Positions 1 to 64,000 of a stretch of 64,000 nt of DNA are shown here, piece after piece; positions within the stretch are counted from its first letter, which is position 1; each line of letters starts with the position of its first letter. The notes under the pieces were generated by a model, which saw only the letters and a program-made list of their open reading frames with translations, was not told the DNA's origin and did not search any database. The stretch comes from Sphingomonas morindae (GTDB lineage: Bacteria > Pseudomonadota > Alphaproteobacteria > Sphingomonadales > Sphingomonadaceae), in NCBI RefSeq assembly GCF_023822065.1, contig NZ_CP084930.1, positions 3,364,001 to 3,428,000 of the forward strand. Reading direction: 5' to 3'. The position numbers were made by a program, and so were the translations under genes.

Positions 1-28
1 TCCATAGTTACCGGAAGGAAAGTGACCC

Positions 29-451
29 GTGTCGAGCCTGCCGTTCAGCGATGCCACCATCCGCAAGACGCGCCGCATCGCCGAGACACCGCCGCCGGAC
101 GATTGCGATCCCAAGGTGGAGGCCTTGGTCAACGAGCTGATCGGCCGGGTGGCGGACAAATGGACCATGATCATCCTCGAGGTGCTGGCCGAACATGGCG
201 AGCTGCGCTTCACCCAGCTCGCGCGGCTGGTGCGCGGGGTCAGTCAGAAGATGCTGACGCAGACGCTGCGCCAGATGGAGCGCGACGGCATGGTGACGCG
301 CACCGTGCATCCCGTGGTGCCGCCACGGGTCGAGTACCGGCTGACCGATCTCGGTGCGAGCCTGGGCGCCGCCTTTTGCGGTGTCTGGCTATGGGCGGAG
401 GATAATCTCGCGCGTGTCGAAGCCGCGCGGACACGGTTCGACAGCCGGTAA
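29..451 (+). CDS. HxlR-family winged-helix transcriptional regulator
   Basis: A 140-residue protein with the full HxlR pattern: the DKWTMIIL helix near residue 45, the RFTQL recognition region, the VSQKMLTQTL helix, and the wing with VPPRVEYRLT followed by LGASL. Cys26 sits just before the DNA-binding domain, where redox- or electrophile-sensing family members usually have a cysteine, so thiol sensing is possible but unproven. The GTG start at 29 is preceded by a GGAAGGAAAG Shine-Dalgarno at 10-20. HxlR proteins commonly control a neighbouring oxidoreductase; that partner may lie left of the window, because the gene to the right is convergent. Confidence 0.9.
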   Translation: MSSLPFSDATIRKTRRIAETPPPDDCDPKVEALVNELIGRVADKWTMIILEVLAEHGELRFTQLARLVRGVSQKMLTQTLRQMERDGMVTRTVHPVVPPRVEYRLTDLGASLGAAFCGVWLWAEDNLARVEAARTRFDSR

Positions 452-504
452 GACCCCTGCCGGCCCGATCGACCTGCGGCCTCGTCGATCTGCGCGCCAG
501 CGGC

Positions 505-1410
505 TCAGCCCGCTTCCTCGACCAGCCAGTCGCGGAGCGCCACGATCGTCGGTTCGTCCGCATCCTGGGGTCGGCAGACGACATGATAGGCGAGCGGACA
601 GGCGAGTTCGGGGCCGAACGGACACACCAGCCGCCCCTCGCGCAGATCGTCCGCCACCAAGGTCGTCCGCCCCATGGCGACACCATCGCCCGCGATCGCC
701 ATGCGATAGGCGGCGGCGGAGTCGTTGATCCGTAGCCCCTGCCCGCTGGCCGCAGGATCCAGACCGGCGGCTTCGTACCATGTGCGCCAGCTGGGAAAGG
801 CGGGTGTCGCCGCCATCGACGTGTCATGGATCAAGGCGTGCTGCTTGAGATCCTCCGGTCTCCGCAAGCCGTGCGGACCCGAGACAAGCGCCGGGCTGCA
901 CACGGGAAAGAAGGCATCGCGCGCGAATGGAACGGCGACGAGCCCCGGCCAGGATCCCGCGCCGTAGCGGATGCCGACATCGACAGCGCGGGCCGTGAAA
1001 TCGACCAGCGCCGTGCTGGTGTCGATCTGGAGCGCGCACTCGGCATGGCGCCGGTAGAAACGGGCGAGCCGCGGCAGCAGCCATTTGTCCGCGAACGCCA
1101 TCGGCACGGTGACCGAAAGCGCCGGACGCATCCGCGCGCCCCGCAGCCGGTCCATCGCCGCCGCGAGGGAGGCAAAGCCTGCCCGTAGGTCGGCCATCGC
1201 CGCTGTCGCCGCCTCGGTCGCCACGAGCCGCGCCGGCCCCGCCTGGGCGCGGTGGAACAGCGCGACGCCGAGCGTCTCCTCCAGCCGCCGCACGAGCTGG
1301 CCTATCGCCGCCGGGGTGACGTTCAGCTCCTTGGCGGCGAGCGCGAAGCTCTGGTGCCGCGCGGCGGCTTCGACCGCGCGTAACGCATTGAGATGATCGG
1401 GCGCGCGCAT
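505..1410 (-). CDS. LysR-family transcriptional regulator (GcvA-like)
   Basis: A 301-residue protein of normal LysR length. The N-terminal HTH (residues about 6-65) contains SFALAAKELNVTPAAIGQ and the LEETLGVALFHR linker. The C-terminal substrate-binding fold includes the VDVGIRYG segment typical of the GcvA/AmpR subgroup. It is transcribed divergently from the SDR gene at 1538 across 127 bases, the usual LysR arrangement, so the SDR gene is its likely target. The inducer is unknown. It is convergent with the HxlR gene, with 53 bases between their stops. Confidence 0.92.
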   Translation of the reverse strand: MRAPDHLNALRAVEAAARHQSFALAAKELNVTPAAIGQLVRRLEETLGVALFHRAQAGPARLVATEAATAAMADLRAGFASLAAAMDRLRGARMRPALSVTVPMAFADKWLLPRLARFYRRHAECALQIDTSTALVDFTARAVDVGIRYGAGSWPGLVAVPFARDAFFPVCSPALVSGPHGLRRPEDLKQHALIHDTSMAATPAFPSWRTWYEAAGLDPAASGQGLRINDSAAAYRMAIAGDGVAMGRTTLVADDLREGRLVCPFGPELACPLAYHVVCRPQDADEPTIVALRDWLVEEAG

Positions 1411-1422
1411 CCGCTAAACACT

Positions 1423-1443
1423 ATCTATTCCGGCGGCCGAGAT
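1423..1443. promoter_or_regulatory. candidate LysR operator in the LysR/SDR divergent promoter
   Basis: ATCT at 1423-1426 and AGAT at 1440-1443 form an inverted repeat around a GC-rich core. A T-N11-A spacing (1428 to 1440) of the kind bound by LysR proteins is also present. It lies between the divergent LysR and SDR starts. The match is short and could be chance. Confidence 0.3.
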
Positions 1444-1537
1444 CATCCCATTTGTGCGCGCGCCACGCCCCCGCCATATCGCGCTCACGGAACGCGCGCT
1501 CCGACGATCCCCCTCACGGTACGTCAGGAGAAAGACA

Positions 1538-2284
1538 ATGAAGCTCAACGGCCAGATCGCCCTCGTCACGGGCGGGACCTCCGGCATCGGCTTGGCCGCC
1601 GCCGATCTCTTCCGGCGCGAGGGCGCTCGGGTGATCGTGGTCGGCACGGACGCGGAGCGGCTCGCCGCGGCCGAGGCGCGGCTCGAAGGCGGCGGCTTCG
1701 CCATTGCCGCGAACCTGCGCCGCGCCGAAGACATTGATCGCGTGATGACGGCGGTACGCGCGCGCTACGGGAAGATCGACATTCTCTACGCCAATGCCGG
1801 CCTCGGCCGCGCCGCCCCGCTCGAGGCGGTGACCGAGGACCAGATCGACGAGCAGTTCGAGGTCAATTTTAAGGGCCTGTTCCTCACGATCCAGAAGGCG
1901 GTGCCGCTGATGGCGCGGGGCGGCGCGATCGTGCTCACCACCTCCTTCCTCAACAGCAAGGGCACGCCCGGTCTGTCGATCCTGTCGGCGACCAAGGCGG
2001 CGGTGCGCTCGCTCGCGCGGACGCTCGGCGCCGAGCTGGCCCCGCGCGGCATCCGCATCAACGCCGTCAGCCCCGGCCCGATCAGCACGCCCTTCGCCGG
2101 CAAGCTCGGGCTCAGCGAGCCGGAGCTGAAGGCCTTTGCGGACGGCGTGGCGGGCCAGGTGCCGCTCCAGCGCTTCGGCGAAGCGGACGAGATCGCGCGC
2201 GCCGCGCTGTTCCTCGCCAGTTCCGACAGCGGCTATGTGACCGGGACGGAAATCGTGGTCGATGGCGGGCTGTCGCAATTCTGA
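1538..2284 (+). CDS. SDR-family oxidoreductase with an altered catalytic Tyr position
   Basis: A 248-residue short-chain dehydrogenase/reductase. The cofactor motif TGGTSGIG lies near residue 13, the NAGLG motif near residue 88, and the family ending with the GTEIVVDGG segment is present. The ATG at 1538 is chosen over an in-frame upstream start because AGGAG lies at 1526-1530 and the first residues MKLNGQIALVTGG match the normal SDR start. The segment that should read YxxxK is LSATK: the Tyr four residues before the Lys is replaced by Leu, so classical SDR catalysis is doubtful. It is divergent from the LysR regulator at 505-1410, which probably controls it. The substrate is unknown. Confidence 0.88.
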   Translation: MKLNGQIALVTGGTSGIGLAAADLFRREGARVIVVGTDAERLAAAEARLEGGGFAIAANLRRAEDIDRVMTAVRARYGKIDILYANAGLGRAAPLEAVTEDQIDEQFEVNFKGLFLTIQKAVPLMARGGAIVLTTSFLNSKGTPGLSILSATKAAVRSLARTLGAELAPRGIRINAVSPGPISTPFAGKLGLSEPELKAFADGVAGQVPLQRFGEADEIARAALFLASSDSGYVTGTEIVVDGGLSQF

Positions 2285-2298
2285 GGCGGGCCGAGCAC

Positions 2299-2327
2299 GG
2301 CCCCGGTCGGATCCGGCGACCGGGGCC
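2299..2327. terminator. bidirectional hairpin between convergent genes
   Basis: A perfect 11-base stem (2299-2309 with 2317-2327) has a 7-base loop and starts 15 bases after the SDR stop. It sits between the SDR gene and the convergent barrel gene at 2402. There is no strong T tract, only AAAGTTT about 6 bases later, so it is a likely but not textbook terminator. Confidence 0.65.
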
Positions 2328-2401
2328 ACGCAAAGTTTCTCAAGCGCAGAACGGCGAGACGGATCCGCCGCCGCCCGACCGAAGACCCGCCCATCTCCCG
2401 A

Positions 2402-3238
2402 TCAGTCGTGAAACTCCAGCGCGGCGTAGAAGGCGTATCGTCCCGTCGCGGCGCGATGCTCGATCAGCGGGCCGCCCGAGCCGATCAGCGACCATTTCGG
2501 CGCGAACTGCCAGCTTGCCCCGAGGTCCAGGCCGGTGCTCGAGCGGGCATCGAAGGTATCGGCGGTCTGGTGGTAGATTTCGGTGCCGAGCGAAAGCGAC
2601 GGCGTCACCGCGCGCGTGACGGCCAGCCCGCCGAAGCCGTAATCGCGGTTGCCCAGACCGGGGTTGCGCGTCCAGCCGCCGCCACCGAACAGCGACCAGG
2701 CGCCGATATCCTTCTGCGCCCAGATCGGAATGGAGAAGCCGGCCCTGCCCGAACCGAAGCGCCGCCCGGCGGTGGGCAGCTCGATCTTGGGGAAGAGGCT
2801 GATATCGGGCAGCCAGCTTCCCGCGCGTTGATGGACCAGGCGGTATTTGGCGCCTAGTTCGGTGTCCGCCACGCCGACATGCGTTCCGGCGCCCGTCTGG
2901 CGAGCATAGGCGAGCGACACCACGGCGCTGAGCTGGAGATCCTTCGCACCGCCATAATTGATGTCGAACCCGCTGCCGCCCTGCTCGCCGCCGCGCACTA
3001 TCGTGCCCGATACGAAGGCATAGCTTTCCCACTTGCCGCGGTCGGTGGGCTCAGGATCGTCCGTGACATAGGGCGGCCCGGCCCGTGCGGGGACACAGGC
3101 CGAAACGGCCAGGGCGACCGCGCCGAGACGCTTCAGGCGTATCGGCACGCGCCTGATCGACGGACAGGCGCCCCCCTGTCCGGACCGCCCGGGCCCGGGC
3201 CCATAAGGGACTGAACCCACCCGATCTCTCCGCATCAC
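2402..3238 (-). CDS. predicted outer-membrane beta-barrel protein of unknown function
   Basis: A hydrophobic leader (LGAVALAVSACVPARA) is followed by the mature start GPPYVTDDPEPTDRGKWE, a signature of a conserved family of exported proteobacterial proteins annotated only as hypothetical or transporter-like. The remainder alternates aromatic and small residues with Gly-rich turns, as in a porin-type barrel, and ends in YAFYAALEFHD. The longest frame opens at 3238 with GTG-ATG. A GTG at 3148, just before the signal peptide, gives a more normal leader and is a credible true start. It is divergent from the response regulator at 3404. No function can be assigned. Confidence 0.7.
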   Translation of the reverse strand: MMRRDRVGSVPYGPGPGRSGQGGACPSIRRVPIRLKRLGAVALAVSACVPARAGPPYVTDDPEPTDRGKWESYAFVSGTIVRGGEQGGSGFDINYGGAKDLQLSAVVSLAYARQTGAGTHVGVADTELGAKYRLVHQRAGSWLPDISLFPKIELPTAGRRFGSGRAGFSIPIWAQKDIGAWSLFGGGGWTRNPGLGNRDYGFGGLAVTRAVTPSLSLGTEIYHQTADTFDARSSTGLDLGASWQFAPKWSLIGSGGPLIEHRAATGRYAFYAALEFHD

Positions 3239-3346
3239 CCGCCGGCACCGCCCGATTTCGACCTAGCGCGGCCGGCTACAAGATTTCGCAAGGCCATGCC
3301 ACCACGCATGGAATGGCGCGCGTTCACAAGACGTTGGCGCCGGCCT

Positions 3347-3364
3347 TCTGACATCAATCTGTCA
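3347..3364 (+). promoter_or_regulatory. PHO-box-like 11-bp-spaced direct repeat upstream of the two-component genes
   Basis: CTGACAT, CAAT, CTGTCAC form two 7-base half-sites with an 11-base period, close to the E. coli PHO-box consensus (CTGTCAT-N4-CTGTCAC type). The site lies about 40 bases before the response regulator ATG at 3404. OmpR/PhoB-class regulators bind such tandem repeats, so this may be a PhoB site or the autoregulatory site of the adjacent regulator. Confidence 0.5.
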
Positions 3365-3403
3365 CGCAAGGCGACAAAGAAGCGGTCGAAGGGATCGCCA
3401 CCC

Positions 3404-4084
3404 ATGCACGTGCTCATCGTCGAAGACGATCAGGTCATCGCGGACCATATCGTATCGGGTCTCGGCCATGTCGGCTACCAGGCCACGCTGGCGCGCAGCG
3501 GGGCGGAGGCGATCAAGGCCTGGGCCGCCGGATCGCATCAGGCCGTGGTGCTCGATCGCATGCTGCCCGACATCGACGGCATGGCGGTGATCGATCATCT
3601 GCGCGCCGGCGGCGCCGACGTGCCGGTGCTGATGCTGAGCGCGCTGGGATCGGTCAAGAACCGGATCGAGGGGCTGCGGCGCGGCGCCGACGATTACCTC
3701 GCCAAGCCCTTCAGCATCGACGAGCTTGCCGCGCGGCTCGAGGCGATCGTCCGGCGCGCGTCGCAGCGGGGCGGCCGGAGCGGCCTCAGCATCGGGATGC
3801 TCGCGCTCGATGCCAGCAGCCTGCGCGCCACCTATCGAGGCGCCGCCGCGACGCTCAACCGCAAGCAATATTCGCTGCTCGCGCATCTCATGGGGCATGC
3901 CGACACGATCGTCACGCGCGCGATGCTGCTCGAAGCCGTCTGGTCCTATTCCTTCTCGACCGCGACCAACATCGTCGAGAGCAATATGAGCCGGCTGCGC
4001 ACGGCCCTGCAGGAGATCGGCTGCGATCCCATCGAGACACGGCGCGGCGCCGGGTATGTGTTGCGCTCGGATCGATGCGCCTGA
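3404..4084 (+). CDS. OmpR/PhoB-family response regulator
   Basis: A 226-residue protein with an N-terminal receiver domain (acidic pair EDD at 8-9, phospho-acceptor Asp51 in VVLDRMLPDIDG, conserved Lys in YLAKPFS) and a C-terminal winged helix ending in RRGAGYVLR. It resembles QseB/CzcR-type regulators. The open frame extends upstream to 3296, but the ATG at 3404 gives the canonical MHVLIVEDD start. The stop overlaps the kinase start at 4075 by ten bases, so the pair is translationally coupled. The downstream receptors and phosphatase are its most likely targets. Confidence 0.93.
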   Translation: MHVLIVEDDQVIADHIVSGLGHVGYQATLARSGAEAIKAWAAGSHQAVVLDRMLPDIDGMAVIDHLRAGGADVPVLMLSALGSVKNRIEGLRRGADDYLAKPFSIDELAARLEAIVRRASQRGGRSGLSIGMLALDASSLRATYRGAAATLNRKQYSLLAHLMGHADTIVTRAMLLEAVWSYSFSTATNIVESNMSRLRTALQEIGCDPIETRRGAGYVLRSDRCA

Positions 4085-5481
4085 CCCGTGGAGGCGCGCT
4101 GCCGCAGGCACCGCTCGGTCGGCTGGCGATCCAGTTCGGCTTCGCCTTCGCCGCCGCGATGATCGCGATCGGCCTGATCGGCTTCGGCGTCGCGGACCAT
4201 TGGGTGTCGCGCCGGATCGACCGGTCGCTCGCCTATCACGCCGACAAATATGTCTCGCGGGTCCGGAACGATCCGGCGGCGGACCAGCATCTGCGCGCCG
4301 CGATCGACGAATGGCAGCATCGCAAGGTGCTCAGCGAGCGGACCTATGTGCTGTTCGATCGGCACGGCCGACGGATCGCCGGGCGGTTGGACATCGCCCC
4401 GCCCCCACCCGGCTTCTCCTCCGTCCGCTTCACGGGCGGCGGCCGTCATCTCGAGGAAGGGCGCGCGCTCGCCAAGACGCTGCCCGGCGGCGGGCTGTTC
4501 GTCGTCGTCCAGCACAGCGAGGCCGCCGAGGGGCTGCACGCGATCCTGCCGACGGCGGTGGTGGCGATCTGCCTCGTGGCGCTGCTGCTCGGCGTCTCGG
4601 CGACGCTGTTGTTCGCGCGGCTGACCGCACGCCGCCTCGCCGAGACCCAGGCGGCCGCGTCGGCGATCGCGGCCGGCGATCTGAGCCGCCGGATCGCGAC
4701 CGACCGGCTCGACGGGATGTTCGCCGTCCAGGCCGAGAGCCTGAACCGAATGCTCGATCACATGGAGGATCTGGTGCGCGCGCAGCAGCTCTTCTCGAGC
4801 AACCTCGCGCATGATCTGCGCACGCCGCTGATGCGGCTGCGCAGCCTGCTGGACGCGGCCTCGCGCGACGACCGGGCGGCCATCGCCCCCTTGGTGGAGC
4901 GGGCGGAGCGCGAATGTTCGTCGATCATCGCGATCTTCGACGCGCTGCTCCGGCTCGCCGAGATCGAGACCGGGCAGCATCCGACCGCCATGGCCCCCGT
5001 GGCGCTCCGCCCGCTGCTGGAGGATATCGCCGATACGATGGAGCCGGTCCTCGCCGATCGCGGCGGCGGGCTCGACATCGGGCATATGGCCCCTGTCACC
5101 GTCATCGGCGACCCCGATCTTCTCTCCCAGCTGCTCATCAATCTGCTCGAAAATGTGGCGACGCACACGCCGCCCGGAACGCGGGTCACGCTGTCGCTCG
5201 AACGCGGCGGCGAGGATGCCGTCATCACCGTGCGGGATGACGGACCCGGCATGGCGTCGGTCGAGTTCGCGCGCGTGACGCGCCCCTTCGAGCGCGGCGC
5301 CGCCGCCTCCGACCGGAGGGGCAGCGGCCTCGGCCTGGCGATCGCCAGCGCCATCGCGCGCTTCCACCAAGGCCATCTGACACTCGTCGACGCGGCACCC
5401 GGTCTGGCGGTGCGGATCAGCCTTCCCGCCGTAGAGCCCTCCGTGCGTCGCGACGCCATGGCAGCGCTGCAGACCGCCTGA
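4075..5481 (+). CDS. sensor histidine kinase, partner of the OmpR-type regulator
   Basis: A 468-residue membrane kinase. TM1 spans about residues 20-40, a periplasmic region of about 110 residues follows, TM2 is near 160-182, then a HAMP linker. The HisKA phosphoacceptor is His246 in SNLAHDLRTPL. The HATPase_c domain has N-box LLINLLENVATH, G1 VRDDGPGM and G2 GSGLGLAIA. The short periplasmic domain has no recognisable ligand fold. The start overlaps the regulator stop. The receptors, phosphatase and propeller genes follow on the same strand, so the sensor probably reads a periplasmic nutrient or metal signal. Confidence 0.93.
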   Translation: MRLTRGGALPQAPLGRLAIQFGFAFAAAMIAIGLIGFGVADHWVSRRIDRSLAYHADKYVSRVRNDPAADQHLRAAIDEWQHRKVLSERTYVLFDRHGRRIAGRLDIAPPPPGFSSVRFTGGGRHLEEGRALAKTLPGGGLFVVVQHSEAAEGLHAILPTAVVAICLVALLLGVSATLLFARLTARRLAETQAAASAIAAGDLSRRIATDRLDGMFAVQAESLNRMLDHMEDLVRAQQLFSSNLAHDLRTPLMRLRSLLDAASRDDRAAIAPLVERAERECSSIIAIFDALLRLAEIETGQHPTAMAPVALRPLLEDIADTMEPVLADRGGGLDIGHMAPVTVIGDPDLLSQLLINLLENVATHTPPGTRVTLSLERGGEDAVITVRDDGPGMASVEFARVTRPFERGAAASDRRGSGLGLAIASAIARFHQGHLTLVDAAPGLAVRISLPAVEPSVRRDAMAALQTA

Positions 5482-5492
5482 TCGCACGCGCC

Positions 5493-5532
5493 CAACATTA
5501 CGGATTGGCAACCTCGCAGCCGTGCAATGTTG
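5493..5532. promoter_or_regulatory. inverted repeat in the receptor promoter region
   Basis: CAACATT at 5493-5499 and AATGTTG at 5526-5532 are exact inverted copies 26 bases apart, between the kinase stop (5481) and the receptor start (5615). A TTGGC/GCCAA inverted repeat also occurs near 11117-11130, ahead of the propeller gene. This suggests an operator within the block, but the regulator is unknown. Confidence 0.3.
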
Positions 5533-5614
5533 GCGGCGCTTTTCCACCACAAATGTCACGTGCCGTTCCTACCGCCAGGCCAACAGCTAACGGACTGTCA
5601 GGGGAACTCACAAG

Positions 5615-7900
5615 ATGACGGCCTTTACCGGGCAGCGGCCCGTCCGCCTCTTCGCGTCCGCGCTCGCCATGGCGGTTGCGCTCTCCAGCGCGGCGCACGC
5701 CGCCGACGCGCCGCCCGCGGCGCCGGACAATGGCATCGCCGAGGGTTCGGATATTCTGGTGACCGCGACCAAGGCGAACCAGATCGCCCCCGTCACCGCC
5801 TCGCTTCAGGAAACGCAGCCGGCCTCGATCGTGTCGCGCTCCTTCATCGAGGATTCGCTGCCCGCCAGCGCGGACTTCAACCAGATCGCGCTGATCGCGC
5901 CCTCGGTGAGCAATTCGGGGGCGACGAACGGCGTCGGCCTCAACGAATCCAAGACGCAGATCCGCGGCTTCCAGGACGGCGAATACAACATCACCTATGA
6001 TGGCGTGCCGTTCGGCGACACCAACGATCCGACGCACCATTCCAACACCTTCTTTCCCTCGAACACGATCGAGACGCTGGTGGTGGATCGCGGCCCCGGC
6101 AATGCCAGCCAGCTCGGCCAGGCGACGTTCGGCGGCAACATCAACATGTTCTCGCGCGAAACGCGCGCCGATCCGTCGCTGGAGCTGAAGGGCAATTACG
6201 GCAGCTTCAACACCTATCTGCTCCGCGGCGTCGCCCAGTCCGGCGCGATCAACCAGCTGGGTGGTGCCGAATTCGCCCTGTCCGGCCAGTATATCAAGAC
6301 GGATGGGCGGCTGACCTATTCGGGCTACAACCAGAAGAATATCTTCGGCAAGGCGGTGGTCCCCATCGGATCGAGCGTCAAGCTCACGCTATTGTCCACC
6401 TACAACAAGAACCATTTCAACCAGCCCGATAAGGATGGCTCGACCCTGCAGGAGGTCGCGGCGTTCGGCAAGAACTACAGCCTGAACAACGATCCGACGA
6501 ACCTCAGCTACTATAAATACAACGTCACCACCAAAACGACCGATTTCGAGATCGCCAAGCTGGATGCGGAGATCGCACCCAATTCGGTCTTCACCAATAC
6601 GGCCTATACCTATTATTACGACAATGAGACGCTGAGCGGCGCCAATGCCACGACGCTGCCGACCGGGGTGGTGAACCCGACCGGCGTCGTCCTCGCCGAC
6701 GGCAAGACCAAGGCGCCCGGCGTGCCCGGCTACACCAAGACCAACAAATATCGCGTCTGGGGCGACATTCCGAAGATCCGGCTGGACTTCGGCTTCGGCG
6801 CGCTGACCGCCGGCATCTGGCTGGAGCATAGCGATACCTTTCGCCAGCAGACCGACGTGAACCTGCTCAGCGGCGCGTTCAACTATTCGGAGAAGGTCGT
6901 CACCAACCCGGTGACCAAGGCCAAGACGCCGCAATATGTCAAGTTCAACCAGAATTCGCAGGGCAACCACAGCGAGGAATTTGTGGAGCTTGATCTGCGC
7001 CCGATCGAGGGCCTGACGATCACGCCCGGCTTCAAGCATGTCGATTTCGAGCGCAAGGTGGATGCGCTCTACAACCAGACGACGCGCTACGCCGAGAATT
7101 TCGGGCACGACTACCGGAAGAACCTGCCGTTCGCGACGATCAACTATGCGGTGACGCCGCAGGTCTCGGTCTATGGCGAATATGCCAAGGGCTTCCTCGC
7201 GCCGTCGCTGACCGTGCTCTACGTCGCCAGCCCCAACAATTCCACGGTGAAGCCGCAGACCTCGACCAACTACCAGGCCGGCGCGGTCTTCCACGGCTCG
7301 CGCCTCAGCCTCGATGCCGATGCCTATTACATCGACTTCAACAACAAGTTCCAGAGCCAGACGGTGACGCTGGCCGACGGCACCACCGACACCGCCTGGT
7401 ACAATCAGGGTGGCGTCATCTACAAGGGCGTGGAGGGGCAGGCGACCTATGTCCTCGGGCACGGCTTTGCCCTGTTCGCCAATGGCTCGCTCAATTACGC
7501 CAAGGAAAAGACCACGCATATCCAGGTCGCCAACGCGCCCAAGGGCACGGCGGCCGGCGGCATCCTCTACAAGGCCGGCCCGATCCGCTTCTCGCTGATC
7601 GATAAGTGGACGGGGCCGCAATATGCGATCGCCGAGACCTTCAATCCGGCGACCGGGCTCAACTCTCTGGATCGGCAGGTCAAGATCTCTTCGTACAATA
7701 CCGCGATCGTGGCGGCGAGCTATGAGTGGCGCAACCTGCGTGTCGGCGTGCAGGTGACGGACCTGTTCAACTCGACCAAGATCACCAATCTCGGCCTCTC
7801 CGGGGCGGGCCCGACGGCGACCAGCCTGAACGCCAATGCCGATCAGCTCTATTTCCAGCCCGGCCGCCAGATCAGCGGCGACATCACGGTGCGCTTCTGA
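5615..7900 (+). CDS. TonB-dependent outer-membrane receptor 1
   Basis: A 761-residue receptor: signal peptide (residues 1-29, ending SSAAHAA), TonB-box-like SDILVTATK, a plug domain with TQIRGFQDGEYNITYDGVPFG and the TFGGNINMFS segment, then a long beta-barrel ending in the aromatic ISGDITVRF. It lacks an N-terminal sigma-regulator signalling domain. A Shine-Dalgarno-like AGGGGAAC precedes the ATG. It is the first gene after the two-component pair, and its stop overlaps the phosphatase start (TGATG). The ligand is unknown. The linked periplasmic phosphatase suggests an organophosphate-derived or metal-phosphate ligand, which is an inference from context only. Confidence 0.93.
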   Translation: MTAFTGQRPVRLFASALAMAVALSSAAHAADAPPAAPDNGIAEGSDILVTATKANQIAPVTASLQETQPASIVSRSFIEDSLPASADFNQIALIAPSVSNSGATNGVGLNESKTQIRGFQDGEYNITYDGVPFGDTNDPTHHSNTFFPSNTIETLVVDRGPGNASQLGQATFGGNINMFSRETRADPSLELKGNYGSFNTYLLRGVAQSGAINQLGGAEFALSGQYIKTDGRLTYSGYNQKNIFGKAVVPIGSSVKLTLLSTYNKNHFNQPDKDGSTLQEVAAFGKNYSLNNDPTNLSYYKYNVTTKTTDFEIAKLDAEIAPNSVFTNTAYTYYYDNETLSGANATTLPTGVVNPTGVVLADGKTKAPGVPGYTKTNKYRVWGDIPKIRLDFGFGALTAGIWLEHSDTFRQQTDVNLLSGAFNYSEKVVTNPVTKAKTPQYVKFNQNSQGNHSEEFVELDLRPIEGLTITPGFKHVDFERKVDALYNQTTRYAENFGHDYRKNLPFATINYAVTPQVSVYGEYAKGFLAPSLTVLYVASPNNSTVKPQTSTNYQAGAVFHGSRLSLDADAYYIDFNNKFQSQTVTLADGTTDTAWYNQGGVIYKGVEGQATYVLGHGFALFANGSLNYAKEKTTHIQVANAPKGTAAGGILYKAGPIRFSLIDKWTGPQYAIAETFNPATGLNSLDRQVKISSYNTAIVAASYEWRNLRVGVQVTDLFNSTKITNLGLSGAGPTATSLNANADQLYFQPGRQISGDITVRF

Positions 7901-8589
7901 TGCGTCGCCTCCTGCTCGTCGCCGCGGCCACGATGCTGGTCGCGGCGAAGCATGCACCGGACGGGCCGCTGCTGCTCGGCCCCGCCACGCTCGATCCGGC
8001 CTTGCTGCTGCCGCCCGCGCCGCGCGACGACAGCGCGGCCGGCCGCGCGGAGCTGGCCATGCTCCACCAGATCGACCGGACCCGCACGCCGGAGGAGATC
8101 GCGCACGCGAAGGCGGATGGCGAGACCAAGAATGTCACCATCTTCGCCGCGGTGATGGGGCCGGGCTTCGATCCCGAGCGGCTGCCCGCGACCAAGGCGC
8201 TGTTCCACACGGTGCGCGAGGAGGAGAAGGCGGCGGTCGACCGCGCCAAGGATCATTTCCGGCGCAACCGGCCGTGGATCACCGATAGCACCCTCCATCC
8301 CTGTTCCACCAACGACGAGCCGCAGAGCAGCTATCCGAGCGGCCATACCTCGATGGGCTATGCGATGGCGGCGATCCTGGCCCGTCTCGAACCTTCCAAA
8401 GCGCCCGCGATCCTGGCGCGCGCCGCCGATTATGCGCACAGCCGGCTCGTCTGCGAGGTGCATTTCCCCGGCGATATCGCGGCGGGGCAGGCCTATGGTA
8501 TGATGATCGCCGAGCGGCTGATGGCGCAGCCCGCCTTCCGCGCCTCCTTCCAGGCCGCGCAGGCCGAACTGCGCGCCGCGGGCCTCTAA
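7900..8589 (+). CDS. class A non-specific acid phosphatase (PAP2 superfamily)
   Basis: A 229-residue exported enzyme with all three catalytic motifs of the PAP2/class A acid phosphatase family: KDHFRRNRP (KX6RP), SYPSGHTS (PSGH) and SRLVCEVHFPGD (SRX5HX3D). A hydrophobic leader at residues 1-17 indicates periplasmic location. It should release phosphate from diverse monoesters through a phosphohistidine intermediate. The frame opens further upstream at 7726, but the ATG at 7900 overlaps the receptor stop by one base and places the signal peptide correctly. Position between two TonB receptors suggests it processes material imported through, or scavenged near, the outer membrane. Confidence 0.92.
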   Translation: MRRLLLVAAATMLVAAKHAPDGPLLLGPATLDPALLLPPAPRDDSAAGRAELAMLHQIDRTRTPEEIAHAKADGETKNVTIFAAVMGPGFDPERLPATKALFHTVREEEKAAVDRAKDHFRRNRPWITDSTLHPCSTNDEPQSSYPSGHTSMGYAMAAILARLEPSKAPAILARAADYAHSRLVCEVHFPGDIAAGQAYGMMIAERLMAQPAFRASFQAAQAELRAAGL

Positions 8590-8616
8590 GACGGCATCGG
8601 CGGGGTCATCGGCGCG

Positions 8617-11100
8617 GTGAAAATCGGATCATGGACGCGGCTCGGCGTCGCGGCGTTCGCGCTCATGTCGAGCCAGGCGGTGGCCGCGCCGCAGCCGGCG
8701 CACCACCATGCGAAGCGCGATTGCGACGATGACGACGATGGCTGCCCGGCGGCCGCCCGGCCGCCGCAGCCGCGCAGGGCGCGTTCCTCGGCCGCGCCGC
8801 AGCCGGCGCATCCTCAGCCGAAACCCGATTGCGACGATGACGACGATGATTGCCCGGTGGCCGCCCGGCCGCCGCAGCCGCGCGAGACGCCGGCCGCCAC
8901 CCCGGCGCCCGCGCCGCGCGGGGCGGACGCGGCGCTCCCATCGGGTCTGACGCCGCCGGCCATCGTCGCGCCGATCGCCAATCCGCCGGCCGTCGCCGTC
9001 AAACCCGCCAAGGACGATGACGATGACGACGAGGGCGATGGAGACGACCGCGCACGGACCGGCGCCATCACCGTCACCGCGCGCCGGCTGGACAGCGCGC
9101 GCGCCAGCGTCAACCCGAGCCTCGGCGCGTCGAGCTATGCGCTCAGCAACGATGCCATCGAGAAGCGCCCGGGTGGCGAGGCGGCGAGCCTCGCCAGCGT
9201 GCTGGTCCAGATGCCCGGCGTCACCCAGGCCGGCGCGGGCGAAATCCGCGTGCGCGGGCAAAGCGCGCTGCAATATCGCATCAACAACGTCATCGTTCCC
9301 GACGGCTTCAGCGATCTGGCGGACACGCTGCGCGCGCGCTTCGCCGATCGGGTCGAGCTCGTCACCGGCGCGCTGCCCGCGCAATATGGCCTCCAGACGG
9401 GCGGCGTCATCAACGTCACGACCAAGAGCGGCGCCTATGGCAAGGGCGGCGAGGCGGAGCTGTACGGCGGCACCCAGGGCCGCTTCGAGCCCGCCTTCGA
9501 TGCGATGGGCGCGATCGGCCGCACCAACTATTATCTTTCCGGCTCCTACCAGCGCGGCGACGCGGCGACGGGCGGGGCCGACGCCTCGGCCAATCCGCTT
9601 CACGATCATGGCGAGCAGCTGGATGGCTTCGCCTATTTCGATCGCATCCTCGACGCGCAGTCGCGCCTGTCGCTGATCCTCGGCGCCTTCGACGATCGGC
9701 TCGATCTGCCCCATGCGCGCGGGCTCAACGCGGCCAGCTATCGCGACGATGCGCCTTTCGAGCGCCCGCTCACGGTGGCGGGGATCTCCTCCTATCCGAG
9801 CGAGGCCTGGGGCGGCCATCAGCGGCTTGGCAGCGACTATGGCCTCCTCTCCTACCAGCATGGCAGCGGCGCGCTGACGATGCAGCTATCGGGCTTTCTG
9901 CGCCGCTCCTCGCTGGCGCTGAGGGCGGACCCGATCGGCGATCTGCTGTTCACCGGCCTCGCCAGCTCGGTCACGAGCCGCAGCCTGGCCGGCGGCGTTC
10001 AGGCCGAAGCGCTCTATGCCGCCGCTCCGCGCCACCAGATCCGCGCGGGGGTCACCGCCGACTGGTCGCGCGACCGCAGCCGCAGCGCCTATGCCGTGCT
10101 TCCCCTCGACGGCGCCGGGCGGCCCGTGTCCGACACTCCGCTGGTCGTGCCCGCCATCGAGCGCGACCGGCGACGCGAGCAGGGGCTGTTCGTCGAGGAT
10201 GAATGGCGGCCGGCGGACCGGCTCAGCGTCAATGCCGGGCTGCGCTTCGATCATGTCGCGGGGCCGGGCGGCGGCCACGCGCTCGGCCCGCGGATCAATA
10301 GCGTGTGGCGGCCCGCGGACGAGACCAGCCTGCATATCGGCTATGCGCGCTATTTCGTGCCCGCGCCCGAAGCGGTGGGGATAGCCTCGGCGCGCGCGCT
10401 GACGGGCACGACCGGGAGCTGGCCCACCACGACGGAGACTGCGCCCAAGCCCGAGCGTGACGACTATCTCGACGCTGGCGTGGAGCAGAGGCTAAATCGG
10501 CTGACGATCGGGCTCGACGCCTATTGGCGCCGCGCGCGCGATCTGCTGGACGCCGTGCGGATCGGCGCGACCGTGCTGGCGCGGCCCTTTAATTACCGGA
10601 TCGGACGGGCCTGGGGCGTGGAAACGCGCGCGATCTACGCGGCCGGGCCGGTTTCGGCCTGGGCGAACCTGACGGTCGCCAGCCTGCGCGGGCGCGCGAT
10701 CGTCACGGGCCAGGCGCCGTTCACCGCGGCCCAGCTCGCCTGGAGCGCGGCGCACTCGATCCGCGCGAACAGCGATCAGCGTCTTTCGGGTTCGCTCGGG
10801 CTGACCTGGCGGCACGGACGCCTCCAATTGTCCGGGGACGGCGTGTTCGGCAGCGGCCTGCCCAGACGCTCCGGCGACCTCACGCCCAATGGCGCCAGCG
10901 TGCCGGCCTATGCCCAGGCCAATGTCGCGGCGGTCTACCGCCTCGACGGCCTTGGCCGCCGCCCGCTGAGCGCGCGCCTCGATCTGCTCAACATTTTCGA
11001 CAATCGCAGTGCCCTGCAGGACGGCACGTCGCTTGCGGACGGCACCGCGCAATGGCGCGCGCCGCGCAGCCTGTTCGTCGGTCTGGAGCAGGCATTCTGA
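8617..11100 (+). CDS. TonB-dependent receptor 2 with a poly-Asp/Cys N-terminal extension
   Basis: An 827-residue protein starting at GTG 8617 with a signal peptide (cleavage near SQAVA). Residues about 23-94 are two 36-residue tandem repeats, each with a Cys-flanked Asp tract. A third acidic tract with six consecutive Asp lies near residues 130-145. Then come TonB-box-like GAITVTARR, a plug (GEIRVRGQSALQY, TGGVINVTTKSG) and a barrel ending RSLFVGLEQAF. Typical receptors have only a short linker before the plug, so this extension of about 120 residues is unusual. It looks suited to binding a hard cation or a cationic ligand in the periplasm. It lies 27 bases after the phosphatase stop, in the same operon. 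Confidence 0.9.
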   Translation: MKIGSWTRLGVAAFALMSSQAVAAPQPAHHHAKRDCDDDDDGCPAAARPPQPRRARSSAAPQPAHPQPKPDCDDDDDDCPVAARPPQPRETPAATPAPAPRGADAALPSGLTPPAIVAPIANPPAVAVKPAKDDDDDDEGDGDDRARTGAITVTARRLDSARASVNPSLGASSYALSNDAIEKRPGGEAASLASVLVQMPGVTQAGAGEIRVRGQSALQYRINNVIVPDGFSDLADTLRARFADRVELVTGALPAQYGLQTGGVINVTTKSGAYGKGGEAELYGGTQGRFEPAFDAMGAIGRTNYYLSGSYQRGDAATGGADASANPLHDHGEQLDGFAYFDRILDAQSRLSLILGAFDDRLDLPHARGLNAASYRDDAPFERPLTVAGISSYPSEAWGGHQRLGSDYGLLSYQHGSGALTMQLSGFLRRSSLALRADPIGDLLFTGLASSVTSRSLAGGVQAEALYAAAPRHQIRAGVTADWSRDRSRSAYAVLPLDGAGRPVSDTPLVVPAIERDRRREQGLFVEDEWRPADRLSVNAGLRFDHVAGPGGGHALGPRINSVWRPADETSLHIGYARYFVPAPEAVGIASARALTGTTGSWPTTTETAPKPERDDYLDAGVEQRLNRLTIGLDAYWRRARDLLDAVRIGATVLARPFNYRIGRAWGVETRAIYAAGPVSAWANLTVASLRGRAIVTGQAPFTAAQLAWSAAHSIRANSDQRLSGSLGLTWRHGRLQLSGDGVFGSGLPRRSGDLTPNGASVPAYAQANVAAVYRLDGLGRRPLSARLDLLNIFDNRSALQDGTSLADGTAQWRAPRSLFVGLEQAF
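8683..8898 (+). repeat. two tandem 108-bp in-frame repeats encoding Asp/Cys modules
   Basis: 8683-8790 and 8791-8898 are adjacent 36-codon units starting at AAPQPA. Each contains a DC(D)5-6 tract closed by CP, then ARPPQPR. Differences between the copies preserve the Asp and Cys residues, which suggests selection on the acidic Cys-bounded loop rather than fresh slippage. Confidence 0.9.
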
Positions 11101-11195
11101 CCTTCCCCTCCAATATTGGCGTTTGCCAACTTGCCAGCCTCCCGTGGCCGGGCCTACGCCGCGTGCAGCCACGTGCAACCGCAGGAGCAACGGCG

Positions 11196-12218
11196 ATGCG
11201 TCTCTTCTCCCGGAAGCTTGGATTGATGGCGCTCTGCCTGACGCTCGCGCTCGAAAGCGCGGCCGCGCCGCCGCGCCCGGCCTTCGTCAAGGCCGGGATC
11301 CTCCATGCCGCCGATGATGGCTGGGATATTGCGAGCTGGGATCGGCCGCACGGACGGCTGCTCATCGCCCATGGCAAGGACGTGCTGGTGATCGATCCCG
11401 CCCGCCAGGGGCAGGTGCGCGCGATCGGGCGGATCGACCATGCCCATGGCGTGGCGGCCATTCCCGGCACCGACACGCTCCTCGTCAGCAGCGCACGCGA
11501 TAATACGGTGCGCATCCTGGACGAGAGCAACGGCGCCGAGCTGGCGCGCATTCCGGTGGGTGCCGATCCCGACGCCACGATCCTATCCGCCGACGGCGCC
11601 ACGGCCTATGTGATGGACTCCGATGGTGGCGCGGTCTCGGAGATCGATCTCAGGCGCCGCGTCGAGCGCCGCCGCATTCCGCTCAAGCCGGGTCTCGAAT
11701 TCCCCGTGCTCGCCTCCCCCGCCCTGCTCGCCGTCAACAACGAGACCGCCAGCGAGATCGATCTGGTCGACCTCGCCGCGGGACAGGCCGCCGGCCGCAT
11801 CCCCTTGCCTGGCTGCGAGGGTCCGACGGGGATGGCCTATGATCCCGAGGCCGGGCTGGCGCTCAGCGCCTGCGGCAATGGCAAGGCCGCGCTGGTCGAT
11901 CTCGAGGCCAGGCGCGTGGTGCGCCTTCTCCCGATCGGGCTCGGCCCGGACACCGCGATCTGGGACGAGGCACACCACCGTTTTCTCATCCCCTGCGGCA
12001 AGAGCGGGACGCTCTCGATCATCGACATGGCGGGGCGCACGCCGACCGAAGAACCGGCGATCATGACCGAGCCGAGCGCGCGCACCGCCGCGCTCGATCC
12101 GGACACGGGCCGCCTCTATATGCCCGCGGCGCAATTCGGTCCGGCCGTGCCGCCGGCGCGCCACGGGCCGATCGTGCCCGGCAGCTTCCATATCCTCGTG
12201 ATGGCACCGGGCGCATGA
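11196..12218 (+). CDS. secreted YncE-like beta-propeller protein
   Basis: A 340-residue protein with a signal peptide (residues 1-24, MALCLTLALESAAA) and repeated propeller strands such as RIDHAHGVAAIPGTDTLLV, VRILDESNGAELARIPVG and GKAALVDLEARRVVRLLPIG. These match YncE/YVTN-type seven-blade propellers. The ATG at 11196 has AGGAG at 11183-11187. The frame is open upstream to 11052, but those residues do not fit. The gene follows receptor 2 by 95 bases and is probably co-regulated. YncE-type proteins often sit next to TonB receptors in proteobacteria; their biochemical role is poorly defined. It may bind a ligand or stabilise receptor cargo. Confidence 0.82.
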   Translation: MRLFSRKLGLMALCLTLALESAAAPPRPAFVKAGILHAADDGWDIASWDRPHGRLLIAHGKDVLVIDPARQGQVRAIGRIDHAHGVAAIPGTDTLLVSSARDNTVRILDESNGAELARIPVGADPDATILSADGATAYVMDSDGGAVSEIDLRRRVERRRIPLKPGLEFPVLASPALLAVNNETASEIDLVDLAAGQAAGRIPLPGCEGPTGMAYDPEAGLALSACGNGKAALVDLEARRVVRLLPIGLGPDTAIWDEAHHRFLIPCGKSGTLSIIDMAGRTPTEEPAIMTEPSARTAALDPDTGRLYMPAAQFGPAVPPARHGPIVPGSFHILVMAPGA

Positions 12219-12242
12219 CGCGAAAGAGTCTGGGGTGAACGA

Positions 12243-13055
12243 ATGATGGACGACGCGCGCAACACCATGGCCAAGGTTCCGGCGGTCACGCTCGGCTTCT
12301 GGATCATCAAGATCCTGTGCACCACGCTGGGCGAAACCGGCGGCGATGCGGTGACGATGAGCTGGCTGGGCGAAACCACGCCGGCGGCCCAGCAGAGCTG
12401 GTTCAACGGCTATCTCGTCGGCACCACGCTGTTCGGCGTGCTGCTCGCGGTGCTCGTCTGGCTGCAGGTACGCGCGCGCCGATTCCATCCATGGCTCTAC
12501 TGGGCGACGATCGTCGCGTCGACGACGGCGGGCACGACGCTGGCGGACTTTGCCGACCGGTCGCTCGGCATCGGTTATCCGGGCGGCAGTCTGCTGCTGC
12601 TCGCCTGCGTGCTGGGCACGCTTCTCGCATGGCACCGGACGCTGGGAACCGTATCGGTCGCCTCGGTCCGCGAGCCGCGCGCGGAGCTGTTCTACTGGCT
12701 GACGATCACCTTCTCCCAGACCCTCGGCACCGCGCTGGGCGACTGGATCGCCGATGCCGGCCTCGGCTATTCCGGCGGCGCGCTGGTCTTCGGCGCGGCG
12801 CTGCTGGTGCTGCTCGCGCTCTATGTCTGGACCGGCGTCAGCCGCGTCGCTCTGTTCTGGGGCGCCTTCATCCTGACGCGGCCGCTCGGCGCCACCGTGG
12901 GCGATTTCCTCGACAAGCCCCTCGCGAGCGGCGGTCTCGATGTCAGCCGCCCGATCGCCACGCTCGTGCTCGCCGCCGCGATCATCCTGCTGATCGCGCT
13001 GCTCCCGCAACGCGCCGGCGGCCATCCCGGCGATCATGCCCGCTCGGACCTCTGA
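12243..13055 (+). CDS. COG4705-like integral membrane protein
   Basis: A 270-residue multi-helix membrane protein with four repeated TxLGxxxxD-type motifs: TTLGETGGDA, GTTLADFADRS, QTLGTALGDW and RPLGATVGDFLDK. This internal-repeat pattern is typical of the COG4705 'membrane-anchored protein' family. Each repeat ends with conserved Gly-Asp pairs inside or next to a membrane segment, which could form a polar ion path. Family function is not established. It is the last gene of the two-component/TonB block, 24 bases after the propeller gene. An ion-transport or sensory accessory role is an inference from the conserved buried acidic residues and location. Confidence 0.75.
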   Translation: MMDDARNTMAKVPAVTLGFWIIKILCTTLGETGGDAVTMSWLGETTPAAQQSWFNGYLVGTTLFGVLLAVLVWLQVRARRFHPWLYWATIVASTTAGTTLADFADRSLGIGYPGGSLLLLACVLGTLLAWHRTLGTVSVASVREPRAELFYWLTITFSQTLGTALGDWIADAGLGYSGGALVFGAALLVLLALYVWTGVSRVALFWGAFILTRPLGATVGDFLDKPLASGGLDVSRPIATLVLAAAIILLIALLPQRAGGHPGDHARSDL

Positions 13056-13327
13056 GGCAGGGGGTCACAGTCTCGGGAGGCGCGCGGCGACACGCGCGCC
13101 GTGGCCAGGCGCGCGGGCGGGGATGGTGCGCGACGCGGCGGCGCTGATCCGCTCGAACGTGCAAAGCGCGCGCACGGTGTTCGGGAGCGTGGCGGACGGC
13201 GTCTGTCCATGACCCGAGCCCGGCAAGATGGTCACGCTAAGCTATAAAGCCGCCAAGGAATTTACCTCCGAGACACGCTCGAACACCGGCTATGCCCGGC
13301 ACGGCGCGGTCAAGATCTCGCGCGCCT
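13056..13327. other. gap without a convincing gene, junction of the ordinary and mobile regions
   Basis: Only short open frames are present, for example about 33 codons at 13227-13328 and about 28 codons ending near 13212. Neither has recognisable features. The stretch marks the change from the ordered operon to Rhs and plasmid debris. Confidence 0.6.
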
Positions 13328-13732
13328 AGGCGGTGAACGGCCTCACCAATATAGCGCGGTCGGCGCCAACGCGCCGAGCTTCCTCTCGGGCGGCGACCAG
13401 CTGGTCGCCGAATATGACGCATCGGGCGCGATGCTCCGGCGCTATGTGCATGGCAGTGATGAGGACGATCCGCTGGTCTGGTACGAGGGCAGCGGCCTTG
13501 GCGTCCGTCGCTTTCTCCACGCCGATCACCAGGGCTCGATCGTCGCGATCAGCACACCCGCCGGCGCGCTCGCGATCAACACCTATGACGAATATGGCAT
13601 CCCAGGCCTCACCAGTCGCGGCCGCTTTCGCCACACCGGGCAAGCCTGGATCCCTGAGCTCGGCCTCTACCACTATAAGGCGCGCGCCTACTCGCCTACG
13701 CTCGGCCGCTTCTTGCAGACGGACCCGATCGG
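13328..13732 (+). pseudogene. Rhs-repeat core remnant
   Basis: The translation has YVHGSDEDDPLVWYEG, FLHADHQGSIVAI, and the canonical end of the Rhs core, GLYHYKARAYSPTLGRFLQTDPIG. The N-terminal portion of a normal Rhs protein (usually more than 1,000 residues) is missing. A further frame change near 13350 separates VNGL from the downstream YSAVGANAPSFL. At 13731-13734 one base is missing after the PIG codons, so the expected YKDQLNLYAYVANDP continues in another frame. This is the broken carrier of the toxin tip that follows. Confidence 0.85.
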
Positions 13733-14356
13733 TATAAGGATCAGCTTAATCTTTATGCGTATGTCGCAAATGATCCGGTCAATAAGAATGATCCCACGGG
13801 CCAGTCGTGGCAACAGGTCTGGGATGTCGTTGCCGGAACGGGCGAAGTCGCTGCTGGCGCTGTCGGCGGTGTTGTAGGTGGGATCGGTCTAGCCGGTAGT
13901 GGCATCGCTGAGATCGGTAGCGGCGGTCTGTCTACTCCGATCTCGATACCTGGCGCTGCCGGCTCGATCGGACTGATCACTATCTCAGCAGGAGCTGCTA
14001 GTGATGGCGCGCGGCGCATTGAAGGCGCCCTTACCGGCAGTGGAAAACCTTCCACGCTGGAGCCTGGCCCTCATGCCGGAGCGTCGATCCCTGCGAGAGG
14101 CCCGGATCGGAATTTCACGCCAGGAGAGCGAGAGCAAATCAACCAGATTGGTCGCGATACCGGTTGTCACTTGTGTGGTTCGAAAGACCCTGGAACACGG
14201 TCTGGCAATTTCGTGCCTGACCAGGCGCCGCCATCTGCAACAGCAGCGCCAGGGCAGTCGCAGAATCTATATCCTCACTGCATAAGCTGTAGCCGTCAGC
14301 AAGGCGGCGAAGTGAGGCAGCAGCAACCAATTAGGAAGCCGGAAGATGCAAACTGA
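13733..14356 (+). pseudogene. Rhs C-terminal toxin domain (Cys/His, HNH-like) left out of frame with its core
   Basis: Reading from 13733, the frame gives YKDQLNLYAYVANDPVNKNDPTGQ, the end of the Rhs core. A Gly/Ala-rich linker follows, possibly membrane-active (GAVGGVVGGIGLAGSGIA). The tip carries GCHLCGSKDPG, SGNFVPDQAPP and LYPHCISCSRQQGGEV. The paired CxxC motifs with a conserved GNFVPDxxPP segment resemble zinc-supported HNH-type nuclease tips of polymorphic toxins. The family assignment is from motif memory, not a search. There is no start codon of its own near 13733. The stop at 14354-14356 overlaps the next gene by 11 bases. The toxin-specific part is less GC-rich than its neighbours, a sign of recent exchange. 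Confidence 0.75.
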
Positions 14357-14705
14357 AATCTCCATTCAGCCAGCTAATTCGATAATATTTATCTCTGACA
14401 TCGAGTTTATGAACGAGGTTCCTGGCGATCCATCTGGCAATGTCATCACGGCTTCGAAAAAAGCTATTTCGGTATGGACGATGCCGGATATTGACGGACC
14501 GACTAAGGTGGGAATCTATAATTTAGATGAAATCGATGATTGTGAATTTGATGGCGAGATTCTTTCTCCATCAGGTGAAATAGTTGTTTCGAGTTCGGAG
14601 AAGGAAATCTTCCTTCGGAAGATTGTTGATCAGAATTGGGCTAGAATAAAGATTAAACTAAATGATAAAAAAGAGCCGGATTATATTCGCATAGCCATAG
14701 GATAA
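14346..14705 (+). CDS. putative immunity protein for the Rhs toxin
   Basis: A 119-residue acidic protein whose ATG overlaps the toxin stop by 11 bases, the standard position for a polymorphic-toxin immunity gene. Composition is strikingly AT-rich compared with the surrounding DNA (runs such as aaaaaa, taatttagatgaaatc), which is typical of laterally moved toxin/immunity tips. It is small, soluble and rich in Asp/Glu/Ile with no signal peptide, so it would act in the cytoplasm. I do not recognise the family. The function is inferred from position and composition. Confidence 0.65.
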   Translation: MQTEISIQPANSIIFISDIEFMNEVPGDPSGNVITASKKAISVWTMPDIDGPTKVGIYNLDEIDDCEFDGEILSPSGEIVVSSSEKEIFLRKIVDQNWARIKIKLNDKKEPDYIRIAIG

Positions 14706-14706
14706 T

Positions 14707-14739
14707 GCATGATATCCGAATATTATTCGGATCTCATGC
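14707..14739. terminator. hairpin after the immunity gene
   Basis: A 15-base stem (14707-14721 with 14725-14739) has one mismatch and a 3-base ATT loop, and begins two bases after the immunity stop. It overlaps the stop region of the convergent relaxase fragment, so it can serve both strands. Confidence 0.7.
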
Positions 14740-15360
14740 GACATTTACAGAATTGTTGACGATAATCATCGTGTTATCTGTGTATTTGTTTTGATCGTGT
14801 GCCCGCGTCTCGTCGAGCGCCCCGGCCTGGCTGCCGTCACGCAGCCCGAGGGCCTCGATGAGGCTGGGTCGGCTGTCGGTGTAGAGTGTGGCGCCTGATC
14901 GCGCCCTGCTGATCGCGACATAGGCGGAGGTGGCATCGACGGTATTGACGCGGAAGCTCTCCAGATGCGCCATGACCCGATCGGCCGTGGCGCCTTGAGC
15001 GCTGTGGATGGTCTGGAGCCAGCCCGGCCGGATGTGGCGATCGGCGAGGCGTCGCAGGTCGAGCGCCTGGGTGGCGCCGTCGGGCATGGCGATCGTCATG
15101 CCGGCGCGCTCGGGATCGACGCCGAGCACAGTCGCGACCATGCTGTTGAGCCGCTCGGCCTTGCGGTTGTTGCGGGCGAACTGAACTCGATCGCCGGCCC
15201 GAAACTCCACCTGCGTCTCGGTGAACGCCTCGGCATGATCGGCGCCCCATCGGAAGGGGGACCAGAGGACGGCCTTGCCCTTGGGGCCGCGGAGGCGGAC
15301 GTGGTGCTGGCCGACCTGATCGACAGTGTAGCCGGTGCCGGGCATGATCCCGAGCCGCTT
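14734..15360 (-). pseudogene. C-terminal fragment of a MobF/TraI-type relaxase-helicase
   Basis: About 200 residues match the helicase end of TraI/TrwC proteins: FTETQVEFRAGDRVQFARNN, the LHSAQG-like IHSAQGATADRV motif, and YVAISRARSGATLYTD (UvrD-type motif VI). The relaxase domain and helicase motifs I-IV are absent. The homology begins abruptly near 15360 (KRLGIMPG), and the open frame upstream is non-homologous filler. The gene was cut off by a rearrangement, so this plasmid-transfer enzyme is non-functional. Confidence 0.8.
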
Positions 15361-15703
15361 CGATTGCTGTCGAAAGCTGCAACCGCCGCCCCATTCAGCT
15401 CCCCGGCGACCTGTACCGGATGCTGGCGTTCGCGGAGAGGTTGTACGCCAGACGCACGGAAGCCCCAGGCCATGAGGTCTGGGGCTTTGGTGGATTTGGT
15501 TGCGGGGGCCTGCACTGGACGGCGTAACACTGTTTTCGCCATAGACATATGAGGGGCCTGCTCCGGTGCGGGCCCCCTCACGTCCAGCGTCTCCTACGCT
15601 CCACAAATACGGGGCCGGGGGACAGGATGGCAAACTGTCCCTTAACCAGAATCCGCCTTTTCCATGCTGAATGCATGATTGTGCACGAGAATGAGGAGGG
15701 AAA

Positions 15704-15805
15704 ATGAGAGAAGTAGCAGGAACGCGCAGCATGCGCGAAGCAGGCTCAGCTGTGGCCCGAAAAGCTCAGGGTGTGATGGAAGTTGGGAAAGTCTGCGCGG
15801 CTTAA
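15704..15805 (+). CDS. possible 33-residue small protein
   Basis: An ATG at 15704 is preceded by a strong Shine-Dalgarno (GAGGAGGG, 15692-15700). The frame runs 33 residues, begins MREVAGTRSMREAG and ends KVCAA. A weak stem (TCGC-TTTA-GCGA) followed by a run of seven T near 15851-15858 could terminate transcription. There is no recognisable domain. The good ribosome site and T tract are the only evidence. Confidence 0.3.
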   Translation: MREVAGTRSMREAGSAVARKAQGVMEVGKVCAA

Positions 15806-15899
15806 CGGATTGGTAAGCCTTGTCCGGTACTCGCTTTAGCGAAGCTCTTCTTTTTTTCCTCCCTCCTGCCCTGCTCAATCCTGGTTCTTGCAGGCAGAG

Positions 15900-15926
15900 C
15901 TCGCACCGGCGTTACGCCGGTGCGAG
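15900..15926. other. perfect 12-bp hairpin
   Basis: The arms 15900-15911 and 15915-15926 are exact inverted copies with a TTA loop. There is no T tract on either side. It may be part of the transcription end of the minus-strand plasmid gene cluster or an ancestral recombination or replication site. Confidence 0.5.
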
Positions 15927-15937
15927 CGAGGGGCGCC

Positions 15938-15958
15938 TGCGACCCGTTCAGGGTCGCA
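15938..15958 (-). terminator. hairpin at the end of the plasmid-gene operon
   Basis: An 8-base stem (15938-15945 with 15951-15958) has a 5-base loop and includes the last codons of the minus-strand gene ending at 15948. With the adjacent 12-bp hairpin it likely ends the operon transcribed from 19014 leftward. Confidence 0.5.
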
Positions 15959-16418
15959 ACACGACGACATCGCGCGTGGCCGGCTCGGTAGCCGCGCTCC
16001 GAGCCAGCTCCTGCAGGCGGGCGCGAGCGCGCCTGAGGCCAGGCCGCGGGTCCTTCGCGACCTTGCCCGCGCTGTGGGCAAGTTCGTCACGATCGAACCG
16101 GATGAACCCGCGACCGCCCTGCCGGTCGACGATGGCGCCAACGCCGTCATCCTCGGGCGCCCAGAGGGCGCCGTTGAGGCGGACGTGAACCATGGGTCCG
16201 CGAGGAAAGACGCATTGGACGCCGGTCGGCCCTGCAGCGAGATCGCTGCCGAAAGCCAGATAGACGATGTCGAGGTCAGCAGCACGGGCGGCGCGCCCAA
16301 GATCGGCGAACTGCTCCAGGCGCAGGCTGGGTCCTGCGAGGATGGCGAGCTCAGGCGCGGTCTCGCCGCCGGTCAGCAGCTGACGGGCGGCGGCGATGAA
16401 GAGCGGCATCGTGGTCAT
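15948..16418 (-). CDS. plasmid-associated protein of unknown function
   Basis: A 156-residue soluble protein starting MTTMPLFIAAARQLLTGG. It includes LDIVYLAFGSDLAAGPTG and ends with a helical Arg-rich tail (GLRRARARLQELARSAA). I do not recognise the family. It is last in a minus-strand cluster with a MobA/MobL relaxase 24 bases upstream, so a role in plasmid maintenance or transfer is likely. Confidence 0.6.
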   Translation of the reverse strand: MTTMPLFIAAARQLLTGGETAPELAILAGPSLRLEQFADLGRAARAADLDIVYLAFGSDLAAGPTGVQCVFPRGPMVHVRLNGALWAPEDDGVGAIVDRQGGRGFIRFDRDELAHSAGKVAKDPRPGLRRARARLQELARSAATEPATRDVVVLRP

Positions 16419-16442
16419 CTTTGTTCCTTCCTTGTTTTCCCT

Positions 16443-17219
16443 TCACTCCGAAGGGCACTTCCTCTCCTTTCTGATCCTCTGGCTCGGCCGGCGGCGGGTC
16501 CGCTGGGCGGGGCGCCTGCAGCGGTTTGTCGGCTGTGATCCGAACAAGGCGGCGAGTGCGCTGCAGTCGGGGTACGCAGGCGCAAAACTGCCGACCCGGT
16601 ATGGGCTGGTCGCGGCCGCCTGCATGTCGGCTGGAAGGCGGGACAGCCACTGGCTGTGCAGCTGCTCCGTCATGGCCGGCCCGCACCAGTTGGCGACCGT
16701 CCGGCCATGGCTGGCGGTATGCCGCCACTGGCGCGTGGTCAGCAGCAGATGCGCGTGCGGCGGAGGTGCCACAGCCTGCCCCTCTGGCGAGGCGTGGATG
16801 GCCCATGCGACTGCTGGTCCGTGGCGTGCCACGGCGGCGGCATAGCCGCGCACCATGGTGATCCACTCGGCAGTGGAGGCCTCCGCCGGCAGCGTGACGA
16901 CGACATGCCAGGCCCGGATCTGATCGTCGCCAAGCTGCTGCGTCGCCTCATCGAGCTCGCGCCACACCCTTCCCTCCTCCTCCGCCCAGGCGGGATGGTT
17001 GGAGGGCAGCGCCAGGCCATGGGCGACAAGGTCGGTGCGGTGGCGGTAGTCGACAGGCCCCCGTGCGTCTGTGCCGGCGCTGCGGATGATGTAGAGATAG
17101 TTGGCGGTCGCACTGCGATGCGTGCCGCGGCGATCTCCTGGCATGGCCCGCCAGCCCCGCACCGAGATGGGACGAATGGACACGGGGCGGCGGAAATGGA
17201 GAGGCAGAGTGTCGGTCAT
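16443..17219 (-). CDS. MobA/MobL-type relaxase
   Basis: About 258 residues. The core features of a MobQ/MobA-MobL relaxase are visible: an N-terminal ANYLYIIRSAG strand, RIRAWHVVVTLP-like ending in AWHVVVTLPAEAS, and the metal-binding PPHAHLLLTTR motif (HxH). It ends in a basic Arg-rich tail. These enzymes nick the origin of transfer of mobilizable plasmids. The frame is open to 17291, but the ATG at 17219 gives MTDTLPLHFRRP, a better start. It is shorter than full-length MobA, so it may lack a C-terminal primase or helicase part. No oriT was identified. Confidence 0.72.
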   Translation of the reverse strand: MTDTLPLHFRRPVSIRPISVRGWRAMPGDRRGTHRSATANYLYIIRSAGTDARGPVDYRHRTDLVAHGLALPSNHPAWAEEEGRVWRELDEATQQLGDDQIRAWHVVVTLPAEASTAEWITMVRGYAAAVARHGPAVAWAIHASPEGQAVAPPPHAHLLLTTRQWRHTASHGRTVANWCGPAMTEQLHSQWLSRLPADMQAAATSPYRVGSFAPAYPDCSALAALFGSQPTNRCRRPAQRTRRRPSQRIRKERKCPSE

Positions 17220-17320
17220 GTTGATGCTTTCAAGACGCGGCAGGCCGAACAAGGCGGCGCACGGGATCAAGGCCGATGCACGCGCGTGCATCGGCGTGGC
17301 GATCTGGAAGGAGTGGGTCG

Positions 17321-17968
17321 TCAGCCGGGAGAGGTTCCGGTCCGCGCCTGCTGCTGGGCGAGCGCCTTCAGCGCGCGTGAAGCGGGCTGGGCATCGTCAT
17401 CAAAGGCACCAAAGCCGCGAGCCCAGGCCGTCCAGCCTCGTGCCGCTTCGTCGATCAGCTGCCGTTCGGTCAGCTCCGGCTGCGGCATGACGCATGCGAG
17501 GAGGCTCGGCACACAGTCCTGCATCTTTCCCTGAGGGCAGAGGCAGGGCATCGCCTGTGCCACGGCTTGGCGGAGGTGCCAGGTCTGCCATCTTGGAAGA
17601 TCGCGCCAGCGCCCGTTCGTGTCGGCAGCGGCGCCAGCAAGGTTGGGGTAGAGATCAGGCCGGGCGATGGCGGAGAGGCGCTTCGGCACGCTGCCCCAAT
17701 TGTCGTAGCTGACGATCGCGCCATGGTCGGCCAGGCGCGCCTCAAGCCAGTCGAGCAGGCATTCGGGCAGTTCGCCTTCTCGCAGGGCTCGTGCTTCGCC
17801 ATCGAAGCGGAAGCCGGCTCCATCGGGCGTCACGTGGAAGAGGCCGATGCCGATGAAGGCGCGCGTGTCCGGGCGAAACTGCATCGCGTAACATGCGCCC
17901 ATGGTACGGACGGCAATGGCCGTGGCGCGCGGCTCGAAGCCGCGCGGGTCGGTGGTGTCGATGAACAT
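17321..17968 (-). CDS. plasmid-associated protein of unknown function (215 aa)
   Basis: A 215-residue soluble protein starting MFIDTTDPRGFEP, with LFHVTPDGAGFRFDGEAR, IVSYDNWGSVPKRL and a Cys pair in CLCPQGKMQDC. The acidic DxxD-like spacing and the size recall small exonuclease-like domains, but I cannot support that. It lies 101 bases upstream of the relaxase on the same strand. Confidence 0.6.
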   Translation of the reverse strand: MFIDTTDPRGFEPRATAIAVRTMGACYAMQFRPDTRAFIGIGLFHVTPDGAGFRFDGEARALREGELPECLLDWLEARLADHGAIVSYDNWGSVPKRLSAIARPDLYPNLAGAAADTNGRWRDLPRWQTWHLRQAVAQAMPCLCPQGKMQDCVPSLLACVMPQPELTERQLIDEAARGWTAWARGFGAFDDDAQPASRALKALAQQQARTGTSPG

Positions 17969-18052
17969 TGAGGTTTCCCGTCAGGATGGAAGCCGGCCGC
18001 CACCGGGCGATCAGCTTCGGTTCGTGCGATGTTGGGCGTGTGACAGCGCGCC

Positions 18053-18709
18053 TCAGGCGCGGGACTGTTCGATGCTGGCGAGGTGGAGGCGGGCTGCGGG
18101 GAAGCGCGCGTCGCGAAGCCAGGTGGCGAGATGGCCTTCGATGATCGTGTTGACCTCGCCGCCGAGCGACGAGCGGCATGCGACGCCAAGCATAGCCAGC
18201 CGCCACGTGCTGATGACGTCGGTCTCGAGCGTCTGGAGGATCGCGCCGGGGCGACCGGTGCACCAGGCGGTGAAGTGCTCGGTCTCGCCGGATTGCGAGA
18301 CCGGCATGCCCGCGCCGGCGCACGCAGCGCCGAAGCCAAGTCCACCCCCGCCCCGCTTCCGGGCCGCTATGTCGATGCGCATGCGACCATCGCCACCCTT
18401 CAGCGCCCGCACGCCTGCCGACCACGGCGCCATCTCCATGGTCTCGAGGAGGTGACACGTGTCGCCCAGACGATATCCGGCGATGGTGGTGCGGTCGCCG
18501 GCAAAGCGGTCGTCGAGCCAGCGCAACAGCCTGTCGTTCGGATCGCTGGCTTGAAGGACCGAGGCGTCGAGCGTGAAGGCGACATGGTCGCCATCGACAT
18601 GGCCGGTAAAGGTCGCGGCACCGACGATCCTGCGCCGGCTCTCGCCGATGCGGCGACCTATGTCGATGGTGCAGAAGGTGATGGCAGTGATGATCTGGTA
18701 GGGCTGCAT
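18053..18709 (-). CDS. plasmid-associated protein of unknown function (218 aa)
   Basis: Begins MQPYQIITAITFCTIDIGRR and contains VGAATFTGHVDGDHVAFTLD and LQTLETDVISTWRLAM. The ATG at 18709 is preferred to a TTG two codons earlier. There is no recognisable domain. It overlaps the upstream gene at 18658-19014 by about 50 bases, so both cannot be fully certain, although long overlaps do occur in compact plasmid operons. Confidence 0.55.
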   Translation of the reverse strand: MQPYQIITAITFCTIDIGRRIGESRRRIVGAATFTGHVDGDHVAFTLDASVLQASDPNDRLLRWLDDRFAGDRTTIAGYRLGDTCHLLETMEMAPWSAGVRALKGGDGRMRIDIAARKRGGGGLGFGAACAGAGMPVSQSGETEHFTAWCTGRPGAILQTLETDVISTWRLAMLGVACRSSLGGEVNTIIEGHLATWLRDARFPAARLHLASIEQSRA

Positions 18710-19014
18710 GGGCAATTCTCATGGAAAGCGCCCGCCCCGCGCCCGGCCCGCGAGACGCGAGACGAGGCAGGTGGTGGACGGGCTTGGGCTGGGATGCACT
18801 CCGGACTGCGGAGTGGCGGCACCCGGTGCGTTTCGGCACCGGTGATGAACCTTTGGGCGAGGCTGGCTCTCGCCAACCCCTTTTTCCCATCCTTCGGGTT
18901 CATCACTTCTGCACCCTTGATCCTGTTTGCCGGACGGATGACCGGCACCTGCTTTTCCTGCACCCCTTCAAGGAAGGCGCGAACGCGGGTGCGACTGATG
19001 AGAGCGTCGCTCAT
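18658..19014 (-). CDS. small plasmid-type protein, first gene of the cluster
   Basis: A 118-residue frame. The first 60 residues look protein-like and basic (MSDALISRTRVRAFLEGVQ, then VPVIRPANRIKGAEVM, DGKKGLARASLAQRFITGA); the remainder is Pro/Ser-rich and may be read-through filler. The start is 16 bases from the end of the IS3 element, so any native promoter was removed and transcription may now come from the IS. Function unknown. Confidence 0.45.
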   Translation of the reverse strand: MSDALISRTRVRAFLEGVQEKQVPVIRPANRIKGAEVMNPKDGKKGLARASLAQRFITGAETHRVPPLRSPECIPAQARPPPASSRVSRAGRGAGAFHENCPCSPTRSSLPSPSAPST

Positions 19015-19030
19015 CGCAGCTTTCCTTTCT

Positions 19031-20248
19031 TGACGTGCTCCCCAAAGCTCCTCCAGTCATAACTGGAGTCCGGGGTTGTCATGGTGCCCGTCGGGGCGGT
19101 GTTGCACAACCCGCCCGGCAGCATCGGCGGGCGTCAGCCCGCCTATCCCGCTATGCGGCCGCACATGGTTGTAGTCGTCGCGCCAGAGCCGCAGCACCGA
19201 GCGAGCATGGCCGAGCGAGACGAACAGCGTCTCGTTGAGGCATTCGTCGCGCAGGCGGCCGTTGAAGCTCTCGACGTAGCCGTTCTGCTGCGGCTTGCCG
19301 GGCGCGATGTAGTGCCATTCGATAGGGCGCTCCTGCGTCCACTTCAGGATCGCCAGACTGGTCAGCTCGGTGCCGTTGTCGCTGACGATCATCAGCGGCG
19401 GTGCGCCTCTCACCGCGATGATGGCGTCGAGCTCACGGGCGACCCGCGCGCCTGACAGCGAGGTGTTGACCACGAGCGCCAGGCACTCGCGCGTGAAGTC
19501 GTCGACCACCGCCAGGATGCGGATGCGCCGGCCGCTGATCAGCGTGTCGCTGACGAAGTCGAGGCTCCAGCGCTGGTTCGGTCCCTGGGGCAGCGTCATG
19601 GGCGCCCGCGTGCCCATGGCTCGCTTGCGACCGCGCCGGCGCCGCACGCGCAGGTTCTCCTCGCGGTACAGCCGCAGCAGCTTCTTGTGGTTCATGACCA
19701 GGCCCTCGCGAGCCAGCATGATCCCCAGCCGCCGGTACCCGAAGCGGCGACGCTCGGCCGCGATCTCCCGCAGCCGCGACCGCAGGTCGCCATCATCAGA
19801 TCGCCGATGCGCATAGCGCATCGACGTCCGATCCACGCCGAAGATGGTACAGGCCCGACGCTCGCTGATGCCGAACACCTGTCGAGCATGCTCGACAGCC
19901 TTCCGCTGAACGGCAGGCCCTACCAGTTTTTTGCTGCCGCCTCCTTGAGCACGACATTGTCGAGCATCGCGTCCGCTAGCAGCCGCTTCAGCCGGGCGTT
20001 CTCTTCCTCCAGCACCTTCAGCTTGCGCGCCTGCGACACGTCCATGCCGCCGTACTTCGCCTTCCACGCGTACAGCGTCGCGCTGCTGATACCGTGCTTC
20101 CGGCACACGTCGGCGGTCTTCATTCCGCCCTACTGCTCACGCAGCACCGCGATGATCTGCTCCTCGCTGAACCTGGTCTTCTTCACGTCCGTCTCCTCAC
20201 GAAGGCGGACTCTAGCTCAGACTGGCGGAGTTTCAGGGGAGCACGTCA
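19031..20248 (-). mobile_element. IS3-family insertion sequence (1,218 bp), probably inactive
   Basis: The ends are imperfect inverted repeats of about 43 bp beginning TGACGTGCTCCCC (19031-19073 and the complement of 20206-20248). Between them lie an orfA/orfB transposase pair in the IS407-like pattern. Flanking four-base sequences differ (TTCT left, GGCA right), so no target duplication is seen. The left neighbour is a plasmid gene cluster and the right neighbour is half of a hydrolase gene. This implies deletion or recombination at the element after insertion. Confidence 0.9.
19057..20186 (-). pseudogene. IS3 transposase orfAB, orfA interrupted by a stop
   Basis: OrfA starts with GTG at 20186 ([18 protein letters not shown]). 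It then meets an in-frame TAG at 20130-20132 where family members have Glu, and resumes with [14 protein letters not shown] run of six A (in gcaaaaaactg near 19925-19930) is the expected -1 slippage site that fuses it to OrfB. OrfB keeps the DDE residues in [15 protein letters not shown] and [14 protein letters not shown] and ends at 19057. A restart at the internal ATG 20123 could still make a shortened OrfA, so activity is unlikely but not excluded. Confidence 0.88.
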
Positions 20249-20748
20249 GGCATAGCTGGGGCGGGGCCGTCATCACGGAAGTCGGCGACCACGAGAAGGT
20301 CAAGGCACTCGATTATGTCGCCGCCTTCGCCCCGGCAGCCGGCGAGACCCTCGGCGAGCTCGTCAACGCCCATCCCACGCCCCCGGCCCTGGCTGAAATC
20401 CGGGACGACGGGACCGGAAATCTCAAGCTCAGTGTCGAAGGTTGGATTAAGGACGTCGCCCAAGACCTCCCCGAAGCCGAGGCGCGGCTGCTTGCAGTTC
20501 TTCAGCCTCCCTTGCCAGGCAGTACCTTCGCCGAACCGATCAAGACGGCGGCATGGGAAAGCCGCCCGAGCTGGTACATCGTCTCTCACCAAGATCGAGT
20601 AGTGAGCGTTGATCTTGAGCGTATGTTCGCGCAGCGAATGAACGCCCAAACGAGCGAGCTTGAGGCCGGTCACCTGTCGCTGCTGTCTCAACCCGAGGCC
20701 GTGGCAGCGGTGATCGTTCAGGCGGCGGAGAATGTTCCGGCCGGCTGA
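20249..20748 (+). pseudogene. 3' part of a serine alpha/beta-hydrolase gene cut by the IS element
   Basis: The frame begins directly at the IS end with HSWGGAVITEVGDHEKVKAL, that is, inside the nucleophile-elbow motif GHSWGG. The N-terminal region of about 105 residues with signal peptide and HGxW oxyanion motif is missing. The rest (YVAAFAPAAGETLGEL, SRPSWYIVSHQDRVV, EAGHLSLLSQP) is intact to the stop. It is clearly paralogous to the complete gene at 46842-47645. The missing half does not occur on the other side of the IS within this window. Confidence 0.88.
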
Positions 20749-20838
20749 ACGGGAGCACTGGCGAGCTAATGTGCCGCCGCGCGCGCTTCGCCGATACCGC
20801 TCACCACAGCAGTTGCGGTGGGTGCATGCTCGTTTCGG

Positions 20839-23800
20839 TTAGTCGGGATAGGCGACGCGCGCGGGGACGATGAGCTTTATCAGCGTTCCCGCGGGTGACC
20901 GGCTTCCGATTTCGAGCGATCCCGCCAGCTGCATCGCGCGCTCGCGCATGCCAACCAACCCGAAATGGCCGACCCGTCGTCCCGCCGCCCTGATGCTATC
21001 AGGGATACCTTGGCCGTCATCCTCGACCGTGATCGACAGCCGGTCGGCTCCAAAGCTAATGCCAACCTCCAGGAGCTGGGCGTTGGCATGCCTCGCCACG
21101 TTCGCCACCGCTTCAGCTACCACCCGGCTGATTTCATCAGCCACGGGCGCGCAAACCTTACGCTCCTGACCGACACGTCTGACGTTCCACTGAATCGCGG
21201 GAGGGACCAGTTGCTCCACCGTGGCAGTCAGGATTGCTGCCAGATCGAGCGGTTCCACATCCCGGCGCAACTCGCGGATTCGGTCCCGGCCTTCGACAAG
21301 GACGTCATCAGCTCGTTCGAGTGCGCTTTCAATTGCCGTATGAGCTCGAGTTCCGGGCGTCAGCAGGTTGGCTGCGGACTGGAACCGCAGCACAACGCCT
21401 TGGAACCCCTGCATCAATGTGTCGTGCAGCTCGCGTGCGATGCGCTCCCGCTCAGCCAAACGCGCCTCGAACTGACCGCGGGTACGAAGGGCAATGGTTC
21501 TCAGACGCCAGCGGTAGAGCAGCCAGATGAGAGTACCAAGAAGGGCGAGACATGCAGCCAAGAACCACCGAGTCTGGTAGAACCTTGGCGCGATGGTGAA
21601 GGTCAGGCCTGCTGCCCGACGCGTCCAGACGCCGTCGTTGTTTGAGCCAATCACCTCGAAGCGGTACGTGCCGGGTCCGAGATTTATATAAAGCGCCTGG
21701 CGTTCAGCGCCGCTATCGACCCAATCACGGTCTGCTCCGAGAAGGCGGTAGCGAAACCGGTTTTGCTTCGCGTCAGTGAGGCTGAGAGCTGTAAAGGCGA
21801 TCTGCACCCGCTGAGTCCCCGCCTTGAGCCGGATCGGCTTATCGAAGGATGTGGCGTTTACTGGCCCGGAGGTGAGGTTCAAAAGGACTACGTTCGGAGC
21901 CATCCCATTGTGAGCGACATGATCTCTGTCGATCCAGGCGACGCCACGGTTCGTGGCGAACCAAATCCTGCCTGTGCTGTCTTCGACGATATCGTTCGTA
22001 TCAAGGATATTCGATCGCGCCCGAAAGCCCTCTTCGTACCCGAACCGGCGGTACGGAAGCGGCCGCCCGGGGCTCCGGAAGGCCGCGTCCAGATCGGCGG
22101 TGGATACGCGGGCAATCCCAGTAGCCCCGATCAGCCATGTTGAGCCGTCTGACGACGAATGGACTCCCGTGACCCCGGCGAGGATCGGGTAGTTTCGTTC
22201 GCTGAGCTGCAGGTGACGATGGCCGTCCCACAACCCGAGCCCTTTCTGCGCCCCTTGGTAGATGCGCTTTCCAGCGGTCACAAAAAGATTGGTCGCTCCG
22301 ATCCTCCCTTCCTCGGCTCGCCACAACACTTGGCTGCGATCGCCATTGACCTGCTGGACGCCAAATAGCGACCGCCCAGCGATGAGGCCGCCACCTGCGT
22401 CCGCCTTCAAGTGAGCGAGGTTGCCGTCATACTTTCCAGTCGACCAGGGCGCGTCGACCTTCTGCAGCTTGTCGCCGTTGAGCCGATAAGCCTCCTTAAT
22501 CGAAGCCCAGAAGGTGCCTGCCGCGTCCAGGGTGCACGTGATAAGTAGGGGGCCGCCAACGTCGCGCGCGGACGCCACCCGTCCAGAAGGCGAGACGCTA
22601 AGGAGCGTGTTGTCGTCCATGCTGATCGCGAGGAGGCGGCGCCCGTCCCCGCACAGCACTCCAAGCGAACGCTTGGGATAGATAAGCTCGGGCTCGCTCA
22701 TGCCGCGAGCCATCCGGAAGACGCCTTCGACCCCGCCGAAAAACACCTGATCGGACCTCGGGTCGCCGGCGAACCCTGTCACCATCGCTCCGCTGTTATG
22801 CGGCTGGATCACGTTGCTGGCAGAGAAGCGATCGAGGCCGGACTCGGTGCCGACCCAAATATTGCCCTCTCGATCTTCGAAGAGGGACATCGCGACCGGC
22901 CCGGTCAGACCGTTCCGCTCGCTGAATCTGTCGGGCGGTCCAACCACTCTGCCATCGCGGAAGACGGCTCGCACCAGGCCGTCATCCTGACCCGCGATCC
23001 ACAATGCGCCGTCACGATCAAAGCGCAGGTGACGCTGTAGAAACGGCGTGGTCACTCCGGCGAGCGGAACGCGCGATCCTCCTCCGAGCCGGCGCAGCCC
23101 GTTATTGTCAGCAAGCCACAAGCGACCGTCGCGATCGCGCGCCAAATCTGCGAAATTCGTCAACGTCTCCGACCAGGGGGCGAAGCGGGTTGAACCTGGC
23201 GCCTTTCGCAACGGCGTCGAGCCGAGAGCTGGCGTCGTTGGAGACAGGATGTTGATGGAACCGTCCGGCAACGGCACGACCGAGCCGGCCTGCACTCCAC
23301 CGACTCCCTGCTGCGGTCCAAACTGCGACCACCGGCCTCTTGCCAGGCGGGAAAGCATGATCTTGCCGTTGCCGTCGGCCGCTACCCAGATTGTGCCGTC
23401 CGCATCTTCTACGATCTGGTACACACCGCCAAGGGCTTTGAACGGATTAGCACCGCGGAGATGCCCACCCCGCAGCAAACCGATCCCACCATAGTCATAG
23501 CCAACCCAGAGATCGCCATTTTTGGCCACGAGCAATGCCGTCACCTGAAGCGATCGCTTCGGGTCGTCGTCGTCGGGGACTATGCGTTCGAATCGGATAC
23601 CGTCGAAACGGAAGAGGCCGGTCGAAGTGCCGAGCCATAGGAAACCATCGCGTCCTTGCGCGATCGCGCGAACGTTGCCGGGCGCTCCGTCGCCAAGCGT
23701 CCAACGGGTATGCCTGAATTGGTCGATCCTTCGGTCGGGATCGAGCGCGCGAGCGGGCGTGATAGCGAGGAGCGAGACCGCTAGGATCAGCGATCCAAAA

Positions 23801-23856
23801 GCCACTAACCTCGCGGCCGGTCGAATAGCAGTTGCAAGGCGAGACACAGATTTCAA
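20839..23856 (-). CDS. hybrid-propeller (Reg_prop/Y_Y_Y) sensor histidine kinase, NarL class
   Basis: A 1,005-residue kinase. The signal peptide (about 15-38) is followed by two-component propeller repeats (GFLWLGTSTGLFRFDG, GNIWVGTESGLDRFS and others), a Y_Y_Y domain ending GPGTYRFEVIGSNNDGVW, and one TM (LAACLALLGTLIWLLY). The HisKA_3 dimerisation domain has His811 in ARELHDTLMQGFQG and is followed by a HATPase_c domain ending in a GTLIKLIVPARVA tail. Such sensors read periplasmic polymers or stress. The frame starts with TTG at 23856 (or GTG 23847), so the exact start is uncertain. The NarL regulator 153 bases upstream on the same strand is its likely partner. Confidence 0.92.
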   Translation of the reverse strand: MKSVSRLATAIRPAARLVAFGSLILAVSLLAITPARALDPDRRIDQFRHTRWTLGDGAPGNVRAIAQGRDGFLWLGTSTGLFRFDGIRFERIVPDDDDPKRSLQVTALLVAKNGDLWVGYDYGGIGLLRGGHLRGANPFKALGGVYQIVEDADGTIWVAADGNGKIMLSRLARGRWSQFGPQQGVGGVQAGSVVPLPDGSINILSPTTPALGSTPLRKAPGSTRFAPWSETLTNFADLARDRDGRLWLADNNGLRRLGGGSRVPLAGVTTPFLQRHLRFDRDGALWIAGQDDGLVRAVFRDGRVVGPPDRFSERNGLTGPVAMSLFEDREGNIWVGTESGLDRFSASNVIQPHNSGAMVTGFAGDPRSDQVFFGGVEGVFRMARGMSEPELIYPKRSLGVLCGDGRRLLAISMDDNTLLSVSPSGRVASARDVGGPLLITCTLDAAGTFWASIKEAYRLNGDKLQKVDAPWSTGKYDGNLAHLKADAGGGLIAGRSLFGVQQVNGDRSQVLWRAEEGRIGATNLFVTAGKRIYQGAQKGLGLWDGHRHLQLSERNYPILAGVTGVHSSSDGSTWLIGATGIARVSTADLDAAFRSPGRPLPYRRFGYEEGFRARSNILDTNDIVEDSTGRIWFATNRGVAWIDRDHVAHNGMAPNVVLLNLTSGPVNATSFDKPIRLKAGTQRVQIAFTALSLTDAKQNRFRYRLLGADRDWVDSGAERQALYINLGPGTYRFEVIGSNNDGVWTRRAAGLTFTIAPRFYQTRWFLAACLALLGTLIWLLYRWRLRTIALRTRGQFEARLAERERIARELHDTLMQGFQGVVLRFQSAANLLTPGTRAHTAIESALERADDVLVEGRDRIRELRRDVEPLDLAAILTATVEQLVPPAIQWNVRRVGQERKVCAPVADEISRVVAEAVANVARHANAQLLEVGISFGADRLSITVEDDGQGIPDSIRAAGRRVGHFGLVGMRERAMQLAGSLEIGSRSPAGTLIKLIVPARVAYPD

Positions 23857-24009
23857 TCACCACCCCGACCGGCTCCGCGGCCGTCCGCGCGCCATTTCCT
23901 CCGATCATCCAAGTGCCTGAGGGTGAGTGGAGAGCCTCACCGATGCAACCGGAATTTGCGTAGCCCCTCGATCATCCTCACCCGTTACGGTGCCGCGTCA
24001 GCTGTCGGC

Positions 24010-24639
24010 TCAAAGCGTGATCATGCCACGTCGCGCGGCGATGGTGACGGCATGGGTCCGATCGGATGCACCCAGCTTGGAGTAGATGACCTTCATGTAT
24101 CCCTTGATCGTGTCCTCGGAGAGTCCGAGGCGGCTAGCGATCTGCTTGTTTGAATTACCGCCGGCTGCAAGCGTCAATACCTCCACTTCGCGACGAGAAA
24201 GCGCATCCCCCGCAGCATGGAGAGCGATACCCGTGGCCACCTCCGCGGTGAGATGCCGCCCGCCGGCATGAACGGAGCGAACCGTATCGAGCAGTTCCTT
24301 GCGCATCGCACTTTTCAGCAAGTAACCGGCCGCTCCGGCACGAAGCGCCTGCATGGCCTGCGCGTCTCCGGAGTAAGTCGTTAAGACGACGATGCGTGCA
24401 TTCGGGTATGCTCCGCGTAGGGCCTCGATGGCGGCAACGCCGCCCATGCCGGGCATCTGGAGGTCCATCAGCACCACGTCGGGCCGATGGTGCTCAAACA
24501 TCGTGATCGCCGCTTCACCGCTCTCCGCCTCCGCCGCAATGGCAAGGTCCGGCTGAGTCTCGATCACTGCGCGGACACCTTCACGGAGCATGGGGTGGTC
24601 GTCCACAACCAAGATGCGGATCTTGTCGGGATGAGCCAT
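24010..24639 (-). CDS. NarL/LuxR-family response regulator (copy 1)
   Basis: A 209-residue protein with a receiver domain (DD at 13-14, phospho-acceptor Asp59 in VVLMDLQMPGMGG, Lys in YLLKSAM) and a LuxR HTH (LSRREVEVLTLAAGG, NKQIASRLGLSEDTIKGYM). It sits between the M17-N-like gene (20-base gap) and the kinase gene, all on the minus strand. A second, nearly identical regulator lies at 34766-35389; the DNA-binding helices differ at only one or two residues, so both probably recognise the same sites. Confidence 0.94.
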   Translation of the reverse strand: MAHPDKIRILVVDDHPMLREGVRAVIETQPDLAIAAEAESGEAAITMFEHHRPDVVLMDLQMPGMGGVAAIEALRGAYPNARIVVLTTYSGDAQAMQALRAGAAGYLLKSAMRKELLDTVRSVHAGGRHLTAEVATGIALHAAGDALSRREVEVLTLAAGGNSNKQIASRLGLSEDTIKGYMKVIYSKLGASDRTHAVTIAARRGMITL

Positions 24640-24658
24640 CGGAGTACCCGTTCCTCCT

Positions 24659-25393
24659 TCAGCAAATGGGAGATGTGCTGCCTATAGCGCGGTTGAAAGC
24701 AGTCCTGAAGGTTTCAGCGAACCGGTCCAAATCGGCTGCTCGGCTAAGGAACGACCACCGTCGCACGTGTTGCCGAGTCCGCAGCACGCCTTCGATGCCC
24801 GCAATGGCGGCCCAGAGGTGCGGCATCGCGCTAGCGGAAGCGCCGGCACCATCCTCGCTACCGCACGCCGACGCGACGTTCTTCACCTGAATACGCGCGG
24901 CCTGGTCGGCCGCGACATGTGCCGCACGACGCATTGTCTCCGCCGAGACGGATTCTGCTTGACCAAGCCCCAGAATAAGCACGGCTCCGGCCCGGATTGG
25001 TTTAGGCGGCTTGGAAAGGAGCAGCGTCTCGCCGAGCCTACCCGAGAGTACGCCGGCTCCTCGTAGTCCCGTGAAGCCACCTCCGAGCGCTCGCTCAAGG
25101 CCGCTCAACACGGCCGGGGAAGGGTCTTCCGCATGAATTCCAGCCACCGCTAGGTCGGTCTCAACATGCCAAAGGCTGTCGGAGAGGACGTCCAATATGC
25201 AACCGTGAAGCAGGCCGATTGGCCGAACATCGCCGGAGTGATGGGGGGCCGCCGTCATAACTAACCCTGTTCCATCGAACGCAACTCCCGCCCCGATTTT
25301 GGGCTCGAAATCAAACACGAACGCCTGGTCGTCGCCTTGGACATGAAGGGCGGTTCTTGGACGGAGTTGTCGCATCGGCGAGTCCAACGGCAC
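24659..25393 (-). CDS. stand-alone M17-peptidase N-terminal-like (macro-fold) protein, copy 1
   Basis: About 244 residues. The middle matches the N-terminal domain of leucyl aminopeptidases: DLAVAGIHAED, LGGGFTGLRGAGVLSGRLGETLLL, VLILGLGQAESVSAETMRRAAHVAA. The catalytic M17 domain (metal ligands and NTDAEGR motif) is absent. The start is placed at GTG 25393 because GGAGAAGG lies 5 bases upstream; ATG 25375 is the alternative. It is the first gene of an operon with a NarL regulator and propeller kinase. A frameshifted copy precedes the second NarL regulator, so it is probably a signalling accessory or sensor rather than a peptidase. Confidence 0.72.
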   Translation of the reverse strand: MPLDSPMRQLRPRTALHVQGDDQAFVFDFEPKIGAGVAFDGTGLVMTAAPHHSGDVRPIGLLHGCILDVLSDSLWHVETDLAVAGIHAEDPSPAVLSGLERALGGGFTGLRGAGVLSGRLGETLLLSKPPKPIRAGAVLILGLGQAESVSAETMRRAAHVAADQAARIQVKNVASACGSEDGAGASASAMPHLWAAIAGIEGVLRTRQHVRRWSFLSRAADLDRFAETFRTAFNRAIGSTSPIC

Positions 25394-25604
25394 GATATCC
25401 TTCTCCAGCCGCGAACGCCGATCGGGGCTCGAACCCGCCATGAATGGCCGAGCAGACCCGAGACGACAGCGGATGGAAGCAAGAAGATGACGGCGACGTG
25501 CGAGCATTCCAACCAGATCACCATCCGCAGATGTCCCCCAACGCTCGTGGGTGCGAGGAATACCTATGGTCGGCGGTGCTTGGGCACACTCGCGCCTCTG
25601 CCGC

Positions 25605-26708
25605 TTACTCCAGGCTCGCTCCGAGCCTGCGTCCATATTGCACGATCGCCTGTCCTACCCGGCTGCGCTCGGCATCATAACGTCGCAGTGCTGCATTCAC
25701 CGGCTCGCGCCGGAGCGCATCGGCAAGCGCCATTGCGTCGCCGGCCGCCTTCGCAACGCCCATCGCAGTATGCGGGCGCGCGATGAAGGCAGCGTCGCCG
25801 AGGAGCGCCAGCCGCCCGTTGGTCATCCGCGGCACCTCCAGGTCGAAGATGGCCTGCACGAACGGCTCCGGCTCCGCCTCGACTACCGCCGCGAATGGCG
25901 GAGGCAACAGAGCGTATGCATCGCGGACCAGCCGATCGCGCACATCGGCCGGCACGGACCCGCGTGGAAGCGAGTAGAGGTGGGGCTCCCCCCGGCAATT
26001 CACGAGCAATCCCGGGAGGTCCGCGACTCGGCGATACCAGACGCAATTGTAGCGTCGTCGTCCCGGCTCGATCTCGCCCCGGGGACCGGCGACGAGGTAG
26101 CCGAGCGCCTGCCCGCCGGTCATGTGGTAGAAGGCGAACCGTTCGGACAGCGCGGCGACGGAGATTGGCGCGAGATCGGGCTCGGGCAGCAGGAAGCGCC
26201 ATGCGACATAGCCGGCGTAATGCGGCTCGACCTCGCGCGACGCGAACATGGACCCGCGCACGACCGAGCCGATGCCGTCGGCACCGATGACGATGTCCGC
26301 CCCCACGCTCCCGCCATCGGCGGTGCGCAGCCACGCGCGGTCGCCATCGCTGCCCGCCGCATCCACCGCCGCGCCGATGCGATAGCAGCCGTCCGGCATG
26401 AGGTCGCGCACGGCCAAGTAGAGCGCGTCCCAGGAGATCTGCATCTGCGAACGGGCGTCCCGGTGCGCAACCCCGCCAGCCCGGTCGAGCGTGATCCGTT
26501 CGTGTGCCGTCACGCCCGTCGTCGCGACCTCAGGTCGGCCCAGTGCGCGCAGGATGGCGAACACCTCCTCCTGCGCGACGAGGCCGGCGCCGCGACCGTC
26601 CAGGCCGCTCGCAGATCGCTCAAGGATCGTCACCTCGTGGCCGTCCCGCCGAAGGAGCGCGCCGGCGAACAGTCCGCCGAGCGATCCTCCGGCGATGGCA
26701 ACGCGCAC
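25605..26708 (-). CDS. FAD-dependent aromatic-ring monooxygenase family protein
   Basis: A 367-residue class A flavoprotein hydroxylase. It has the N-terminal GGSLGGLFAG dinucleotide motif, ADIVIGADGIGSVVR (DG motif), and GRLALLGDAAFIARPHTAMG (GD motif). It resembles 2,6-dihydroxypyridine/HpxO-type NAD(P)H-dependent hydroxylases. The GTG start at 26708 lies four bases after the MFS stop, so the two form one transcript. An exporter or importer paired with a hydroxylase suggests detoxification or catabolism of an aromatic or heterocyclic compound, likely under the LysR regulator at 28020. Confidence 0.88.
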   Translation of the reverse strand: MRVAIAGGSLGGLFAGALLRRDGHEVTILERSASGLDGRGAGLVAQEEVFAILRALGRPEVATTGVTAHERITLDRAGGVAHRDARSQMQISWDALYLAVRDLMPDGCYRIGAAVDAAGSDGDRAWLRTADGGSVGADIVIGADGIGSVVRGSMFASREVEPHYAGYVAWRFLLPEPDLAPISVAALSERFAFYHMTGGQALGYLVAGPRGEIEPGRRRYNCVWYRRVADLPGLLVNCRGEPHLYSLPRGSVPADVRDRLVRDAYALLPPPFAAVVEAEPEPFVQAIFDLEVPRMTNGRLALLGDAAFIARPHTAMGVAKAAGDAMALADALRREPVNAALRRYDAERSRVGQAIVQYGRRLGASLE

Positions 26709-26712
26709 GGGC

Positions 26713-27909
26713 TCAGCCCCGCTTCGCCAGGCTGCGCGCCTGGATCAGCACGCCCAACAGCGCCAGCACCGAGCCTAGCACGGAGACCGCCACCCAACCG
26801 CCGCCGTTCCAGGCCGCCGTCGCGGCCGCCGAGCCACCGGCACCGCCCAGAAACATCGCACCCATGAAGATGGTGTTCAACCGTCCCCGCGCCTCGGGCC
26901 GGAGAGCATAGACGACATGCTGGTTCGACACGAGAGCGCTTTGGACCGCAAAGTCGAGCAGGATGACGCCGACGACCAGTCCGGCCAGAGACTGCCACAC
27001 GGCGAAGAGCAGCCAGGAAGCCAGCGTCAGCGCGGCACCAAGCGCGATCACGCGGTGCGGTCCACGGCGATCTGCGTAACGGCCCGCGATCGGCGCCGCG
27101 AAGATCCCGACCGCACCCACGATGCCGAACAGCCCGGCAACGTCCGCGCCCAGATGAAAGCGCGGTTCCTCGAGACGGAGCGCGAGGATCGTCCAGAAGG
27201 CCGTGAACGCCGCGAACAGGAGCGCCTGCGTGACCGCGGCGATGCGCAACTCCGCGAACTCCGACCAGAGGTGGCGAAGCGAGGCGAGGAGCGCGCCGTA
27301 GCGCAAGTCGCTGTCCGGGCGGCTGCTCGGCAGCGCGACCGCCATCAGCGCGCCGGCACCAAGCGCCATCGGCACGCCGAGCCAGAACATCTCGCGCCAG
27401 CCCGCGTGCGTGGCGACGAAGCCCGCCAGCGTCCGGCTGAGCAGGATACCGCACAGCACACCCGACATCACTGACCCGACCGTCGCCCCCCGCTTCTCCG
27501 GCGCGGCGAGATGCGCCGCAAACGGCACGATCTGCTGCGCCACAGTGGCGGACACGCCAACCAGCAGCGATGCGGCGAGGACAAGCCAGGCGCTTGGCGC
27601 CGCGGCGGCGGCCACTAGCGCGGCGGCAAGCACCATGAATTGAATAACGATCAGCCGCTTGCGCTCGATCAGGTCGCCGAGCGGTACCAGAAGGAACAAG
27701 CCTGCCGCATAGCCGAACTGCGTGGCGGTCGGGATCAGGCCGGTGACGCCGCCCGGCAGGTCTCGCTCCATAACTCCCAGCATCGGCTGGTTGTAGTAGA
27801 TGTTGGCGACGGCAACGCCGGCCGCCATTGCCATCGCGAAGATCAGACCGCGTCCAAGCACGGGCGCGACCTCCGCGCTTCGCGGGCCGGCCTGAGTGAG
27901 CGTGTTCAT
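26713..27909 (-). CDS. MFS transporter
   Basis: A 398-residue, 12-TM major facilitator. The motif between TM2 and TM3 is [10 protein letters not shown] (G-D-x-x-x-R-K-R). The ATG at 27909 is preceded by AAGGAGGTTT, a near-perfect Shine-Dalgarno. It resembles YnfM/NepI-type drug or metabolite exporters. It forms an operon with the flavin monooxygenase and is divergent from a LysR regulator. Confidence 0.9.
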
Positions 27910-27980
27910 GCAAACCTCCTTCGGGACAAAGCCGGTCAATGTCGCGACGAAGGTAGATTGCTTCTCCGAGAGATATTAGA

Positions 27981-27993
27981 TGCGGTATTCGCA
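27981..27993. promoter_or_regulatory. candidate LysR operator in the MFS/LysR divergent promoter
   Basis: TGCG-GTATT-CGCA is an exact inverted repeat in the 110-base gap between the divergent MFS (27909) and LysR (28020) starts. A GATAT/ATATC pair flanks it at about 27972 and 28001. Position and symmetry fit a LysR binding site. Confidence 0.4.
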
Positions 27994-28019
27994 CTTCTTG
28001 TATATCCGGAACAGATAGA

Positions 28020-28901
28020 ATGAACGTGTCGGACGTCTCGGTCTTCGTCGAGGCCGTCAAGGCGAACAGCCTTGCCGGAGCCGCCCGGCGGCTCGGCATC
28101 GCGCCGATGCTCGCCTCACGCCGCCTCGCCGCGCTGGAGGACGAACTCGGCGTCCGGCTGCTCCAGCGCACCACGCGCGCTCTGTCGCTGACACCCGAGG
28201 GCGAGGCCTTCCTCCCGCACGCACAGGCGATGCTGGAGGCGCTCGGAGACGGCCTCGGCGCGATCCGGCCGTCCGACGCGGGCGCATCGGGCATGCTGCG
28301 AGTCACCGCCTCCGTCCCGTTCGGACGGCAGGTGGTTGCGCCCTTCGTCGCCAGCTTCCTCCGGGCCAATCCGGAGGCGCAGATCGATCTTCTGCTGACC
28401 GACGCGATGGTCGACATCGTCGGTCAGGGGATCGACCTTGCCATCCGGATCGCGCGTCTGCGCGACAGTGGCCTCATCGCGCGCAGGCTCGCGCCCAATC
28501 CGCTGGAGCTCTACGCCTCGCCCGACTACCTGCGGGAACGTGCCGCGCCCCGCCGGATCGCCGACCTCGCCACGCACGAGTGTCTGGCGATCACGGGCGT
28601 GCGCCATTGGTCCTTCCTGGGAACCGGCGGAAGGACAACTCGGCAGCGGATCGGCGGCCGCTTTACCGCCAGTTCGCCGGAGGCGTTGCGTGAGGCGTGC
28701 GTTGGCGGTGCGGGGATCGGGCAGCTGTCCGGCTGGATGACGGTCGACGACATCGGCGCAGGCCGGCTTGTGGCGGTCACGCTGGAGGACGGCGCGCCGG
28801 AGCCGCTCGATATCTGGGCGGTCCACCCCAGCGCGCGTCTGATGCCGGCCAAGACGCGACTCTTTATCGAAGGGTTGGCGGCACATCTCGCCTCCCGGTG
28901 A
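28020..28901 (+). CDS. LysR-family transcriptional regulator (CrgA/YafC-like)
   Basis: A 293-residue protein. The N-terminal HTH (SLAGAARRLGIAPMLASRRL) is followed by the LEDELGVRLLQRTTRALSL linker, and the effector domain has the VDIVGQGIDLAIRIARLRDS segment typical of this subgroup. It is divergent from the MFS/monooxygenase operon, which it most likely controls. Its stop lies 11 bases from the convergent molybdenum-hydroxylase gene. Confidence 0.93.
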   Translation: MNVSDVSVFVEAVKANSLAGAARRLGIAPMLASRRLAALEDELGVRLLQRTTRALSLTPEGEAFLPHAQAMLEALGDGLGAIRPSDAGASGMLRVTASVPFGRQVVAPFVASFLRANPEAQIDLLLTDAMVDIVGQGIDLAIRIARLRDSGLIARRLAPNPLELYASPDYLRERAAPRRIADLATHECLAITGVRHWSFLGTGGRTTRQRIGGRFTASSPEALREACVGGAGIGQLSGWMTVDDIGAGRLVAVTLEDGAPEPLDIWAVHPSARLMPAKTRLFIEGLAAHLASR

Positions 28902-28912
28902 GTACACGAGGC

Positions 28913-31159
28913 CTACCCCGCCCATCCGATCGCCGCCTTCAGCTTCTCGGGCGTCAGCGGCATGTCGCGCAGGCGCGCGCCGGTCGCGTCCGCGATCGCG
29001 TTGGCGAGCGCCGCCGAGGTTGGCCCCTGCGCCGTCTCGCCCGCGCCGAGGAACGGCAGACCGGGGCGGTCGATGATGTGTACGTTCACCTGCCCCGGCA
29101 CGTCCTCGAAGCGCATGATCGGATAGGTGCCCCAGTCGAAGCTGGTGCGCTTGCTCTCGTCGAATGTCACCGCCTCGAAAAGGGCCCAGCTCAAGGATTG
29201 CAGAATACCTCCCTCCGCCTGGTTGCGGATGCCGTCGGGGTTCGCGGGCTGCCCGGCGTCGATCGCTGCCTGGACGCGGTGCACGGCGACGGCACCGGTC
29301 TCGCGCTCCACCTCGACCTCCATCGCGATCGCGCAATAGGCACCGATGTTCTTGTATCGCGCGAACGCCATTCCACAGCCGCGGCGCCCATCGCCCCTCG
29401 GACGGCGTTCCCAGCCGAAGCGGCTTGTCGCCTCGATCATCACCGCCCGTGCGCGCTCATCCTGCATGTGCGCGAGCCTGAAGGAGAGCGGGTCGACGTG
29501 GGCGGCATGCGCCAGTTCATCGAGCATGCTCTCGATCGTGAAAACGTTCAGGTGCGCGCCGAGCGAGCGCAGCGCCGACACGCGGAGCGGCATCTCCGGC
29601 ACGAAGTGGTAGCGAACGTCCATGTTGGGAAAGACGTAGAGAGGGTTGGCGTTCCGATCCCCGTCACCTTCGGGCATCGGGATCGGCTTCGCCTCTTGGG
29701 GTGCGAACGGCGTGGCAACCTCCTGCGCCACGGCATAGCCGCCCGCCTTGACCGGACGGGTGTTGTGCGAGTTGCTCCAAACCTCGTAGTTCCAGTGGGC
29801 GATGCGCCTGTCAGACCCGACCGCGGCTTCGACCTGCGTCACCATCCCGCAGCCGCACGGCTCCCATCCGAACTCCTGCTCGCGCATCCATTGCAGCCGG
29901 ATCGGTCGCCCCGGCACCCGCATCGCGATCAAGGCCGCCTCCGCGGTCACGTCGTCCGCGCCGTTCTGGCCGTAACAGCCCGAGCCCGGCACGTGGACGA
30001 CGCGCACCTTCTCAGGCGGCAGGCCGACCAGCTCGGCGGTGGCCCGGTGCATGTCGAACACGCCCTGGCTGTGCGACCAGATGGTGAGTTCGCCCTTCCT
30101 GAAGACGGCAACGGCGCAGGAAGGTCCGATCGACCCGTGAGCATACCAGGGTCGGCTGTAGGAAGCCTCGATGCGGTGCGCCGCCGCCCGTGCGCCGTCA
30201 TGCGTGTCGAGCACCTGGATCTCGCGGGTGGGCAGCGTCCTCAGATGCCGTGGCCCATCCGCAACTGGCAGGCGCGGCACGGTGCGGACGTAATCGGACG
30301 CCTGCGCCACCCGCATCGCCCGGATCGCCTGCCATTCCCGCGTTGCCACCACAGCCGCGAACTCGCCATCCTGGATCACCGCGACAACCCCCGGCATCCG
30401 ACGGGCGTCGTCCAAACGGGCGCGCACGAGCAGAGTCCCATGGCTAGGCCCGCGCACAACGCGGGCATGAAGCATGCCGGGCAGACGCATGTCGTGCACA
30501 TACGCTTCGCCGCCCACCAGCTTAGCGGGAATGTCCACGCGCGGCAGGCTGCGCCCCATCGTGCGGTATCCGCGCGGGTCGCGGCGCGGAGCTTGTGGGA
30601 CCGCTTCGACGTGCATGTCCAGCGCGGCCGCGAGCTGGCCGTAGCCGATGCGGCGCCCGCCCGGCCCAATCACTTGGCCCTTGCCGTCTGTGGTGAGCGT
30701 CGCCGCATCGGCGCGCCAGGTGCGGGCGGCCTGCCGGAGCAACAGCATCCGAACGTTCGCGCCGGCATTGGCGAGCGCCATGCCACCGTCTTGCATAGAA
30801 TGGCTACCGGCCGTCAGCCCCTCGTCGGGCGTGCGCGCGGTGTCGGCGGTGATGAACTCGATCTCCGCGGGCGGCAGGTCCAGCTCCTCCGCGGCGACCT
30901 GGAGGAGCGCGGTGCGGATGCCCTGCCCCAGTTCCGCCTTGCCGGAGAAGACGGTGGTGCGGCCGTCCGGTGCGATCCGGATCCACGCGTCAAGCTCCGG
31001 CGTCATCTTCAGGCTGCCTACCAGGTCGGGGCGCCTGACCGGTGGCCCAGCGCTGCCCTCCCCGCCCCCGGCCAGCTGCGCCAGCGCCTTCGCGCCGAAG
31101 CCGAAGGCGACCACCAGACCGCCGCTCGCCAGCATCTCACGCCGCGTCACCCCGCTCAT
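28913..31159 (-). CDS. molybdopterin-binding subunit of a xanthine-dehydrogenase-family oxidoreductase
   Basis: A 748-residue large subunit with a twin-arginine leader (TRREMLASGGLVV). It has the duplicated Mo-binding architecture of the isoquinoline/aldehyde oxidoreductase subgroup: SGKAELGQGIRTALLQVAAE, VPGSGCYGQNGADDVTAEA, and GLPFLGAGETAQGPTSAALA with the catalytic Glu. The frame extends upstream to 31504, but the ATG at 31159 overlaps the iron-sulfur gene by four bases and gives the Tat signal. It would hydroxylate a heterocycle or oxidise an aldehyde, passing electrons through the 2Fe-2S subunit to the cytochrome c encoded upstream. No CoxD/XdhC-type cofactor chaperone is adjacent. Confidence 0.9.
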   Translation of the reverse strand: MSGVTRREMLASGGLVVAFGFGAKALAQLAGGGEGSAGPPVRRPDLVGSLKMTPELDAWIRIAPDGRTTVFSGKAELGQGIRTALLQVAAEELDLPPAEIEFITADTARTPDEGLTAGSHSMQDGGMALANAGANVRMLLLRQAARTWRADAATLTTDGKGQVIGPGGRRIGYGQLAAALDMHVEAVPQAPRRDPRGYRTMGRSLPRVDIPAKLVGGEAYVHDMRLPGMLHARVVRGPSHGTLLVRARLDDARRMPGVVAVIQDGEFAAVVATREWQAIRAMRVAQASDYVRTVPRLPVADGPRHLRTLPTREIQVLDTHDGARAAAHRIEASYSRPWYAHGSIGPSCAVAVFRKGELTIWSHSQGVFDMHRATAELVGLPPEKVRVVHVPGSGCYGQNGADDVTAEAALIAMRVPGRPIRLQWMREQEFGWEPCGCGMVTQVEAAVGSDRRIAHWNYEVWSNSHNTRPVKAGGYAVAQEVATPFAPQEAKPIPMPEGDGDRNANPLYVFPNMDVRYHFVPEMPLRVSALRSLGAHLNVFTIESMLDELAHAAHVDPLSFRLAHMQDERARAVMIEATSRFGWERRPRGDGRRGCGMAFARYKNIGAYCAIAMEVEVERETGAVAVHRVQAAIDAGQPANPDGIRNQAEGGILQSLSWALFEAVTFDESKRTSFDWGTYPIMRFEDVPGQVNVHIIDRPGLPFLGAGETAQGPTSAALANAIADATGARLRDMPLTPEKLKAAIGWAG

Positions 31160-31632
31160 GCCGCGCCGCCTTCCGCCGGGCGGCCGGCGGCACGGCGGAT
31201 CGCCCGCAGGATGCGCATGTGCGTGCCGCAGCGGCATAGGTTGGGCTGCATGTGCCGCCGGATCGTCGCCTCGTCCGGCGCCGGCTCCTCGTCGAGCAGC
31301 GCCTGCGCCCGCATGATCATGCCCGCTATGCAGTAGCCGCACTGCGCCGCCTGCTCGTGCAGGAACGCCTCCTGAAGACGGTTCATACGCCCTAGGGGCG
31401 CGAGACCTTCGACCGTCCGCACGGCGCGTCCGGCCACGGCTCCGACCGGGGTGATGCAGGAGAAGGCGGCTTTGCCGTCGATCTGCACGGTGCAGGCGCC
31501 GCACTGGCCGAGACCGCAGCCATACTTGGCGCCGTTCAGTCTCAGGTCCTCGCGCAGGACGTAGAGCAGAGGAGTGTCAGGGCTTGCGTCGACGCGGTGG
31601 TCGGCGCCGTTGACGTTCACGGTCAGTGTCAT
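31156..31632 (-). CDS. (2Fe-2S)-binding small subunit of the molybdenum hydroxylase
   Basis: 158 residues. The plant-type ferredoxin cluster ligands are CGLGQCGACTV plus FSCITP, and the second all-helical cluster is QCGYCIAGMI with NLCRCGTH. The ATG at 31632 overlaps the cytochrome stop, and the stop overlaps the large-subunit start, each by an ATGA. There is no export signal of its own; it probably travels with the Tat-tagged large subunit. Confidence 0.94.
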   Translation of the reverse strand: MTLTVNVNGADHRVDASPDTPLLYVLREDLRLNGAKYGCGLGQCGACTVQIDGKAAFSCITPVGAVAGRAVRTVEGLAPLGRMNRLQEAFLHEQAAQCGYCIAGMIMRAQALLDEEPAPDEATIRRHMQPNLCRCGTHMRILRAIRRAAGRPAEGGAA

Positions 31633-32909
31633 GGCTGGGCGCTCTCCTTGCGTGCGTGCGCGACCTTGCGGTCCAGCTTTCGCCACGCCGGGCGATCGGT
31701 GAAGCGCGTGCGGGCGTAGGACAGCACCTCCGCCACTTGCTCGTCGGTCAGCGCGTCGGCGAATCCCGGCATCAGCGGCCCGCGCCGCCCGACCGGCGGC
31801 TGGATGCCGCGCAGCACCGCTTGGATCGCGCTCGTGGGATCCTGGTCGCGCAGGTTGGTGGCGAGGCCGAGCGCCGGACGCCCCTGCCCCATCATCGGCG
31901 CGCCGCCGCCATGGCAGCCCGCACACGCCCCCGCGAAAAGGGTGGCGCCCAGCGGATATGCCTGCGCGGCACGCCCCGGCACGTCGATGGGCCGTGTCGG
32001 CGTGCGTCCGCCCTCGTTGCCCATGCCAGATGCGATGTAGGTCGCGATCGCCCGCACGTCCCCCTCAGGCACCCGCGACAGGCTCTCCACGACCGGTCCC
32101 ATCGGGCCGCCGGCGGCGCTGTGATCCGGTGAGATCCCGGTGGAGAGATACTGCTGGAGCGCCTGCACCGTCCACGTGCGCGCCGCCGGGTTGGTCGCGT
32201 CCAGCGGCGGTGCGCGCCAGCCCTCTGCGGCGCCGCCGGCAAGCGCTTGGCCGCGCTTCTCGCCGCCCGCCAGGTTGCGCGGCGTGTGGCACCCTCCGCA
32301 ATGCCCCAAGCCTTCAACTAGGTACCTGCCGCGGTTCCAATCCGCCGAGCGGTCCGGGTCCGGAGCGATCGGCCCTTTGTGCAGGAACAGCATCTTCCAC
32401 CCAGCCAGCAGCGGACGGAAGCCGAGCGGGAAGATCAGGCGGTTGGGCGGCGCCTCCTGCCGAACCGGGCGCCGGGACATGAGGAAGGCATACAGCGCAT
32501 CGAGGTCGCCGTCGGAGACGTGGGTGAAATGCTCGTAGGGAAGAGCCGGGTATAGGTGGCTACCGGTGCGGCTCACACCGTCCCGCATGGCGCGCCGGAA
32601 GGCGGCAAGGGACCAGCGGCCTATCCCCGTCTCAGGGTCTGGCGTGATGTTGTCGGAATAGAGTGTGCCGAACGGCGTTTCTAATGGCCGCGCTCCGGCG
32701 AGAGGGCGACCACCATCGGCTGTATGGCAGACGGCGCAGTCACCCAGCCTGGCCAACACCGCGCCACGCGCGACCGCGGCGGCCGGAAACGACGAAGCGG
32801 CGGGAGGCGCGACCTCCGCGATCGACGGGCGCCAAGTGAGCGCGAGGGCGAACAGGCCGATCGCGACGGCAAGCGCGAGCACTCCCGGTGTCAATCGTCG
32901 TCGAAGCAT
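31629..32909 (-). CDS. membrane-anchored triheme cytochrome c, electron acceptor of the Mo enzyme
   Basis: A 426-residue protein with an N-terminal membrane anchor (LTPGVLALAVAIGLFALAL) and three CxxCH heme sites: CAVCH, CGGCH and CAGCH. Mono-heme domains repeat at about 130-residue spacing, as in the cytochrome subunits of alcohol/gluconate dehydrogenases and of the three-subunit isoquinoline/aldehyde dehydrogenases. The ATG at 32909 places the anchor at the start; the frame upstream to 33176 is filler. It is the first gene of the operon and would pass electrons to the respiratory chain. Confidence 0.92.
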   Translation of the reverse strand: MLRRRLTPGVLALAVAIGLFALALTWRPSIAEVAPPAASSFPAAAVARGAVLARLGDCAVCHTADGGRPLAGARPLETPFGTLYSDNITPDPETGIGRWSLAAFRRAMRDGVSRTGSHLYPALPYEHFTHVSDGDLDALYAFLMSRRPVRQEAPPNRLIFPLGFRPLLAGWKMLFLHKGPIAPDPDRSADWNRGRYLVEGLGHCGGCHTPRNLAGGEKRGQALAGGAAEGWRAPPLDATNPAARTWTVQALQQYLSTGISPDHSAAGGPMGPVVESLSRVPEGDVRAIATYIASGMGNEGGRTPTRPIDVPGRAAQAYPLGATLFAGACAGCHGGGAPMMGQGRPALGLATNLRDQDPTSAIQAVLRGIQPPVGRRGPLMPGFADALTDEQVAEVLSYARTRFTDRPAWRKLDRKVAHARKESAQP

Positions 32910-33159
32910 GGTCCACACCCGGTCGCAACCTCCATCCCCGGCCACAGGAAGGCGGGCCTGCCGCCTGCGGCGTTGGGTATGCGGCCATCGTAGGCGGCGT
33001 GCTCGCACAGGCCTTGTAGAAAGCGCGCAAGAAAGTCGCGGGCACCACGGCGGGCGCACCGATCCGACAAGAACCGCGAGCAAGGGGGTGACACGGCTAA
33101 TCGAACAGCGCTTCGGATCGGCATGCGTCGCCGGCGGCGCGCCACGAGGAGGAAATACG

Positions 33160-34008
33160 ATGAAGCTCGCACGCATAGGTCCGGCCGGTCACGAGCGCCC
33201 GGTACTCCTAGACCCGAGAGGGCGGCTCCGGGGTCTCGACGACGTCATCGGCGACTTGAACGCTGCCGCGATCTCGCAGGAAGGCCTATCGCGCCTCACG
33301 AAGCTCGACCCGGAACTGCTTCCCATCATTGATCCGGACGGCGTCCGGTTCGGGCCGCCCGTCGCTGACATCGGCAAGATCGTCTGCATCGGCCTGAATT
33401 ACACCGATCACGCCGCAGAGGTTGGACTGCCGGTGCCCACCGAGCCAACCATCTTTCTCAAGGGATGCCGTCCCACCGGGGCGAACGATGACGTCCGTCT
33501 CCCCCGTGATGCCATCAAGGGCGCCTGGGAGGTGGAGCTCGGCATCGTGATCGGCGAAGGGGGCCTCTACATCGACGAGGCCGACGCCGATGCGCACATC
33601 GCCGGCTACTGCCTGTTCAACGACCTGTCCGAGCGTGCCTATCAGATGGAGCGTGGCGGGCAGTGGACAAAGGGCAAGAGCTTTCCCGGCTTCGCGCCGA
33701 CAGGGCCGTGGCTCGTCACCCGCGATGAGATTGCCGACCCGCAGGCGCTCGCCATCTGGTTGGAGGTGAACGGCCATCGCTACCAGGAGGGCAGCACGGC
33801 CAATCTCGTCTTCGGCGTACGCCACGTCGTCGCCTACGTGTCGCAGTTTCTGGCGCTCGAGGCCGGCGATCTGATCGTCACGGGAACCCCCGCCGGCGTG
33901 GGACTGGGTCAGGATCCGCCGGTCTTCCTGCGCGATGGCGATACCATCCGGCTCGGCATCGATGGTCTCGGCGAGCAGCGGCAGCAGGTGTTCGCCTGGA
34001 AGGACTGA
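33160..34008 (+). CDS. fumarylacetoacetate-hydrolase-family protein
   Basis: 282 residues of the FAH superfamily, in the ureidoglycolate lyase / 2,4-diketo-acid hydrolase size class. An N-terminal cap (MKLARIGPAGHERPVLLD) precedes VCIGLNYTDHAAE, WEVELGIVIGEGG (metal-binding Glu pair), GYCLFNDLSERAYQ, WTKGKSFPGFAPTGP (catalytic Lys region) and GDLIVTGTPAGVG. A strong GAGGAGGA lies before the ATG at 33160. FAH enzymes cleave C-C bonds late in aromatic or sugar-acid breakdown. It is divergent from the Mo-hydroxylase operon, so a shared catabolic pathway is plausible but not shown. Confidence 0.92.
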   Translation: MKLARIGPAGHERPVLLDPRGRLRGLDDVIGDLNAAAISQEGLSRLTKLDPELLPIIDPDGVRFGPPVADIGKIVCIGLNYTDHAAEVGLPVPTEPTIFLKGCRPTGANDDVRLPRDAIKGAWEVELGIVIGEGGLYIDEADADAHIAGYCLFNDLSERAYQMERGGQWTKGKSFPGFAPTGPWLVTRDEIADPQALAIWLEVNGHRYQEGSTANLVFGVRHVVAYVSQFLALEAGDLIVTGTPAGVGLGQDPPVFLRDGDTIRLGIDGLGEQRQQVFAWKD

Positions 34009-34059
34009 GCGGGTCGAGGACGGACGCCGTGTGCTGCGTCCGCTCCCATCCCGCGCGGT

Positions 34060-34620
34060 TCAGGCGGCGCGCCAGGTGCGGCGCCACGCCAGCGGCGTGT
34101 CATTTACGAAGCGACGGAACAGGCGAGTCAGGTGCGCCTGATCGGTCAGCCCGCAGGCGCAGGCGATCTGGCTGAGCGAGTCCTGCGTGCTCAGCATCAT
34201 CCGCTGCGCCCTGCGGATGCGCTGGCGCACGACGTAGCCATGCGGCGTATCACCGGTGCTCGCCTTGAACGCGCGGCAGAAGTGGCCGGGGCTGAGCTTC
34301 GCCACGCCGGAGAGATCCTCGACCAGGATCGTGCCGTCGAGGTTTGCCTCCACGTGGTCGCGGACCCGCCGGAGCTGCCAAGCGGCGAGTCCGCCCTTGG
34401 CCGGCGCGTCGCCAGAAGTCGGAACCGCGCCCGGGAGCAGGATCCGGTCGAGCGGGTCGTCCCGCTCGCCTGCCAGGAGACCACGCACCTCGTCGAGGTA
34501 GCGGCGTGTGAGCGCCGGATCGACCTCAATGGCACGCTCGGCCCGGCCGATCAGGTCGAGCAGATAAGGCGGCGCCTGATGGGATGCCGGCGTCGTGCTG
34601 GCCGTGGCGTTAGGTGACAT
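34060..34620 (-). CDS. short AraC-family transcriptional regulator
   Basis: 186 residues. The C-terminal half is a complete AraC double HTH (VEDLSGVAKLSPGHFCRAF, HGYVVRQRIRRAQRMM, LSQIACACGLTDQAHLTRLF). The N-terminal effector domain is reduced to about 80 residues, shorter than the usual 170-200. The gene is convergent with the FAH gene. A shortened effector domain suggests regulation by level or by protein contact rather than a sugar-type ligand. Confidence 0.9.
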   Translation of the reverse strand: MSPNATASTTPASHQAPPYLLDLIGRAERAIEVDPALTRRYLDEVRGLLAGERDDPLDRILLPGAVPTSGDAPAKGGLAAWQLRRVRDHVEANLDGTILVEDLSGVAKLSPGHFCRAFKASTGDTPHGYVVRQRIRRAQRMMLSTQDSLSQIACACGLTDQAHLTRLFRRFVNDTPLAWRRTWRAA

Positions 34621-34765
34621 CGCATACCTCCCGTGTCCGTTGCACGGATCGGTATCGACCGTCGGAGCGCACGCCTGAATCGAACGACGGATATCAACGC
34701 ACCCAACCTTGGACGCGCGGACCCCAAACGAAGGTTTAATCGGACCTGGAACCGCCCTGACACGG

Positions 34766-35389
34766 TTACAGACTGATGATGCCTCGACGTGCCGCTATGG
34801 TCACGGCGTGCGTCCGGTCGGACGCACCGAGCTTCGCGTAGATGACCTTCATGTAGCCCTTGATGGTGTCCTCCGAGAGACCCAGCCGGCTCCCGATGAG
34901 CTTGTTCGAATTTCCACCCGCGGCCAGCGTCAGCACCTCCGCCTCGCGTGCGGACAGCGTCTCCTCCGCCGCGTGAAGGGCGATGCCGGTCGCCACTTCC
35001 GGCGTGAGATGCCTACCGCCCGCTTGGACCGACCGGATGGTGTCGAGCAGTTCCTTGCGCATCGCGCTCTTCAGCAGGTAGCCGGCCGCTCCCGCACGCA
35101 ACGCGCGCATCGCCTGCGCGTCTCCCGCGTAGGTCGTCAGCACGATGATACGCGCATTGGGGTAGCTGCCGCGCAGGCTCTCGATCGCCGCCACGCCGCC
35201 CATCCCGGGCATCTGCAGGTCCATGAGCACGATATCGGGACGATGTCGCTCGAAGAGCGCGATCGCCTCCTCTCCGCTCTCCGCCTCGGCGACGACGCTG
35301 AGATCGGCATGCGCCTCAACGACGGCGCGCACGCCCTCGCGAAGCATCGGGTGGTCGTCCACGAGAAGTATCGCAATCGGCTTGACCAT
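34766..35389 (-). CDS. NarL/LuxR-family response regulator (copy 2)
   Basis: 207 residues, closely similar to the regulator at 24010-24639: Asp57 in IVLMDLQMPGMGG and the same recognition helix (GLSEDTIKGYMKVIYAK). The ATG at 35389 gives MVKPIAILLVDDHP; the upstream frame is filler. A frameshifted M17-N-like gene lies 43 bases upstream, as in copy 1. No histidine kinase is adjacent, so it may share the kinase at 20839-23856 or be an orphan. Confidence 0.93.
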   Translation of the reverse strand: MVKPIAILLVDDHPMLREGVRAVVEAHADLSVVAEAESGEEAIALFERHRPDIVLMDLQMPGMGGVAAIESLRGSYPNARIIVLTTYAGDAQAMRALRAGAAGYLLKSAMRKELLDTIRSVQAGGRHLTPEVATGIALHAAEETLSAREAEVLTLAAGGNSNKLIGSRLGLSEDTIKGYMKVIYAKLGASDRTHAVTIAARRGIISL

Positions 35390-35432
35390 CGTCACTGCGT
35401 CCGGTCCTGCTCCCAGCTGCCAGGGCTGCGCA

Positions 35433-36162
35433 TCATAGCTCGCGCCCGCCGGAAGGCGAACCGGAAGCGCTCGAAAAATGCTCGATCCGCTCGGTCCTGG
35501 AGACGAAGGTCCAGCGCTTCGTGCCGCCGGGCTCCGCTTCCAGTATACCGGCGATCCCAACCAGAGCGGCGGCCATCAGCGCCGACGCATCCCGGTCAGC
35601 GTGCCACAGAGCTCCGTCGCAATCGGATGCCACTTGTCGGCACCCAAGGCGCTGGGCCTGCATGGCAGCAACGTGCGCCGCCCGGCGCACCGAGGCCAAT
35701 GATCCGCGCACGCCCACTCCGACCAGCAGCGCACCGCCGGCCGCGATCGACATCACTCCCGGCAGCAGCAACGTCTCGCCGGGCCTCCCCCGGAAGACCT
35801 CCGCCACCCGCAGCTGACCGAGTCCCCCGGGCGGAGAGGCCTCCCAGGCCGTCCAGAAGCACCGATGCGCCGTCCCGGTCGCGAACGCAGGCGATGGCGA
35901 CATCGACCCGAAGCGACCAAAGATCCGATGCGACGACCTCGATGGCGCAGCCGTGGATGCGGCCGATCAAGTGGGCCTGCCCCCCGGACGACGCGTCACC
36001 AAGCATGCGATCGCCTACCCATTCGACCCCGTCTCCGCCGATCATGCGCAGGTCATCACAGGTCAGCCTCCGCGACTTGGACGAAGGGTGCGCGGTTTGG
36101 ACGCATGTGCGACACAACGGGGCGGTGCTTGGCTCCGCGCTTCCAGCCTGCGTCCCGTGCAT
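35433..36162 (-). pseudogene. M17-N-like protein, copy 2, with a +1 frameshift
   Basis: Two frames together reproduce the copy-1 protein. The first reads MIGGDGVEW, GRIHGCAIEVVASDLW, LRVDVAIACVRDRDG and VLLDGLGGL. The second continues GLGQLRVAEVFRGRPGETLLL, GGALLVGVGV, ASVRRAAHVAAMQAQ. The break is one extra base in a run of five C/G at 35824-35828. The true start within the first frame is uncertain. The frameshift may be real decay or a homopolymer assembly error. Confidence 0.75.
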
Positions 36163-36210
36163 CTACCCTGCCGGCGGCAGAGGCTCGTCCTCGCCAGAGA
36201 TGAGGAGCCG

Positions 36211-36525
36211 ATGATGGGGTTCAGGTGCGGACACGTCAGCGATGCCACGGTGCGAACCGTCACCCCCAGCGCGCGCGGCTGCGAGGAGTGCCTGAGGATC
36301 GGCAGCCCGTGGGTGCATCTGCGGCTCTGCCGCGAATGCGGTCACGTCGGATGCTGCGACGACTCGCCGCATCGGCACGCGCGAGGGCACTTCGAGCGGA
36401 CCGGCCATCCCATCATCGAAGGCTACGACCCACCCGAAGGCTGGGGCTGGTGCTATGTCGACGAGGTGGCGCTCCGCCTTCCGGACAGGACGCCGCAGCT
36501 CGGGCCAATACCGCGCTTCGTCTGA
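36211..36525 (+). CDS. UBP-type zinc-finger protein
   Basis: A 104-residue protein that is essentially one ZnF-UBP domain: CEECLRIGSPWVHLRLCREC followed by GHVGCCDDSPHRHARGHFE and HPIIEGY. The Cys/His ligand order C-x2-C, C-x2-C, C, H, H, H is complete. The ATG at 36211 follows GAGGAG. In eukaryotes this fold binds the ubiquitin C-terminus; stand-alone bacterial versions are common in proteobacteria and actinobacteria, but their ligand is unknown. It is divergent from the M17-N/NarL cassette. Confidence 0.88.
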   Translation: MMGFRCGHVSDATVRTVTPSARGCEECLRIGSPWVHLRLCRECGHVGCCDDSPHRHARGHFERTGHPIIEGYDPPEGWGWCYVDEVALRLPDRTPQLGPIPRFV

Positions 36526-36576
36526 CCACGGCTCGAGAAGTGCGGAGCCGCCTGGGAGCGACCCCGCACCCGAGCG

Positions 36577-37707
36577 TCATGCGGCCGCCGACACCCCTGC
36601 GCCGAGCATGGGATAGTCGACGTAGCCCCGTGCGGTCCCGCCAAAGAAGCTGGCAGGATCGGGCGTGTTCAGTCCAGCGTTCCGCGCGAAGCGCGCTGGC
36701 AGATCCGGGTTGGCGATGAACAGCTTACCGAAGGCGATCACGTCGCCGCGCCCCTCTGCCAGCGCCCGCTCGGCGGTCGCGCGGGTGTATCCTCCAGCGA
36801 GCATCAGCACGCCGGCGAACCGTTCGCGCATGATGCGGACCATGCCGTCCCAGCGCGGATCCCAATCGGCATCGGTGTCGATGCCGAGCGTGGAGGGCTC
36901 CACGACGTGGAGGTAGGCGAGTCCCCGCCCGTTCAGCTCCTCGGCGATCCTGCCGAAGGTCTCCTCCGGGGTGTCGTCACCCATGCCCATGAAACGTCCC
37001 ATTGGGGTGAGCCGGACCGCCACGCGCGAGGCGCCGACCGCTGACGTGACCGCGTCCACCACCTCCAACAGCAGACGGATGCGATTGCCGATCGAACCGC
37101 CGTAGCGGTCGGTGCGGATGTTGCTGGCGGAGTTGATGAATTGATCGAGCAGGTAGCCGTTCGCGGCATGGATCTCGACACCGTCCACGCCGGCGGCGAT
37201 GGCATTGCGCGCAGCCTGGGCGTAGTCCGCGACGATCCGCTCGATGCCGTCGACGGTGAGCGCCTGCGGAACGGGCACCTCGGCCCACACGCCTTCACCC
37301 TGCTCGTCGATGATGAAGGTCTTGCCGGGCACCGGCAGCGCGCTCGGGGCGACCGGCAGCGCGCCATTCGGCTGGAAGACGGGATGAGATATGCGGCCGA
37401 CGTGCCACAGCTGCATGAAGATGCGGCCACTTTCGGCGTGCACCGCGTCGGCGACCCTGCGCCAGCCGGCGATTTGGGCCTCGTCGTGAATGCCCGGCGT
37501 CCAGGCGTAGCCCTGTCCCTGCTGGGAGATCTGGGTCGCCTCGGTGATGATGAGCGCCGCGCCGGCGCGCTGGCGATAGTATTCCACCGCCGTGTCCGTG
37601 GGCACGTTGCCGGGACCCGCACGGGAACGGGTGAGCGGCGCCATGGCGATGCGGTGGGGTAGCGTCATATTACCGACGCTGATCGGATCGAATAGAGACG
37701 AGAGCAT
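36577..37707 (-). CDS. Old Yellow Enzyme-family alkene reductase (NemA-like)
   Basis: A 376-residue FMN enzyme. FMN- and substrate-site motifs are visible: MAPLTRSRAGPGNVPT, LWHVGRISHP, GVEIHAANGYLLDQFIN with the His/Asn pair (HAAN), NIRTDRYGGSIGNR, and the Arg near GGYTRATAERAL. It reduces activated C=C bonds (enones, nitroesters, maleimides) with NADPH. Start at ATG 37707. A frameshifted LysR gene follows upstream on the same strand. Confidence 0.95.
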   Translation of the reverse strand: MLSSLFDPISVGNMTLPHRIAMAPLTRSRAGPGNVPTDTAVEYYRQRAGAALIITEATQISQQGQGYAWTPGIHDEAQIAGWRRVADAVHAESGRIFMQLWHVGRISHPVFQPNGALPVAPSALPVPGKTFIIDEQGEGVWAEVPVPQALTVDGIERIVADYAQAARNAIAAGVDGVEIHAANGYLLDQFINSASNIRTDRYGGSIGNRIRLLLEVVDAVTSAVGASRVAVRLTPMGRFMGMGDDTPEETFGRIAEELNGRGLAYLHVVEPSTLGIDTDADWDPRWDGMVRIMRERFAGVLMLAGGYTRATAERALAEGRGDVIAFGKLFIANPDLPARFARNAGLNTPDPASFFGGTARGYVDYPMLGAGVSAAA

Positions 37708-37900
37708 TTTTGTTCCTCCTGCGGGTTACCGCCGCGTTGATGCGTGACCGCCTGCCGCTCGTATTGTCGTGTGCTCGCGAAGCTGGGAGAACCGGATCGC
37801 GTCGGAAATCACCGTTGCGTCGGACGCAACGGCGTATGACCCGTCAGCCGCGGGCAGCGTCCTCCACTATTCGCCCGCCTGAAGCTCAAATCCACCCTCG

Positions 37901-38820
37901 TCATCTCCACGGTCCTCGTTCGAAGCGAGCTGAGAGATGTTCGATGAAGGCCCGAACCCTCGCGGAGCTGCGTCGATCGGGTTGGAAGAGTGCGAACACG
38001 CCCGCCGGTGAGGCGCCCTCCGGAACCACCCTGCCGATCTCCGCGCGCGAGCCGGCGAGCACCTGGATCAACCGTCCTGCCGCCAGATCTTCCCCCACGA
38101 GCCATGTGGGAAGGAGGACCAGGCCCACGCCCGCGACTGCGGCACTCCTCAGCGTCTCGGAATCGGTGCTCGTCAGCGGTCCACGCACACGCACAAGCTC
38201 CTCGGCTCCTTCGTGCTCGAAGCGCCAGGCGCGGTCGCCATCACCGTAGACGAAGGTGAGACACGGGCGGTCGACAAGATCTGAGGGTTGCTCGGGCGCG
38301 CCGAAGCGCTCGACATACTGCGGGCTGGCACATACGACTCGGCGAGGGCCGCCCAGGCGTCTGGCCACCAAGGTCGAAGACGGAAGGCTGCCGAGCCTGA
38401 TCGCGACGTCGATCCGCTCCTCCACCATGTTGACGATCCTGTCCGTGGTTACGAGTTCGAGTTCCACCTCCGGGCAGGCGCGCAGGAACCCGGGTAAGAT
38501 CGGCGCGACGTGGAGACGCGCGAAGGCGACCGGCAGACTCACCCGCAACAGTCCCCGCGGCGCTCCATCGCGATCGCCGACGCTGCGTCCGGCATCCGCC
38601 ACGTCCGCTAGGATGCGGCGTGCGCGCTCCAGATAGTCCTCGCCCGCGGGCGTAAGCGTCAGTCCGCGTGTCGAGCGGTTGAGGAGCGACGCGCCAATGT
38701 TCGCCTCCAGCGCGTCGACCTGCCGGGTCAGGGACGAGGTGGCGACCCCCGCCTTGCGCGCGGCCGCCGCGAAGCCGCCGCTGCGGCGACGGCCACGAAG
38801 GCCTCCATGGCGGCGAACAT
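37901..38820 (-). pseudogene. LysR-family regulator broken by a one-base deletion in the HTH
   Basis: The start MFAAMEAFVAVAAA is encoded from ATG 38820. One base is then missing near 38775-38785, where the expected GGF would follow AAA. The rest of the HTH (FAAAARKAGVATSSLTRQV), the linker and the whole effector domain (LLRVSLPVAFARLHV, VDVAIRLGSLPSS, GVGLVLLPTWLVGED) read in the second frame down to 37901. Everything else is intact, so either very recent inactivation or a sequencing error is likely. It belongs to the CrgA-like subgroup, like the regulator at 28020. Confidence 0.82.
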
Positions 38821-38918
38821 GTCCAAATCCCTAAATTCTCCATCTTCATACCGAGATCATCGTGCACCGCGCCCGTCCGGCCGATGCGGCGGTCTGCTCA
38901 TCAGACCTCGTTGAGTCA

Positions 38919-38950
38919 GCAGCGCCGCGACGGGGCGGTCGCGGCGCTGC
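38919..38950. terminator. 13-bp perfect hairpin
   Basis: 38919-38931 and 38938-38950 are exact inverted copies with a 6-base loop. The hairpin lies about 80 bases after the stop of the minus-strand hydrolase at 39031 and before the LysR gene. There is no T tract, but the stem is very GC-rich, so it is a probable transcription barrier. Confidence 0.55.
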
Positions 38951-39030
38951 GCTCGGCGGTCGTGGCGAGGGGCGAGGTCGACGACCGCTCGGGAACTGCG
39001 CCGGCGGGGACCGGAGCGCAGACGGGGACC

Positions 39031-39852
39031 TCAGCTTCGCAGGAACGCCAGCAGATCAGCGTTGTAGCGGTCCTTGTGCGTGGTCGTGAGCGCGTGCGGA
39101 GCGCCCTCGTATACCTTCAGTTCGGAATGCGGAATGAGGCGATGCGCCTGCTGGGCGGTGGGGGCGATCGGCACCACCTGGTCGGCGTCCCCGTGGATGA
39201 TTAGCGTCGGCATGGTGAACGCCGCCATGTCGGGCCGGAAGTTCGATTCCGAGAAGGCGCCGACGCAGTCGTAGGTGCCCTTGATCCCGCTCGTCAGGGC
39301 GATCTGCAGCGTCTGCCTGAGGATGCCGTCCGACACCACGCCGGGGTTCTTGTTGGTGCCGTAAAAAAGCGCGTTGAAGTCATCGAGGAACTGCGGACGG
39401 TCCTTCAGCAGACCTTCGCGGATGCCGTCGAAAATTTCGGGCGGCGCCCCGTCGGGATTGTCGTTCGCCTTCATGAAGAACGGCGTGACCGCCGACGTGA
39501 GGCAGGCCTTCGTCACGCGGGCGCCGCTGTAGCGCGAGATGTAGCGCGCAACGTCGCCGCCGCCCATCGAGAAGCCGACCAGCGCGACGTCCTCGACCCC
39601 CGCCGTCTCGAGCACCAGCGCGATGTCGTCGGCGAAGGTGTCATAGTCGTAGCCGCTCCAGGGCTGGCTGGATCGGCCGAAGCCGCGCCGATCGTGCGCC
39701 AGGACGCGGAAGCCCTGTGCGCCGAAGAACATCATCTGCTGCTCCCACATGTCGGCGCTGAGCGGCCAACCGTGGCTGAAGAAAATGGCCGGGCCACTGC
39801 CCCAGTCCTTGTAGTAGATTTCGGCACCATCCTTGGCAGTGACGTAGGGCAT
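39031..39852 (-). CDS. haloperoxidase-like (non-heme chloroperoxidase) alpha/beta hydrolase, paralogue 1
   Basis: A 273-residue serine hydrolase: YYKDWGSGPAIFFSHGWPLSADMW (oxyanion HG), DRRGFGRSSQPW, nucleophile elbow VGFSMGGGD (Ser in SMGGG), acid in HGDADQVVP, and His in GAPHALTTTH. The frame is open upstream, but the ATG at 39852 gives the family start MPYVTAKDG. It is divergent from the FixJ-like regulator at 39933. Paralogues occur at 47754 and 60507. Family members perhydrolyse carboxylic acids or hydrolyse esters and lactones; the substrate is unknown. Confidence 0.93.
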   Translation of the reverse strand: MPYVTAKDGAEIYYKDWGSGPAIFFSHGWPLSADMWEQQMMFFGAQGFRVLAHDRRGFGRSSQPWSGYDYDTFADDIALVLETAGVEDVALVGFSMGGGDVARYISRYSGARVTKACLTSAVTPFFMKANDNPDGAPPEIFDGIREGLLKDRPQFLDDFNALFYGTNKNPGVVSDGILRQTLQIALTSGIKGTYDCVGAFSESNFRPDMAAFTMPTLIIHGDADQVVPIAPTAQQAHRLIPHSELKVYEGAPHALTTTHKDRYNADLLAFLRS

Positions 39853-39932
39853 TGGTAAAACTCCTGGGCGAGGCACGTGAACGATCGCGAGCCATGACCA
39901 CCTCCTGGACTTCACAAGCAATCGAGGATTGT

Positions 39933-40589
39933 ATGGACGGCACCCGTTTTGCGCGATCGGCACCGGAGGACGAGGCGAGCGCAACGAGCGCCCCTCTCGT
40001 CATCATTGTCGACGACGACCCGCTCGTGCGCTCGGCGCTGGACAGCTTGTTCCGCTCGGTCGGCTTCGCCACCCGCACCCATGCCAACGCTCGCGAGGCG
40101 CTCGAGGTGGAAGCAGACGGTCGCCTCGCCTGTGTGGTGACCGACGTGCGTATGCCCGAGGTCGGCGGCTTCGAGTTTCAGTCTGCGCTGACCGCTCGCG
40201 GCTCCATCCTGCCGGTGGTCTTCATGACCGGACACGGCGACATTCCGATGAGCGTTCGCGCTATGAAGGCCGGCGCGGTGGACTTCCTGAGCAAGCCCTT
40301 TCGCGACCAGGACATGCTCGATGCGGTGAACGCGGCCATGGAGCGTGCAAGAGAGGACCGCGCGTCAAGCCGGGATGCCGCGGATGCGCAGGCTCGGTAC
40401 GACGCGCTGACGCCTCGCGAACGCGAGGTGATGGCCGGCGTCGTGCGTGGCCTCCTCAACAAGCAGATCGCCGGCGAGCTCGGCATCGCAGAGATCACGG
40501 TCAAGCTGCACCGTTCGAGCCTGATGCGGAAGCTCGGGGTCCGCCGGGTTCCGGATCTCGTCCGCCTGGCCGACCAGCTCGGAGGCTGA
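39933..40589 (+). CDS. FixJ-family response regulator
   Basis: A 218-residue regulator. The receiver has VDDDPLVRSALDSLF, phospho-acceptor Asp71 in VVTDVRMPEVGG, MTGHGDIPMSVRAMKAGAVDFLSKPF, and the C-terminal LuxR HTH has LTPREREVMAGVVRGLLNKQIAGELG and AEITVKLHRSSLMRKLG. The ATG at 39933 with GAGG upstream is preferred over in-frame 39852/39894. It lies beside a receiver-only protein and a FixL-like kinase, so the three probably form one phosphorelay. Confidence 0.93.
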   Translation: MDGTRFARSAPEDEASATSAPLVIIVDDDPLVRSALDSLFRSVGFATRTHANAREALEVEADGRLACVVTDVRMPEVGGFEFQSALTARGSILPVVFMTGHGDIPMSVRAMKAGAVDFLSKPFRDQDMLDAVNAAMERAREDRASSRDAADAQARYDALTPREREVMAGVVRGLLNKQIAGELGIAEITVKLHRSSLMRKLGVRRVPDLVRLADQLGG

Positions 40590-40644
40590 CGCCGACACAC
40601 CTAAACCATGGTATAGCCTCGCCATGCCGGGGAGCGCATCCTAG

Positions 40645-41064
40645 GTGGGTGGGATGATGCGCACCGCGCCTGGCGACCCGACTCCGGTCGGAGGTCTTGT
40701 CGCCATCGTCGATGACGAGCAGCTCGTGCGCTCGGCGACGTCCAGCCTCCTTCGCTCGCTCGGCTTCGAGTGCCGGATGTTCGACTCCGCAGAGGCGCTG
40801 CTCGCACAGGATCTCTGCTCGTTTGCCTGCGTGCTGAGCGACATCCAGATGCCGGGCATGTCCGGCGTGGGGCTCGCCCAGCGCATCGTCGAGCGCAGCG
40901 ACCATCCGCCCGTGGTTCTGATGAGCGCATACCCGAACGAGCAGGCGCTGGATCTTCGCGACCGGCGCGTCATCGCCGCTCTACTGGACAAGCCCGTCGA
41001 CAGCGACTTGCTCCACCTGACCATCGCCGACGCCGTCCGCAACGCTCGGACCAGCGCCGGCTAA
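40645..41064 (+). CDS. receiver-only response regulator (FixJ-type)
   Basis: 139 residues forming a single receiver domain: AIVDDEQLVRSATSSLLRSLG, phospho-acceptor Asp66 in VLSDIQMPGMSG, and Lys in ALLDKPVDSDLL. There is no output domain, so it is a likely phosphate sink or relay component. The GTG at 40645 or the ATG pair at 40654-40657 could be the start. Its last 84 bases overlap tail-to-tail with the kinase gene on the other strand. Confidence 0.88.
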   Translation: MGGMMRTAPGDPTPVGGLVAIVDDEQLVRSATSSLLRSLGFECRMFDSAEALLAQDLCSFACVLSDIQMPGMSGVGLAQRIVERSDHPPVVLMSAYPNEQALDLRDRRVIAALLDKPVDSDLLHLTIADAVRNARTSAG

Positions 41065-42633
41065 AGGCAACCGCACCTCCACGAGAGCGCCACCACCGGG
41101 CGCGCGTCCCAGCGCGATCGAGCCGCCGTGCCGCTCGACGGTCGTCCTGCTGATCGAGAGGCCCAGCCCCATTCCGGCAGGCTTTGTAGTGTAGAAGCTG
41201 CCGAACACCTTCTCCTCGGCATCTTCCCAGCCCGGGCCACGATCCGCCACCCTCACCAGCGCCGTCGCGCCGTCCTCCACGTCGATCTTGACGGTAACGG
41301 TGCGGCATTCGGGAGGCACCTCCGCCATGGCCTGGATTGCGTTGGTGACTAGATTGACGAACACCTGCTTGAGCAGGATGCGGTCCCCGCTAACCGCGAG
41401 GTCGCGCCAGCGCCCCCGCATCAGCACCAGCCGTGTCGATGTCTCCGCGGCGTCCGCCCGCATCAGCGTCACCGTGGTGGATAGAAGTTCGCCCAAATCG
41501 ATGTCGGCTGACCGGATCCGGGCGTTGCCGACCAGCGACCGCACTCGGTGCATGACGGTCCTCGCGTGGCCAATTGCCTGGGAGAGGCCGGTCAGCGCCG
41601 CCATCGCCTCGTGCATGTCCGGGGGCATGCGCGCCATCCAGCGGCGCGCCGCGTCGGCGTAGCTGTGGATCGCCGACAGGGGCTGGTTCAGCTCGTGCGC
41701 GATCGACGCGGACATCGCCGCGAGCGCGCCCGAGCGCTGCGCCTCGGCCAACTCCTCGCGCGTGCGCAGCACCTGCGCCTCGAGCGCCTTGCGGTCGGTG
41801 ACGTCGAGAATGCTGCCGGGCACCTTGTCGAGGCAGGCCTCCGGTCCGAGGCTGAAGGTAACGAAGATGTCGCGGCGGGAACCCGCTAGCGTGTACACCG
41901 TCGTCTCCGTCTCGAAGAGGGATCGCCGCTCATCGAGCGCGACGATGCAGTCCGCGAAGCTCTCGTCCGTCTCGGGCAGCAGTTCGCTCAATCGGGAGTG
42001 GAAGGCTTCTTTCGAGGGCACCCCCATCAACGCCAGCCCGGTCGCGTTCACGTCGGTGATGCGGACGAGTCGCCGCATTTCCGCCACGAACTCGGGATGC
42101 TCCACCACGTAGCGTCTCAGATCCTCCACACCGCTCGCGCGCAACCTGCTGATCGCGTCCACCACCTCCGTGAAGTCGTGCTCCCATATCGCGGAGGCGA
42201 GCGTGTCGAAGATGCTGCGGTAGCGACGCTCGCCGCGCTCCACCGCCGAACTCATGGCCTGCGTGCGGAGCAGCAGCAACGTCATGACGAGGAGGACGAC
42301 GAGGCTGATACCGAGATGAGCGAACGCGAGCGGAGGCGCCCCCCGAGCCTGGAAGATCAGGAAGCCGGCTATGGCAAGACCGGCGCAGGCAGTCGACCAG
42401 CCCAGGACGGCACGGCGCCGGCCGCCGCCGCCGCTCGCCGCAATCAGCGGCACCAGCACGTAGAGGCCGGCGACGGCGAGATCGTCACGCGTGAACGCGT
42501 CAAGGCAGAAGATCGCACACGCGAGCAGGGCGGCCCCGGCACTCTGTGGCCGATCGAACAGGTTCAATTCGAGACGACGCGTCCGCTCCGGACGGGAGCG
42601 GGAGGCTGCTGAGAGGACAGGCCCGCGTGACAT
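40981..42633 (-). CDS. FixL-like membrane histidine kinase with PAS domain
   Basis: 550 residues. Four or so N-terminal TM helices (SAGAALLACAIFCLDAF through VVLLVMTLLLLRTQ) precede a PAS region (RYRSIFDTLASAIWEHDF, DVNATGLALMGV), and the FixL-type HisKA has His313 in SIAHELNQPLSAIHSYADAA. The HATPase_c domain has LVTNAIQAMAEV and GMGLGLSISRTTVERHGG. There is no heme-binding PAS His that I can identify, so oxygen sensing is not implied. The final 27 residues after the ATPase domain are antisense to the receiver gene and may be a late addition. The likely partners are the two FixJ-type proteins just described. Confidence 0.92.
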   Translation of the reverse strand: MSRGPVLSAASRSRPERTRRLELNLFDRPQSAGAALLACAIFCLDAFTRDDLAVAGLYVLVPLIAASGGGGRRRAVLGWSTACAGLAIAGFLIFQARGAPPLAFAHLGISLVVLLVMTLLLLRTQAMSSAVERGERRYRSIFDTLASAIWEHDFTEVVDAISRLRASGVEDLRRYVVEHPEFVAEMRRLVRITDVNATGLALMGVPSKEAFHSRLSELLPETDESFADCIVALDERRSLFETETTVYTLAGSRRDIFVTFSLGPEACLDKVPGSILDVTDRKALEAQVLRTREELAEAQRSGALAAMSASIAHELNQPLSAIHSYADAARRWMARMPPDMHEAMAALTGLSQAIGHARTVMHRVRSLVGNARIRSADIDLGELLSTTVTLMRADAAETSTRLVLMRGRWRDLAVSGDRILLKQVFVNLVTNAIQAMAEVPPECRTVTVKIDVEDGATALVRVADRGPGWEDAEEKVFGSFYTTKPAGMGLGLSISRTTVERHGGSIALGRAPGGGALVEVRLPLAGAGPSVADGVGDGQVEQVAVDGLVQ

Positions 42634-42731
42634 GCGGGCAGTCTACACCGCCTTGCGACCTCCACAGCCCCCGATGGAGTCCGCCGCCGACACCCGAAAG
42701 GGTGGCCGGGACGGAACAGGCGACTCGACGC

Positions 42732-43313
42732 TCACGGCCGCCCTCCCTGACCGCCCGGCACCGGAACCGCAAAGCCATTGAGGGTCATCGACACGAAGCA
42801 GTAGTGCCCGACGAGGTAGATCAGCTCGTTCGTCCCGGCCTGACCGAACCTCCCCTGCGCCTGCGCGTAGAGCGGGTCTGGCAACTCGCCACCGCGCAGC
42901 AGCGCCTTCGCGACGTCGTGCGCTGCCGCCTCGTCGTCGTCGAGATCCTCCGGCCGCTCGCCGGCCGCGAGGGTGGCAATCTGCCGGTCGGTCATGCCGT
43001 GCGCGGCGCCAGCGACCGCGCCATGGGCGTAGATCTCGTAGGCCGCCCCAAAGTGCGCGCCAACAACGAGAATCGCCACCTGTCGCGCCGCATCCGGGAT
43101 TCGGCGGGCCCGGGTCATTGCCTGCGTCACCGTCCAGAAGGCGGCGCCCAGTTCGGGATCGTGAAGCCAGGCGTTCCACGGCCCGAGCATGGCGCCGTCC
43201 TCGCGGTGCGTGACAAAGCCGCAATACTTAGCCGCGACGCCCTTCCTCATTTCGTTGAAGAGCGGCCTCTGCTCGGCGGTGAGATCGTCGGGCGCAATGG
43301 GCGGAAGTCGCAT
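42732..43313 (-). CDS. carboxymuconolactone-decarboxylase-family protein
   Basis: A 193-residue all-helical protein with the CMD/AhpD core (RQVAILVVGAHFGAAYEIYAHGAVA, ATLAAGERPEDLDDDEAAAHDVA, NELIYLVGHYCFVSMTLNGF). The AhpD CxxC pair is absent (GAHFG at that place), so it is not an alkylhydroperoxidase and may be a decarboxylase or structural homologue. It follows the fusion oxidoreductase gene by 12 bases and is the last gene of the operon starting at 47645. Confidence 0.85.
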   Translation of the reverse strand: MRLPPIAPDDLTAEQRPLFNEMRKGVAAKYCGFVTHREDGAMLGPWNAWLHDPELGAAFWTVTQAMTRARRIPDAARQVAILVVGAHFGAAYEIYAHGAVAGAAHGMTDRQIATLAAGERPEDLDDDEAAAHDVAKALLRGGELPDPLYAQAQGRFGQAGTNELIYLVGHYCFVSMTLNGFAVPVPGGQGGRP

Positions 43314-43325
43314 GTGAACTCTCCA

Positions 43326-44999
43326 TCAGAGGCTGACCGGTGGCAATCCCTCGAAGTAGCCGTGGACGGCTTGGACCACGACGGAGCCCTCGCCTACGCC
43401 GGAGGCGACCCGCTTGACGGATCCCGCACGCACGTCGCCCACCGCGTAGATGCCGGGCTTGCAGGTTGCATAGGGCGCCGACAGCGGCAGCCCGCCCTCA
43501 TCCTGTCCTGTGATGACGAAGCCGCTCTCGTCGAGCGGCAGGCAGTCGAGCAGCCAATCGGTATTTGGTTCGGCGCCGATCATCACGAACAGGGCGCCGC
43601 ATCCAATGCGGGTGGGCTCGCCGGTCCGCACGTCGCGCCACTCAACCTCCTCGAGCACGTGTTCCCCGCCCAGCGCGCTCACTTCGCTGAACGGGTGCAA
43701 CGTGATGCGCGGGGACCCGTTGATCCGCTGCACGAGATAGTCCGACATGGTGGCCGCGAGCCCCTCCTTGCGGACGAGGACGTGAACATGTCCGACGAGC
43801 CTGGACAGGAACACCGCGGCCTGGCCCGCGGAGTTGCCGCCGCCCACCACGACGACGTGCTGCCCCTCGCATAAAGCCGCCTCCATCGCCGTCGCTGCAT
43901 ACTGGATGCCAGCGCCCTCGAGCCGTTCGTAGCCGGGCACCGAGAGCCGACGGTAGCGCGCGCCCGTCGCGATCACGACCGACGACGCCGTCACCACCTG
44001 CCCATCCTCCAGTTCAAGCCGGAACGGATGGGTCGAGCAGTCAAGCGAAGTGACCATGCGGGATACGGCAATCCGGGCACCGAATTTCTGCGCCTGCACC
44101 TGCGCGCGACCGGCGAGCGCCTGACCGGAGATGCCGGTTGGGAATCCGAGATAGTTCTCGATTCGGCTATCCGTGCCCGCCTGCCCGCCCGGCGCCAGCG
44201 CCTCGATCACCACCGTCTTGAGGCCTTCGGACGCCGCATAGGTGGCGGCGGCCAGGCCCGCCGGCCCCGCACCCACGACCGCCACGTCCCAGCGCTCGTC
44301 CTCGGCAAAGCGCTCCGTCAGACCCAGACGATCCGCGAACTCGGCGGTCCCCGGATTGCGCAGGATCGAGCGATCGGGCGCGACCACTGCCGGCAGGTCG
44401 CGCAGCTCGAGACCGAGCTCCGCCAGCATGTCGATGGCCAACGGGTCGCCGGCTGTGTCCATCAGGCGCAGCGGATAGCCGTTGCGAATGGCGAACCGCT
44501 CCAGCCGCTGCGTGTCGGCGGAAGCCGCCGGGCCGATCAGCGTGATGCCAGCCTCGCCGTGATGCAAGAACCCCATGCGCCTGAGAATGAAGGCGCGCAT
44601 GACCAGTTCGCCCACGTCCGGCTCGCCGGACAGGAGCTTGCGGAAGTCCGCCGACGCGACGCGGACCAGGCGCGCCGCGGTCAGCGCGCGAGCGGTGACG
44701 AGCAGCGCGCGGGCGCTCACATGGTCGAGCTCGCCGGTGAACTGCCCGTGCCGGTGCACGGTCAGCAGCCGCTCCTCGTCGTCAGCCTCGCCCGAATGGA
44801 AGATGCCGACCTCGCCCGCGACCACGAGGAAGAAGTCGGCATGCCTGTCGCCCCGCGCGAACAGCGTCGTTCCGGCCGGGACCCTCTCCTCCCGGCCGTG
44901 ACCGCGCACCCTTGCGATCATCTCGGCGGGCATCACAGGGTAGATCTGCGCTGTGCGCGCATACGGATCATCGACGGTGGTGGCGGCGGCGGCGACCAT
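43326..44999 (-). CDS. cyclic-nucleotide-binding domain fused to a thioredoxin-reductase-like flavoprotein
   Basis: A 557-residue three-part protein. Residues about 20-140 form a CRP-type cNMP fold (VPAGTTLFARGDRHADFFLVVAGEVGIF). Residues 148-230 are a thioredoxin/glutaredoxin-like fold without an active CxxC. Residues 245-555 are a TrxR-type FAD/NAD(P)H module (VVGAGPAGLAAATYA, VVVVGGGNSAGQAAVFLS, IYAVGDVRAGSVKRV). Where thioredoxin reductase has its CATC redox pair, this protein has AATA (residues 368-371), so it cannot use that disulfide. The ATG at 44999 shares a base with the upstream stop. A nucleotide-gated flavin oxidoreductase or signal protein is the best description. The electron acceptor is unknown. 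Confidence 0.88.
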   Translation of the reverse strand: MVAAAATTVDDPYARTAQIYPVMPAEMIARVRGHGREERVPAGTTLFARGDRHADFFLVVAGEVGIFHSGEADDEERLLTVHRHGQFTGELDHVSARALLVTARALTAARLVRVASADFRKLLSGEPDVGELVMRAFILRRMGFLHHGEAGITLIGPAASADTQRLERFAIRNGYPLRLMDTAGDPLAIDMLAELGLELRDLPAVVAPDRSILRNPGTAEFADRLGLTERFAEDERWDVAVVGAGPAGLAAATYAASEGLKTVVIEALAPGGQAGTDSRIENYLGFPTGISGQALAGRAQVQAQKFGARIAVSRMVTSLDCSTHPFRLELEDGQVVTASSVVIATGARYRRLSVPGYERLEGAGIQYAATAMEAALCEGQHVVVVGGGNSAGQAAVFLSRLVGHVHVLVRKEGLAATMSDYLVQRINGSPRITLHPFSEVSALGGEHVLEEVEWRDVRTGEPTRIGCGALFVMIGAEPNTDWLLDCLPLDESGFVITGQDEGGLPLSAPYATCKPGIYAVGDVRAGSVKRVASGVGEGSVVVQAVHGYFEGLPPVSL

Positions 45000-45862
45000 C
45001 AGCCGTTCCAGCCGTCGAGGAAGTCGAGCAACAGCGCGTTCACCGCCTCGGGCCGCTCCTCGTGTGGCAGATGGCCGCAGCGCTCGATCGGCACCGCGCG
45101 AAGGTTCTCCGCCATCTCCGCCCAGACCTTGGGCATGTCGAACAACTCCCCGACCGCCCCGAAGTTTGCGCCCCACAGCGCGAGCGTCGGACAGGCGATC
45201 TTGACGTCCGCATCGGCCTGGTCCTGCGCCACGTCCTCTGCGTTGGCACGGTAGTCCGCCATCGCACCCCGGACGGCACCTGGCGCACGATAGGCGCGGA
45301 CGTAGGTGTCGAACGCCTCCCCTGTGATCGCGGCCGGATCATAGGCCCAATCCGAGAAGAACCAGCGAAGCCACTGTTCCTCCTTGCCCGCGATCAGCGT
45401 CTCCGGGAGATCGGGCACGAGGTGGAAGAGGAAGAACCAGTAGGCCTTGGCGATCTTCGCATCGAGGTCGCGTGCGGCGATGCGGGTCGGCACGTTGTCC
45501 ATGACGACCAGTCGGTCGACCCGGTCGGGGAAGTCCTTGGCGAAGCGGGTCGCGACCCGGGCACCACGATCGTGACCCACCAACGCAATCTTTTCGATCC
45601 CGAGGGTGTCAAGCAGCGCCGCTAGGTCTCCGGCCATGGTCCTCTTGTCGTAACCGGCGGCCGGCTTCTCCGTCTCGCCGTAGCCCCGCAGGTCGGGCGC
45701 GATGACGCGGTACAACTCGCCAAGCACCGGCACCTGATGTCGCCACGCGTAGTTGGTCTCGGGGAAGCCGTGCAGCAGCACCACGGGTGCGCCCGTGCCC
45801 GCATCGATATAGTTCTGGCGAATGCCGTTGGCCTTCACCGTGTGATTGGCGATCGCGATCAT
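44999..45862 (-). CDS. alpha/beta hydrolase of the epoxide hydrolase / haloacetate dehalogenase type
   Basis: A 287-residue enzyme whose nucleophile is Asp, not Ser: VGHDRGARVATRF. Also present are HGFPETNYAWRHQVP (HGxP oxyanion motif), APDLRGYGETEKP, a VVMDNVPTRIA turn, a cap with YWFFLFHLVPDLPETL, and a late His in RCGHLPHEE. The DRGxR motif and the cap Trp are features of fluoroacetate dehalogenases. Epoxide hydrolysis is the main alternative. The start ATG overlaps the metallohydrolase stop (ATGA), and the stop shares a base with the fusion protein start. Confidence 0.88.
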   Translation of the reverse strand: MIAIANHTVKANGIRQNYIDAGTGAPVVLLHGFPETNYAWRHQVPVLGELYRVIAPDLRGYGETEKPAAGYDKRTMAGDLAALLDTLGIEKIALVGHDRGARVATRFAKDFPDRVDRLVVMDNVPTRIAARDLDAKIAKAYWFFLFHLVPDLPETLIAGKEEQWLRWFFSDWAYDPAAITGEAFDTYVRAYRAPGAVRGAMADYRANAEDVAQDQADADVKIACPTLALWGANFGAVGELFDMPKVWAEMAENLRAVPIERCGHLPHEERPEAVNALLLDFLDGWNG

Positions 45863-46845
45863 GGGTGATCCCTGTTCAGCGTGTAGTTGACGGGGAGCCA
45901 TTCATACCTGCCCTTCCCCTCCGCGCGGATATGCCCGATTCCGGGAAAGGAGATGTGCGCTCCCGCGACTAGCCAGCCGCCCGCCGCCGCCCGGTCCAGC
46001 AGCATCCTGCGGGAGGCGACCGCGATAGGCACGTTCCAGTCGTAGCGGATCGACACCTCGGGGTGCGGAAATTGGACGGGTGCGATGTGCACCGTGTCGC
46101 CCCAGAACAGCATTGACTGGCCGGCGTCCTGCAGCAGGTAAACTGAGTGCCCTGGTGTGTGCCCCGGCGCTGCGATGGGGGTTAAACCCGGCAGCAGCGC
46201 AGCGCCCTCATCAAACAGCGCGAGGCGATCCGCCTTCTGGTATGGTGCGACCACCTTCTGCACCGCTGGAAAGAAGGGTTTGAGCAGGTCGTTGACACTC
46301 GCCTGGTTGCGACTGTCCAGCCAGAAGGCCGCCTCCTTGCGGGCGACATGGACCACCGCATTGGCGAACAGCGGCTTGCCGTCCAGCACCAGCCCGCCTG
46401 CATGATCCTCATGCAAATGGGTGATGAACACGTCGTCGACATCCTCCGGCGTGTAGCCGGCAGCGATGATTGCTCTCTTCAGCCCGCCACCTTCGGTCCC
46501 GTAGAGGTTCCCGGCACCCGCGTCGATCAAGACCAGCCGACGGTCCATGTTGACGAGGAAGGCGTTAATCATCCCCTCGTAGCGGAGCGGCAGGAAGGCC
46601 GCCTTTAGCGCTCCCGTCACCTCATCCACACTCGCGCCCACTGCGACCTTATCGGAAGGAAACGGGTGGGTGCCATCGAGCAGCGCGGTCACCTCGAACC
46701 GGCCGACGAACAGCCGGTAGTAGCCCGGTGCCTGGCCGCCGACCTGCGGCGTCGCAGGATGCGCGGTCTGATGAGCGTCCTGCGCCTGCGCGGGGCCCGC
46801 AGCGACCAGCCCCAACACCGCGGCAAGGAGAAAGCGCCGCCTCAC
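45859..46845 (-). CDS. exported metallo-beta-lactamase-fold hydrolase
   Basis: A 328-residue protein with a signal peptide (RRRFLLAAVLGLVAAGPAQA). The MBL metal-binding motif is THLHEDHAGG, with downstream ligands in APGHTPGHSVYL, WGDTVH and the late GAHISFPGIGH. The GTG at 46845 is chosen because it overlaps the upstream esterase stop in a GTGA and sets the signal peptide at the N-terminus. It resembles quorum-quenching-type lactonases and related periplasmic MBL hydrolases. The substrate is unknown; a lactone or ester product of the neighbouring hydrolases is plausible. Confidence 0.9.
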   Translation of the reverse strand: MRRRFLLAAVLGLVAAGPAQAQDAHQTAHPATPQVGGQAPGYYRLFVGRFEVTALLDGTHPFPSDKVAVGASVDEVTGALKAAFLPLRYEGMINAFLVNMDRRLVLIDAGAGNLYGTEGGGLKRAIIAAGYTPEDVDDVFITHLHEDHAGGLVLDGKPLFANAVVHVARKEAAFWLDSRNQASVNDLLKPFFPAVQKVVAPYQKADRLALFDEGAALLPGLTPIAAPGHTPGHSVYLLQDAGQSMLFWGDTVHIAPVQFPHPEVSIRYDWNVPIAVASRRMLLDRAAAGGWLVAGAHISFPGIGHIRAEGKGRYEWLPVNYTLNRDHP

Positions 46846-47645
46846 TTCGGGGCGGCGATCGATGCAACCGCCTCCGCGATCACCCTGGCGACCTCGACGG
46901 GGTGGGAGAGCAGCGAAACATGACTTGAGGCGAGCACCGTCGTCCTCGCCTTCATCTGCGCCGCAAGATCGCGCTCCATTTGCGGCGAGATCACGCGATC
47001 GTTCCCGGACACGATGTACCACGAGGGCACCGTCCGCCATGCCACGCGCGTCACCTTGTCGCCGAAGGTGCTCGCCGCGAGCGGCCCCTGCGTCACGAAA
47101 AGCGTGCGCGCCTCGGCGCGGGGCAGATCCGGCGCGAAGTTGTCGATCATGCCTTGCTCGGTCTGGCGCAGGAAGCCGTGCCCGTCATCCCACACGGTGC
47201 CGAGCGCCGGCGACTTCGGATAGGCACCGACGAGGTCGCCGCCGCTCTGTCCTTCCTTGTTCGCGAAAGCGGCGACGTAGACCAGCGCCTTGACCTTCGG
47301 GTCGTTGCCCGCCTCGGTGATGACCGTGCCCGCCCAGCTGTGGCCGACGAGCACGACCGGCCCCTCGATGTCGGCGAGCACCCGCTGCGTCGCGGTGACA
47401 TCGTCTGCCAGCGAGGTGAGCGGATTCTGCACGCCCATGACGCGGATGCCCTTGGCCTGCAGCAGCGGAATAACCTTCGACCAGCTCGAGCCGTCCGCCC
47501 AGGCGCCATGGACGAGAACGACAGTGGGGGTGCCGCCGGTCGCCGGCGACGCGCTCGCGCGGGCGGCCTGCGCGGCCGCGGCCATCGGTGCGAAGGAGAG
47601 GGCGGTGGTGGCCAGAACGGCCGCAAGCATGGTTCGCATCATCAT
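46842..47645 (-). CDS. exported serine alpha/beta hydrolase (salicylate-esterase-like)
   Basis: A 267-residue protein with signal peptide (MLAAVLATTALSFAPMAAAA). The oxyanion motif is VLVHGAWADGSSW, the nucleophile is VGHSWAGTVITE, Asp is in SGNDRVISP, and His is in SSHVSLLSHP. This is the plant SABP2/MenH-like subgroup seen in many bacteria. AGGAG precedes the ATG cluster at 47645-47637. It is the first gene of a five-gene operon whose first four genes overlap. The truncated gene at 20249-20748 is a paralogue. Confidence 0.92.
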   Translation of the reverse strand: MMMRTMLAAVLATTALSFAPMAAAAQAARASASPATGGTPTVVLVHGAWADGSSWSKVIPLLQAKGIRVMGVQNPLTSLADDVTATQRVLADIEGPVVLVGHSWAGTVITEAGNDPKVKALVYVAAFANKEGQSGGDLVGAYPKSPALGTVWDDGHGFLRQTEQGMIDNFAPDLPRAEARTLFVTQGPLAASTFGDKVTRVAWRTVPSWYIVSGNDRVISPQMERDLAAQMKARTTVLASSHVSLLSHPVEVARVIAEAVASIAAPK

Positions 47646-47753
47646 CGTCCGTCTCCTGATCGTCTCTTGGCCGCTGACTGCACGGGCGCACGCGCGCGTG
47701 ATTGTATGCTGGGGCTGCGACTTGGACGGCGGGCGCGCGACCCGCCGCAGCCA

Positions 47754-48725
47754 TCAGCCCTTGATGAAGCTCAGGATGTCGGGATTGATGACGTCGCCGT
47801 TGATCGTCAGCATGCCGTGCGAGAAGCCGGGATAGATCTTCAGCCTGTTGTCCGGCACCAGCTTGGCCTGGAGCAGCGACGCGTCCTTGTAGGGCACGAT
47901 CTGGTCATCATCGCCCTGCAGGATCAGCGTCGGCACGTTCATGGCCTTCAAGTCTTCGGTCTGGTCGGTTTCCGAGAAGGCGGCGATGCCCAGGTAGTGC
48001 GCATTGGCACCGCCCATCATGCCCTGACGCCACCAGTTCAGCCGCACGCCGTCGACCACCGACTTGCCAGGCCGGTTGAACCCGTAGAACGGGATCGGCA
48101 CCTGCCAGTAGAAGTCGGCACGATTGGCGGCGAGCTGCGAGCGGAAGCCGTCGAACACCGACTTGGGAAGCCCGCCGGGATTAGCCGCGGTCTTCAGCAT
48201 CAGCGGCGGCACCGCGCTCACCAGCACCGCCTTGGCCACGCGTCCCGCGCCGTGGCGTGCGACGTAGCGCGCGACCTCGCCGCCACCGGTCGAATGGCCG
48301 ATGTGGATGGCATTGCGCAGGTCCAGCTTCCTCACCACCGCGTCGACGTCGGCGGCGTAGGTGCTCATGTCGTGGCCGCCGGACGCCTGCCCGGACCGGC
48401 CATGCCCTCGCCGGTCCATCGCGACTACGCGATAGCCCTGAGCGAGGAAGTATAGCATCTGCCCATCCCAGTCGTCCGCGCTGAGCGGCCAGCCGTGATG
48501 GAAGAAGATCGGCTGCCCGCGACCCCAATCTTTGTAGTAGAGGCGCGTGCCGTCGGCAGCCGTGGCGAAGCCCTCGCCGGTACCACTCGAGCCGGCCGGC
48601 TGGGCGGAGGCAGGCGTCGCCCCCATGCTCGACAACGTGGCGGCGCCTGCCACCAGTCCCGCTCCCGCGAGCATGCCGCGTCGGCTGAAGCTTTCGAGCG
48701 CCCGATCTTCCTGGTTCGTCGTCAT
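47754..48725 (-). CDS. Tat-exported haloperoxidase-like alpha/beta hydrolase, paralogue 2
   Basis: 323 residues. A Tat leader (SRRGMLAGAGLVAGAATLSS) distinguishes it from its two cytoplasmic paralogues. The catalytic segments are YYKDWGRGQPIFFHHGWPLSADDW, DRRGHGRSGQASGG, IGHSTGGGEV (nucleophile Ser in HSTGG), LQGDDDQIVP and GFSHGMLTIN. The ATG at 48725 is chosen for the leader. The gene is separated from the operon at 47645 by about 110 bases and could share its promoter region. Confidence 0.92.
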   Translation of the reverse strand: MTTNQEDRALESFSRRGMLAGAGLVAGAATLSSMGATPASAQPAGSSGTGEGFATAADGTRLYYKDWGRGQPIFFHHGWPLSADDWDGQMLYFLAQGYRVVAMDRRGHGRSGQASGGHDMSTYAADVDAVVRKLDLRNAIHIGHSTGGGEVARYVARHGAGRVAKAVLVSAVPPLMLKTAANPGGLPKSVFDGFRSQLAANRADFYWQVPIPFYGFNRPGKSVVDGVRLNWWRQGMMGGANAHYLGIAAFSETDQTEDLKAMNVPTLILQGDDDQIVPYKDASLLQAKLVPDNRLKIYPGFSHGMLTINGDVINPDILSFIKG

Positions 48726-48834
48726 GACCGTATCCTCCTGTTTCGGCGGACGGTCTGAGGCACCCGCAACGGCGCGGATTGTATCAAGGCGGGGCGATTG
48801 GCACGCGACGCGCGCGATCACCTCGCCGGTCGCG

Positions 48835-49422
48835 TCAATAGGGAGGCGCTACGAGCTCGCGCTGCCGCAGGGCGGCATCGGCCCACCACGCGAGTTCATC
48901 CGCGAAGCGGTTGAAGTTGTGCTCGAGCGCGGAACCGCCGTCTCCCCTCGGAACGCCCTCGTTGTCCAGCGTCGAGCCGATCGGGCCGACGGCGAGGGCG
49001 CTCGGGATGACGACCATGCCCAACTCGGCGAGCGTCGGGTGCCAGCCGTAGCCGGCCCGCGCGCCGGCGAAGCGGCCAGCGGAGTAGGTCGCCAGCGCCG
49101 CCGGACGCCAGAACCACTTCTCTAGGAAGTGGTCCGTCAGGTTCTTGAGGCCGGGCTGCACGCCCCAGTTGTATTCGCCCGCCACGAACAGGAAGGCGTC
49201 CGAACCGACGATCTTCCCGGCGAGTTCCTCCATCGCCGGCGGCGCCGTGCCGGGTTCGTATTCCTTGTACATCCGGTCCAGCATCGGCAGTCTCACGCAC
49301 TTGGCGTCGATCAGCTCGGCATCGACGCCGCGCTCGCGGAACCGGCGGACCAGATACTCGGCGAGCCGTATGCCGGCGCGCTCGGACCGGTAGGAGCCGT
49401 AGAGGATCAGGAGGCGTCTCAC
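48835..49422 (-). CDS. NADPH-dependent FMN reductase
   Basis: A 195-residue flavodoxin-fold protein: LLILYGSYRSERAGIRLAE (FMN phosphate loop), LPMLDRMYKEYEPG, AFLFVAGEYNWGVQPGLKNL (the conserved P-E-Y-N-like VAGEYNWG), and YSAGRFAGARAG. The GTG at 49422 is used because it overlaps the upstream small-protein stop (GTGA) and gives the correct fold start. It would supply reduced flavin or reduce quinones or azo compounds. Confidence 0.9.
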   Translation of the reverse strand: MRRLLILYGSYRSERAGIRLAEYLVRRFRERGVDAELIDAKCVRLPMLDRMYKEYEPGTAPPAMEELAGKIVGSDAFLFVAGEYNWGVQPGLKNLTDHFLEKWFWRPAALATYSAGRFAGARAGYGWHPTLAELGMVVIPSALAVGPIGSTLDNEGVPRGDGGSALEHNFNRFADELAWWADAALRQRELVAPPY

Positions 49423-49532
49423 CGACCGAAGTCGCCGGTCGCCGGCGGGTCGCTTGCGGGAAAGCTCTCCTCCTCCGCCTCGTCCAGAAGCTCGTCCAGT
49501 TCCTCGTCGAACTCGTCGGGGTCCGGTCCCAT
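49419..49532 (-). CDS. small acidic protein with a SFPASDPPA motif
   Basis: 37 residues, from ATG 49532 with GGAGG five bases upstream. An Asp/Glu/Leu helix (EFDEELDELLDEAEEE) runs into ESFPASDPPATGDFG. The S-F-P-A-S-D-P-P motif recurs at the end of many short uncharacterised bacterial proteins. Its stop overlaps the FMN-reductase start, so the two are coupled. Function unknown. Confidence 0.65.
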   Translation of the reverse strand: MGPDPDEFDEELDELLDEAEEESFPASDPPATGDFGR

Positions 49533-49666
49533 GTGCGCCTCCATACCTTGATCTCGTCCGTGCATCGTGGAGCGCACGAGCGTCTTGGATGCGGCGCGCG
49601 GCACTTGCACGAAGAGGACGGGCGACACGCGCCGCCCGTCCCCGATCACATGCAGAATGCAGCGTT

Positions 49667-50086
49667 TCAGCGCCGCGCATCCAGGCTCCAGACACCGCCG
49701 CCCAGCGCGATCACGTTCAGCAAGCCGCCCGCGATCGCAACGTTATTGAAGAAGTGGATGAACTGGTTCTGGTCGCCCAAGTCGAAGTGGAAGGCGAAGG
49801 CAGTCACGACCGAGAAAGCCGCGAGGATGCCGGCGACAAGACGCGTGCGGTAGCCGAGGATAAGGGCCAGGCCGCCGATGAGTTCGATCAGCAGGGCGAT
49901 CGCGAGCCCCAGCTGCGGCAGCGGAAGGCCCGCGGACTGGATGTAGGCGATCGTGCCGGCAGGTGCCGCCAGCTTTGACAGTCCGCTCAGCACGAAGATC
50001 GCGGCAATGCCGATGCGGCCGACGAGGGGAAGCGCTGCATTTGCTGGCGCGGAGGTGTTGGTCGCACCGAGAGGAAGGGTAGCCAT
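49667..50086 (-). CDS. DoxX-family membrane protein (first of two)
   Basis: A 139-residue, four-helix protein: VGRIGIAAIFVLSGLSKLAAP, YIQSAGLPLPQLGLAIALLIE, GYRTRLVAGILAAF and FHFDLGDQNQFIHFFNNVAIAGG, the standard DoxX pattern. ATG at 50086 with AGGAGAAC upstream. DoxX proteins are linked to thiosulfate or thiol oxidation and redox stress in some species; the role here is not known. A second DoxX gene lies at 56718. Confidence 0.9.
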   Translation of the reverse strand: MATLPLGATNTSAPANAALPLVGRIGIAAIFVLSGLSKLAAPAGTIAYIQSAGLPLPQLGLAIALLIELIGGLALILGYRTRLVAGILAAFSVVTAFAFHFDLGDQNQFIHFFNNVAIAGGLLNVIALGGGVWSLDARR

Positions 50087-50396
50087 CGAAGTTCTCCTGT
50101 TGGCGGCGAACCTTCGCTGCCATTGGCCGCAGAGATGAGCGTGGGGAGACAGCCGCAACAGTCGAATAAGTTCGTTTCAGATGTTCGACGGATCAGTAAA
50201 GCCCTGCGCCGTACATCATACATGGGGCTGTTCAGGACGGCACGCGCGTCCAATCCCCATCCGAATGCGCCAGCTATCGTCCGGCTGAGCGACGATAGAC
50301 CTTTTCGAAAGTCTCGAACGCTCCGTCCGACTTTGTTCGGCTGTCGCTGCAAGTCGAGCCGCGCCACCTTCCAGGCGCACCATGAGGAGGTCCGCC

Positions 50397-50714
50397 GTGC
50401 CCGCACCGTCCGTCCAACCCGTCCTTTCCGGCTCCGAATGGGCCGCCGTATCGGTCGCCCTCAAGGATGCGCAGCGCTGCGGCTGCGCCACCGAGGCAGC
50501 GAACACCCGACCGGGCGCGCTGCGGCGCGCCGTGCGCTTCGTCTTCGGATCGCGCCGGCCCACCCCGCTGGCCGATCCGCGGCTGGAGGCAATTCGGCGG
50601 TTTGTCTGCGCCAGCAGCCGGCGCCGCGGTCCGGTCGACGGCCTCGCCGCCCCGCTGGCCGAGCACGGCTTCTCGGCGGCGCAGATCGACGCGCTCCATC
50701 TCCTCTCCCGCTGA
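50397..50714 (+). CDS. conserved small protein of unknown function preceding pirin
   Basis: 105 residues from GTG 50397 (GAGGAGG six bases upstream; ATG 50382 is possible). It starts with PSVQPVLSGSEWAAVSVALKDA and has RRFVCASSRRRGPVDGLAAPL and FSAAQIDALHLLS. It is helical with two Cys in RCGCATEAA. I do not recognise the family. It is ten bases before the pirin gene and probably co-transcribed. Confidence 0.6.
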   Translation: MPAPSVQPVLSGSEWAAVSVALKDAQRCGCATEAANTRPGALRRAVRFVFGSRRPTPLADPRLEAIRRFVCASSRRRGPVDGLAAPLAEHGFSAAQIDALHLLSR

Positions 50715-50723
50715 GGACACCTC

Positions 50724-51649
50724 ATGACACTCCGCTCCAGCACCATCGACGCCGTCGAAGCGATCATCCTGCCGCCCGTCCGCGACCTCGGCGATGGCTT
50801 CCAGGTCCGCCGGGCGCTGCCGAGCCCGCACCGTCGTATGGTCGGGCCCTTCATCTTCTACGACCAGATGGGACCAGCCGCCTTTCGCTCGGGCGAAGGC
50901 CTCGACGTGCGCCCCCACCCACATCGGCCTGGCGACCGTCACATACCTGCTCGAAGGCGAGATCCTGCACCGCGACAGCGTCGGCTCGGTGCAGGCGATC
51001 CGCCCCGGTGAGGTGAACTGGATGACCGCCGGTTCCGGCATAACCCACTCCGAGCGCACCGGCCCCGAGATGCGCGCGTCGGGCGGTGGACTGTTCGGCC
51101 TGCAGGCCTGGGTCGCCCTGCCGACCAGCCACGAGGAGACCACCCCCGCCTTCGGTCACTACACGGCGGACGCGATCCCGAACGCGGAGGACGATGGCGT
51201 CCGTCTGACGCTGATCGCAGGTCGCCACGACGGCCTCGTGTCACCCGTCAGGACCTTGTCGGACATGGTCTACGGCGACCTCTCGCTGGCGCCCGGCGCC
51301 CGGCGCCCGCTACCAGCTCCGCGCCGAGCACGTCGAGCGGGCGATCTACGTCGTGGAGGGAGAGGTCGCGACCGGCGGTCAGACCGGCACCTTCGCCTCC
51401 GGCGAGCTGATCGTGTTCAAGCCCGGCGCGGAGATCATCCTGTCGAGCGAGCGGGGCGCACGCCTCATGCTGATCGGTGGCGAACCATTCCCCGAGCGCC
51501 GCCACATCTACTGGAACTTCGTCTCGAGCCGACAGGAGCGGATCGAGCAGGCGAAGGAGGACTGGCGCGCCCGCCGCTTCGCCGACGTGCCGGAGGAATC
51601 CGACTTCATCCCGCTGCCGGACGAGCCCGCGCCCGTCCGCTATCCCTGA
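50724..51649 (+). pseudogene. pirin-family protein with two frame disruptions
   Basis: All parts of a pirin (about 300 residues) are present in three frames: [15 protein letters not shown] and GLDVRPHPH, then [19 protein letters not shown] with [17 protein letters not shown], then [16 protein letters not shown] (rebuilt) and [17 protein letters not shown]. The first break, near 50917-50922, lacks two bases of a Pro codon in PHPHIG. The second, near 51293-51310, is a 7-base tandem duplication (CGGCGCC). The metal-ligand motif PHPHIG spans the first break. As written, no functional pirin (quercetinase-like cupin) can be made. Confidence 0.82.
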
Positions 51650-51660
51650 GGAGACGAGGC

Positions 51661-52059
51661 ATGGCCAAGGCGACGGCCCATATCGGCCCGGACGACTACC
51701 GGGTCGACATCGAGAGCGGCGCGCACCGGCTGGTCGCCGACGAGCCGGCGAGCCGCGGCGGTGAGGACGTCGGCCCGGCTCCCTACGACCTGCTGCTGGC
51801 GGCACTCGGCGCGTGCACCGCGATCACGCTGCGCATGTATGCCGACCGGCACGACTGGGCGATCCGGTCGCTCGACGTCGACCTGCGGATCGTCGGCACG
51901 CCGGAGGGCAACCGCATCCGGCGCGTGCTGAGGATCGACGGTCCGGACGCGGCTGCCAGGGCGAGGCTGGCGGACATCGCGGAGCGAACGCCCGTCACCC
52001 TCACCGTCAAGAACGGCATGCCGGTCGAGACCACGCTCGCGGAGGACCGCCATGACTGA
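51661..52059 (+). CDS. OsmC/Ohr-family protein 1
   Basis: A 132-residue protein with the OsmC fold: [27 protein letters not shown] contains the peroxidatic Cys in GACT, and there is a late Thr/Lys-rich region ([12 protein letters not shown]) where the second redox Cys of classical OsmC would lie. It ends overlapping the second OsmC gene by eight bases. It likely acts on organic peroxides, or is a Cys-based hydrolase variant because the C-terminal Cys is missing. Confidence 0.88.
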
Positions 52060-52564
52060 GGCCTCCGCAGCGCTCGACGGCGCCGTGGCCGAGGACACCG
52101 GCGCAGGCGCGTTCCAGGCGCGCATCCGCACGGCCGGCGTGGAGATCCTCGCCGACGAGCCCGTCGCCGTCGGGGGACTCGGGTCGGGGCCGAGCCCCTA
52201 CCAGCTCCTCGCATCGACGCTGGCGAGCTGCACGACGATGACGGTGCGCCTCTATGCCACCCGCAAGGACTGGCCGGTGCGGCGCATCCGGACCTCGGTC
52301 GGGCACATGCGGGATGCAGACGTCACGCCTCCCGACCGGTTCACCCGGAGGATCGAAATCGAGGGGGACCTCGACGACATGCAGCGCGCACGGCTGATCG
52401 AGATCGCCGACCGCTGTCCGGTCCACCGCACGTTGTCGGCAGGCGCCCGCATCGAGACCGTGGACGCCAGAGGCAGCCCGGCCGCCGGCGCCGCATCGGA
52501 CCACGTCGTGGACATGGAGGCGCTGATCGCCGTCGGGCGCGGCTCCTTCGACTTCACGCAATGA
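52052..52564 (+). CDS. OsmC/Ohr-family protein 2
   Basis: A 170-residue OsmC homologue that retains both Cys: [24 protein letters not shown] and the resolving Cys in [13 protein letters not shown]-terminal extension follows. It overlaps OsmC 1 at the start and the small membrane protein (ATGA) at the end, so the three are one translational unit. Thiol peroxidase activity toward organic hydroperoxides is expected. Confidence 0.9.
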
Positions 52565-52794
52565 GACCGGTCCTGCGCAACGGCACGAACCTCGTACGAC
52601 GGGCGGGGCGACGGAGCGGCGTTGCCGCCTCGCATTTGGTGCTGGCCGCGGCGCTCCTCGGCATCGGGCTGCTGACGGGGATCTGTGCGCTGCGCCTACT
52701 TGAGGATCCGCTCGTCAGCGCTCTCGCCGCGCTGATGGCGATGCTGGTGCTGATCTCGCTCCGGCAGCCGTCCGGGCGCAGCCCTGGCGGCTGA
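52561..52794 (+). CDS. small membrane protein of unknown function
   Basis: 77 residues with two hydrophobic segments (LVLAAALLGIGLLTGICAL and ALAALMAMLVLISL) and basic ends. The ATG overlaps the OsmC 2 stop by four bases. No family recognised. Confidence 0.6.
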   Translation: MRPVLRNGTNLVRRAGRRSGVAASHLVLAAALLGIGLLTGICALRLLEDPLVSALAALMAMLVLISLRQPSGRSPGG

Positions 52795-52951
52795 CGGGCA
52801 AGCCCCGTCCACATCGGGTCACGAACGTCCAAGACCCGAAGCGACACGACCACCAGAACACGACCCGAAGACACCCGCGAAGCCCGCGGAACGGACCACG
52901 ACATCGTTCGATCGGCGGGGCACAGCCTTAACGCTACGGAAGGAAGACACC

Positions 52952-53611
52952 ATGCCGATCACCGCCACCGCAACGCCGGGCAAGTCGCTCATCAGCCCCA
53001 CCGACCACACCCTCATCCTGATCGACTTCCAGTCGCAGATGGCGTTCGCCACCAAGTCGATCCCGACCGAGGTGCTGCGCAACAACGCCGCGCTCGTGGC
53101 GAACGCCGCCGCGTCGTTCGGTGTCACCACCATCCTGACCACGGTCGCTGAGAAAAGCTTCTCCGGGCCGATGTTCGAGGAGATCACCGCGCCCTTCCCC
53201 GGCCAGAAGATGTTCGACCGCACGTCAATGAACACCTGGGAGGACGAGGCGGTGATCCAGGAGGTCAACCGTATCGGCAAGGAGCGGGTCGTGTTCGCCG
53301 GCCTGTGGACCGGCGTCTGCATCGTCGGTCCGATCGCCTCGGCGATTGACCAGGGTTACGACTGCTATTTCATTTCGGACGCATGCGGCGACGTCTCGCC
53401 CGAGGCGCACGAGCGCGCCTGCCAGCGGATGATGCAGCTCGGCGCCAAGCCGATGACCTCGCTCCAGTATCTGCTCGAGATGCAGCGTGACTGGGCGCGC
53501 ACCGAGACCTACGATTCGACCACTGGCGTCGCGAAGAAGTTCGGCGGCGGCTACGGCCTCGGCATCACCTACGCCAAGACGATGTTCGGCGCGTCCGAAG
53601 GCGGTCACTGA
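52952..53611 (+). CDS. isochorismatase-family hydrolase (YcaC-like)
   Basis: A 219-residue cysteine hydrolase. The catalytic Asp is in LILIDFQSQMAF, the Lys in TTVAEKSFSGP, and the Cys in GLWTGVCIVGP; ISDACGDVSPEAHERACQRM matches the YcaC group. A good AAGGAAG precedes the ATG at 52952. It is followed 3 bases later by the XapX gene. The substrate is unknown (small amides or N-carbamoyl compounds are typical). Confidence 0.9.
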   Translation: MPITATATPGKSLISPTDHTLILIDFQSQMAFATKSIPTEVLRNNAALVANAAASFGVTTILTTVAEKSFSGPMFEEITAPFPGQKMFDRTSMNTWEDEAVIQEVNRIGKERVVFAGLWTGVCIVGPIASAIDQGYDCYFISDACGDVSPEAHERACQRMMQLGAKPMTSLQYLLEMQRDWARTETYDSTTGVAKKFGGGYGLGITYAKTMFGASEGGH

Positions 53612-53614
53612 GCG

Positions 53615-53872
53615 ATGCGACCGTACCTCATCTCGCTCGCGGCCGGCCTGCTGGTCGGCGTGATCTACGCGCTGCTCAAGGTACGGTCGCCCGCCCCACC
53701 GGCGATCGCGCTGGTGGGGCTGCTCGGCATCCTCCTCGGCGAGCAGGTGGTGCCGATCATCAAGAGCTACTTCGTCTCCCGGGCGGAAGCGCGGACGATG
53801 CGCCTGTCGTGCACGGAGCACGTGCTCGGCCGCATGCCGGCGAACAGTGAAGCGGCGGAGCGCGCGTCGTGA
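53615..53872 (+). CDS. XapX-domain (DUF1427) small membrane protein
   Basis: 85 residues; two TM helices (ISLAAGLLVGVIYALLKV, PAIALVGLLGILLGEQVVP) with the conserved VRSPAPPAIALVGLLG loop of the XapX family. A C-terminal 25-residue tail is added. It is tightly linked to the isochorismatase gene and precedes the amidohydrolase, a combination often seen in proteobacteria. Function unknown. Confidence 0.85.
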   Translation: MRPYLISLAAGLLVGVIYALLKVRSPAPPAIALVGLLGILLGEQVVPIIKSYFVSRAEARTMRLSCTEHVLGRMPANSEAAERAS

Positions 53873-53951
53873 CGCTCACCCGCCGCGACGTCGTCGTCGG
53901 CATGCGGCGCTCGCGGCCCTGCCGCTGCTGTCAGCCAACAGGAAGCCACCC

Positions 53952-55799
53952 ATGACCGACCTCATCCTCATCAACGCCAAGGTGACGACGCTCGATCGCG
54001 AGAACCCCCAGGCCGAGGCGGTTACGATCCGCGACGGCAGGTTCCTCGTCGCCGGAAGCGAATGCGAGGCGCGCGCGGCGGCCAAGGCGGATGCGACCGT
54101 GATCGACGTCGGCGGGCGCCGCGTGATCCCCGGTCTGATCGACAGCCACATGCACATCATCCGCGGCGGGCTGAACTACAACATGGAGCTGCGCTGGGAC
54201 GGCGTGCCGAGCCTCGCCGAAGCGATGGCGATGCTGAAGCGCCAGGTCGACAACACTCCCGCCCCGCAGTGGGTGCGCGTCGTCGGTGGCTTCACCGAGC
54301 ACCAGTTCGCCGAAAAGCGGCTGCCGACGATCGCCGAGCTAAACGCGGCGGCGCCGGACACGCCCGTCTTCATCCTCCACCTCTACGACCGCGCGCTGCT
54401 CAACGCCGCGGCGCTGCGCGTGGTCGGCTACACCAAGGATACCCCCGACCCGCCCGGCGGCGAGATCGTGCGCGACGCGGCTGGTAACCCGACTGGGCTT
54501 CTGCTCGCCCAGCCCAACGCCACCATCCTCTATTCGACGCTGGCCAAGGGACCGAAGCTCCCGCCGGAATACCAGATCAACTCGACCCGCCACTTCATGC
54601 GCGAGATGAACGGGCTCGGCGTCACCGGCGTGATCGACGCCGGCGGCGGTTTCCAGAACTATCCGGACGACTACCAGATCATCGAGAAGCTGCACGCCGA
54701 CGGACAGCTGACGCTGCGCATCAGCTACAATCTGTTCACGCAAAAGCCGAAGGAGGAACTGGCCGACTTCTCCGGCTGGGTGAAGCAGGTTTCGCCCGGC
54801 CAGGGGGACGACACCTATCGCCACAACGGCGCGGGCGAGATGCTCGTCTATTCCGCCGCCGACTTCGAGGACTTCCGCGTCGAGCGGCCGGACATGCCGC
54901 CCAGCATGGAGGGTGATCTGGAACCCGTCATCCGCCTGCTGGCGGAGCATCGCTGGCCGTGGCGTCTCCACGCTACCTACGACCAGACGATCGGCCGCGC
55001 GCTCGACGTCTACGAGAAGGTGAACCGCGATATCCCGCTCACCGGCATCAACTGGTTCTTCGACCATGCCGAGACGATCAGCGACCGCAACGTCGACCGG
55101 ATCGCGGCGCTCGGCGGCGGGATCGCGGTGCAGCATCGCATGGCCTATCAGGGCGAGTATTTCGTGGAGCGTTACGGCGCACGCGCGGCCGAGCGGACGC
55201 CGCCGATCGCGAAGATGCTCGCGGCGGGCATTCCCGTCGGTGCCGGCACCGACGCGACGCGCGTTGCCAGCTACAATCCCTGGGTGTCGCTCAACTGGCT
55301 CGTGACCGGCCGCACGGTCGGCGGCCTCTCGCTCTACCCGGGCGCGAACCGCGTCAGCCGCGAGAAGGCGCTGCGCATGTGGACGCATGAGAACACCTGG
55401 TTCTCGAACGAGGTCGGCAAGAAGGGCCAGATCAAGGCCGGCCAGCTCGCCGACCTTGCGGTGCTGTCGGGCGACTATTTCAGCGTGCCCGAGAGCGACA
55501 TCCCGCACCTGCGCTCGGTGCTGACGATCCTCGGCGGAGCCGTGGTGCATGGCGATGGCGACCTCGCCAAGCTGGCGCCCGAGCTCCCCCGACCGATGCC
55601 CGACTGGTCGCCGGTAGCGACGTTCGGCGGCTACCACCGCACATCGGAAGCGCGCGCCAAGCTCGCCAGCGCCTGCGGCTGTGCGCACGGCTGCGCCGTC
55701 CACGGCCACGATCACGCGGCGGCGCTCGGCGCGGAGGTGCCGACTGCCGACGTCCAGACCTTCTGGGGTGCCTTCGGCTGCGGCTGCTGGGCCGTCTGA
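53952..55799 (+). CDS. amidohydrolase family 3 (YtcJ-like) with a Cys/His-rich tail
   Basis: A 615-residue metal-dependent hydrolase: N-terminal MTDLILINAKVTTLDRE, metal motif VIPGLIDSHMHIIRGG (HxH), WFFDHAETISDRN, GIPVGAGTDATRVASYNPW (late metal Asp), and GQIKAGQLADLAVLSGD. The last 45 residues contain ACGCAHGCAVHGHDH and GAFGCGCWAV, a Cys/His cluster that could bind a metal. ATG 53952 has AGGAAG upstream. In another frame, GTG 53869 overlaps the XapX stop and encodes a Tat-like LTRRDVVVG, with ALAALPLLSANRKPP continuing in this frame, so a native exported form seems to be cut by a frameshift. Confidence 0.9.
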   Translation: MTDLILINAKVTTLDRENPQAEAVTIRDGRFLVAGSECEARAAAKADATVIDVGGRRVIPGLIDSHMHIIRGGLNYNMELRWDGVPSLAEAMAMLKRQVDNTPAPQWVRVVGGFTEHQFAEKRLPTIAELNAAAPDTPVFILHLYDRALLNAAALRVVGYTKDTPDPPGGEIVRDAAGNPTGLLLAQPNATILYSTLAKGPKLPPEYQINSTRHFMREMNGLGVTGVIDAGGGFQNYPDDYQIIEKLHADGQLTLRISYNLFTQKPKEELADFSGWVKQVSPGQGDDTYRHNGAGEMLVYSAADFEDFRVERPDMPPSMEGDLEPVIRLLAEHRWPWRLHATYDQTIGRALDVYEKVNRDIPLTGINWFFDHAETISDRNVDRIAALGGGIAVQHRMAYQGEYFVERYGARAAERTPPIAKMLAAGIPVGAGTDATRVASYNPWVSLNWLVTGRTVGGLSLYPGANRVSREKALRMWTHENTWFSNEVGKKGQIKAGQLADLAVLSGDYFSVPESDIPHLRSVLTILGGAVVHGDGDLAKLAPELPRPMPDWSPVATFGGYHRTSEARAKLASACGCAHGCAVHGHDHAAALGAEVPTADVQTFWGAFGCGCWAV

Positions 55800-55811
55800 G
55801 GAGAGAAATCC

Positions 55812-56714
55812 ATGAAACGCTTCGCGATCGCCTTCGCCAGCCTCCTGCTGCTCGGCGGCACGCCCCAGCCAGCCCTTGCGCGCGAGCCCGTCGCTGCGGC
55901 GGCGGCAGACCAGTCGGTCGGTCCGCAGTACGACACCACGCACGTCTACGTCGCTCCGGAGGACTTCGACCGCTTCGTCCAAAGCCTGGTGGCGACGTTC
56001 GGCGGCAAAACCTCGAAGAAGGGGGTGTTCCAGGTCACCCCGACGCCGAGCCAGACCATGTCCCAGCTAGTGCTGACTCCCGTCGGGACGCTCTCCGTCT
56101 TCGGATTCACGACGCCCGTACCTTATCCATTCGGAGCCGAGCGCACCGGCTATCTCGTCAAGGACATGGACGCCGCCGTCGCGTCCGCGGTCCGCCACGG
56201 GGCGACACGGCTGCTCACCGACTTTCCCGACCCGATCGGGCGCGACGTCGTCGTGCAATGGCCGGGCGGCGTGAACATGCAGCTCTACTGGCACACTGCC
56301 AAGCCGGACTATCCGGCGCTGACGCACGTGCCGGAGAACCGCGTCTATCTGACCGCCGACGCCGCCGACACGTTCCTGAAGCGCTGGCTCGCCTTCTCGC
56401 ATGGCCGCGTCACGCGGGACGTACCGGCAGCATCGGGCGCCGACATCGGCCAGCCCGGCAAGACCTACCGCCGCGTAGAGCTCACGTCGGGATACGGCCG
56501 CATGCTGGTGATCGTCTCCGATGGCCAGCTGCCCTGGCCCTACGGCCGGGACATGACCGGATACGAGGTCGACGACTTGTCGGCCACGCTGTCGCGCGCA
56601 CAGGCGGCCGACGTCGAGACGCTGGTGGCGCCGCACGACGAGGGCGGACGCAGCTCGGCGCTGGTCCGCTTCCCGGGCGGTTACGTCGCCGAGATCCACC
56701 AGACGGCGCGCTGA
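55812..56714 (+). CDS. exported VOC/glyoxalase-superfamily protein
   Basis: A 300-residue protein with signal peptide (FAIAFASLLLLGGTPQPALA) and two VOC modules. These start with DTTHVYVAPEDFDRFVQSL and ENRVYLTADAADTFLKRWLAF, and end with WPGGVNMQLYWHT and RFPGGYVAEIHQTAR. Metal-ligand positions (H in THVYV, E/H in the strand ends) are partly kept. It lies 12 bases after the amidohydrolase and 3 bases before the DoxX gene. A periplasmic dioxygenase, lyase or binding role is possible. Confidence 0.8.
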   Translation: MKRFAIAFASLLLLGGTPQPALAREPVAAAAADQSVGPQYDTTHVYVAPEDFDRFVQSLVATFGGKTSKKGVFQVTPTPSQTMSQLVLTPVGTLSVFGFTTPVPYPFGAERTGYLVKDMDAAVASAVRHGATRLLTDFPDPIGRDVVVQWPGGVNMQLYWHTAKPDYPALTHVPENRVYLTADAADTFLKRWLAFSHGRVTRDVPAASGADIGQPGKTYRRVELTSGYGRMLVIVSDGQLPWPYGRDMTGYEVDDLSATLSRAQAADVETLVAPHDEGGRSSALVRFPGGYVAEIHQTAR

Positions 56715-56717
56715 GCC

Positions 56718-57176
56718 ATGCGCAGCACCTCTCAGGTGAGAACCGGCGAGCCGCGCTTCGTCGACGCCGTCCTCGACTGGCGTCCGACATGGTTCCTCGC
56801 GCGTCTGATGCTCGTCGGCGCCTACCTGCTGGGCGGCGTCGCCAAGGCAAGCGACTGGACCGCCGCCGTGGCGGAGCAGGCGCATTTCGGGATGAACCCG
56901 CCGGCGCTCTGGGCCACGCTGACCATCGCCGTCGAGATCGTCGGTCCGCTCCTGATCCTCTCGGGGCGGCTCGTCTGGCTGGGCGCGGGCATGCTGGGCG
57001 TCTTCACCCTGCTGGCCGCCATCACCGCCAACGCCTTCTGGGCGATGCCGCCGGGCCAGGAGCGGTTCATGGCCACCAACGCCTTCTTCGAGCACATCGG
57101 ACTGATCGGCGGGTTCGTCCTCGCGGCGCTCGTCGCCGAACTCGAAACCCGCCGCCGAACCTTACCCCGTGCGTAG
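56718..57176 (+). CDS. DoxX-family membrane protein (second)
   Basis: A 152-residue protein with four TM helices (LARLMLVGAYLLGGVAKASDW, LWATLTIAVEIVGPLLILSG, LGAGMLGVFTLLAAITANAFW, HIGLIGGFVLAALVAEL) of the DoxX/SURF4-like class. It overlaps the porin start by eight bases. It is the divergent relative of the gene at 49667. Confidence 0.88.
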   Translation: MRSTSQVRTGEPRFVDAVLDWRPTWFLARLMLVGAYLLGGVAKASDWTAAVAEQAHFGMNPPALWATLTIAVEIVGPLLILSGRLVWLGAGMLGVFTLLAAITANAFWAMPPGQERFMATNAFFEHIGLIGGFVLAALVAELETRRRTLPRA

Positions 57177-58563
57177 GGTGCTTCTCGCCTGCGTCGCGAT
57201 CGCCGGGCCTGCGGCTGGCCAGACTTCCGAGTCCCGGAGCGTCGAGCCTTGGCAGCCGCCGACGCTCACGACCACCCGCTACGACGAGGACTGGTCGCGC
57301 CTTGCGGACCCTGACGAGCGCACCGGTCGCTGGACCGAGCAGTTCAAGTACTTGCCCCTCGGACCCGACGTCTTCGCGACGACGGGCGTCGAGCTGCGGG
57401 TCCGCAACGAGAGCCTTCGCGACAACCTCTGGGGGGGCGGCGACGCGCCGGACGACAGCTACCAGTGGGTGCGTTTCGTGCCCCACGTCGACGTGCACGC
57501 GGGCCGGCTGCGGGCGTTCGTGCAGCCGATCGCGGCCTATGCCATCGGCGTCGCACCGGCGGCCGGACCGATCGACCAGACCAAGGTCGATCTCCTTCAG
57601 GGCTTCGCCGACCTGCGCCTTGGCGACGCCCGCACGGGTGACGCGGCGGGGACCGGCGTCACGCTGCGGGCCGGGCGGCAGATGATCTCGCTGGGCACCG
57701 AACGCCTCGTCGGCACGCGCTACGGCCCCAACGTGCCGCTCGCCTTCGACGGCTTCCGCGCGCTGGCCTCGCTCGACGGGGCGACCCTGAGCCTCTTCGC
57801 GGTGCGTCCCGTGGAGCCCGGCTCCGGCTCGTTCGACGACCGGCGATCCCGGAGCCGCTCGCTGTGGGGCGCCTATGCCAGCCGCCACGGGATCGACCTC
57901 TACTATCTGGGCTACCGGAACACCGGCGCGCGCTTCGGAGGCGAGACCGGCCGCGAGCTGCGCCACAGCGTCGGCGCCCGCGTCTTCGGCTCGCGCGAGG
58001 GCTGGCACTGGAATGCCGAGGGCGTCTACCAATTCGGACGCTTCGCCGGACGGGACATCTCCGCATGGACGCTGGCCGCGGAGACGGGCCACCGCTTCGC
58101 GCAGGCGAGGTGGGCGCCGGACGCCACGGTCCGGTTCAACATCGCGAGCGGTGACCGGCACCCGGGCGACGGGCGCCTCGGCACGTTCAACGCGCTCTTC
58201 CCCAAGGGCAAGTATTTCGGCGAACTCTCGCCCGTCGGACCCTACAACATCGTCTCGGTCAATCCGCGGGTCGCGGCATCGTTCGGCGGCGACGTGACGG
58301 GCAGCCTCGCCGCCATGGGCTATTGGCGCTTCTCGAAGGCCGATGGCGTCTACGGCATTCCCGGCAACCTCATCCGACCGGCGGGAGACGCCACCGCGCG
58401 CTTCATCGGCGCGGAGGTCGAGGGCACCGTCGAGTGGCAGGCGACCCCGGAACTCAACCTCTCCGCCTCACTGTCCGCCTTCGCGCCCGGCGAATTCATC
58501 CGGCAGACCGGCTCCGCCCGCACCACCCTCATGCTCGGCCTCGAGGCCAACTTCCGCTTCTGA
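57169..58563 (+). CDS. alginate-export-type outer-membrane porin
   Basis: A 464-residue protein with signal peptide (VLLACVAIAGPAAG) and an Alginate_exp/AlgE-like 18-strand barrel. Markers are VELRVRNESLRDNLWGG, TLRAGRQMISLGTERLVG, FDGFRALASL, SLWGAYASRHGIDLYYLGY, FNIASGDRHPGDGRLGTFNALFP and the terminal aromatic strand LMLGLEANFRF. The GTG at 57169 overlaps the DoxX stop. Family members transport anionic or small organic substrates; no alginate biosynthesis genes are present, so it is probably a general uptake porin for the cluster's substrate. Confidence 0.88.
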   Translation: MRRVLLACVAIAGPAAGQTSESRSVEPWQPPTLTTTRYDEDWSRLADPDERTGRWTEQFKYLPLGPDVFATTGVELRVRNESLRDNLWGGGDAPDDSYQWVRFVPHVDVHAGRLRAFVQPIAAYAIGVAPAAGPIDQTKVDLLQGFADLRLGDARTGDAAGTGVTLRAGRQMISLGTERLVGTRYGPNVPLAFDGFRALASLDGATLSLFAVRPVEPGSGSFDDRRSRSRSLWGAYASRHGIDLYYLGYRNTGARFGGETGRELRHSVGARVFGSREGWHWNAEGVYQFGRFAGRDISAWTLAAETGHRFAQARWAPDATVRFNIASGDRHPGDGRLGTFNALFPKGKYFGELSPVGPYNIVSVNPRVAASFGGDVTGSLAAMGYWRFSKADGVYGIPGNLIRPAGDATARFIGAEVEGTVEWQATPELNLSASLSAFAPGEFIRQTGSARTTLMLGLEANFRF

Positions 58564-58573
58564 GGAGACCACC

Positions 58574-59287
58574 ATGGCGATCGACACCTCCCGACATCAA
58601 CAGCCGCCCTCCCCGCTCCCGTGGCTACTGCTGCTGCTATCCGCGACGACGGGGCTCGTCGACGCGGTCAGCGTGCTCGGCCTCGGAAAGGTCTTCACGG
58701 CCAACATGACCGGCAACGTCGTGTTCCTCGGCTTCGCCGCCGCCGGAACGCCGGGCTTCAGCTGGCCTCCCTACGTGGTGGCGATCCTGACGTTCATGCT
58801 TGGCGCCCTCGTCGCCGGCCGCTTGGCGAAGCGGCGCTCGGCCGGGCCGCTCGCCGGATGGCTCGTGCGGGCGGCGGTGGTCGAGGGCGCGCTGCTCTGG
58901 GCGGCCGCGCTCGTGGCGCTCGGCTTCGATCCGGCGACCCCCGACCCGCTCCGCACCTTCGCCATCATCGCGCTCACCGCGATCGCGATGGGATTTCGCA
59001 ACGCCACCATCCGCCAGCTGAAGGTGCCGGACCTCACGACCACGGTCCTCACGTTGACGATCACCGGCATCGCCGCCGACTCCACCGCCGCCGGCGGCGC
59101 CAACCCGAACTGGGCGCGGCGACTGGGCGCGGTGGCGTCGATCTTCGCCGGCGCGCTGTTCGGCGCGGTGCTGGTTAGGACGACCGGCCTTACGCCGCCG
59201 CTCGCGCTCGCCGGCGCGGCCGTCGTCGCGGGGACGATCGGCGCCGCGCGCTCGCTACAGGCGGCTCATCTGTCGGCCGAGAACTGA
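58574..59287 (+). CDS. YoaK/DUF1275-family membrane protein
   Basis: 237 residues and six TM helices: WLLLLLSATTGLVDAVSVLGLGKVFTANMTGNVVFLGF contains the family motif (D-A-x-S...F-x-A-N-x-T-G-N), and GFRNATIRQLKVPDLTTTVLT is the second signature. ATG 58574 after GAGGAGACC; upstream frame to 58343 is the porin's shadow. Function is unknown. It is last of the co-directional series from 52.0 kb. Confidence 0.9.
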   Translation: MAIDTSRHQQPPSPLPWLLLLLSATTGLVDAVSVLGLGKVFTANMTGNVVFLGFAAAGTPGFSWPPYVVAILTFMLGALVAGRLAKRRSAGPLAGWLVRAAVVEGALLWAAALVALGFDPATPDPLRTFAIIALTAIAMGFRNATIRQLKVPDLTTTVLTLTITGIAADSTAAGGANPNWARRLGAVASIFAGALFGAVLVRTTGLTPPLALAGAAVVAGTIGAARSLQAAHLSAEN

Positions 59288-59312
59288 AGCAGAAGGGAGG
59301 TCGACCCGGTCG

Positions 59313-59825
59313 TCAGCCGCGCGAGGCTCCAGGTCGGGTTACCTGACTTGCCCAGTCGCCAAGTCCGAGCCGCGTCGGGAGATCACGGAGGACCTGATCC
59401 AGCGCATGCCCGGGACCGCCCGTGCACCCAATCCGATGTGTGGCAACGGACCTTCTGGCCGCCGCGTCGATCCAGGTGATGGTGTAGCTCGACGTATCGG
59501 AGATCGCGGCGTCGCACGCCACGACGCCCTCCGTACCAGGGGCAGGTTGGAACGGCGCGAGATCGTCCGCAAGCGTGCGATAGGTCTCCGGACCCGCCGA
59601 ACGCCTGCGCTCGCCGATAACGGCTGTGTGCCGCTCGCCGTCGAAGACGATCAACCCATCGGCCCTGACGCGCACCTCGTACACTGGGCAGAAGCCGAAG
59701 CAGGGTCCCACGGAGATCCCGATAACCCCGCCCGCGGCCGGCGCCGAGACGCCCTCTCGCCCGCTACCCGCCGCGCAACCGCTCAGGGCGGCAGCAGCGG
59801 TCAGTACTACGACGGAACGCCCCAT
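59313..59825 (-). CDS. lipoprotein with DUF6438-like domain
   Basis: 170 residues; lipobox LSGCAAGSG after a short leader (MGRSVVVLTAAAA). The mature part begins VGPCFGFCPVYEVRVRADG, the signature of DUF6438, then GERHTAVIGE and LADDLAPFQ. Start at ATG 59825, which overlaps the upstream gene stop (TAATG). Convergent with YoaK. Function unknown. Confidence 0.78.
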   Translation of the reverse strand: MGRSVVVLTAAAALSGCAAGSGREGVSAPAAGGVIGISVGPCFGFCPVYEVRVRADGLIVFDGERHTAVIGERRRSAGPETYRTLADDLAPFQPAPGTEGVVACDAAISDTSSYTITWIDAAARRSVATHRIGCTGGPGHALDQVLRDLPTRLGLGDWASQVTRPGASRG

Positions 59826-60253
59826 TACCCCGCGTAGCTCCGGAGCTCGCGGGGGAGCATGTTCACCGGACAGTAGCGAAACGTGCTCGTGTGACCACGG
59901 GTGCGCATCATAAACGTGAGGGCATCGGCCACCGTCACCGTCTGCCGCTCGGTCGATCGCGGACCCGGTCCGGCACCCGTGTCGATGCACGACTGGGCGA
60001 CCGTGAAGGTCGATCCCCTGCGGGAGAGGACGCGCGCAAGGCAGGCGTGCGTATGCGCACCGCTGATGCCCCGCCCATCGTAGCGACGAAGCGCAACATT
60101 CGGCGGAGACGCGCAGTCAACGCCCTTTTGCACGTAGATGCCGGGCTTCAGCCTGTAGATCCCGCCTGGCGGGGGCGAACGGTCCACGCTGGCCGCAGCG
60201 GGCACCGCCCCGGTCGCCAGAAGCACGAGGGCTGACAACATCCTCCTCAACAT
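59825..60253 (-). CDS. small exported protein of unknown function
   Basis: 142 residues; signal peptide (RRMLSALVLLATGAVPAAA) then SVDRSPPPGGIYRLKPGIYV and GISGAHTHACLARVLSR. Three or four Cys in the mature part (CASPPN, HACL, SCIDT, YCPVN) could form disulfides. ATG 60253 with GAGAAG upstream. Coupled to the lipoprotein gene downstream. No family recognised. Confidence 0.65.
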   Translation of the reverse strand: MLRRMLSALVLLATGAVPAAASVDRSPPPGGIYRLKPGIYVQKGVDCASPPNVALRRYDGRGISGAHTHACLARVLSRRGSTFTVAQSCIDTGAGPGPRSTERQTVTVADALTFMMRTRGHTSTFRYCPVNMLPRELRSYAG

Positions 60254-60506
60254 CTTCTCCTTCGTGCTCCGGCGATGCATCGCGTATCCGCGATGAACAC
60301 AGCTTTGCGGCATGTCGGACGCCGCGTGCGAACCGGAGCCCGGCAGGCACGGGAGCCGCGACGTGGCAAGGCGCAGCCAGTTACTATCCACGGCTCAGAC
60401 ACCGCATGCACCCCCCTTTCGTGTGTCGTTGCGCGCCTCTTTCGGGGGACGTGTCCCGGGCGCGATGCGGCTAGGTTTGGGGTACGCGGGGGCGGGAGAA
60501 TTGTTG

Positions 60507-61328
60507 ATGCCAGTGCTAGATCTGAGGGACGGGACGCGCCTTTATTACAAAGACTGGGGCAGCGGCGACCCTGTCGTCTTCGCGCACGGCTGGCCCCTGA
60601 ACTCCGACATGTGGGAGCACCAGATGATGTTCCTGGCGTCGCACGGCCACCGCGTCGTCGCCCACGACCGACGCGGCTTCGGGCGCTCCGACCAGCCGTG
60701 GAACGGCTACGATCACGACACCTTCGCCGACGACCTCGCACAGCTGCTCGAGGCGCTCGATCTCCGCGGCGTCACGCTGGTGGGCTACGCAATGGGCGGA
60801 GGCGAGGTCACGCGCTACGTCGGCCGGCATGGCTCGGAGCGCGTGGCACGCGTCGTCCTGATTGGAGCGACCACGCCGAAGCTGGGGCAGAGCGAGGACT
60901 ACCCATGTGGCGTCCCGCAGGTCGTGTTCGACAACGTGCGCAGCGGGCTGATGGAGGATCGCCCCGAGTTCCTGCGCGGCTTCGCCCGCCTCTTCTTCGC
61001 CACCGGCAGCGACGCGGACGACGTGTCCGAAGGCCGTCTGGCGCACATCCATCAGATGGCGCTCCAGGCTTCGCTGAAGGCGACGCACGACGCGGTGACC
61101 GCCTGCGCGACCACCGACTACCGCGACGAGATCGCCCGCTTCGACGTGCCCGTTCTGGTGATCCACGGCGAACGCGACGCCTTCGTGCCGTTCGATGCCA
61201 CCGGGCGCCAAGCGGCCGAGCTGTTCCCGAACGCGACGCTGAAGGTCTACGAGGGGGCGCCGCACGGCGTGCTGTTCACGCACAAGGACCGGCTCAACCA
61301 GGACCTGCTCGACTTCATCGCGGGCTGA
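60507..61328 (+). CDS. haloperoxidase-like alpha/beta hydrolase, paralogue 3
   Basis: A 273-residue cytoplasmic hydrolase: YYKDWGSGDPVVFAHGWPLNSDMW, DRRGFGRSDQPWNGYDHDTFADD, nucleophile region VGYAMGGGEVTR, HGERDAFVP and GAPHGVLFTH. The elbow has Ala where paralogue 1 has Ser (YAMGGG against FSMGGG): the residue at the nucleophile position is Ala, so esterase or perhydrolase chemistry may be lost. ATG 60507 with GGGAG upstream. It lies five bases before the histidine kinase gene. Confidence 0.88.
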   Translation: MPVLDLRDGTRLYYKDWGSGDPVVFAHGWPLNSDMWEHQMMFLASHGHRVVAHDRRGFGRSDQPWNGYDHDTFADDLAQLLEALDLRGVTLVGYAMGGGEVTRYVGRHGSERVARVVLIGATTPKLGQSEDYPCGVPQVVFDNVRSGLMEDRPEFLRGFARLFFATGSDADDVSEGRLAHIHQMALQASLKATHDAVTACATTDYRDEIARFDVPVLVIHGERDAFVPFDATGRQAAELFPNATLKVYEGAPHGVLFTHKDRLNQDLLDFIAG

Positions 61329-61333
61329 GCGGC

Positions 61334-62503
61334 GTGGAGGGCCATAGATTCACAGGAACGGCGCTGGCCGCGGAGGCGATGGAACTCGCACTCGGCCGCG
61401 CCGACGTGACCGACGCGCTGCCGCTGCTTCGCGAGCTCGACGCGGGCCACCTCTCCGACATCCGACGGCAGGACCTGCTCCGACGTGTCCTAGGCTCGGC
61501 CAAGATCACGGAGCTGAACTGCCGGGCGGCCCGGATGCTGGCGATCGACGCTTGCCAACTGCCGGTGCCCTTCTCCGAAGTTTGGCCCTTCGCTGAGGCG
61601 GGGCTGCTCCTGCAGTCGCTCGCGGTGGCACAGACTTCAGCGGCCAGAGCCCATGCAGAGGTCGCGTTCAAGACCGCCGATGGTCCGGTGCACGTCCGCT
61701 TCATCACGTGGCGAGAACCCGGTTCCGTAGCGGGCGCTCTTTCGCTTGGAATGACCGACATCACCGGACAGGTCACGGCGGAAAAGGACCTCGTCGCTTT
61801 GCGGGCGCAGATGGCGCATGCGGACCGACTGTCTACGTTGGGGATCATGACCGCGACCATCACGCACGAGGTGCGTCAGCCGGTCGCCGCGATGATGACG
61901 GCAGCGCAGGCGGCGCTGCGGTGGCTCGCCCGTTCCCCGCCGGACCTGGATCAGGTGACGCAATGCCTCGAAACGGTCGTCGCCGGCGCTACCAAGGTGG
62001 AGGAGACGGTCGCGCGGCTGCGGCAGATGGCGTCGAACAGGGCCGGCGCGCGCAATCTCTGCGCGATCTCGACGCTGATCGAGGATACGGCCGAATTCCT
62101 GCGCCCGGAACTCGCGAATCGTCGGGCCACGCTGACACTCGATCTGGCCCAAGATCTTCCGCTGGTCCAGGCCGACTGCGTGCAGATCCGGCAGGTGATC
62201 ACCAATCTCATGATCAATGCCGCGCAGGCCATGGCGGACGCGCAATGCTGGAATCGCGCGCTGAGGGTGCGCGCACGGCACGGTGACGCGTTCGTAGTCG
62301 TCGAGGTGGACGACAGCGGCCCCGGCGTCGCCGAGGCCGACCGGCGGCGCCTGTTCGACGGCTTCTATACGACAAAGAGCACAGGACTTGGCCTCGGCCT
62401 GAAGATCTGCCGGCAGATCATTGAGGACCATGGCGGCACGCTGGATCACGCGCCGAAGGCCGGAGCGGGCGCGCTCTTCCGGTTTTCGCTGCCCGCTCTT
62501 TAA
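61334..62503 (+). CDS. soluble FixL-like histidine kinase
   Basis: 389 residues from GTG 61334 (ATG 61380 possible). No TM helices. A PAS-like region of about 110 residues (ITELNCRAARMLAIDACQLP, VHVRFITWREPG, LGMTDITGQVTAEKD) precedes the HisKA with His178 in TATITHEVRQPVAAMMTAAQAALRW, and HATPase_c has LMINAAQAMADAQ and TGLGLGLKICRQIIEDHGG. It resembles the kinase at 40981 in its HisKA domain and is coupled to hydrolase paralogue 3. No response regulator is adjacent; the FixJ-type proteins at 40 kb are candidates. Confidence 0.9.
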   Translation: MEGHRFTGTALAAEAMELALGRADVTDALPLLRELDAGHLSDIRRQDLLRRVLGSAKITELNCRAARMLAIDACQLPVPFSEVWPFAEAGLLLQSLAVAQTSAARAHAEVAFKTADGPVHVRFITWREPGSVAGALSLGMTDITGQVTAEKDLVALRAQMAHADRLSTLGIMTATITHEVRQPVAAMMTAAQAALRWLARSPPDLDQVTQCLETVVAGATKVEETVARLRQMASNRAGARNLCAISTLIEDTAEFLRPELANRRATLTLDLAQDLPLVQADCVQIRQVITNLMINAAQAMADAQCWNRALRVRARHGDAFVVVEVDDSGPGVAEADRRRLFDGFYTTKSTGLGLGLKICRQIIEDHGGTLDHAPKAGAGALFRFSLPAL

Positions 62504-62521
62504 TCAAACCTTCGCCGATCC

Positions 62522-63535
62522 TCAGACGCCGCCCGGGAGCGGTGCCGAATGGTTGACCAGCCCGGCATCGCGCAAATCGCGCCAGAACTTGGCGGGCACC
62601 TCCTCCTCGAAGGCAGCGCGGTCCTCTGCAATGCGCTCGGGCCGGCTGGCGCCCGGAATTATAGCCGCCACGCCCGGGTGCGCGAGCGAGAACTGGAGGC
62701 CCGCCGCCTTCATGCTCACGCCATGCCGGGCGGCGATCGCCTGGATCCGCGCGACCTTGTCGAGGATCGCGGGTGTAGCGGGCGCGTATTCGAAGTTCGG
62801 CCCACCGACGAGCGCACCCGAGCTGTAGGGACCGCCAACGACGATCCCCAGTCCGCGCTCCACCACCTTGGGCATCAGCCGCTCCAGCGCCTTGTCGTGA
62901 TCAAGCAGCGTGTAACGTCCGGCCAACAGCGATCCGTCCGGGCGCGGCTCCTCCAGATCGAGCAGCAGCTCCACCGCCTCGGCGCGGTTCACGCCCAGCC
63001 CCCACGCGCCGATCACGCCTTCGTCGCGCAGCCGGTCGAGCGCGCGAAACGTGCCGGTGCGCGCCTCCTCGAAGCGGCCGATCCACTCGTCTTTGTAGAA
63101 GTCCTGCGCCAGATCGTGCACCCAAACCATTTCGACATGGTCGGTCTGCAGACGCTTCAGGCTGTCCTCGATCGAGCGCAACGTTGCATCTGCGGAGTAG
63201 TCGTTCACGACCTTGTTGGGGCGTCCGTTAGCGAATACCTCTCGCGTGTCGCCGGTTGAGCGGCGGCCCTGCTCCTCCACCTCGTCGAGCACGATCCGGC
63301 CGACCTTGGTGCTGATGACGTACTCGTCTCGCGGCTTGCCCTTGAGCGCCTCGCCCATGCGAATCTCGGCGAGGCCGGCGCCGTAGAAGGGCGCGTTGTC
63401 GAAGTAGCGGATGCCGTCGTTCCACGCCGCCTCGATGGTGGCGAGCGCCTCGTCCTCATGAATTGCGCGGAACATGTTGCCGAGCGGCGCCGCTCCAAAA
63501 CCAAGCCGGGTGTTGAGGATGTCCTTGAGCGCCAT
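62522..63535 (-). CDS. aldo/keto reductase (D-threo-aldose 1-dehydrogenase / pyridoxal dehydrogenase-like)
   Basis: A 337-residue TIM-barrel oxidoreductase. Catalytic tetrad positions are visible: Asp in IRYFDNAPFYGAG, Tyr in FYGAG, Lys in VISTKVGR, His in MVWVHDL. NADP-site SRPERIAEDRAAFEE near the end. Start ATG 63535. Convergent with the FixL-like kinase (18 bases between the stops). Confidence 0.9.
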   Translation of the reverse strand: MALKDILNTRLGFGAAPLGNMFRAIHEDEALATIEAAWNDGIRYFDNAPFYGAGLAEIRMGEALKGKPRDEYVISTKVGRIVLDEVEEQGRRSTGDTREVFANGRPNKVVNDYSADATLRSIEDSLKRLQTDHVEMVWVHDLAQDFYKDEWIGRFEEARTGTFRALDRLRDEGVIGAWGLGVNRAEAVELLLDLEEPRPDGSLLAGRYTLLDHDKALERLMPKVVERGLGIVVGGPYSSGALVGGPNFEYAPATPAILDKVARIQAIAARHGVSMKAAGLQFSLAHPGVAAIIPGASRPERIAEDRAAFEEEVPAKFWRDLRDAGLVNHSAPLPGGV

Positions 63536-63749
63536 GGATGGGTGTCCTTGACAGATTGATGTAAGCTGTGAGCGGTGCCCGTCGTTCCACGCCGCAGCGC
63601 GCGAACAGTCCCGCTGTTCGGCACGAGCGAGAGGCGGATCATCACAAAGTAGAGAGCGATAGCCGCTCCGAACCCACAGGCCGCCATATGCTCTACCCGG
63701 CGCGACACGAACGCTTCCTGAAGTAGCCTCTACCGCATCCTGCAGCCAC

Positions 63750-64000
63750 TCAGCCCGAGCGCCTGAGCAGGTAGGTGTGCTGACCGGACAGGACGAGCTC
63801 TCCGTCCTGGTTGTGGACCGTCACCTCGGTCGTGACCTCGCCCATGTCCCCGCGCGGCTCGAGGGACAGGATCTCCAGCGCCGAGAAGAGCGTATCGCCT
63901 GCATGCACCTCCTTCAGAAACCTGACGGAGAGGCCGGTGAAGGCCACGAAGATTGATCCGAAGTTGTGCGGCAGCAGGGTGGCGCCAGGTGCGGTGAACG
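63750..64000 (-). CDS. MaoC-family dehydratase-like protein, 5' end outside the window
   Basis: The last about 83 residues are present: TLLPHNFGSIFVAFTGLSVRF, VHAGDTLFSALEILSLE and TEVTVHNQDGELVLSGQHTYLLR. These are the second half of a hot-dog-fold MaoC hydratase. The frame stays open to the window edge at 64000, so the gene starts beyond it. Mesaconyl-CoA or enoyl-CoA hydratases are the usual members. Confidence 0.82.
   Translation of the reverse strand, partial: FTAPGATLLPHNFGSIFVAFTGLSVRFLKEVHAGDTLFSALEILSLEPRGDMGEVTTEVTVHNQDGELVLSGQHTYLLRRSG

What the first reader, a model, noticed from the sequence alone, without database searches (positions are those of the whole stretch)
8617..9060. 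TonB receptor with a tandem Cys-bounded poly-aspartate module before the plug
Seen directly: two 36-residue repeats (residues 23-58 and 59-94), each with five or six consecutive Asp closed by Cys on both sides, then a third six-Asp run just before the TonB box. Normal receptors have only a short linker there. The differences between copies spare the Asp and Cys. Inference: a periplasmic loop built to bind a hard cation (calcium, lanthanide, uranyl, aluminium or ferric) or a polycationic ligand, or a redox-gated acidic gate, working with the adjacent acid phosphatase and two-component pair. I know of no described receptor class with this module.
Basis: partly seen in the sequence, partly recalled or inferred. 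Interest (0 to 1): 0.78.

Follow-up and report, generated by a model that had tools for sequence, protein, structure and literature searches.

The report
Metal-linked receptor with aspartate-rich tail
An outer-membrane uptake receptor belongs to a small branch of metal-associated receptors that share a cluster of acidic residues just before the site where the energising protein TonB binds; in this bacterium the cluster has been multiplied and, uniquely among those compared, framed by cysteines.

Summary
The receptor at 8617-11100 has a 108-nt tandem repeat (84% identical) carrying C-DDDDD-G-C and C-DDDDDD-C, plus a third D6 run before the TonB box; its only four cysteines are those four.

The acidic cluster marks one receptor clade (9 of 58 tree rows, one change, support 100/100). 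Within 25 residues before the box, clade members reach 4-6 acidic residues in six, the 49 sister rows 0-3; a member found later, outside model and tree, has HHDDDDDDDDDGH. The cysteines were found only in the window protein.

Half of the sister upstream regions carry a Zur-type zinc operator (24 of 48 valid); none of 10 clade members does. Clade genes instead sit beside two-component pairs (6 of 11 loci) and, in seven loci, copper, cation-efflux, cupredoxin or DUF347 genes. A 10-base element recurs only in the regulator-receptor spacer of four loci among those fetched.

Best reading: a metal-homeostasis receptor whose disordered periplasmic arm captures or buffers cations beside the TonB box. 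Cation binding is inferred; TonB docking and a neutral spacer are rivals. The Cys redox gate is unsupported.

The parts
8617..11100 (+). TonB-dependent receptor of the acidic-tract clade (TBDR2), 827 aa
   Evidence: Pfam Plug 5.3e-6 and TonB_dep_Rec_b-barrel 5.7e-23, both above cut-off; AF2 barrel and plug
8682..8789 (+). tandem repeat copy 1 (residues 23-58)
8790..8897 (+). tandem repeat copy 2 (residues 59-94), 84% identical to copy 1
8722..8745 (+). C36-DDDDDG-C43
8830..8853 (+). C72-DDDDDD-C79
9013..9030 (+). third Asp run (residues 133-138), in the place where the other clade members have their acidic cluster
9064..9081 (+). TonB box AITVTA (residues 150-155), inferred by alignment
7900..8589 (+). 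PAP2-family phosphatase (start inferred; the open frame begins at 7726), 27 nt upstream of the receptor
   Evidence: PF01569 4.9e-15; acid phosphatase PhoC model 7.6e-22, 78 bits against a cut-off of 430
5615..7900 (+). second TonB-dependent receptor (TBDR1), kept beside the phosphatase in S. vulcanisoli and N. lentum
3404..4084 (+). OmpR-type response regulator (start inferred)
4075..5481 (+). sensor histidine kinase
11196..12218 (+). beta-propeller-like protein (start inferred; TIGR03866 match 80 bits, cut-off 287)
12243..13055 (+). DUF347 membrane protein
   Evidence: PF03988 6.1e-54
2402..3238 (-). protein without Pfam match, linked to the cluster also in S. vulcanisoli (69%)
3348..3365 (+). 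Pho-box-like direct repeat upstream of the response regulator, 1 mismatch (consensus recalled); weak evidence

Best explanation
The gene encodes a TonB-dependent receptor of a clade that branches beside a family which is probably, in good part, Zur-controlled and zinc-scavenging. The clade has a disordered, Asp-rich (in several members also His-bearing) periplasmic arm directly before the TonB box. I think the receptor works in metal homeostasis and that the arm catches or buffers cations (most likely zinc, copper or a similar divalent metal) as they leave the channel or while TonB is engaged. In the window lineage the arm was lengthened by a 108-nt tandem duplication and has two C-X6-C loops, which in the oxidising periplasm could close as small acidic disulfide loops. 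Shown here: the clade, the conserved acidic cluster, the predicted disorder, the difference in regulatory and gene context. Inferred: cation binding, the metal, and what the arm does during transport.
For: Acidic cluster: highest number of acidic residues in any six of the last 25 before the box is 4-6 in 9 of 9 clade rows, 6 in the later-found member, 6 in fragment L053, and 0-3 in 49 of 49 sister rows. One origin on the tree, 100/100, 0 of 500 label shuffles as low (rows began at the TonB box, so the trait's columns were not in the tree). A member in neither model nor tree has nine Asp between His residues. The clade proteins share only 43-61% overall identity with the window protein and the linker does not align. 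Disorder: residues 1-155 pLDDT under 50. Metal and two-component neighbours. A 10-base element found, among 174 loci, only in the regulator-receptor spacer of L044, L045, L049 and L174 and in two shorter loci covering the same places. Sister branch: Zur-type boxes in 24 of 48 valid upstream regions, NikR, MerC and Fur-type neighbours in a Polymorphobacter relative, in line with the Zur-controlled receptors ZnuK/L/M of C. crescentus (PMC4176598, passages). DUF347 has been proposed as a metal exporter acting with a co-expressed phosphatase under lead stress in Frankia (PMC4531530, passages).
Against: No binding data. By plain count of acidic residues in the last 25 the groups overlap: the two weakest clade rows (L050, L051) have 4, as many as or fewer than 8 of 49 sister rows (4-6), and these two have no run of four. 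L048 and L053 show no metal neighbour (L048's locus holds about 245 bases upstream) and L044 only the two-component pair. The first neighbour queries came from acidic loci, which favours them; a second set taken from sister-family plasmids finds MerC or Fur genes in 2 of 26 sister loci and 1 of 10 acidic loci, so metal context is not exclusive to the clade. Neighbouring metals differ between loci. The window's own cluster may be phosphate-related. The repeat copies differ mostly by residue-changing codons.
Confidence: 0.5

Rival explanations
1. The acidic tract is an electrostatic docking aid: it recruits the basic, proline-rich stretch of TonB to the neighbouring TonB box and has nothing to do with metal.
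For: Its constant place is just before the TonB box; polyanions attract Lys/Pro-rich segments (general knowledge).
Against: The genome has 5 TonB_C matches, none in this window, serving 61 other plug-domain matches, none of which holds a D5 run (by coordinates); of 30 examined, 24 were read correctly and none has a run of four acidic residues in the 160 residues before the plug. A general docking aid should not be confined to one metal-linked clade.
Confidence: 0.2
2. A polar spacer kept soluble by charge: the run only keeps the mature N-terminus disordered and exposed, and its exact chemistry is neutral; copy number drifts by tandem duplication.
For: Copies differ mainly by residue-changing codons; run number varies from 1 to 3 within the clade and two members have only DADGDD; the linker between runs does not align.
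Against: A dense acidic cluster is kept in all 9 clade rows over long branches and in a later-found member, and in none of 49 sister rows.
Confidence: 0.2
3. Phosphate reading: the cluster is a phosphate-ester scavenging unit (TBDR1, PAP2 phosphatase, PhoB-like control) and the acidic receptor handles the cations that come in with, or are released from, phosphate-ester complexes.
For: TBDR1-PAP2 pair in window, S. vulcanisoli and N. lentum; Pho-box-like 11-base direct repeats upstream of TBDR1 in L038 (4 half-sites 25 of 28, six shuffles gave maxima 17-21) and L050 (21 of 28, shuffles 17-18), and a 1-mismatch box upstream of the regulator in the window.
Against: With up to 3 mismatches the two-half-site pattern is not clearly commoner than in dinucleotide shuffles: window 10 found, 10.9 expected; L038 4 and 2.6; L050 5 and 2.9. 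The window box scores 13 of 14, reached by one of six shuffles; L050 is ordinary with three half-sites (15, shuffles 14-15). Eight of 11 acidic loci show no phosphatase match. No phytase family was matched by the propeller.
Confidence: 0.13
4. One reading: a Cys-bounded, redox-gated acidic loop for a hard cation.
For: All four Cys of the protein, and no other, frame the two acid runs.
Against: No other clade member examined has Cys in its mature tract; the repeat differences do not significantly spare Cys and Asp (p = 0.22).
Confidence: 0.07

Closest known systems
Zur-regulated zinc receptors ZnuK/ZnuL/ZnuM of Caulobacter crescentus (PMC4176598)
   Same: TonB-dependent; about half of the sister-branch regions carry a Zur-type box like those printed for these genes, so the clade may descend from receptors of this kind.
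   Different: Homology to ZnuK/L/M themselves was not tested. The acidic clade has no such box (0 of 10) and has two-component or metal-related neighbours and the acidic arm.
ZnuD, the neisserial zinc receptor (PMC2895646)
   Same: A receptor with His/Asp-rich stretches brought together by a cysteine pair, proposed to bind zinc (passages).
   Different: In ZnuD they lie in extracellular loop 3; here the tract is periplasmic and N-terminal. ZnuD is not among the 4 sequences of the PDB search.
OprC, copper receptor of Pseudomonas aeruginosa (PMC8610252)
   Same: TonB-dependent barrel fold (Foldseek rank 12, E 1.5e-25, 16% identity), ionic metal.
   Different: OprC binds copper by CxxxM-HxM in plug and barrel (passages); the window protein has no Cys there.
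BugA, zinc-inducible TonB-dependent importer of C. crescentus (PMC12864828)
   Same: Precedent for a receptor induced by zinc, in a study of metal- and envelope-stress two-component signalling (passages).
   Different: No sequence comparison made; the passages read do not mention an acidic arm of BugA nor state which regulator controls it.
PqqU/YncD
   Same: Nearest solved fold (9c4o, 17% identity) and best PDB sequence match (1.6e-5).
   Different: PqqU family model scores 26.3 bits against a cut-off of 1200.

Membership tests
TonB-dependent receptor | plug plus beta-barrel, TonB box, signal peptide | tested here: met
   Pfam Plug and barrel above cut-off; AF2 fold and Foldseek; TonB box by alignment; signal peptide by eye only
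Acidic-tract clade (defined here) | dense acidic cluster before the TonB box and placement in the clade | tested here: met
Zur-regulated zinc receptor | Zur-type box upstream | tested here: not met
   best match has 6 mismatches in 12 specified positions upstream of the window gene; the region upstream of the whole gene cluster was not scanned for this box
OprC/NosA copper receptor | CxxxM-HxM metal site in plug and barrel | tested here: not met
   no Cys outside residues 36-79
ZnuD zinc receptor | His/Asp-rich extracellular loop 3 with a cysteine pair | tested here: not met
   no Cys in the barrel
PqqU receptor | NF041535 equivalog score above cut-off | tested here: not met
   26.3 bits against 1200
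Cation-binding protein segment | measured cation binding | not testable with these tools
   needs titration

The most novel reading that the evidence does not exclude
A receptor class in which a disordered polyanionic periplasmic arm, placed beside the TonB box, takes over metal from the opened channel; it arose when a zinc-deficiency (Zur) receptor was rewired to two-component, metal-excess control, and in the window lineage it acquired disulfide-closable acidic loops together with a tandem duplication.
Probability: 0.2. Interest if true: 0.72.

Novelty: new variant of a known kind. Interest (0 to 1): 0.5.

Why it matters
How metals are kept safe after passing a TonB-dependent channel, and why some bacteria place such receptors beside metal-stress circuits, is little known. 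A sharply defined clade with one conserved added feature, several named carriers (Novosphingobium rosa, N. lentum, Sphingomonas vulcanisoli, S. glacialis) and a candidate operator makes both questions testable with small peptides and gene deletions.

Tried and rejected
Cys-bounded module as a class: rejected, no relative examined has it. Sparing of Asp/Cys between repeat copies: not significant. Structure neighbours: Foldseek gives many receptor kinds at similar scores, so it does not name a substrate. UzcR half-sites in the window spacers: looked for by eye only, no convincing site. Cupredoxin partner in the window genome: no match (that call had no positive control). Neighbour control: the first query set came from acidic loci; a locus whose hits are only to its own genes (L046) is left out of the leave-one-out count (7 of 10). 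The Fisher value (1.4e-5, 7 of 10 against 0 of 26) ignores two weak response-regulator matches in sister loci L118 and L123. Receptor control: 30 of 61 plug loci examined; judged by eye the script took the wrong strand in 6 (L135, L136, L137, L142, L148, L152), so only 24 count. Zur-box control: 56 sister loci were listed, 7 with identical upstream regions fell out, and row L009 had a faulty region (contig end), leaving 48 valid rows; many are near relatives, so 24 of 48 is not 24 events. Acidic label: set by eye before the tree; the density measure was made afterwards and agrees with it. The query of the genome-contig scan (A2) was built from two acidic-clade receptors, so favours the clade. 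In some searches at most 2 candidates per genome were scored, so members in genomes with many receptors could be missed.

Literature searches for an acidic or poly-Asp arm in TonB-dependent receptors (15, 10, 0 and 15 papers listed of 42, 10, 0 and 52) showed none by title or abstract apart from the ZnuD loop, read as passages; only open-licence PMC papers are held.

Full report
WHAT IS THERE. The ORF at 8617-11100 (+) encodes an 827-residue TonB-dependent receptor (Plug and barrel domains; AF2 barrel, mean pLDDT 69.7). After a likely signal peptide come two tandem 36-residue copies (108 nt, 84% identical) with C36-DDDDDG-C43 and C72-DDDDDD-C79, then a Pro/Ala-rich linker, then D133-138 and the TonB box at 150. 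The four Cys are the only ones in the protein. Residues 1-155 have pLDDT under 50: a disordered arm.

THE ACIDIC CLUSTER MARKS A CLADE. Among 199 genomes of the family 60 gave a match, most of them weak; the strong relatives are 35-46% identical. In the genus 9 of 10 genomes gave a match; apart from the window genome's own, the strong ones are sister-type receptors of 36-41% identity without poly-Asp. The genome-contig scan, whose query was built from the window and S. vulcanisoli receptors, returned 11 loci. Eight full-length receptors at 41-63% identity and one fragment (L053, 53%) carry acidic residues just before the TonB box: REEB22 and N. rosa two clusters, S. glacialis three, the others one. 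Two of them (N. lentum L050, GL140 L051) have only DADGDD. The two remaining loci (L052, L054) are a sister-type receptor and a remote match. Of 62 family rows 58 went into the tree; dropped were L055 and L056 (partial copies of the window gene), L053 (fragment) and L103 (distant). The 9 rows labelled acidic form one clade, support 100/100, one change, 0 of 500 shuffled labelings as low; rows began at the TonB box, so the trait did not build the tree. Measured afterwards, the densest six residues of the last 25 before the box hold 4-6 acidic residues in 9 of 9 clade rows and 0-3 in 49 of 49 sister rows; by plain count the groups overlap (clade 4-10, sisters 0-6). The later order-wide scan (4 of 396 genomes above a strict cut-off) found a member that was in neither the model nor the tree: a second receptor (939 bits, 54% identical) in the genome that also holds the L045 protein and is therefore taken as N. 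rosa. It has HHDDDDDDDDDGH before the box and no Cys in the tract. The clade is rare: in the samples of the family (397 genomes) only the window genome and S. vulcanisoli score as members, in the class sample (385) only the window genome, with at most 2 candidates per genome scored.

CYSTEINES ARE PRIVATE. No other clade protein examined has Cys in the mature tract; the Cys seen before the box in L038 and L051 lie, by my reading, in the signal peptide or in an over-long open frame. So acidity is what is conserved; the C-X6-C frames are known from this one protein.

GENE CONTEXT. The window cluster reads response regulator, kinase, TBDR1, PAP2 phosphatase, this receptor, beta-propeller, DUF347, all on +. 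S. vulcanisoli keeps the regulator, kinase, TBDR1, phosphatase, DUF347 and the minus-strand gene at 67-72% identity, the propeller at 30% and the receptor at 46%, with the receptor on the other side of the regulator and a cupredoxin beside it. N. lentum has receptor, cupredoxin, TBDR1, PAP2; GL140 has receptor and cupredoxin. REEB22, both N. rosa loci and S. glacialis have a divergent two-component pair next to the receptor, so 6 of 11 loci have such a pair. S. glacialis adds CopC, CopD, a copper-type P-ATPase, a MerR regulator and a cation-efflux protein, one N. rosa locus a MerR-like regulator and cation efflux, and MAG L046 an ArsP-type permease, a metal-sensitive repressor (PF02583) and a protein that only by eye looks like CopB (no Pfam or NCBIfam match). 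In all, 8 of 10 acidic loci have at least one such neighbour, 7 of 10 after removal of self-matches, against 2 weak regulator matches in 26 sister loci. A query set drawn from sister-family plasmids finds MerC or Fur genes in 2 of 26 sister loci and 1 of 10 acidic loci, so the whole family leans to metals.

REGULATION. Zur-type boxes (consensus mine, from sites printed in PMC4176598) lie upstream of 24 of 48 valid sister regions at two mismatches or fewer and of 0 of 10 acidic-clade receptors. The element ACTGCCTTAA occurs in 6 of 174 fetched loci; these represent four places, because L171 repeats L045 and L172 lies within L174, and all are in the regulator-receptor spacer. Its resemblance to a PmrA-type box is recalled; the S. 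glacialis regulator's best NCBIfam model is PmrA, below cut-off. The clade thus seems to have changed from Zur to two-component control. Pho-box-like repeats precede TBDR1 in S. vulcanisoli and, more weakly, in N. lentum, and one lies upstream of the window regulator; the plain pattern count is not clearly above chance in any of the three.

MECHANISM. Shown: a disordered arm with a conserved acidic cluster, in a metal-associated receptor clade, next to the TonB box. Inferred: that it binds metal. His beside the Asp runs in several members (N. rosa HHAHADHDDDDDD and HHD9GH, window PAHHHAKRDC) fits a His/Asp metal site as proposed for the ZnuD loop (PMC2895646, passages). Why beside the TonB box: metal leaving the channel would meet the arm first. 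A TonB-docking role cannot be excluded, but the 61 other plug-domain matches of the genome hold no D5 run, and there are only 5 TonB_C matches, none in this window.

NOVELTY. I found no account of such an arm (open-licence papers only, judged from listings). I rate it a new variant of a known kind.

PAPERS. Passages only were read of PMC4531530, PMC2895646, PMC8963506, PMC4176598, PMC8610252 and PMC12864828; all others were seen as search listings.

On recounting I added the sister control, the negative Pho-pattern counts, the two weak clade members and the limits, and lowered the phosphate rival slightly (0.15 to 0.13) because of the pattern counts.

Noticed in passing
window 3348-3365; L038 9722-9772 (-); L050 10661-10711 (+): Pho-box-like direct repeats with 11-base period upstream of the regulator (window) or of TBDR1 (S. 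vulcanisoli, N. lentum), hinting at phosphate control of the TBDR1-phosphatase unit; strong only in L038.
   Followed up: partly
sister-family receptors, e.g. L016, L081, L099, L100, L115, L167, L169: Perfect TGTTAY-N3-RTAACA palindromes upstream of 7 sister receptors, in Alphaproteobacteria and a Paraburkholderia plasmid: perhaps a widespread Zur-type zinc receptor family. An NCBIfam scan of 13 proteins (9 clade, 4 sister) matched only general receptor models.
   Followed up: partly
L168 (Bradyrhizobium plasmid pCW1_1): A sister-family receptor gene directly followed by exbB, exbD and a TonB-family gene and preceded by a DUF2946 gene.
   Followed up: no
L038 14269-14616 (-), L050 10244-10567 (-), L051 10128-10439 (-): A small cupredoxin-like gene (PF13473 confirmed for L038 and L051), itself acidic (DDFDSDDLHVDKD-like loop), lies convergent to the acidic-clade receptor in three loci; no match in the window genome.
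   Followed up: partly
window 5482-5614 and L038 11923-12114: Shared GCAATGTTGGC-containing element in the TBDR1 upstream spacer of the window and in the regulator-receptor spacer of S. vulcanisoli, seen by eye.
   Followed up: no
window 13431-18000: Just downstream of the cluster lie short open frames that look by eye like an Rhs/YD-repeat fragment and mobile-element genes; no search was run on them.
   Followed up: no
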